Below are positions 1 through 27,415 of a stretch of 27,415 nt of DNA, piece by piece. Origin of the DNA: an uncultured Porphyromonadaceae bacterium (GTDB taxonomy: Bacteria > Bacteroidota > Bacteroidia > Bacteroidales > UBA11471); NCBI GenBank assembly GCA_900542765.1, contig UQOX01000030.1:1-27415 (forward strand), written 5' to 3'. Position 1 is the first letter of the stretch. Each line of letters starts with the position of its first letter. The position numbers were made by a program, and so were the translations under genes. The notes under the pieces are model-generated. The model was not told the DNA's origin and made no database searches. It saw only the letters and a list, made by a program, of their open reading frames with translations.

Positions 1-441
1 CTTACACATTCTCAGATACTTGCCAACCTGCTGGTTGTACCTTTTAGAGCGCTATACTATTGATAATCAATGATGTACACATACTGCATAGGCAAATGAA
101 CCAATTCCGAAAAATAATTGATGTTATATAGAATCTATTAATTAAATAATTCCTTTACGCACCCAAAGCAGAGTCGGTATGTCGGTATTTGCGCGAAGAG
201 AAAGAAAAAGACGTCACATTTTCTGTCAGGAATGAACTTTTTGAACGGTGTGGCATTACAGATTCTTGTCGTGTGTTTAAAGGTTTAACCCAGTCTGGGG
301 CTAATCATTCTTTAATGTGGTGGATTTCAAAGTAAGAAATCCATAAACTTCCACGGCTTGAATCCTGTGGCGGTGAAGTGAGGACCTGGTGCGGGTTTTT
401 CTCTTCCTGCCGATTATTGGGTGGGGACGATATGATTTGTT
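1..441. other. Region without a confident gene
   Basis: This stretch is more AT-rich than the rest of the window and holds no confident gene. Two things are visible: a short plus-strand open frame (150-335), listed separately, and an 8-bp inverted repeat at 321-328/336-343 with a 7-base loop that overlaps that frame's stop codon. Bases 1-40, read on the minus strand, give a short coding-like peptide (YNQQVGKYLRMCK), which could be part of a gene continuing past the left edge. No terminator with a clear U-tract is seen downstream of the minus-strand gene ending at 442. Confidence 0.5.
150..335 (+). pseudogene. Possible gene remnant, 61 codons, no clear start
   Basis: The plus frame beginning just after a TAA at 147-149 stays open to a TAA at 333-335. 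The residues look protein-like, with a charged segment (LREEKEKDV), two cysteines around CGITDSC, and the ending MWWISK. There is no ATG or GTG near the beginning; the only early alternative start is TTG at 189. I do not recognise a family. It could be the 3' remnant of a decayed or mobile-element gene, or a chance open frame in AT-rich DNA. The possibly coding left edge of the window makes a degraded locus plausible, but nothing proves it. Confidence 0.2.
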
Positions 442-1110
442 TCAATCAAATATGACGTTCGGGTTCATCATCTCCGGACTTTTCCATTCGATGCCGTATT
501 CTTCGCGTAATATTTGTTTTTTGGCGTGCCAGTAGGTGAAGCAGAATCCCATGACTCGGGGGTGGCCCTCCAATAGCGAATATATTTTTCGGTTGGCTTC
601 GTCGATGATGTTTTCGTAGTCGGCGCTCCACTCGATGGGGTCTTGTTTCAAATCTCCGATTTGTTCGATGTCTGCAAATGCGTTATTGTCGGCACAAGTG
701 ATGTTGTGCCGATAGATGGAGATTTCTTTTTGCATGTCTTCGCTTTGGCACAGTTCTGCATCGCATTGGGATTCAATGCGATGCAGAATGTGCTGCATGA
801 ATTTGAGCGTTTCGAGTTGTAGCCTTGGGTGGTCGGGAAGGACATCTTTTATCCTTGAAACGGCGGCATAAAGGGGGTCGAGCATGTGGTCATAACCTTC
901 TAAATAGGAGGCTATGTCGAGGAATTCTTTTACCAATGAGGTATTTTCCCACACGTTGACTTGCTTTCGGAGGTTTTCTTCGGCCAATAACACGTCGCCG
1001 CAACAGACCTCCCAATAGGCTTCGAGTGTGGCCTGTCGACCGTCGCGGGGCAACTCTTTTACAACGTTGCGGGCTTTTTCCAGTTCTTTCCGGTAATTAA
1101 GATGCGTCAT
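442..1110 (-). CDS. Hypothetical protein, 222 aa
   Basis: I do not recognise a family with a known function. The product is soluble and mostly helical by composition, with no signal peptide or membrane segment. It contains a cysteine pair near the N-terminus (EVCCGD), several acidic helices, and a distinctive aromatic C-terminal block (GFCFTYWHAKKQILREEYG, then WKSPEMMNP) that looks like a conserved core. It starts 31 bases after the stop of the large secreted protein at 1142-3949 and is probably cotranscribed with it. A near-match to the -7 promoter element (CACCTTTG, 1133-1140 on the minus strand) lies just upstream of the ATG, so an internal promoter is possible. It is real by length, strand consistency and neighbour spacing; function unknown. 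Confidence 0.75.
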   Translation of the reverse strand: MTHLNYRKELEKARNVVKELPRDGRQATLEAYWEVCCGDVLLAEENLRKQVNVWENTSLVKEFLDIASYLEGYDHMLDPLYAAVSRIKDVLPDHPRLQLETLKFMQHILHRIESQCDAELCQSEDMQKEISIYRHNITCADNNAFADIEQIGDLKQDPIEWSADYENIIDEANRKIYSLLEGHPRVMGFCFTYWHAKKQILREEYGIEWKSPEMMNPNVIFD

Positions 1111-1141
1111 TTTCCCGATTCGGAATTGGTATCAAAGGTGA

Positions 1142-3949
1142 TTATTGGACGACGAAATGTTCTACCAGTTGCAGTTCGTCGGTAGGAGGTGTTTCGCCGG
1201 GTAGGAGAGGGCAGAACACCACATCTTCGGAACTTTGTTTCCCGTCGATGTCGACGGCGGTGTCGACGGCGGTTTGCAGAAATTGTGTTTCGGCCAGTTT
1301 CTCTTGATACATCAAGTCTGTAATGGTTTTGCATTCTTTGAGTACTTTCCCGCCCCGTTTGATTAATTTCCCGTACGATATGGCATTAAGTCCGAGACTG
1401 GGCAGGTTGAGGTTTGCGTTTAGTTGGTCGGAGGACAACTCTGACAATGTCTTTCGGAGCGTCTTTAAGGTTTCGAGCTGCTTGGTGCAGTCAGTGAGTT
1501 GCCGGGTGATAGACGTGCGGTTGTCTCCTTTCTTCGATTGCAGGACGATGGCTTTGCACACTTGTCCGGCATTGGTTTCCAGGTAATATGTGTGTATTTC
1601 GTATTTGGGCTCGTTTTTCGAAATGAGGTCTTTGACTTGATTGTATGCGTTGGAGAGGCCGACAAGGAACTTGTTGACGTTTTTGTCGCTCGATGATTGC
1701 GGCCGTTCCCATTTCTCCTCTAAGGCTTTTTCGCTCCATGTCGGTTGGGTGATGACGGCTTGCGAGAGCCTTGCCGCCTTGGGAATGTCCAAGGGCAGGA
1801 CTTCTTTGGTCAATTTTATGTCGTAGAAGATATATTTCCCCGACCAGTTGTCGGTATTCGCCAGCCAGAACATCAGCTGTTGACAGCCGTTGATGGGGAC
1901 TGTCACGGTCTGGGGTTCCATGGTTTCATACACGGTGAGTTGGGCCATGACTTGCTGGTCGGCGCCGATGAGCAACGTCTCTTTGTAGTCGTCGGCGCGG
2001 ATATAGGGCTGGTAACATGCCACGGTGAATGTTACGCTGTTGTATTCACCGTATGTGTTGAATGCGGCGCAAGAGTTTTCCATTGCTTCCCCGCCGGCCG
2101 CGAGCATCAAAAACGCCGCGACGCCTACGAGCGTACTGCCCACCATGGCTCCGCCCACGGCGGCACCTCCGGCCACGAACGCCGAGCCCACGGCGGCACC
2201 TCCTATGGCTCCGGCAATGGCTCCGTCGCCCGAGAGTACGCCATGGTCGAGCGAGAAGTGCACGCTGGTTTGGAGCATGAATCCTTTATAGATGCGTTTC
2301 CCGTTCAAGTCGAAATATTTCTTTTGGGTGGTCCCGTCGTAGAAAATTTCATCTTTGGAGTCTTTCATGGGACTGACGTAATGGATATAGGGGTGGCTGA
2401 GGTCGATGAGGTCGATGGTGGGAGGACATTCGGGTTTGGGGTGGACAAAGAGGTCGTTTTCGACAGGCTCGCCGCGGTACACGATGAGATCGGCTATGCC
2501 ATAGGCGGCAACGTCGAGCGTGGAGGAGCCTTGGTTTTCGAACCTCAACTTACGGCACCGTTTTATGGGAACGACATATTTCTGATTGGGATAGGTTGCC
2601 ATTAACGGGGTTTCGAGAACAAGCTCGTCATCGGCATATACCCGCAATACGTCATTGTTCATGGCTCCGCTCTTTCCCAAGTATCCGGCGATGAAGCTCA
2701 CATAGTCGAATTCTTTTCCCAGGTCGAAGACCGCATAGGCCGAGGTATTGTCGCTAAGCACGTTCGCTTTTTCGTATAAGATAATGCCTTCGTTGAATTT
2801 GACACCTCCCATCGAGAAAGTAATGTAATCGGACGTGCCGTCGTATATTTGCTTTTCGGTCTGTGCTCCGGCCGCATATGGGGGAATGTTCGAGATGAGT
2901 TTGCATACATCGGGCAACTCTTTCAAGCGGGGGTCGATGGTCTCTTCTTCGCCCGAAGCCCCTTGCGGCTCATTGCCTTCGGGATATACCATGATTTGGG
3001 CAATGCCTCCATTTGTGGAGCCCGATTCCTGCTCGGAGTAAAATGCAAGCATTTCGCACCCACTGACATCGAGGGTTACTTTTTGGGCAATGTCGTCATA
3101 CTTCATTTCCAACTCGTAGATGATTTTCCCATCGGCTTTTACGGTAAACCAGCCCGACCCCGATTGGCTCTCTGTGTTGTCGAGCGGCCCGACGATGAAA
3201 CTGAGTTTTGAATACTGTTTCCGCAGGTTGAAATAGGCCCAGCCATTATTGTTGCCGCTGATTGCCCGTTGCATATAGGCCGACAGGCCGTAGGGGTATT
3301 CCTTCCCGTTTATTTTTATCGATTTACTTTTGTCGGTGGGAGACACGCATGTCAATCGGTTGTTTTGGAAATAGGGGCGGAGGTCTTTTACCAGTTCGAT
3401 GGTTTGGGGCTTTTCCGTGATGAGGTTCCCTGTTTCCACGGGTGTTTGACCGGCGCTCCAAAGAGTGGCTTCGGCTACACCGATATATCCGGCTCCTTTG
3501 ACGAGGACAAATTTTAGTTCATCAACCCCTTTGATGTCGAGGGTAATGCGTTTCGGAATGCCATAAGGGTATATGACTTCATCGACCACTTTGCGGCCGT
3601 CGGCATAGACCGTGAAAATCCTTGCATCGGTGGAGATGCCCGTGCCGCCCGCGCCGGTGGTGAAATTTTCATGTCCCAGTACGAACATTAGTTTTTCGTA
3701 CTTGCCGCCCAGCTTGAAGGTGGCATATCCCGGCGTGTACGGCCCCATGGTATGTCCGATGGTAAAACCGCCGTACCATTTAAGACCACCGCTCAGGGCC
3801 ATCTGTTTCGATGATTTCCCGGTATATTTATAGGCCGTGTAACAGCGTGAATCGACGGGCGTGTGTGTATTGACAAGATAGGTTGTTTGAGCCGGAAGAT
3901 TTACAAATCCTGCGGACATGATCAGTAACAGGACAATAAATTTTTTCAT
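1142..3949 (-). CDS. Large secreted protein with repeated NPCBM-like domains
   Basis: The 935-residue product starts with a clear Sec signal peptide (MKKFIVLLLIMSAGF, ending near LPAQ). I chose this ATG rather than an in-frame TTG at 4075 because the latter would bury the signal peptide behind 42 residues. The mature protein contains at least three, probably four, successive modules of about 140-150 residues. They share the pattern of NPCBM/NEW2 beta-sandwich domains: GF or G-start, an AxFxLG strand, a 'FxxG' strand, 'VYADGK/R' and a closing 'hydrophobic-F' strand. Such domains often bind carbohydrate in glycoside hydrolases, but no catalytic domain is visible. The fourth module is interrupted around residues 571-621 by a Gly/Ala-rich hydrophobic stretch. 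The last 240 residues or so look helical. It probably acts in the periplasm or at the cell surface; the ligand is unknown. Cotranscribed with the 222-aa protein downstream. Confidence 0.8.
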   Translation of the reverse strand: MKKFIVLLLIMSAGFVNLPAQTTYLVNTHTPVDSRCYTAYKYTGKSSKQMALSGGLKWYGGFTIGHTMGPYTPGYATFKLGGKYEKLMFVLGHENFTTGAGGTGISTDARIFTVYADGRKVVDEVIYPYGIPKRITLDIKGVDELKFVLVKGAGYIGVAEATLWSAGQTPVETGNLITEKPQTIELVKDLRPYFQNNRLTCVSPTDKSKSIKINGKEYPYGLSAYMQRAISGNNNGWAYFNLRKQYSKLSFIVGPLDNTESQSGSGWFTVKADGKIIYELEMKYDDIAQKVTLDVSGCEMLAFYSEQESGSTNGGIAQIMVYPEGNEPQGASGEEETIDPRLKELPDVCKLISNIPPYAAGAQTEKQIYDGTSDYITFSMGGVKFNEGIILYEKANVLSDNTSAYAVFDLGKEFDYVSFIAGYLGKSGAMNNDVLRVYADDELVLETPLMATYPNQKYVVPIKRCRKLRFENQGSSTLDVAAYGIADLIVYRGEPVENDLFVHPKPECPPTIDLIDLSHPYIHYVSPMKDSKDEIFYDGTTQKKYFDLNGKRIYKGFMLQTSVHFSLDHGVLSGDGAIAGAIGGAAVGSAFVAGGAAVGGAMVGSTLVGVAAFLMLAAGGEAMENSCAAFNTYGEYNSVTFTVACYQPYIRADDYKETLLIGADQQVMAQLTVYETMEPQTVTVPINGCQQLMFWLANTDNWSGKYIFYDIKLTKEVLPLDIPKAARLSQAVITQPTWSEKALEEKWERPQSSSDKNVNKFLVGLSNAYNQVKDLISKNEPKYEIHTYYLETNAGQVCKAIVLQSKKGDNRTSITRQLTDCTKQLETLKTLRKTLSELSSDQLNANLNLPSLGLNAISYGKLIKRGGKVLKECKTITDLMYQEKLAETQFLQTAVDTAVDIDGKQSSEDVVFCPLLPGETPPTDELQLVEHFVVQ
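2153..2203 (-). repeat. In-frame 18-base direct repeat, 33-base period, in glycine-zipper segment
   Basis: The plus-strand 18-mer gcccacggcggcacctcc occurs exactly at 2153-2170 and again at 2186-2203. The 33-base period preserves the reading frame, giving two 11-residue units (GGAAVGSAFVA and GGAAVGGAMVG) in the Gly/Ala-rich insertion of the large secreted protein. This points to a recent tandem duplication within the insertion. Confidence 0.85.
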
Positions 3950-4085
3950 GGTACAGAATCGGTTTTTGGGGGTTATTTCTTGTCTTGATAAAAGGTCTCT
4001 TTCTCGAACTATTTCATGCCGGCCGACCGTCTTCTCCTGCGGTTCCAAATACCCATTTGACGGGTCGTAAAACAAGCCGGATAAG

Positions 4086-4093
4086 CAAATATA
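4086..4093 (-). promoter_or_regulatory. -7 promoter element TATATTTG
   Basis: The minus strand reads TATATTTG, an exact match to the Bacteroidetes primary-sigma -7 consensus TAnnTTTG, in an AT-rich patch. A start site near 4080 would give a leader of about 130 bases before the signal-peptide ATG at 3949. No clear -33 TTTG is present at the usual spacing. Confidence 0.5.
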
Positions 4094-4553
4094 GCAAATA
4101 AATTTAATTATTTGATGTTTCGGCTGTTAAATTTCGACTGTTGCCCGAAAATCTCTTTTGTTTGCATGTCGGTACGGGGCGCCGAACGTGTATCCGACCC
4201 GCCTTGGGAGAGCTCTTCGATGGCCGGCAGGCAACTCCCTTCTCTGAGGGCTTTTGATTCCCGATATTTACACCCCTCCTCATACCACCGCCTTGATGAC
4301 AGGGGTTCGTGATTATTCGCCGACCGGAACGGGGAACATTCTGCCCTGCTGTGCCAGCTGTTTTTACGACGCCCCGATTTCAGGCCGGGGAGCTTTTCAA
4401 ACAGTGTTTGGATATGAAAAACGGCGCGAATCAATTGCCGTATAAGGGAAAATGATTATTTTTAAACGTTCAAATGCCGCCGGGAAGTAGGTTTTTGACC
4501 GAGTCACCCGGCTATTTTTCAGGGAAGAATCGGCCTATGAAGGACAATATAAA
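4094..4553. other. Intergenic region without a confident gene
   Basis: This divergent intergenic region separates the minus-strand secreted-protein unit from the plus-strand glutaredoxin-like gene. A 108-codon minus-strand open frame (4108-4434) exists, but its product is rich in Ser/Arg with no recognisable motif, and it sits immediately upstream of the promoter of the next gene. I do not count it as a gene. A 6-bp stem (4479-4484/4507-4512) followed by a short T-run is present but has a 22-base loop and no upstream plus-strand gene. No clean TAnnTTTG element was found for the glutaredoxin gene. Confidence 0.4.
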
Positions 4554-4565
4554 TTGAAAACGACG

Positions 4566-4865
4566 ATGATAAAGATCTATGGTATGGAGACCTGTCCCGA
4601 TTGTACTTATGTCGAGGAGCAGGTAAAGGGAAACAGCGCGTATGAAATTGTCGACATCGGTCGGCAGGTAAAAAATCTCAAAGCCTTTTTGCGGTTGCGC
4701 GACCATAATCCCGCATTTGCCGAGGCAAAGCGTGTGGGGGCAGTGGGCATACCATGTTTTGTGCTGGAAGACGGTACGGTGACCCTTACGCCCGAAGAGG
4801 CCGGTTTGCGTTCGCGCCCTGTCGCCGATGGCGCCGCCTGCAACCTCGACGGCAGCGGTTGCTGA
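4566..4865 (+). CDS. Glutaredoxin-related thioredoxin-fold protein
   Basis: The 99-residue protein has the glutaredoxin pattern: a first strand (MIKIYG) followed at once by the redox motif CPDC (C10, C13), and a GIPCF segment whose Pro63 matches the cis-proline loop of thioredoxin folds. It resembles the glutaredoxin-related COG4545 group rather than classical glutathione-dependent enzymes (CPYC). It probably reduces disulfides or handles thiol exchange in the cytoplasm; the partner is unknown. It ends in an unusual tail with an additional C-terminal Cys (NLDGSGC). An in-frame TTG at 4554 could extend it by four residues; I prefer the ATG at 4566 because the fold starts there. It is monocistronic and convergent with the next gene. 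Confidence 0.8.
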   Translation: MIKIYGMETCPDCTYVEEQVKGNSAYEIVDIGRQVKNLKAFLRLRDHNPAFAEAKRVGAVGIPCFVLEDGTVTLTPEEAGLRSRPVADGAACNLDGSGC

Positions 4866-4953
4866 TACGGCTGCCCCTTGCGGCAGCGGGTGGGTATGGC
4901 ATCATTGCTCATGCCGGCTCTTTCGGCGGGAGGGCTGGGAGAGAGGTGCGAGG

Positions 4954-6294
4954 TCATTTTATGGCCTTGGCAGCGCGAAGTATCATTTCTACGGCGCCGT
5001 TGATGCCGGTGCGTTCGGTGTTGATGACGAGGTCATATTCGCCGATGTCGGTCCATTGCCGGCCGGTGTAGTGCCAATAATGGTTGGCTCGGCCCGTGTT
5101 TACCCGTTCTATTTTCTTGGCGGCCTCCTCTTCCGTGAGGTGCAGTTTCTCGACGATTTGTCCCACGGCATACTCCCGGCTCGACCGGATAAACACGCAG
5201 AGCACATGCGGATTGTCGCGCAGAATCCAGTTGCCCAGCCTGCCGATGATTACACAGGGACCGTTATGTGCCAGCCCTCTGATGGTGCGGCTTTGGCTGA
5301 CGTAAATGGCATCTTCTTTGGACGGGTTCAGCGAGGCCGGGATACCGCTGTCGGTGCATATCAATTCCCACAATCGGCCGGTAGAGAGCGTCTGCTCGTT
5401 TTTCTCCACAAACTCTGTGGAGTAGCCCATCTGTTGTGCGGTCTGGTCGATAATCTGCCGGTTGTAGCAAGGACACCCCAGCCGGCGAGCCACCTCTTCG
5501 CCGATGGCGTTTCCACCGCTCCCGTACATGCGGGCGATGGTGATTACCCGGTGTCCGCTCCATTCATCGCCGACCGGCTCACCCGTGGAGACATGGCGTT
5601 CGGCTTTGGGTATGAATATGTTGTCGAGCCACAGAATGTGGGGCGAGAATACCCTTACCATCATGCCTACATAGAACATGGAGACCAGCGTCCCTACGCC
5701 AATCATTTCCCAACTCCACTCTCCAAAGAAGATAAACATGAAGAGGGTTCCGATGCACACCAGCGTGCTGTCGGAGCATATCTTCACTTTGCCGAAGTCG
5801 CGGTTCAGAAATTTGGAAATTGCCAGAGGCAACCCTTCACCCGCGAGCATCAGCGAGTCGCAACGCACTTCGCAGGCGATGCCGAAAGCCAGTATGGCCC
5901 CGCCGATGAGCAACTCGACAAATCGCAGCGGATACCCTATCAGCGGGTCGATGTCGAAAGGTATTTGCAGAAAACCCGTGAGCCACATCGTCAGGTCGGT
6001 ATAGAAGCCGAAGAGGAAGGAAACCAGAATCTGTGTGTATTGCCGTTTCTCGAAATTCTTGCGCAGGAGCAGCACCTGTATGGTGATGAAAAGCACATGC
6101 ATGCAGATGGTCAGTTGGCCCATGGTGAGATTGATACCCGGCACCAGCGACAGAATATAAGGCGGAGCCGAGATGGGCGATGACCCGAGGTTGGCCCGTA
6201 TCGACAAGGAGGTACCAAACGCGATCACAAAAAGTATGACAACAAAACTCGCATAGCGGCGCAACCACTCTGCGTTACTTCTCTTCGCAACCAT
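4954..6294 (-). CDS. YczE/YitT-like membrane protein fused to cytidylate-kinase-like domain
   Basis: The 446-residue protein has two parts. Residues about 12-225 are polytopic and resemble the YczE/YyaS/YitT-type family of unknown function (motifs FGTSLSIRANLGSSP and FGFYTDLTMW, several hydrophobic helices). Residues about 248-446 match the cytidylate-kinase-like family (Cytidylate_kin2). They carry the opening VITIARMYGSGG, a P-loop-like GSGGNAIG at 258-265, a 'CYNRQIID' segment, the VIIGRLGNWIL strand, and a late 'NTGRANHYWHYTG' region typical of that family. Substrate and role are unknown; the kinase domain should face the cytoplasm. The start is set at the ATG immediately before the first basic residues and helix. 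Upstream in-frame codons to 6402 have no membrane or domain content. Monocistronic. Confidence 0.85.
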   Translation of the reverse strand: MVAKRSNAEWLRRYASFVVILFVIAFGTSLSIRANLGSSPISAPPYILSLVPGINLTMGQLTICMHVLFITIQVLLLRKNFEKRQYTQILVSFLFGFYTDLTMWLTGFLQIPFDIDPLIGYPLRFVELLIGGAILAFGIACEVRCDSLMLAGEGLPLAISKFLNRDFGKVKICSDSTLVCIGTLFMFIFFGEWSWEMIGVGTLVSMFYVGMMVRVFSPHILWLDNIFIPKAERHVSTGEPVGDEWSGHRVITIARMYGSGGNAIGEEVARRLGCPCYNRQIIDQTAQQMGYSTEFVEKNEQTLSTGRLWELICTDSGIPASLNPSKEDAIYVSQSRTIRGLAHNGPCVIIGRLGNWILRDNPHVLCVFIRSSREYAVGQIVEKLHLTEEEAAKKIERVNTGRANHYWHYTGRQWTDIGEYDLVINTERTGINGAVEMILRAAKAIK

Positions 6295-6483
6295 TTTTGT
6301 GTGAATTTTTTTAATCGCGGCGAAAATACACAAAAACAGAACCCGCTGGAAAGAACGGCTCTCCTCTTTAAACTTATTTAAACTTGAACGCTCCACATAC
6401 AAACATCATTTCCCCGATATTGCCTTTGGCGGATTCTTTCTTGTTTTGTCGATGGAATGACTGTATGTTTTTCGGGATTTTTG

Positions 6484-6491
6484 TAAATTTG
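6484..6491 (+). promoter_or_regulatory. -7 promoter element TAAATTTG
   Basis: TAAATTTG on the plus strand matches the Bacteroidetes TAnnTTTG element exactly and lies 24 bases before the alcohol dehydrogenase ATG at 6516. That implies a short leader of roughly 17 bases. The upstream T-rich stretch has no well-placed -33 TTTG. Confidence 0.55.
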
Positions 6492-6515
6492 TGGAAAGAG
6501 AAAAAACGAAGATTT

Positions 6516-7550
6516 ATGTTGGGATATGTATATGTAGCACCGGGGCGGTTTGAGTTGCAGGAGCGGCCGATGCCCGAGGTCGTCGATGCACGCGATGCCG
6601 TGGTGCGAGTAACATTGAGCAGTATTTGCACGAGCGATTTGCACATCAAGCACGGCAGTGTGCCGCGTGCCGTGCCAGGTATTATCGTCGGCCATGAGAT
6701 GGTCGGAGTCGTCGAGCAGGTGGGTGCCGAGGTGCGTACCGTCAAGCCGGGCGACCGTGTCACCGTGAATGTGGAGACCTTCTGCGGCGAATGTTTTTTC
6801 TGCCGGAGAGGCTATGTAAATAACTGCACCGACCCCAACGGCGGTTGGGCACTCGGCTGCCGCATCGACGGTGGTCAGGCCGAGTATGTGCGTGTGCCTT
6901 ATGCCGACAGCGGACTCAACCGTATTCCCGATGGGGTGAGCGATGAGCAGGCTCTGTTCGTGGGCGATATTCTCGCCACGGGATATTGGGCGGCGCGTAT
7001 TTCCGAAATCAAGCCCGACGACACGGTGCTGATTATCGGAGCCGGTCCCACGGGACTCTGCGCGTTGGCCTGCGTATTGCTGCATAAGCCGAAGCGCATT
7101 ATCGTGTGCGAGAAGTCGCCCGGGCGGGCGGCGTTTGTCGGCCGGCATTACCCCGGAGTAGAGGTGGTCTCGCCCGTGGAGTGCCTGTCCATGATACACG
7201 ACAGTTGCGAGCGCGGTGGTGCCGATGTGGTACTCGAAGTCGCCGGTGGCGATGATACCTTCCGCCTGGCGTGGGAATGCGCACGACCCAATGCGGTGGT
7301 TACGATTGTCGCCTTGTATGACAAGCCGCAGGTGCTGCCTCTGCCCGAGATGTACGGGAAAAACCTTACCTTCAAGACCGGTGGCGTCGATGGTTGCGAC
7401 TGTGCCGAGATACTGCGTCTCATCGAGGCGGGGCGGATCGATACCTTACCGCTCATTACCCACCGCTACAAACTGGCCGACATCGCCGAGGCATACCGCC
7501 TCTTCGAGAACAAGCTCGACGGTGTCATCAAGGTGGCGATAGAGCAATAA
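6516..7550 (+). CDS. Zinc-dependent alcohol dehydrogenase (MDR family)
   Basis: This 344-residue medium-chain dehydrogenase should oxidise an alcohol or polyol with NAD(P) in the cytoplasm. It has the catalytic zinc ligands Cys38 (SSICTSD) and His60-Glu61 (GHEMVG), the structural-zinc cysteines C90, C93, C96 and C104 (CGECFFC...NNC), and the Rossmann nucleotide loop GAGPTG at 175-180. Family-typical length. The ATG at 6516 fits the promoter just upstream and the first strand (MLGYVYVAPG); upstream in-frame codons to 6384 do not belong to the fold. The substrate cannot be assigned; sorbitol/threonine-dehydrogenase-like and plain alcohol dehydrogenase roles are both possible. Monocistronic, converging on the DUF3089 gene. 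Confidence 0.9.
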   Translation: MLGYVYVAPGRFELQERPMPEVVDARDAVVRVTLSSICTSDLHIKHGSVPRAVPGIIVGHEMVGVVEQVGAEVRTVKPGDRVTVNVETFCGECFFCRRGYVNNCTDPNGGWALGCRIDGGQAEYVRVPYADSGLNRIPDGVSDEQALFVGDILATGYWAARISEIKPDDTVLIIGAGPTGLCALACVLLHKPKRIIVCEKSPGRAAFVGRHYPGVEVVSPVECLSMIHDSCERGGADVVLEVAGGDDTFRLAWECARPNAVVTIVALYDKPQVLPLPEMYGKNLTFKTGGVDGCDCAEILRLIEAGRIDTLPLITHRYKLADIAEAYRLFENKLDGVIKVAIEQ

Positions 7551-7665
7551 TCTTTTGAGATGGCAATTTTTCGTCGCCGATTGTGATGACAGTTGCCTTT
7601 CCTGTTTTTGAGATAAAGTCGGAGAGGTATTTCCGAGAGAGAAACAATCCCGGCGATTCTTATAA

Positions 7666-7705
7666 AAGCCCCGTTCTGCTATATCCAAAAGGCAGAACGG
7701 GGCTT
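7666..7705. terminator. Hairpin between convergent genes, probably bidirectional
   Basis: A perfect 14-bp stem (7666-7679 with 7692-7705) and 12-base loop lies between the convergent alcohol dehydrogenase and DUF3089 genes. On the minus strand it is followed by TTTTATA, a good U-tract for the DUF3089 transcript. The plus side lacks a clear T-run. Confidence 0.75.
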
Positions 7706-7754
7706 GGTATGATAAATAACTTTCCGGGTGGAATTTTCAAGGAAAATCTTCGCA

Positions 7755-8723
7755 CTAATTTCCTCTATTTTCGCGGTAGGCGTCGATGCGCTGTTTGAAG
7801 TTGCGGTGGAGGCATTCGCTGTATAGCCAGGGTTCTATGCCGTGGTAGTCGCCTACGTTGAGTATGTCGAGAATGTTGGGCAGGCTGCTGCCGTCGTATC
7901 CGTCGAGCACGAGCACCTTGTATTCGGGCGATAGGGTTACCGTGATGCTGTCGTGGAGCTGTGCCGGCGTGGCATCGGTGCGCCAGTTGACCGGGTTGAT
8001 GCACATGACATTGGGCACGCTTATCACCGGTTTTACATATTTCACGTCGGAGACGGAGTTGTAGCAGATGGTGACACCCGTGTCGGTCGAGTCTTGGGCG
8101 GCGATAATCCATGGGGCCTGTGCTACGTCGTCGGGAGTGACTTTATAGCCGAGCACATAGGCGGCGACCAGCCGGGTGCGGGTCTCTTCGGACAGGGTTT
8201 TCAGCAGTTCGACCACCGACTTGCCTCCTTGGCTGAATCCCGCGAGAATAAACGGCCGGCCGTTGTTGTAGTGTGTCAGGTAATAGTCGAAGGCGTTCTG
8301 CACGTCGACAAATGCCACGTCGCGGTAACGGCGGTTTATCGTGTCTTCGTTGAGCGTGGCCCACGAGTCGAGCGTGATGTGCCGGTAGAACGGGGCGTAG
8401 AAGTTGTTGCCGTCGGCCATGTATTGGGCGACTTGGCTTATCTCGATGTCCATGTCGGCGCGGTGTTCGGGTTTCGACGGGTCGGCGTGGTGCGATACGA
8501 TGCCTTCGTCGGTGTACCAGTCATATTCCCATGTCGAGACGATGTAGAACACGTCGGCTCCTGTGCCGGTGTCGTTCAAGGCGATGTGCCACGAAATGCT
8601 GTCGGCGTATGATGGTTGTGCGGGAACGAATACCGATGAGATATGGGTCTGTTTGTCGGAACTTTGGCAACTGGCCAAGTAGAGGCTCGCAAGTAGCAGT
8701 GTACTCAAAAGTTTGGTTTTCAT
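7755..8723 (-). CDS. DUF3089 family alpha/beta-hydrolase lipoprotein
   Basis: The 322-residue protein begins with a lipoprotein signal peptide with lipobox LASC (Cys19), so it should be anchored in a membrane facing the periplasm or surface. The body matches DUF3089 (PF11288), an alpha/beta-hydrolase-like family common in Bacteroidales. It includes the N-terminal 'ADVFYI' and 'YAPFYR' motifs and the nucleophile elbow GFSQGG with Ser164. A later NPVNWRTD block and a closing 'GDYHG' segment probably contribute the acid/His side of the active site. It probably hydrolyses an ester or related bond; the substrate is unknown. Monocistronic, with the hairpin at 7666-7705 as its terminator. No clear -7 element was found upstream. 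Confidence 0.85.
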   Translation of the reverse strand: MKTKLLSTLLLASLYLASCQSSDKQTHISSVFVPAQPSYADSISWHIALNDTGTGADVFYIVSTWEYDWYTDEGIVSHHADPSKPEHRADMDIEISQVAQYMADGNNFYAPFYRHITLDSWATLNEDTINRRYRDVAFVDVQNAFDYYLTHYNNGRPFILAGFSQGGKSVVELLKTLSEETRTRLVAAYVLGYKVTPDDVAQAPWIIAAQDSTDTGVTICYNSVSDVKYVKPVISVPNVMCINPVNWRTDATPAQLHDSITVTLSPEYKVLVLDGYDGSSLPNILDILNVGDYHGIEPWLYSECLHRNFKQRIDAYRENRGN

Positions 8724-9022
8724 GTTTTTCCGTTGAATGTTTTTTATAAATGCCGGCTTCGGAGCGGAGCGTGTGTCGCGGTTTTCGATGTCGGCGCGAA
8801 TGCGTTTTTTTGAGGCTGCAAGTTATGAATATTGATTGAGAAATTCAATGAAAAATCCCATCAGGAATGGATAAGGAGGGCGATTCGTGGCCGTCTGCCG
8901 TTGTTTCTCCTTGTGAGAGCGCGATTTAGACTATCGATGTCGGCCTGTTTTTTATCTTCCCCGTAATGTGAAATCGCGGAGAAACGCGTGTGGTTGGGCG
9001 GGAAACGGGTAGGGGGGATTAA
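8724..9022. other. Intergenic region, nothing distinctive
   Basis: This stretch lies between the start of the DUF3089 gene and the terminator hairpin of the efflux operon. It should contain the DUF3089 promoter, but I see no exact TAnnTTTG element on the minus strand. No open frame here looks real. Confidence 0.5.
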
Positions 9023-9056
9023 AGCCAAAGAGGCGGCCGATGCCGCCTCTTTGGCT
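9023..9056 (-). terminator. Rho-independent-type terminator of the RND operon
   Basis: A perfect 15-bp GC-rich stem (9023-9037 with 9042-9056) and 4-base loop begins 5 bases after the stop of the TolC-like gene. On the minus strand it is followed by a short TTTAAT. It almost certainly ends the efflux operon. Confidence 0.85.
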
Positions 9057-9061
9057 GGTAT

Positions 9062-10417
9062 TTATTCCAATCGCCCGGTGGTGCGACGGAATTCGGTTTC
9101 GTAGATTTTGTATTGCGTTTGGGCTTCGATGAGGTTGCTCTCGGCTTGTTGCCATTGCGATTGGGCGTCGAGCAAGTCGGTGAGGCTCGACATGTGCTGG
9201 CGATACCGGTCTTGCATGACACGCAGGTTCTCGCGGGCTTGTTGGCACCCCAGGTTGGCGGTCTCTATCATGGCATAACCTTCGGAGAGGTTTTGTCGGG
9301 CCTGTTGCGCTTCGATGGAGAGCAGCCGCCGGTTTTGCGACAAGTCGAGTTCGGCGTTGCGCAGTTGGAGCCTCGATTGTTTTATTTTTTTGAAGTTGGC
9401 TCCCCAGTGTAAAATGGGAATCGATACCGATACCATGCCAACGGTAAATCCGTCTTCGAATTTCTGCGTGTAAGGAATGGGGTTTCCCGTGGGGTCGGTG
9501 GTTATTCCTTGCAATTTGATATTCCCGTAATAGGTGTATCCAATGCTGAGTCCCGCCGTGGGAAGCATATCGGCACGGGTCATTTTTATCTGTTGCTGTT
9601 GGGCTTCGACCTGTTTTTGCAGCAGTATCAGTTCGGGACGTTGCGAAATGTCGGCATCGAGGCCAAGGGGCGGTGTGATGGCGATAACCGTGTCGATGGC
9701 CGTAATCGGGGTTTCAAGGTCGGCTCCGATAATATGACATAGGGCCAATCGACAAAGGTTGACACCGTTGCGGGCTTTTTGCAGTTGGTAGTTGATTTCG
9801 CTGCGTTTGGCCTTGATGCGTAACAAATCGTTGGGCGTGGCCATCTGTGCTTGCACGCTCACTTCGGTTGTGCGGTAGAGCGTGTCGATTTGTCGGCAAT
9901 AGCTTTCGAGCATGGCAATCTTGCGTGTGGTGGCCAGGAAGGTCCAGTAGGCATTGTCGGCATCGGCAATGACTTGCATGCGGGTCTTGCGCCGGGTTTC
10001 GTCGGCACATTCGGCTCCGATGCGGGCCAGTTTGTTGCCGGCGATGATTTTGCCGCCGGCATAGAGGGGTTGAGTGAGGGAGAGTCCGGCCATGTAAGTG
10101 CCTTTCATCTGCATTTTCATACCCATGATGTCGATGTCTTCGACGATGTAGGCTCCCACGGCGCTCCCGTCTATGGTCGGTAGGTAAGAGGTGAGGGCGA
10201 TGGCTTTGTCGAGCTCGGCCTTGCGCAGGTTGTTATCGGCCTTTTGCAGCTCTTCGTTATGCGTCAGAGCCATTTCCCGGCATTCGGACAGAGTGAGTGA
10301 GAGCGGTGTCGGCGTCTGGCTGTTTATCGCAAGAGGCAGAGCCGTGGCCGCGATGGCCAGCAGCCATCTTTTGGCCAACCGGTTTTGGAAGCGGATTATG
10401 GAAATAGAGGTTTTCAT
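9062..10417 (-). CDS. TolC-family outer membrane efflux protein
   Basis: This 451-residue outer-membrane channel completes the tripartite pump encoded just upstream. It has a long N-terminal signal sequence (basic n-region RFQNRLAKRW, hydrophobic core, cleavage near INSQ). Two OEP repeats follow, with the typical opening LSECREMALTHNEEL and a second-half segment ending LLDAQSQWQQAESNLIEAQ. Length is normal for the family. Its ATG overlaps the pump's stop codon as ATGA (10414-10417), implying translational coupling, and a strong hairpin follows 5 bases after its stop. An in-frame TTG two codons upstream is possible but unnecessary. Confidence 0.92.
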   Translation of the reverse strand: MKTSISIIRFQNRLAKRWLLAIAATALPLAINSQTPTPLSLTLSECREMALTHNEELQKADNNLRKAELDKAIALTSYLPTIDGSAVGAYIVEDIDIMGMKMQMKGTYMAGLSLTQPLYAGGKIIAGNKLARIGAECADETRRKTRMQVIADADNAYWTFLATTRKIAMLESYCRQIDTLYRTTEVSVQAQMATPNDLLRIKAKRSEINYQLQKARNGVNLCRLALCHIIGADLETPITAIDTVIAITPPLGLDADISQRPELILLQKQVEAQQQQIKMTRADMLPTAGLSIGYTYYGNIKLQGITTDPTGNPIPYTQKFEDGFTVGMVSVSIPILHWGANFKKIKQSRLQLRNAELDLSQNRRLLSIEAQQARQNLSEGYAMIETANLGCQQARENLRVMQDRYRQHMSSLTDLLDAQSQWQQAESNLIEAQTQYKIYETEFRRTTGRLE

Positions 10418-13400
10418 GCACAAGGTTTTTTGATGTGGAACAATGCCGTATAGAACAGCGGTAGGAGTATGAGGGTAATGATTGTCCCCACGGTGAGTCC
10501 GCCCATGATGGTGATGGCCATCGAGCCGTACATGGGGTCACCGACGAGGGGTATCATGCCCACGATGGTCGTGAGTGAGGCCATGAGTACGGGGCGAACG
10601 CGGGACACGGTGGCTTCTACTACGGCATGATAGGGGTGCCGGTGTTCTTCGGTGATGAGCCGGTTGATTTCATCGACGAGCACGATGGCATTTTTTACCA
10701 TCATACCCATGAGACCCATCATGCCGATGATGGCCATGAACGTGAAGGGCTGTTGCAGGAAGTAGAGCGAGGGAACGATTCCACACAGGACAAACGGCAG
10801 GCATAGAAGAATGAGCCCTACTTTTTTCCAACTGTTGAAGAGCAGCAATAAGATGCCCAAGATAAGGAATATGGTGATAGGAACGTATTTCAACAAATTC
10901 AATATCGCATCGTGTTGCAATTCACCTTCTCCCACCCAACGCATTTCATATCCGTCGGGGAGAGGAATAGCCTCTATCTCGTCCTTGATGCTTGCCACGG
11001 CTTTGGCCGGGGTCGCGTCGAAGAGGGCATAGTTGGGGTCGCACTGCGCTTCGATGACCCGTTTGCCGTTGAGGCGCATCACACAACTCTCTTCCCAATC
11101 GAGACGCATGTCGGGAGCGACGTTGCTGAGCGGGGTGCTGCGCACCATGTTGTCGTGCAATTCGTTGAACCCTGTTCCCCCGGTGAGTGCATTCATCACT
11201 TCATTTTCGTCAATGCGCACATTCATCATGCTCCATACGGGAATGTCGCCCAAGGACGAAATGCGGCTCCCGTCGTCATTGCGTACAAGCAGGCGAACGG
11301 GCAGTATGCGGTCTTGTTCGTAGATGACACCCACCGGCAGACCGTCGGTGGCGGCCAACAGGGCATTTCCGATGTCGCTCCGGCTGATGCCCGCGCGCAA
11401 GGCGTCTTGTCGCACATACTCGGCCACCAACGTCTTGCCTTTGGCTTTCCAGTTGTTCTCGACCGAGTAGGGGTCGATATAGGGGCTGTGCCGCATGATT
11501 TCCTCGGCTTGGCGGCTCAGGTCGCGCAGCACGGCCGGGTCGGGACCGGCAAATTCCACCTCTACCGTGTGGGAGGTCGAAATCGAGAAGTTGTATTTGC
11601 GTGCCCGGATATAGGCATCGGGATATTGGTTGCGCAGTTCATCGAGAATGACAGGTATCGATTCGACGACGACATCGTAGTCTTCGCAATCGACAATCAG
11701 TTCGCCGTAACAGTCTCCGCCCGAGGTCATGGGCCTTACGAGACAGTAGTGCGCCGGGGCGCTTCCCATGCTGGCCGATACCCGCACGATACCTTCTTTG
11801 GTTTTGAGTTTGCGGCTTATTTCGAGAAGGTCTTCTTTTACGTCATCGGGGCTGCTTTGCGCCGGCAAGAAGTACTCGATGACAAACTGGTCGTAGTCGA
11901 AATCGGGGAAAAACAGGTTCTTCACCTTTGTCATGCCGTAGGCCGAAAGCAGCAATACGCACACCGCTGTTGCGATGGTTGTTTTTTTGTACTCGATGAG
12001 GGTGGCGATGGTATGACGCACAAAACGGTGGACGGGAGAGTTCATGCAACCCTCTTTACTCGTGGTTTTCTCCCGAGGAGAAAGCCACGATTTGGCACAC
12101 ATGGGTACTTGTATGAGGGCCAATACCCAACTGGCCAAGAGACTCACGCAAAGTACGAGGAACAGGTCTTTGGCATATTCGCCGGCCGAGTCGGGTGAGA
12201 GGTAGATGCAAATAAACGTGGCGGCGGCGATAATCGTGGCGCCCAATAGCGGTAGGGCGGTGTTCTGCCCGATGCGATAGAGGTAGGTCTTAGGGCCGAA
12301 GCCGCGTTTCTTGTCGATGAGAATGCCGTCCATGATGACGATGGCGTTGTCGACGAGCATACCCATGGCTACGATGAAGGCTCCCAGCGAAATGCGTTGC
12401 AGCGTGGTGCCGCATGCCAGTAGTATGGGGAAGGAGACGGCGATGGTGAGGACGAGCCCCACGCCGATGATGAGGCCGCTGCGGAATCCCATGGTGAAGA
12501 CAAGTACCAAGATGACAATGAGCACCGACTCCAACAGATTGAGCATGAATGAGCCGATGGCGGCATCTACCAGGTCGGGCTGGAAAAATATCTTTTCGGT
12601 CTCCATGCCCACAGGTACCTGTTGCATCACTTCGGCCAGTCGGGCATCGACGGCTTTGCCTACGTCGGGGACGATGGCATCGTTTTCGAGGGCGATGCAG
12701 ATGGCGATAGCCGGTCTCCCGTCGACAAAGAATCCGTTGCGTTGGGGCTCGGCATAGGTGCGTTCGACCGTTGCCAGGTCGCCCAGACGCAACTGTTTCC
12801 CATCGGCCGTCGTGATGAGGAGGTCGCGTATGTCGTCTTCGTTCGAGAGGGCACCGTCGATGCGTAGCGGAATGCGGTCGCCTTCCTGTTGATAGCTGCC
12901 GGCATCGATGGGTTTGCCGGCATTTTGCAAAGCCATCATGACTTGTGTGGGGATAAGGCCGTTGCGGGCGAGAGTTTCTTTGGAAAAAGTCAAGTTGATG
13001 CTTTCTTCGCGGTTCCCGGCGATGATGACCCGTTTTACCCCGCTTACGCCCAAGAGTTCTCGTCTGATGAATTTGGCGTATTTGTACATCTCGGGATATT
13101 CATATCCGTCGGCAGTCAGGGCGTAGAAGATGCCATACACGTCCATCATGTCGTCGATGACGACCGGGTCGTAGCAACCGGCCGGGAGCATTGCCTTGGC
13201 ATCGTTCACCTTGCGCCGCAGCAGGTCGAAGTGTTGTTCGAGTTCATCGAGCAGTACGGTCATCTTGAATTCAACGGTAATTATGGCTGCGCCGTTTTGG
13301 CATTCGCTCTTTATCTTATGCACATTGGGCAGGGCGCGCAATTCGTCTTCCATGACCTGAGCCGCGTTCAACTCTACCTCATGCGCATTTGCTCCGGGCC

Positions 13401-13551
13401 AAGGTATCACGACCATGGCCTGTTTGGTGGCTACGGCAGGGTCTTCGAGTTTGGGCATTGCCATGAATGCCATGACGCCCGCCAACAAAATACCCGCCAT
13501 GAGCGACCAGAAGAGGGTGGGCCGTTTGATAAAAAATTCGGTTATTTTCAT
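10414..13551 (-). CDS. RND-family efflux pump, inner membrane subunit
   Basis: This 1045-residue protein is a full-length AcrB/MexB-type resistance-nodulation-division pump. It begins with the classical cytoplasmic N-terminus and TM1 (EFFIKRPTLFWSLMAGI). Two periplasmic loops each follow TM1 and TM7, and it ends in a TM cluster near LILLPLFYTALFHI. The proton-relay region in TM4 reads VDNAIV with Asp401 and Asn402, where AcrB has two aspartates; TM10 retains the lysine (Lys953 in MMVKNAIVL). Substrates cannot be inferred. It sits in the middle of the operon: its ATG overlaps the adaptor's stop by one base (TAATG) and its stop overlaps the TolC start (ATGA). Confidence 0.93.
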   Translation of the reverse strand: MKITEFFIKRPTLFWSLMAGILLAGVMAFMAMPKLEDPAVATKQAMVVIPWPGANAHEVELNAAQVMEDELRALPNVHKIKSECQNGAAIITVEFKMTVLLDELEQHFDLLRRKVNDAKAMLPAGCYDPVVIDDMMDVYGIFYALTADGYEYPEMYKYAKFIRRELLGVSGVKRVIIAGNREESINLTFSKETLARNGLIPTQVMMALQNAGKPIDAGSYQQEGDRIPLRIDGALSNEDDIRDLLITTADGKQLRLGDLATVERTYAEPQRNGFFVDGRPAIAICIALENDAIVPDVGKAVDARLAEVMQQVPVGMETEKIFFQPDLVDAAIGSFMLNLLESVLIVILVLVFTMGFRSGLIIGVGLVLTIAVSFPILLACGTTLQRISLGAFIVAMGMLVDNAIVIMDGILIDKKRGFGPKTYLYRIGQNTALPLLGATIIAAATFICIYLSPDSAGEYAKDLFLVLCVSLLASWVLALIQVPMCAKSWLSPREKTTSKEGCMNSPVHRFVRHTIATLIEYKKTTIATAVCVLLLSAYGMTKVKNLFFPDFDYDQFVIEYFLPAQSSPDDVKEDLLEISRKLKTKEGIVRVSASMGSAPAHYCLVRPMTSGGDCYGELIVDCEDYDVVVESIPVILDELRNQYPDAYIRARKYNFSISTSHTVEVEFAGPDPAVLRDLSRQAEEIMRHSPYIDPYSVENNWKAKGKTLVAEYVRQDALRAGISRSDIGNALLAATDGLPVGVIYEQDRILPVRLLVRNDDGSRISSLGDIPVWSMMNVRIDENEVMNALTGGTGFNELHDNMVRSTPLSNVAPDMRLDWEESCVMRLNGKRVIEAQCDPNYALFDATPAKAVASIKDEIEAIPLPDGYEMRWVGEGELQHDAILNLLKYVPITIFLILGILLLLFNSWKKVGLILLCLPFVLCGIVPSLYFLQQPFTFMAIIGMMGLMGMMVKNAIVLVDEINRLITEEHRHPYHAVVEATVSRVRPVLMASLTTIVGMIPLVGDPMYGSMAITIMGGLTVGTIITLILLPLFYTALFHIKKPCA

Positions 13552-14615
13552 TACAGTACCCCTCCTACGTTGGTTTGAGAATTGTGTTCGAGAATACGCA
13601 CTTTGTCGTGTTCTTGCAACGTATTGACGCCGGCATTCACGATGCGTTCGTCCCCGTCGAGACCCTCGACGACGATGGCCCGGCCTGTCTCGTCGGTGCC
13701 GTCGACGACAAGGCTGCGGCGCGACACGGTAGAGTCGTCATTGACGACCCACACGCAGGTTTCGCCGTTGTTGTAAAACAAGGCGTGCAGAGGCAATGTG
13801 TAGGCTCCTGCCGTGTCGGGATTGCTGAGCCGGACAATGACTTCGACGTTCAATCCCGGTGTGATTTCTTCGGCGGGAAGGGTTTCGAAAGTCAGTCTCA
13901 TTTTATAGAGTTGGTTGCCGTCGGCTTTGGGCGTGATGCCGACCAATTTCAAGGGCAACTCTTCTCCCGAGGCATGGAGTTGCCGGCATGAAATGCGCTC
14001 GATGAGTTTGCGTTGTGCATAGAGCGATGCCGGAATGTCCAATGTCACATCGAGCCGGTGGGTGTCGAGCAGCGTGATGAAAGGGGTTCCGGCATCGACC
14101 ATTTCGGCCTCTTCAAAGTTGATGTTCTGCACATATCCGCCGACCGGGGCATGGAGTCGGGTATAATTGCATTTGTTGCGGTTGATTTGTAATTGCACGC
14201 CGACTTGTTCGAGACCGGCTTTGGCTTTCTCGTAATCGTTCCCGGCCAGGCTGTTGTTTTCATAAAGTTGTTTGAGCCGGGCCACTTCATGGCTTAATTG
14301 CTCATGCTGTATCTCCAAGGCTTTGATGCCCAGGGTGTAGTCGGAGTCGTCGAGACAGGCCAACAGTTGGCCTTTTTCCACGCGGTCACCTTCTTTGACG
14401 ACGATGCGTTCGATTTGTCCCGCCGTTTTGAACCCCAGGTTTATCTCTTGGGCTTCTTCTACGATGCCTGTGAAGGATTTGAGCGAGTAGGGCAGAAGCG
14501 GAGTTGGCGTGGTCAATTCTGCGCTTCTTTTCAGTTGTGTGTCCTGTTGGGGAACTTGGCAGCCCGTAAAAGGCAGCAAGCCGATGAGTAACAGTAGTGT
14601 GGGTGATGCTTTCAT
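13551..14615 (-). CDS. RND periplasmic adaptor (membrane fusion lipoprotein)
   Basis: This 354-residue HlyD/AcrA-type adaptor bridges the pump and the TolC channel in the periplasm. It has a lipoprotein signal peptide with Cys19 (PFTGC). A biotinyl-lipoyl-like half motif (VVKEGDRVEKGQLLACLDD), a helical hairpin centred on the LKQLYENNSLAGNDYEKAK segment, the second lipoyl half (LHAPVGGYVQNINFEEAEMV), and beta-barrel and membrane-proximal domains follow. It is the first gene of the adaptor-pump-TolC operon. No regulator gene of TetR, MarR or AraC type is adjacent. Confidence 0.92.
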   Translation of the reverse strand: MKASPTLLLLIGLLPFTGCQVPQQDTQLKRSAELTTPTPLLPYSLKSFTGIVEEAQEINLGFKTAGQIERIVVKEGDRVEKGQLLACLDDSDYTLGIKALEIQHEQLSHEVARLKQLYENNSLAGNDYEKAKAGLEQVGVQLQINRNKCNYTRLHAPVGGYVQNINFEEAEMVDAGTPFITLLDTHRLDVTLDIPASLYAQRKLIERISCRQLHASGEELPLKLVGITPKADGNQLYKMRLTFETLPAEEITPGLNVEVIVRLSNPDTAGAYTLPLHALFYNNGETCVWVVNDDSTVSRRSLVVDGTDETGRAIVVEGLDGDERIVNAGVNTLQEHDKVRILEHNSQTNVGGVL

Positions 14616-14643
14616 TGTGTGATGGTTCTATAAAATGATACGG

Positions 14644-14651
14644 CAAAGGTA
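14644..14651 (-). promoter_or_regulatory. -7 promoter element TACCTTTG
   Basis: The minus strand reads TACCTTTG, an exact TAnnTTTG match 28 bases upstream of the adaptor ATG. It is the probable promoter of the efflux operon, with a short leader. No well-spaced -33 TTTG is visible. Confidence 0.55.
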
Positions 14652-14822
14652 GCCTCGGCCGGTGTGAGTCTATACGCCTATTTGGAGGCAAGAATGTCCT
14701 ATATGACGCTTTTTGGAAAAGGCTATTGGTCGCGAAAACGAAATTTATTGACTTGCGTGTCGGGGAAAGATTCCACGCTCAGAACAGGATATGGGTTTGA
14801 TGAATAAGGGAGGGGGAAATAA

Positions 14823-14864
14823 ACACCACGGGGGATTGTCCTGCAAGACAATCCCCCGTGGTGT
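14823..14864 (-). terminator. Strong terminator after the FN3-like lipoprotein gene
   Basis: A perfect 18-bp stem (14823-14840 with 14847-14864) and 6-base loop is followed on the minus strand by TTTATTT. It begins 24 bases after the stop of the lipoprotein gene at 14889. It insulates the efflux operon promoter downstream. Confidence 0.9.
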
Positions 14865-14888
14865 GATAGGAGATAAGCGGGTGTTTCC

Positions 14889-15587
14889 TTATTCGTTGCC
14901 GACGATTACCCGCACCGTGGTTGTGGAAGAGTTGATATAGGGGGCATTCTCGGCAGGTAGGGCCGTTACCGAGAAATAGTAGAGCGAGTCGATGTTTACG
15001 CTCAATGCCGAGGTGTAGGTTTCTTGTGTCCTGCCTGTTGTGGTGCCCGATACGGTGCCGTTCCCTGTCGAAGTGCTGTGGAAAAATGAGTAGCTGTACT
15101 TGTCGGCATTTTCCACGGCATTCCAACTGAGGGAGATTCTTGCCTTGGTGGCCGACAACCGCTCTTCGACGGTGTAGCGTATCGATGAGGCGTCGGGGGC
15201 GGAGAGCAGACTCTTGTTGACGGGGCAGACAAAGGTGTATTCACTCATGTCGGAGTCGAGATAGATGGACATGCCCTGTGTGCTTCCGTTGGCGTAGATG
15301 TAGAAAGTTTGCCACGAGTCGATGTAGTTGTCGCCGAGGTAATAGCTGGCTGTCGTGGTAATTTCGGGGAAAAGGTCGAACAATCCCTTTTTCACCGAAT
15401 AGGAGGTGGCGTTGGGTACGTTGTCCCATGTGAGCGTGCGTTGTTGCACGTCGAGACGGACGTTTTGCGGAGCGGCGAGCTGTTCGGTCGTGATGATTAT
15501 TTCATCTTCGCTCTTTTCGCATGACGTGCACATGAGGGATATGCTTGTAAAAAGCAGACCGGCCGATAAAATTGCGATGTGTTTCAT
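14889..15587 (-). CDS. Lipoprotein with fibronectin type III-like repeats
   Basis: The 232-residue product has a signal peptide ending in CTSC with the lipid-accepting Cys at residue 23. The residues after it (EKSEDE) are strongly acidic, like the lipoprotein export signals that place lipoproteins on the outer surface in Bacteroidetes. The rest shows two FN3-like beta-sandwich signatures. The first has LAAPQNVRLD followed by LTWDNVPNATSYSV. The second, after a linker, has ISLSWNAVENADKYSY and ends with YYFSVTALPAE. No enzymatic motif is seen. It is an orphan surface lipoprotein, possibly adhesive or polysaccharide-related, with its own promoter and terminator. Function unknown. Confidence 0.75.
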   Translation of the reverse strand: MKHIAILSAGLLFTSISLMCTSCEKSEDEIIITTEQLAAPQNVRLDVQQRTLTWDNVPNATSYSVKKGLFDLFPEITTTASYYLGDNYIDSWQTFYIYANGSTQGMSIYLDSDMSEYTFVCPVNKSLLSAPDASSIRYTVEERLSATKARISLSWNAVENADKYSYSFFHSTSTGNGTVSGTTTGRTQETYTSALSVNIDSLYYFSVTALPAENAPYINSSTTTVRVIVGNE

Positions 15588-15650
15588 TGTTGTGTTGTGA
15601 TTTTTCGAGGAATGAACAATCCTCAGGGTAACCTATGCGTGAAATTTTTA

Positions 15651-15658
15651 CAAAGGTA
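15651..15658 (-). promoter_or_regulatory. -7 promoter element TACCTTTG
   Basis: TACCTTTG on the minus strand is identical to the element of the efflux operon and lies 63 bases upstream of the FN3-like lipoprotein ATG. The flanks are AT-rich, as is usual for Bacteroidetes promoters. Confidence 0.6.
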
Positions 15659-15778
15659 AACAAAATCGTTGCTTAATGAAAATTTTTGCAAACAAATGAC
15701 GAAAAATCTTTGTGCCTCCAAGTTGGCCAGCATTGAGAGGCAAGGAAAATCTCCTTTCCGAAAACACTTGTGGTCATC

Positions 15779-16315
15779 TTACACGTTGGCACCCATGCGG
15801 TAGGCTTCGTCGAGGAGGGGTGTCCCGTCGATGTCGCCCATTTTCCAAACGCCGCAACCGTAGAGGCACCCTTTCTCGACGGCTCCTTCGAGGCAGTCGG
15901 TGAAGCCGCGCAGGCTGTCGAACGTGCGTTCCAAGAGTTGCTTTTCTCCCTCGGCCGCCGTGGCGATGAAATAAAATTCCTTGTTGCTGATTTCGGTGTA
16001 GCGGGCGCAGCAACGGTCGATGAATGTCTTCATCTGCCCGCTCATCGTGTAGAAGTAGACCGGCGTCGCCAGCACGATGACATCGGCCTGAATCATCTTC
16101 TCGACGAGCTCTGCAACGTCGTCTTTTTGCGGGCAGGGTTTCCCGTAGAGGCTGCATACGCTGCACCCGGTGCAGTAGTTGATGTGTTTGTCGGCGAGAA
16201 AAATTTTCTCGACATGGTGCCCTTTGTCGAGGCTTCCGGCCATGAAGCGGTCACACAGGGTGTCGGAGTTTCCGCCCCGTCGAGGGCTTGATGAGAGAAT
16301 CAGTATGTTTTTCAT
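15779..16315 (-). CDS. Iron-sulfur-flavoprotein-like NAD(P)H-dependent FMN reductase
   Basis: The 178-residue protein has the flavodoxin-like fold of the NADPH-dependent FMN reductase family. The opening ILILSSSPRRGGNSD is the FMN phosphate loop, and ATPVYFYTMSGQMKTFIDR is the second flavin-contact region. Cys48, Cys51, Cys54 and Cys61 form a C-x2-C-x2-C-x6-C cluster. This matches the compact 4Fe-4S motif known from archaeal iron-sulfur flavoproteins. It should be cytoplasmic, passing electrons between NAD(P)H, FMN and Fe-S partners. It is the last gene of the nine-gene operon: its ATG overlaps the tatC stop as ATGA. In-frame codons upstream to 16363 lie inside tatC and add no fold. Confidence 0.85.
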   Translation of the reverse strand: MKNILILSSSPRRGGNSDTLCDRFMAGSLDKGHHVEKIFLADKHINYCTGCSVCSLYGKPCPQKDDVAELVEKMIQADVIVLATPVYFYTMSGQMKTFIDRCCARYTEISNKEFYFIATAAEGEKQLLERTFDSLRGFTDCLEGAVEKGCLYGCGVWKMGDIDGTPLLDEAYRMGANV

Positions 16316-17112
16316 TGTTTGGTTTCTGTTTTGATTGTGTGTTTGACGATAAAGATGCTCCATTCATAGAGCAGGTAGATGGGTAGCGCGACGATGGAGA
16401 GCGTGAAGACATCGCTCGTCGGGGTGATGATGGCGGCAACAACCAGTATCACCACGATGGCATGGCGCCGGTATTTCTGCATGAACTCGGTCGTGAGGAT
16501 ACCCAGCCGGGCGAAGAGCCAGCAGAGAATGGGTATTTCAAACACGACTCCCATCATCAGCGTGATGGTCATCATCGTCTCCATGTAAGATTGGAGGCTG
16601 ATGAGGTTTTCTACATCGGGGCTTACCTGGTATGTGCCGAGGAACCTGAACGTGAGCGGGAAGATGAGGAAGTAGCTGAGCAGTACTCCGGCCATGAAGA
16701 GCAGGTAGCTGTATGTGACGGCACGCACGACATACTTCCGTTCGTTGACATAGAGCGCGGGGGAGACGAACCGGAAGAGTTGGTAGAGTATGTAGGGCGA
16801 TGTGCAGAGCACCGCGGCATACATGGCGGCCGTCATGTGTGCCGTGAACTGCCGGGCCAGACCGGTGTTGATGAGCTCTACCGTGAAAGGCTTTGTCGTC
16901 TCGCCCCACAAACCGGCCAGTTTGTCGAGGAGCCGATAGGTAATGAAGTCATTCTCCTGCGGGCCGAGAATCACGGCAAACAACTGCTCTTTGAAGACAA
17001 ATGCCGTGATGCCCAGTGCGATGACAACGACAACCACCTTTATGAGGCAAGCCCTCAGGTCATCGAGATGTTCCCAGAAACTTTGTGGCGTGTCTGTTGT
17101 CGGGTGGCTCAT
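16312..17112 (-). CDS. tatC: Sec-independent (twin-arginine) translocase subunit TatC
   Basis: This 266-residue polytopic protein is the signal-peptide-binding core of the twin-arginine translocase in the inner membrane. It has the family landmarks: the N-terminal FWEHLDDLR, the periplasmic [12 protein letters not shown] loop, the FEIPI segment in the fourth helix, and IITPTSD before the last helix. About six membrane helices are visible. Its ATG overlaps the tatA stop (17109-17112, ATGA), and its own stop overlaps the downstream FMN-reductase start. Being in one operon with proteins that carry RR motifs suggests it exports them. Confidence 0.95.
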
Positions 17113-17330
17113 TTCGGTTGGTCGTCCTCTTTCGGTTTTTGAGGAGCGTTTTCGTCATTATCGGGGTCTTTCTCGATGCCGTTTACTCCGTCCTTGAAAC
17201 TGCGGACGCCTTTGCCGATGCCTTTCATCAGCTCGGGAATCTTTTTGCCGCCGAAGAGCAGCAGCACGATGAGGGCGATAACGAGAATCTCTTGCATACC
17301 GATACCTCCGATTAGCAATAATGTGTTCAT
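17109..17330 (-). CDS. tatA: Twin-arginine translocase subunit TatA/E
   Basis: The 73-residue protein has a single short N-terminal membrane helix ([24 protein letters not shown]), the FG dipeptide at the helix end, an amphipathic helix ([14 protein letters not shown]), and an acidic tail rich in Asp, Glu and Pro. That is the standard TatA layout for the pore-forming component that polymerises around TatC. No separate tatB is present, so this looks like a minimal TatAC system. Its ATG overlaps the stop of the upstream S-component gene by one base (TAATG). Confidence 0.95.
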
Positions 17331-17842
17331 TATTTTCGAATTATATAGTTAATACAAGTGTATCCGCCGAAAATTTGCAGGAGCATGCCGGGAATGCCCA
17401 TACGCAAATCCTGTGCGGCCAGGTAGGCGCTGCCGGTAATTGCCCATTCGCCGATGAAGCCGATGGCCTGGTAAGCCACCACGACCGCCGCAAGGAGCAG
17501 GAGGGAGGCTTTGTGGAAGCGAGCGGCCGTAAGACCGGCGACGATGGCGAGGCATGCCGATTTCAACAGTATGGCGGGCAGAGCCGCAGCGGCCGGCATG
17601 CCGAAGAGCAGGCTGTTGATGACCGGCGAAAGCACGGCGGTGAGCAGACCGGCCTTCCAGCCGTATTTATAGGCGGCTATCAGGGTGAAGAAGTAGATGG
17701 GCAACCAAATGAGCCCTCCTTGCGGGAGCAGATGGAAGAGTTGCGGCAGAATGATGTTCCCGGCCACGAAGAGCAGGGCGATGCCGTAGGTCTTGGCTTG
17801 GCCGTAGGGGAGAGAATAGAGTCTGACAGTTGATGTTTGCAT
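17330..17842 (-). CDS. ECF-type transporter S component-like membrane protein
   Basis: The 170-residue protein has about five to six hydrophobic segments. It carries a signature shared by substrate-binding S components of energy-coupling-factor transporters: a '[19 protein letters not shown]' helix followed by [13 protein letters not shown]. These proteins bind vitamins, cofactors or their precursors in the inner membrane and borrow a common EcfAA'T module; no such module lies in this window. It starts 12 bases after the TonB-dependent receptor stop, so the two probably move the same compound across the two membranes. The substrate is not readable from sequence. An uncharacterised small membrane protein of another family is the alternative. 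Confidence 0.65.
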
Positions 17843-17854
17843 AGTTATATGATT

Positions 17855-19729
17855 TTAAAATTGAATATCGAACCCGCCCATGCAGGTGGCCCGAGGCATG
17901 GGGTAGCCTTCGTTTATCTCATATTTTTGTGCCAGCAGGTTTTCCCCTTTGGCAAATATAGTTAAAAAACGGAATATCCGATAACGGGCACACAGATTCC
18001 ACAACAGGAAATTTTCACGCTCCGGTGTGTCGAGAGCGGTGTAGAGGCCGTGCACATATTGCACATCGCTCGATACCGACCAGCGGTCGTCGCTGTAACC
18101 GACCATTGCGCAGGCTTTATGCTCGGGCGAAGCCAGCAGCGGTCGTTCCATGTGCAGCCAGCTGTATTGTGCCGAGGCTCTCCATGACGGGGCGATTTGC
18201 CACTGGGCCTCGCATTCGATTCCCACGTTCTCGATATTCCCGGTATTGACGTTGAGGGTACCGTTGGGTACGCGCACGGTTTGTATCAGGTTGCTGCCGG
18301 TGAGGTAGAAGAGGTTGACGCCATAGGAAAGCCGTTCCTGCGGAATGTGTTGCGAGAAGGCGATTTCGTAGTTGATTACCCGCTCGGGTTGCAAATCGGG
18401 ATTTTGCGGCGGGAACATATACATTTCTCTTATCGTGGGATTGCGGAATCCTTTGCCTACCACCGCTTTCATCTCGATGTGGCGTGGAAGATGCAGCGAA
18501 ATGCCGCCTTGGGGAACCCACTCGTTCCCCACATGGGAATTGTGGTCGAATCGCACTCCGGCGTCGAGCGTGAGCCGTTGTGTGATGTCCTGTCGCATGT
18601 CGACATACCCGGCGATGTCGTCGATGTTTTTGTCAACCAGCATTTGACGGGAGTCGGTGGCCGGAAAGCGATTCCACGCTTTGCCGCCGAAGTGTTGGTA
18701 ATCAACGCCCAAAGTGGTAAGGTTCCCCTCGAAGAGACGGACGTTCTGGTATGCCGATAGGCCGGCCATGTGGTCTTTGGAGTTGAACCGGTAATCCAGC
18801 GGCATGCCGCCCTGCACATAACCGTCGTTGATACGGTGGCGGCCCCAGTTGTAAAAAGCCGTCACGCTACCCGAGGTTTTCTCGTAACGGTTTTGGACAT
18901 AAAGCGAGGTCACTCCCCGGGTGATGTGCGAATCGTTATCGATGCGCGGAGCCGATACCGGCCCGGGATTGGAGGCGTTGAAATGTGTCAGGTTCAGGTC
19001 GGCGCCTGTTTCCCAAGCCGACGACAGCGTGTATGAAAGTTTGACGCTGCCTCCCATCTGTTCGAAACCCATGTCGCGGCGGTGACCGTCGGTGCGGTTG
19101 TAGAAAGCCGAGACCGTGCTGCCGAAATTTCTTGCTTTCGTCTGGTTGGTCACCTCGCTCGTCAAGGTGTTGAATGAGCCGTATCCCGCTCTGAGCCGGG
19201 TGTGCGAACCTTCGTCCGCTTGCCGGGTTACGATGTTGATGACACCGCCCATGGCGTTTGAGCCATAGAGCATCGAAGCCGGGCCTCTCACGACCTCCAC
19301 TTTCTCGGCGATTACCGATTGATAGGCATCGGCAATCGGGTGCCCCATGAGTCCCATGTATTGCGGGTGCCCGTCGATGAGTACCAGCAGTCCCGATGTC
19401 GGACTGTTGCCGATGCCGCGCAGGCTCATGCCTCCGGCTGCCCCGGTCGATACGCCATAACCCAGGATACCCCGGCTTGTGACGAACAGTCCCGGCACAT
19501 GCGCGTTGAGAACTGGGAGTAGGGACGATTCATGGCTATCCTCAATCATGTCGCGGCCGATGACCGTCACGGTCGACGGGAGCCTTCGGCTGTCGGTCTC
19601 GCTGCGGGTGCCGGTAATGACTACTTCGTCGATGTCGACACCCTTTGAGAGAGAAAGCGAGTCGACCATCGACGAGGCCGTGGGGAGATTCACCAGCATG
19701 AGCAGGCACACGAGAATCGGGTTACGCAT
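17855..19729 (-). CDS. TonB-dependent outer membrane receptor
   Basis: The 624-residue protein has a signal peptide (MRNPILVCLLMLVNLPTASS), a TonB-box/plug start (DEVVITGTR), and a plug domain with the usual landmarks (MSLRGIG, VLIDGHPQYMG, VEVVRGPASMLYGSNAMGG, INIVTR). A 22-strand-type barrel follows, ending in a terminal phenylalanine (GGFDIQF). It lacks the N-terminal CarboxypepD-reg extension of SusC proteins and has no SusD partner. It is therefore a BtuB/FecA/CirA-like importer of a small high-value ligand rather than a glycan receptor. Its start overlaps the DUF1893 stop by 8 bases, and an S component follows. Ligand unknown. Confidence 0.92.
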   Translation of the reverse strand: MRNPILVCLLMLVNLPTASSMVDSLSLSKGVDIDEVVITGTRSETDSRRLPSTVTVIGRDMIEDSHESSLLPVLNAHVPGLFVTSRGILGYGVSTGAAGGMSLRGIGNSPTSGLLVLIDGHPQYMGLMGHPIADAYQSVIAEKVEVVRGPASMLYGSNAMGGVINIVTRQADEGSHTRLRAGYGSFNTLTSEVTNQTKARNFGSTVSAFYNRTDGHRRDMGFEQMGGSVKLSYTLSSAWETGADLNLTHFNASNPGPVSAPRIDNDSHITRGVTSLYVQNRYEKTSGSVTAFYNWGRHRINDGYVQGGMPLDYRFNSKDHMAGLSAYQNVRLFEGNLTTLGVDYQHFGGKAWNRFPATDSRQMLVDKNIDDIAGYVDMRQDITQRLTLDAGVRFDHNSHVGNEWVPQGGISLHLPRHIEMKAVVGKGFRNPTIREMYMFPPQNPDLQPERVINYEIAFSQHIPQERLSYGVNLFYLTGSNLIQTVRVPNGTLNVNTGNIENVGIECEAQWQIAPSWRASAQYSWLHMERPLLASPEHKACAMVGYSDDRWSVSSDVQYVHGLYTALDTPERENFLLWNLCARYRIFRFLTIFAKGENLLAQKYEINEGYPMPRATCMGGFDIQF

Positions 19730-20147
19730 GGGTATGCAGATTCATGTTTTTTACAAAAGTGTCGATGAGTGGCAGGCATTCTTGCGGAGTGTCTGCGTTG
19801 GCGCACAACTTTTCGAGCGGACAGCGGTCGGTGTGGGTGCGGTTGATGATGTAGGCGACTTTCTGCCCATAAGCGACTTTTATGCCGGCACGCGTGAGCA
19901 TCTCATAAGCACTCTCGCTGATGACGTCGGCATAGAGTTCCTTTATTCCGCCGATGGCCATGAGGGCTGCCGCACCTTTCCCCACCACTTTGTCGGCCAT
20001 TTCGGCGCCATGCAGGAATTCGGGTGCTTCGTTTACGAGCATATAGAGGTCGTTCACCCCCCGTTGTGTGAAGGTACGGGTCGTGTTACCCTGTCTGATG
20101 ACGCAGGAATAACCTCCCTCATGCAGTTGCTCGATGAGTTGTTCCAT
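19722..20147 (-). CDS. DUF1893 family protein
   Basis: The 141-residue soluble protein matches DUF1893 (PF08973, related in fold to cytidine deaminases through TM1506). The hallmarks are the DKVVGKGAAALMAIGGIKELYADVISE stretch in two parts (ADKVVGKGAAALM, then the GIKELYADVISESA block), AGIKVAYG, and the NRTHTDRCPLEKLC tail. Enzymatic function is unknown for the family. No signal peptide, so it should be cytoplasmic. The ATG at 20147 follows the aldo/keto reductase stop by 7 bases and fits the family N-terminus; an in-frame codon at 20165 would overlap the previous gene and adds nothing. It lies between a Tat-exported reductase and the outer-membrane receptor. Confidence 0.85.
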   Translation of the reverse strand: MEQLIEQLHEGGYSCVIRQGNTTRTFTQRGVNDLYMLVNEAPEFLHGAEMADKVVGKGAAALMAIGGIKELYADVISESAYEMLTRAGIKVAYGQKVAYIINRTHTDRCPLEKLCANADTPQECLPLIDTFVKNMNLHTHA

Positions 20148-20154
20148 ACGATTA

Positions 20155-21552
20155 TTAAAACACATTTCCCTGTTTTAAGTTCTCGACAAAGCGGTCGATG
20201 CGTTGCATTTCTTGCGCAATGGCGATATTTTGGGGACATTCGGGCTCGCATTGCCGGCAGCCAATGCAGTGTGAGGCTTGGCGCAGGCGGGGTACACTGC
20301 GGTCGTAACCCACGAGGAACGCACGCCGCGCTTCGCGGTAATTCTCGGCTTGGGAGCTTTCGGGAATATATCCTTCGTTCACGCATTTGTTGTAGTGCAG
20401 CAAGATGCCGGGTATGTCGATGCCGTAGGGGCAAGGCATGCAATATTTGCAATCGTTGCAGGGAATCGAGGGATATTGCATCATGAGGTCGGCCGTGTCG
20501 TAGAGGAACTTGAACTCTTCTTCCGAGAGCGGTTGCAAGGGAGAGAACGAGCTCAGGTTGTCTTGCAGGTGGTCCATGTAGGTCATGCCGCTCAATACGG
20601 TCAATACGCCCGGGAACGACCCCGCGAAGCGGAAGGCCCAGGAAGCAACGCTGCGGTTGGGTTCCCGTTTCTTGAAACGGGCCACGATGTGGTCGTGCAC
20701 CTTTGAGAGGCGGCCACCCAGCAACGGCTCCATGATGATGGCGGGGATATGACGCTTTTCGAGTTCCTGGTATAGATATTCGGCGTTGGTGTTGCGACGG
20801 TTGATTTCTTTGGCGTGGTGCCAGTCGAGGTAGTTGAGCTGGATTTGCACGAAATCCCATTGGTAGTAATCGTGTCGCGAGAGCAGGTAGTCAAAGACCT
20901 TGATGTCGCCGTGATAGGAAAATCCGAGATTGCGGATACGGCCGGCCTTGCGCTCTTCGAGCAGGAATTCGAGCATGCCGTTGTCGATATAGCGCGATTC
21001 AAATTCTTTCATGCCGTCATTGCCCATGCCCACGCCGTGCAACAACATATAGTCGATGTAGTCGACTTGCAGCTCCTTGAAGGAGTTGTGATACATTTGC
21101 ATCGAGGCTTCCCGGCTCCATGTCGAGGGCGAGAAGTTCGACAACTTGGTGGCGATGAAATATTTGTCGCGCGGGTAGCGGCTCAGGGCGATGCCGGTGG
21201 CCTTTTCCGACTCTCCCCGGCAGTAGCTGGGAGATGTGTCGAAGTAGTTCACGCCGTGGGCAATGGCATAGTCGACCAGTTGGTTGATGGTCTCCTGGTC
21301 GAGCTCGTTGTGCCCTTCGGCATTCTTGCGGCTGGGCCATCGCATGCAGCCGTACCCCAGCAGCGAGATGTCGTTGCCGTGGCCGTCCTGTCGGTAGGTC
21401 ATGCCGCCCTCGGGCAGAGAATCTTTCCCGGGGGTGTTTCCGTTGCCACAGCCGTAGAGGGCCGCCGTGGCGGTGATTGTACCGGCTCCCATGATTTTGA
21501 GGAAGTCGCGGCGATTGATGTTTCCCTTTTTGTTGTTATGTTTCTTGTCCAT
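20155..21552 (-). CDS. Tat-exported aldo/keto reductase with C-terminal 4Fe-4S clusters
   Basis: The 465-residue protein begins with a twin-arginine signal (NRRDFLKIMGAG, Arg14-Arg15) that ends in a probable lipobox (LYGC, Cys35), so it should be folded with cofactors and then anchored outside the cytoplasm. The aldo/keto reductase barrel has the catalytic tetrad Asp105, Tyr110, Lys136 and His172 (YFDTSPSY, ATKLS, LLHGVG). The C-terminus carries two 4Fe-4S motifs: C365-C368-C371-C374P and C429-C432-C435-C439P. Ferredoxin-tailed AKRs are common, usually cytoplasmic; export makes this one unusual, since NADPH is not available in the periplasm. Electrons may instead arrive via the clusters. It follows the NapH/G-like gene by 12 bases. 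Confidence 0.9.
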   Translation of the reverse strand: MDKKHNNKKGNINRRDFLKIMGAGTITATAALYGCGNGNTPGKDSLPEGGMTYRQDGHGNDISLLGYGCMRWPSRKNAEGHNELDQETINQLVDYAIAHGVNYFDTSPSYCRGESEKATGIALSRYPRDKYFIATKLSNFSPSTWSREASMQMYHNSFKELQVDYIDYMLLHGVGMGNDGMKEFESRYIDNGMLEFLLEERKAGRIRNLGFSYHGDIKVFDYLLSRHDYYQWDFVQIQLNYLDWHHAKEINRRNTNAEYLYQELEKRHIPAIIMEPLLGGRLSKVHDHIVARFKKREPNRSVASWAFRFAGSFPGVLTVLSGMTYMDHLQDNLSSFSPLQPLSEEEFKFLYDTADLMMQYPSIPCNDCKYCMPCPYGIDIPGILLHYNKCVNEGYIPESSQAENYREARRAFLVGYDRSVPRLRQASHCIGCRQCEPECPQNIAIAQEMQRIDRFVENLKQGNVF

Positions 21553-21564
21553 GATGGTGCGGCA

Positions 21565-23049
21565 TTAGATGATACGGTGTTGTTCTACTCCCTCGACATA
21601 GATGGCGCTGAATGGCCGGCTCGGGCACAGGTTTTCGCAGGCTCCGCAACCGATGCATTTCTCGGTGTTGACGACCGGCAGTTCCACCTCTTTCCCCTCG
21701 ACGGTCTCTTTTACCATCTGTATGGCTCCGGTGGGGCAGTGGCGGGCACAGTTGCCGCAGGAGACTCCATCGGTGAGCGGAATGCAGTTTTCTCGCACCA
21801 CGACGGCATGTCCGATTTTTGTGGACGATTTCTCTTCGCGGGTTATCAGATGTATGGCTCCGGTGGGGCACACTTCCGAGCATTTCGTGCATTCGGGACG
21901 GCAATATCCGCGTTCATACGACATCTCGGGTTGCATGAAGGTCGACAGGTCGCTCGACGGACGCAGTACCTGTGTGGGGCACACCGACACGCAGAGCTGG
22001 CAGGCGGTGCAATGCTGCCGCAGGTTTTGGAGACTTCCGGCTCCCGGCGGTACCAGAGGGGTTGCCCGTGAGGGTATCTTCTTGTCGATGATGGGAGCAA
22101 GGCCGCCGTCGATTTTCTTTTCCTGGGCTTCCACGGCACCGGCCATCAGCACACCGGCCGTTATGAGGAACTGTCGGCGCGAAGTCGGCGCATCGCCGCC
22201 CGCTGCGGGTGATGTCGTGTCCTCTTTCTTGGCCCGCCCATAGTAGATGGCGCCTTTGCTGCATGCCTCGATGCAGTCCATGCAGTCGACGCAACGGCTG
22301 TAATCGATGCGGTGTTCTTTGGCGTCGATGCAGGCGGCTTTGCAACTGCGGGCACACAGTCCGCACCGGTTACATTTCGAAGTGTCGATGCGCGGACGCA
22401 GCCAGGCAAAGCGCGACAGCACGCCCAGCACCGTGCCGACGGGGCAGATGGTGTTGCAATAGGTGCGGCCGTTGCGCCAGGCCAGTATGGCGATGATGAT
22501 GAAGGTGGCGAGTGCTATGAGGAACGTCGGCAGATTCCTCAGCCACACGTCGGTGGTGTAGAAGGCGTAGCTGTCGACACGTTCGGCAAAGTATGCCAAG
22601 GCATTGTTGCACCAGCCGTAGATGGGGGCGAAAAGATTCTGGGCGATGCGTCCGTAGGAACTGTATGGGGCAAGCAGCGCCACGAATGATGAGATGCCGG
22701 CAAGAAGGGCAACAATGAAAATCGCCAACACGCCATATCTCAACCACGACAGGGCGGGAGAGTGCGAGAAGCGGTATTTCCCCTTTCCCCGACGGCTGTG
22801 CAGCCCCGACACGATGTCTTGGAACACGCCCAACGGGCAGATAAGCGAGCAATAGACCCTCCCGAAGAGCAGTGTCAGGACGACGAGCCCCAGGACGATG
22901 ACGACGTTCATCGCCAGCAGGGCCGGCAGGAACTGTATTTTTGCCAGCCACCCAAACCACGCATGCAGGCTGCCCGTGAAGTCGAGAAACAGAAGCGTGA
23001 TGAGCAGGAAACAGATGAGGGCTGCAAGGATTCGGATTTTTCGTAACAT
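21565..23049 (-). CDS. NapH-like membrane ferredoxin fused to an exported NapG-like ferredoxin domain
   Basis: The 494-residue protein joins two modules. Residues 1-215 form a polytopic NapH/NosR-like domain with the paired C-x3-CP motifs (C67/C71 and C198/C202). Two 4Fe-4S clusters on a presumed cytoplasmic loop follow (C226-C229-C232-C236 and C253-C256-C259-C263). A second export-like signal, SRRQFLITAGVLMAGAVEA (Arg291-Arg292), leads into a ferredoxin domain with about four more clusters (cysteines 347-357, 383-394, 422-438 and 465-475). Known NapH and NapG are separate proteins that pass electrons from quinol to periplasmic reductases. Here the fusion should carry electrons across the membrane to a periplasmic partner, most simply the exported aldo/keto reductase encoded next. 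Confidence 0.9.
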   Translation of the reverse strand: MLRKIRILAALICFLLITLLFLDFTGSLHAWFGWLAKIQFLPALLAMNVVIVLGLVVLTLLFGRVYCSLICPLGVFQDIVSGLHSRRGKGKYRFSHSPALSWLRYGVLAIFIVALLAGISSFVALLAPYSSYGRIAQNLFAPIYGWCNNALAYFAERVDSYAFYTTDVWLRNLPTFLIALATFIIIAILAWRNGRTYCNTICPVGTVLGVLSRFAWLRPRIDTSKCNRCGLCARSCKAACIDAKEHRIDYSRCVDCMDCIEACSKGAIYYGRAKKEDTTSPAAGGDAPTSRRQFLITAGVLMAGAVEAQEKKIDGGLAPIIDKKIPSRATPLVPPGAGSLQNLRQHCTACQLCVSVCPTQVLRPSSDLSTFMQPEMSYERGYCRPECTKCSEVCPTGAIHLITREEKSSTKIGHAVVVRENCIPLTDGVSCGNCARHCPTGAIQMVKETVEGKEVELPVVNTEKCIGCGACENLCPSRPFSAIYVEGVEQHRII

Positions 23050-23058
23050 AATAGGATT

Positions 23059-23604
23059 TTATTTTTTAAGGAGGTCATGGGTCTGTAACCATTTCTTGAT
23101 GGTAGTATCGGCTTTGCCGGCTTCACTCCCCCGTATCGGCAAGCCGGGCAGTAATGTGGCTTTGGGGCATAAATCCTTGATGTCGCTTTCGCTATGTCCC
23201 ATGCGGCTCCCTTCGTGTGTCATGAAGGGTACGATGGTTTTCCCTGCGAAGTCGTGAGTCGTGAGGAATGTGGCCACGGGAGGGGCTATCGTGCTCCACC
23301 AGCACGGTGAGCCGACAAAGAGGGTGTCATAGGGTGTCAGGTCCAGGTCCGATTCTTGTAGGGCCGGTCTTGCTCCGGCTTTGATTTCGTTGCGGGCCTG
23401 GTCTACGACCGCTTGATAGTCGGCCGGGTACTCATTCTCGGGAACAATCTCGAAAATATCGGCCTGGGTGAGTTCTTGGATTTTTTCGGCCACGATGCGG
23501 GTGTTCCCGCTGTGAGAAAAGTACACGACCAGCGAGCGAGCCTGCATGTCGAGGTTGGTCGCTATGGCTGCTGTTGCTGTGAGTATGGATAATATCTTTT
23601 TCAT
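23059..23604 (-). CDS. Exported flavodoxin
   Basis: The 181-residue protein is a flavodoxin (Flavodoxin_4-like). The FMN phosphate loop is VVYFSHSGNTRIVAEKI, the second flavin-contact segment is FVGSPCWWSTIAPPVATFL, and THEGSRMGHSE ends the binding site. In front of the fold are about 23 residues (MKKILSILTATAAIATNLDMQA) that look like a Sec signal peptide cleaved near MQA, so the protein should act in the periplasm. It has no RR motif. It is the first gene of the nine-gene operon, 9 bases before the NapH/G-like fusion, and could be its electron partner. Many Bacteroidales flavodoxins carry such leaders. How it acquires FMN outside the cytoplasm is not evident. Confidence 0.88.
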   Translation of the reverse strand: MKKILSILTATAAIATNLDMQARSLVVYFSHSGNTRIVAEKIQELTQADIFEIVPENEYPADYQAVVDQARNEIKAGARPALQESDLDLTPYDTLFVGSPCWWSTIAPPVATFLTTHDFAGKTIVPFMTHEGSRMGHSESDIKDLCPKATLLPGLPIRGSEAGKADTTIKKWLQTHDLLKK

Positions 23605-23631
23605 GAGGAATGGATTTAAAGATTATAGGTA

Positions 23632-23639
23632 CAAAGATA
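23632..23639 (-). promoter_or_regulatory. -7 promoter element TATCTTTG
   Basis: TATCTTTG on the minus strand matches TAnnTTTG exactly and sits 27 bases upstream of the flavodoxin ATG. It is the only strong candidate found for the nine-gene operon at 15779-23604. Confidence 0.6.
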
Positions 23640-23808
23640 GACCCTCATCTACAATCCTTTATAAAACAGATTACAGATATTCATACCCATTTTACGGCTA
23701 TTGTGTAACACCTCTCCGTCGTTGTGCTTTTGTAAACCACTTTGGCGGGATTTGTGGGTGCTTGAAAAGTCGAATAGGTTGAGATCCCTTCTCGCTTTTT
23801 TGCTGCGT

Positions 23809-25128
23809 TTATAGCAGGTAGTCGGTAATTTTACCGCTGATTTGCAGCAACGATATTTCGCACAGTTTGGTGTCGTATTCGGCCGTAAGAATGCGCTCTT
23901 CGGCGTCGAGCAGGCTCTTTTGCGCTTCGCGCAGTTCTATACCCGACAAGTTGCCCAAGATATATCGTTCACGGGCAATGAGATAATTTTCTTTGGCGGC
24001 CGTGAGGTTTTCGCGTTCGAGATTCAGCACCTCGATGTTGTTTTTGTAGGCTTGCCACAGGTTGCTGATGTCGGCGCGCAACGACTGCACGATGTCTTTT
24101 TGTTGCAGTTCGGCATTTTGGGCGGCGATGCGGGCGTTCCGTATCTCGCGGCGACGGTTCCCGTCATAAATATTGAAGCCGAGCGTGATGCCGAAGTTGG
24201 CGCCCAGGTTGTTGCGCCTTCGTGTCGTATTGGTGCGGTCGTAGGTGTTGAGGGTATATCCATATCCGGCGTTGAGGCGCACATAGGGATAGTTGCGCGA
24301 GAAGACTTTCTTCAAGTCGAGGTTGGCAATGGTCTTGTCTTGCTCGGCTTTGAGCAGGGAGGCGTTGGTTTGCAGGGTCGAGGTCCATAGCTCTTCAAAG
24401 ACGAGCATCGTATTGACATCGATGACCGTGTCGACAACGGCGATAGGATTGCTCATGTCGGCGATGGCCATCAATTCGTTGAGTCGAATGCGGGAACTGT
24501 GCAAGGTCTCCTGTTGTTTCATGTATTGGGCACTGTCGGCATTGAAGTCGACACGCGCTTGCAGCAGGTCGAGCCGTGAGAAGTTGCCGATTTGGTACCT
24601 CTCTTCGACGATGCGCAGACGCTCTTTCGAGAGCGACACGGCATAGAGGAAGTTTTTGAGACGAATCTCCTGTTGGATATAGTTGTAATATTCCGACGAG
24701 AGTTGTGCGATGTAATCCTCTATGGCGATGCGTGTGAGGGTCTCGCCCTGTTTTTCGAGCTCTTTGAGTATTTGGTACTCGGTGATGATGGAGAAGCCGT
24801 CGAAGATGGTCCAGTTCAAGTCGACACCCACATTCACGTTGCCGGCATACAACCCGGTGTTATGTTCCGTTGCACCCTCGGCGCGGGCGATACTCTTCGT
24901 GTTGTCGACATTTCCGTTGTATCCGGCCGTCAGGTCGACCGTCGGCAGCATGCCGGCATTGCCGCGAGTGGCGTTGTTTCGGGCCATTTGCTCCTCGTTG
25001 CGCACGATGCGCAGCGAATAGTTCTGTTCGAGGCCGGTCTCGATGCACGATTTCAGCGAGTAGGGCTCTTGTCCCTGCACGGCCAGGGAAAGACCCAGCC
25101 ATAAGGTTATGAAGGATAAGGTTCTCAT
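23809..25128 (-). CDS. TolC-family outer membrane efflux protein
   Basis: This second TolC-like channel is 439 residues long. It has a signal peptide (MRTLSFITLWLGLSLAVQGQ) and two OEP halves: the opening YSLKSCIETGLEQNYSL, and the second half ending ELREAQKSLLDAEERILTAEYD. Its ATG overlaps the stop of the preceding RND pump as ATGA (25125-25128), so it belongs to a second tripartite efflux operon. Sequence resemblance to the first TolC here is only at family level. No convincing terminator was found between its stop and the flavodoxin promoter. Confidence 0.92.
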   Translation of the reverse strand: MRTLSFITLWLGLSLAVQGQEPYSLKSCIETGLEQNYSLRIVRNEEQMARNNATRGNAGMLPTVDLTAGYNGNVDNTKSIARAEGATEHNTGLYAGNVNVGVDLNWTIFDGFSIITEYQILKELEKQGETLTRIAIEDYIAQLSSEYYNYIQQEIRLKNFLYAVSLSKERLRIVEERYQIGNFSRLDLLQARVDFNADSAQYMKQQETLHSSRIRLNELMAIADMSNPIAVVDTVIDVNTMLVFEELWTSTLQTNASLLKAEQDKTIANLDLKKVFSRNYPYVRLNAGYGYTLNTYDRTNTTRRRNNLGANFGITLGFNIYDGNRRREIRNARIAAQNAELQQKDIVQSLRADISNLWQAYKNNIEVLNLERENLTAAKENYLIARERYILGNLSGIELREAQKSLLDAEERILTAEYDTKLCEISLLQISGKITDYLL

Positions 25129-27415
25129 TCTTCGGGGGTATGTTTGCGTGGGGTGGATATATAGGTGTAGATGGCAGGTACGATATACATGGTCATGAAG
25201 GTCGAGATGAGCATGCCGCCTACTACGGCGATACCCATGGCAACGCGGCCGTTGGCTCCTTCACCGCTGGCATATGCGAGCGGGAGCAGGCCGAGGATCG
25301 TAGCGGCGCTGGTCATGAGAATGGGACGCAGTCGTTGTATCGAGGCTTCTCTGATGGCCGAATGTTTGTCGATGCCGCTTTCTTGCCGCTGGTTGGCAAA
25401 TTCCACAATCAAGATACCGTTCTTGGCAACCAGCCCGATGAGCATGATGATACCGATCTGGCTGAAAATGTTCATCGTCTGGTCACTGAAAAACATGAAC
25501 ACGAGGGCTCCGCAGATGGCCAGCGGCACGGTGAGCATGATGATGAACGGGTCTTTGAAGCTCTCGAATTGGGCGGCCAGTATCAGGTATATCAGAACCA
25601 ACGCCAAAATAAAGGCAAACATCAGGCTCGACGAACTTTCGCGGTACTCCTTCGAGTCTCCCGTCAAGGCTGTGCGGAAGGTGTCGTCGAGTGTTTCGGC
25701 GGCAATCTTGTCCATCTCGTCGAGACCTTGGCCGATGGTTTTCCCCTCGGCCAATCCGGCCGACACCGTAGCCGACACGAAGCGGTTGTAACGGTAGAGT
25801 TGGGGAGGAGCCGTGCCCTCCACGAGCGTGATGAGGTTGTCGAGTTGTATCATGTCGCCGTTGCTGTTGCGAATGTAGAGCGATTTCAGGTCGACCGGCT
25901 TGTTGCGTTGCTGGCGGTTGATTTCGCCGAGAATCTCATATTGCTTCCCGTTCATGTAGAAATATCCCATGCGCTGGCCGCTCAATCCGTATTGCAGCGT
26001 TTGGGCGATGTCGCGGGTGGTAACGCCCAGTACGTTGGCTTTTTCACGGTCTATTTCGATGCGGGCCTCGGGCTTGCTGAACTTCAAGTCGACGTCGGCC
26101 ATTTGGAATACCGGGTTTTCATAAACCTTGGTCATGAAGACCGGCAGTACCTCTTGCAGTTTTTCGAGGTTGGCCGCCTGTATGACATATTGCACCGGCA
26201 TGCTGCCCCGGCGTCCGCCGAAGGTCGATTGCTGTTGCACAAACGCGCGGGCCTTGGTTTTTGTCTGCACGGCCTTGGAGAGTTCCTCGGCCACCTGCAT
26301 TTGCGTGTAGTCGCGGTCTTTGATGTCTTTCAACATGATTTCGACGTTTCCGCTTCCGCTCGACACACGCGCCGTGATAGCCGTGGCGTCGGGCACAATA
26401 GAGTCGGCCAGGAGATTTATCTCTTCGGTGTAGTCGCGCATGAATTCATAAGTCACGCCTTCGGGACCGCGGGTGTTGATGGTGATGCGCGAACGGTCTT
26501 CGAGCGGCGCCATTTCCGACGGAATGTTTATCCACAGGTAGCCGATGATACCCAGCATGACAATGATGATGGGCAAGGCCAGGTAGCGGTGCCGCAAGAA
26601 GATGTCGAGCGAGCGGGAGTAGTAGTGGTTCATGCCCACGAAGAAGGGCTCGGTCTTGCGGTAGAACCAGTTTTTCTTTTCTTGCCGTTTGAGCAACTTG
26701 GTGGCCAGCATGGGGGTGAAGGTGAGCGCCGCGAATGCCGATATGAGGACGGCTCCCGACACCACGATGCTGAACTCGCGGAAGAGCCGCCCCGTCGTTC
26801 CTTCCATGAACACGATGGGGAAGAATACGGCCACCAGGGTGATGGTCGTCGATATGACGGCGAAGAAAATCTCCTTTGAGCCTTCGATGCCCGCCTCTTT
26901 GGGCGACATGCCCCGTTCTATGCGGATATAGATGTTCTCGGTCATCACGATGGCATCGTCGACCACAAGGCCCACCGCCAGCACCACCGCGAGCATCGAA
27001 AGCACGTTGATGGAGAATCCGGCCAGGTACATGACAAAGAAGGCGCCGATGAGGGATACCGGAATGACCACGCAGGGCACCAACGTGACCCGCCAGTCGC
27101 GGAGGAAGAGGAAGATGATGATGATGACGAGAACGAAGGCTTCATAGACGGTGCTTTCGACCTCATTGATGGAGGCGCGGATAAATTTCGTGTTGTCGAA
27201 GCCGTAACTGTATTTCACATCTTCGGGCAGGTCCTTTTGCATCGATTCCATGCGTTCATACACGGCATCGGCGATTTCGATGTGGTTGGCACCCGGTTGG
27301 GGAATGACCACGACGCCGACCATCGGCACGCCGTTCATCTTCATGTAGCTGCGCGTGTCCTGCGGTCCGAGTTCGGCGCGCCCGACGTCGCTCAAACGGA
27401 TGATGCGGTCGTCCT
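25125..27415 (-). CDS. RND-family efflux pump, partial (N-terminus outside window)
   Basis: At least 762 C-terminal codons of an AcrB/MexF-type (HAE-1) pump are present. The frame is open through the right edge of the window, starting with DDRIIRLSDV, so the true start is beyond it. It includes the end of the first periplasmic domain (GVPMVGVVVIPQPGAN), TM2-TM6 with the intact proton-relay pair in VVDDAIV, the second periplasmic domain (residues SEMAPLEDRSRITIN onward), and TM7-TM12 with the conserved lysine (GLVAKNGILIVEFA). This differs from the other pump, which has Asp-Asn. Its stop overlaps the downstream TolC start. The adaptor gene is presumably upstream, outside the window. Confidence 0.93.
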   Translation of the reverse strand, partial: DDRIIRLSDVGRAELGPQDTRSYMKMNGVPMVGVVVIPQPGANHIEIADAVYERMESMQKDLPEDVKYSYGFDNTKFIRASINEVESTVYEAFVLVIIIIFLFLRDWRVTLVPCVVIPVSLIGAFFVMYLAGFSINVLSMLAVVLAVGLVVDDAIVMTENIYIRIERGMSPKEAGIEGSKEIFFAVISTTITLVAVFFPIVFMEGTTGRLFREFSIVVSGAVLISAFAALTFTPMLATKLLKRQEKKNWFYRKTEPFFVGMNHYYSRSLDIFLRHRYLALPIIIVMLGIIGYLWINIPSEMAPLEDRSRITINTRGPEGVTYEFMRDYTEEINLLADSIVPDATAITARVSSGSGNVEIMLKDIKDRDYTQMQVAEELSKAVQTKTKARAFVQQQSTFGGRRGSMPVQYVIQAANLEKLQEVLPVFMTKVYENPVFQMADVDLKFSKPEARIEIDREKANVLGVTTRDIAQTLQYGLSGQRMGYFYMNGKQYEILGEINRQQRNKPVDLKSLYIRNSNGDMIQLDNLITLVEGTAPPQLYRYNRFVSATVSAGLAEGKTIGQGLDEMDKIAAETLDDTFRTALTGDSKEYRESSSSLMFAFILALVLIYLILAAQFESFKDPFIIMLTVPLAICGALVFMFFSDQTMNIFSQIGIIMLIGLVAKNGILIVEFANQRQESGIDKHSAIREASIQRLRPILMTSAATILGLLPLAYASGEGANGRVAMGIAVVGGMLISTFMTMYIVPAIYTYISTPRKHTPEE

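Follow-up and report, generated by a model that had tools for sequence, protein, structure and literature searches.

What task could unite a Tat translocase, putative extracytoplasmic redox proteins and candidate uptake components in one operon? The question is raised by contig UQOX01000030.1 of an uncultured Porphyromonadaceae bacterium, which was analysed over 27,415 nucleotides (hereafter, the window) and on which nine genes occupy the (-) strand between positions 15779 and 23604 (Table 1). The claimed layout of a same-strand operon, with genes overlapping or separated by at most 12 bases, was confirmed from the sequence, and the operon is real and recurrent. Scans of the operon for sigma-70 promoters and terminators yielded nothing above shuffled controls, and no match indicating a phage origin was found.

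Table 1 Genes and signal segments of the operon, with positions in the window
Feature	Position	Strand	Evidence
Exported flavodoxin	23059..23604	-	PF12682 1.4e-31; Sec-type signal, MQA cleavage site by eye
NapH-NapG fusion (NapHG)	21565..23049	-	four predicted TM helices, two cluster motifs, internal RR signal, polyferredoxin half
Internal Tat signal of NapHG, SRRQFLITAGVLMAGAVEA, residues 290-308	22126..22182	-	RR segment inside fusion
Tat lipoprotein, aldo-keto reductase (AKR) with two C-terminal 4Fe-4S motifs	20155..21552	-	
AKR Tat signal and lipobox, RRDFLK ... ALYGC, residues 14-35	21448..21513	-	
DUF1893 / TM1506 family protein	19722..20165	-	PF08973 6.3e-51; no signal peptide seen
TonB-dependent receptor, small BtuB-like size class	17855..19729	-	PF00593 8e-40
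ECF-type S component, six-helix S fold	17330..17842	-	family and fold matches
TatA	17109..17330	-	PF02416 1e-15; TIGR01411 above cut-off
TatC of the operon group	16312..17112	-	PF00902 1e-65; trees
FMN_red flavoprotein, CxxCxxCx6C motif	15779..16315	-	PF03358 2e-25

Redox proteins and their export signals

The AKR combines a barrel fold with an intact Asp-Tyr-Lys-His tetrad, which places it in the AKR superfamily; its structure model was of moderate confidence (pLDDT 73), the ferredoxin half being poor. Twin arginines (RR) and the lipobox cysteine were present at 89 of 89 AKR loci (86 distinct; three loci were counted twice), residues G22 and C35 were invariant in alignment A2, and the AKR is predicted to be a Tat-exported lipoprotein.

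NapHG belongs to the same superfamily as NapH and NapG and lies outside the nitrate-reductase equivalogs, reaching 74 of the 234 bits and 68 of the 269 bits set for the NapH and NapG equivalogs, respectively. An RRx[FM] motif was internal in all 81 long NapHG relatives, 38 of which carried the stricter pattern [ST]RRxF; NapHG of the nearest genome (G001) matched PF10518 with an E-value of 0.11. The same search returned one match in G007 (C8:9253, E-value 0.09). The two cluster motifs of NapHG are probably located on the cytoplasmic side.

By visual inspection, signals of the Sec or lipoprotein type precede the flavodoxins of these operons. The DUF1893 protein, whose part in the operon is putative, matched the PDB entries 1vk9 (7e-10) and 9e9a (2e-7); no mention of “DUF1893” was found in the literature searched, most subscription journals lying outside the search.

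Conservation of the cluster and of its TatC

Clusters were collected through the AKR, which gave 80 loci; the counts of receptor and S component are lower bounds, loci at contig ends being retained. NapHG was inside the cluster at 72 loci (it fell below the threshold used in 8 of the 80 clusters, some of them cut by contig ends), followed by DUF1893 (42), the S component (37), TatC (18), the TonB receptor (12), flavodoxin (8), and FMN_red (2, there at the front). Gene order was nearly invariant, and receptor and S component, where a cluster had both, were adjacent or separated by one gene. At the level of genomes, the AKR was also encoded by 16 of 17 S-component carriers, including non-adjacent cases, e.g., G025. 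The original prediction was therefore borne out for the co-occurrence of the families, which follow one another in a stereotyped way across other Bacteroidales, and failed in placing a two-membrane uptake route at the centre: the redox core is NapHG plus AKR, and the uptake parts are accessory. AKR sequences were also present in two Bacteroidales plasmid records (65 and 69 percent identity).

The claim that tatAC stand beside two RR-bearing proteins is borne out, and TatC sequences linked in this way grouped together in trees (28 rows, 99/90); the operon encodes a translocase of the TatA-TatC type together with AKR and NapHG, whose export is predicted from sequence. TatC of seven sampled Bacteroides genomes (L151-L157) fell into a different group, and the AKR therefore does not require the operon-type TatC; as most relatives have TatC (84/99), the association between AKR and TatC is weak. 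TatA and TatC are noted in seven Bacteroides in the available text of PMC6281302.

A Tat system private to the operon is refuted by the nearest genome (1.90 of about 2.4 Mb examined), where the small subunit of a [NiFe] hydrogenase, encoded elsewhere, carries a Tat signal (TIGR00391, TIGR01409); a check for further tatC copies showed one TatC in this genome. An RR scan gave 36 matches against 43 KR, 32 RK, and 74 KK controls, which by count is chance level; three RR matches with full consensus were taken as real by eye, one of them confirmed by NCBIfam.

Alternative readings of the uptake genes

The receptor shares with the cobalamin uptake system BtuB-BtuCDF the small size and the best score to BtuB among solved structures (4e-18, PDB), whereas it scores far under the BtuB equivalog cut-offs (TIGR01779, 139 of 599.7 bits; NF007926, 106 of 836) and BtuCDF is absent from the operon. 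The S component has the S fold of ECF transporters, in common with the vitamin transporters RibU, ThiT, FolT, and BioY, its best solved fold match being RibU, tied with other S components; among its polar residues, H37 and K94 are invariant and E132, D145, and R147 nearly so. Unlike in ECF vitamin transporters, the nearest genome showed no EcfT (PF02361 search), and none of seven genomes of its genus had a match. As the same search left EcfT undetected in 15 of the 17 S-component carriers, the nearest genome included (2/17 were positive), the S component would not form a canonical ECF transporter, and inward carriage through an ECF complex is unsupported. The AxxxA motif, which we take to be the EcfT-binding motif of S components, occurred in 9 of 41 S components.

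The reading from which the analysis started, a reductive uptake in which a vitamin or redox cofactor enters through the receptor, is reduced by an enzyme in the periplasm, and in its reduced form reaches the cytoplasm through the S component, is now unlikely: the proximity of receptor and S component, the BtuB-like receptor, and the conserved polar residues speak for it, but both proteins are missing from many clusters (12/80 and 37/80 as lower bounds), EcfT is mostly undetected, and markers of synthesis argue against a need for vitamins. Vitamin and MenD markers were tested in 12 of the 17 S-component carriers. Riboflavin and NAD synthesis markers were present in all 12 and thiC in 10 (missing in G008 and G048), and the nearest genome had riboflavin, NAD, and thiamine synthesis markers; the vitamin auxotrophies looked for are thus mostly absent, and auxotrophy for riboflavin, NAD, or thiamine was rejected as a general reason for the S component. 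Likewise counting against this reading, Rfam showed no riboswitch close to the operon, either in the window or at the 14 loci (of 80) that were scanned. The window, scanned in E-value mode, gave two matches, both under gathering scores; the 14 loci, scanned with gathering scores, contained three tRNAs and one SAM-II, the latter some 4 kb outside the L113 operon.

Rather improbable is a reading in which the S component works outward, similar to EetB of Listeria, and supplies flavin or another cofactor to the periplasmic flavodoxin or AKR. In the available text of PMC9973259, EetB, a relative of ECF substrate-binding subunits, is needed for flavin export to extracytosolic redox proteins, so that the EetB-FmnA system has in common with the operon an S-type protein linked to such proteins; the match to RibU, although tied, fits this reading, and exported flavodoxins would need flavin outside. 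However, the Listeria exporter has an ECF-T-type subunit and ECF ATPases whereas EcfT (PF02361 search) was undetected here, and the flavinylation domains FMN_bind and ApbE were found in none of the nine operon proteins, which sets the operon apart from flavinylation-based extracytosolic electron transfer as well. Flavodoxin was also rarer than the S component (8/80 vs 37/80 clusters) and, in a locus-level look, L101 and L120 had flavodoxin without an S component beside it; this was also the case in L073 and L075, yet S component, TatA, and TatC occurred together elsewhere in those genomes.

That tatAC are chance neighbours of an uptake pair and of two orphan oxidoreductases, sharing only a promoter with them, is disfavoured and very unlikely, since gene order is kept over several families, S component and AKR co-occur genome-wide even when non-adjacent (G025), and operon-linked TatC group together, although tatC lacked any of these neighbours in 30 of 40 tatC regions picked from relatives and a further Tat substrate, the hydrogenase, sits elsewhere in the nearest genome.

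Only a slim chance is given to a quinone variant of reductive uptake, in which the receptor would import an oxidised aromatic or quinone-type growth factor (e.g., DHNA-related), NapHG and AKR would reduce it with respiratory electrons, and the lone S component would import the reduced form. In the nearest genome, MenD (above cut-off) and the futalosine family were both absent and MenA was kept. According to the available text of PMC5738691, a B. clarus strain grew with MK-4 or menadione and weakly with DHNA, and transporters for such quinone compounds are discussed there as not yet found; another B. clarus strain (L099) carries AKR, receptor, and S component. Against the variant, MenD was present in 8 of the 12 S-bearing genomes tested, including the receptor-bearing G025 and G036, and MenD loss was rejected as a general correlate of the S component.

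Proposed reductase module and related systems

With moderate confidence, we favour the reading that the operon builds an extracytoplasmic reductase module, in which electrons would pass from quinol or a cytosolic carrier through NapHG to the periplasmic AKR and from there to a compound that is reduced. NapHG would reside in the inner membrane with four helices and two ferredoxin-type clusters at the cytoplasmic side, and its internal twin-arginine segment would put the NapG-like half with its four clusters in the periplasm. Menaquinol is the presumed electron source of NapH proteins; that of NapHG could be menaquinol or, in the cytosol, a ferredoxin or a flavoprotein (FMN_red of the operon, for instance). 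NapHG may then pass electrons to the 4Fe-4S clusters of the neighbouring AKR, which would be lipid-anchored on the periplasmic face, presumably after export in folded form with nicotinamide bound, and would act on a carbonyl- or quinone-like compound by reducing it. In clusters with the TonB receptor, this compound would be pumped through the outer membrane to the AKR, and the S component might then bind the product or supply a cofactor. The presence of TatAC in the operon would follow from AKR and NapHG both being Tat substrates. Against the reading, one-electron clusters are not known to reduce NAD(P) unless a flavin takes part, which leaves the electron route into the AKR site unaccounted for. 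It is also weakened by the moderate AKR model, by the nearest genome, which without MenD above cut-off and the futalosine family would depend on an outside precursor for its quinol pool, by the different TatC group in L151-L157, by the weak association of AKR and TatC, and by the eight AKR clusters without NapHG at the threshold used. A Tat-exported oxidoreductase that carries nicotinamide along from the cytoplasm, as proposed for the AKR, is known in the Zymomonas glucose-fructose oxidoreductase, which is of another family and is not known to have 4Fe-4S clusters or a NapHG.

The proposed module resembles the NapH/NapG and “NapH-like” systems of Meheust et al. 2021 (PMC8238504), for which the available text describes NapH, with Fer4_5 motifs, in the membrane together with a polyferredoxin that is exported and an oxidoreductase outside the cytosol, the partner enzymes being modular. 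It differs in that NapH and NapG are fused into a single polypeptide whose RR signal is internal, that the partner is an AKR lipoprotein instead of the nitrate, nitrous oxide, nitrite, or organohalide reductases or ethanol oxidase described there, and that FMN_bind and ApbE domains are lacking among the nine proteins. The words “aldo” and “bacteroid” have no occurrence in the main text of PMC8238504, and no paper on this gene set was found in the literature searched by title or abstract start, most subscription journals being outside the search.

If the favoured reading is true, the operon would encode a reductase that recurs in the periplasm of gut Bacteroidales and links electron flow in the membrane to an outside compound, along with a translocase able to assemble a reductase encoded in the same operon. 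It would provide a test case for what an ECF S component does when no ECF module accompanies it, and for whether 4Fe-4S clusters, rather than free NADPH, can run an AKR.

Conservation of the gene set and its order

All nine operon genes, which are spaced by -11 to +12 bases in the window, were also found in G001, the nearest relative genome, at 97-99 percent protein identity. A TolC-like gene was read by eye upstream of the operon; downstream is a lipoprotein-like gene of 232 residues, for which Pfam gave no match.

Named genome contigs were scanned with the Tat lipoprotein aldo-keto reductase (AKR), and the best 80 of at least 596 supported stretches were kept as loci, of which five (L075, L081, L084, L108, L145) carry taxon labels of other groups and the remainder of Bacteroidales. 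Same-strand genes were chained by gaps of less than 400 bases, and the resulting counts per family are lower bounds because loci cut by contig ends were kept in. The NapH-NapG fusion was present in at least 72 of the 80 AKR clusters, followed by DUF1893 (at least 42), the ECF-type S component (at least 37), TatA and TatC (at least 19 and 18), the TonB receptor (at least 12), the exported flavodoxin (at least 8), DUF362 (at least 4), and FMN_red (at least 2). Genes present keep the order flavodoxin, NapH-NapG, AKR, DUF1893, receptor, DUF362, S component, TatA, TatC, with three kinds of exception, i.e., flavodoxin behind DUF1893 (2 loci), FMN_red at the front (2 loci), and the S component ahead of the receptor (L040). 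These counts and the stable order indicate that the families are conserved together, as the original check required, but the constant core is NapH-NapG with AKR; receptor, flavodoxin, and FMN_red are accessories. Among 40 tatC regions hand-picked from a longer tatC list (up to ~10 kb either side), tatA-tatC was joined with the S component or NapH-NapG-AKR in 10, tatC with tatA alone in 10, and with neither in 20. Sets of 89 loci consist of the 80 AKR loci and nine TatC-centred ones, three of which duplicate L071, L088, and L089, leaving 86 distinct loci.

DUF1893 and the TonB receptor share a single open reading frame in three loci and may thus be translationally coupled or fused. In L079, L088, L089, and L148, the S component is preceded by an exported DUF362 protein that itself follows DUF1893 or the receptor; the DUF362 protein of L088 has a weak PDB match to LarA-type proteins (E 0.59). 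The S component match of L105 (Bacteroides faecis) is confined to a 41-residue open frame, and the gene looks broken. Two Bacteroidales plasmid records, NZ_OY725888.1 (68.5 percent identity) and NZ_OY725762.1 (65 percent), also encode close relatives of the AKR.

Coordinates of operon, flanking, and related features
Feature	Location	Strand
Operon: exported flavodoxin, NapH-NapG fusion, Tat AKR with ferredoxin domain, DUF1893, TonB receptor, S component, TatA, TatC, FMN_red flavoprotein	window 23604-15779	-
FMN_red gene (last of operon), more likely start	window 16315	-
Two efflux-like gene sets on either side of the operon region, with RND pump and TolC-like protein, one also with adaptor (by eye from translations)	window 9062-14615 and 23809-27395	-
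Uptake-type [NiFe] hydrogenase genes (small, large, cytochrome b subunits; L232, L233)	G001 contig C12:36667-40853	
Carbonyl reductase directly before flavodoxin, AKR type	L072:5846-6832	
Carbonyl reductase directly before flavodoxin, SDR type	L082:6004-6840	
Carbonyl reductase directly before flavodoxin, SDR type	L084:5793-6710	
Single frame, DUF1893 and TonB receptor	L065:11079-13358	-
Single frame, DUF1893 and TonB receptor	L079:10287-12695	+
Single frame, DUF1893 and TonB receptor	L128:7059-9509	+
Exported DUF362 protein	L088:10896-11876	
Exported DUF362 protein	L079:12715-13701	
Exported DUF362 protein	L148:12754-13725	
S component match	L105:12761-12886	

TatC grouping and Tat clients

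A tree built from 56 different TatC places the 26 operon copies on one side of a branch (93/91; recovered in 94 percent of 200 bootstrap trees, with support still unsettled); they make up a clade only with a root outside that side. For a second tree, 20 TatC places from 19 AKR-bearing genomes, presumed unlinked, were added under a simpler model, and L039, L058, and L070 were omitted as long or odd rows. The operon group then comprised 28 rows (99/90), including two added TatC (L163, L165), both with an S component immediately before tatA-tatC; of the remaining 18, 16 grouped with stand-alone TatC and two (L159, L164) lay near the operon-group base.

AKR was detected at 1e-60 or better in 22 of 99 relatives, all 22 with TatC, and in none of the 15 TatC-less genomes among them (Fisher 0.02; 0.065 with one genome per family). 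TatC was present in 48 of the 49 genomes behind the 80 AKR loci, a sample sharing at least four genomes with the 99. A TAT_signal search of four genomes of the genus recovered AKR in all four and NapH-NapG in three (E about 0.1), next to one pair at E 1.2 and three singles at 0.09-2.7. A further Tat-signal protein in G001 (1.90 Mb scanned) is the small subunit of a [NiFe] hydrogenase. The operon TatC is the only one found in G001, and its Tat system also serves this small subunit, a client encoded outside the operon. Through this hydrogenase, H2 could feed the quinone pool.

Substrate clues and overall reading

Scans of the window and of 14 loci detected no riboswitch close to the operon. Of the 17 genomes with the S component, 12 were surveyed for vitamin and quinone markers: DHBP synthase (riboflavin) and NadA (NAD) occurred in 12/12, ThiC (thiamine) in 10/12, MenD over cut-off in 8/12, and the futalosine family in 0/12. 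Two members of the genus show the receptor in their operon, G001 and G007; neither has MenD over cut-off (G007 being 83 percent complete), and both possess UbiA-family genes, one of G001's being MenA (over the TIGR00751 cut-off). Since neither MenD over cut-off nor a futalosine-family protein was found in G001, G007, G008, and G048, and MenA is kept in G001, these four genomes likely depend on an outside menaquinone precursor. The lack of MenD over cut-off in G001 and G007, with UbiA-family genes present, invites the reading that the operon handles a quinone precursor; its probability is low, however, because most tested S carriers possess MenD. The gene ahead of the flavodoxin in the three loci scanned encodes a carbonyl reductase, a hint that the operon substrate carries a carbonyl.

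The types of parts are already known; the operon is set apart as a variant by the fusion of NapH with NapG, by an AKR lipoprotein as the presumed terminal enzyme, by an S component that stands alone, and by the grouping of its TatC. Judged from its genes, the operon would be an electron-transfer and reductase module assembled via Tat, in which the uptake parts are optional.
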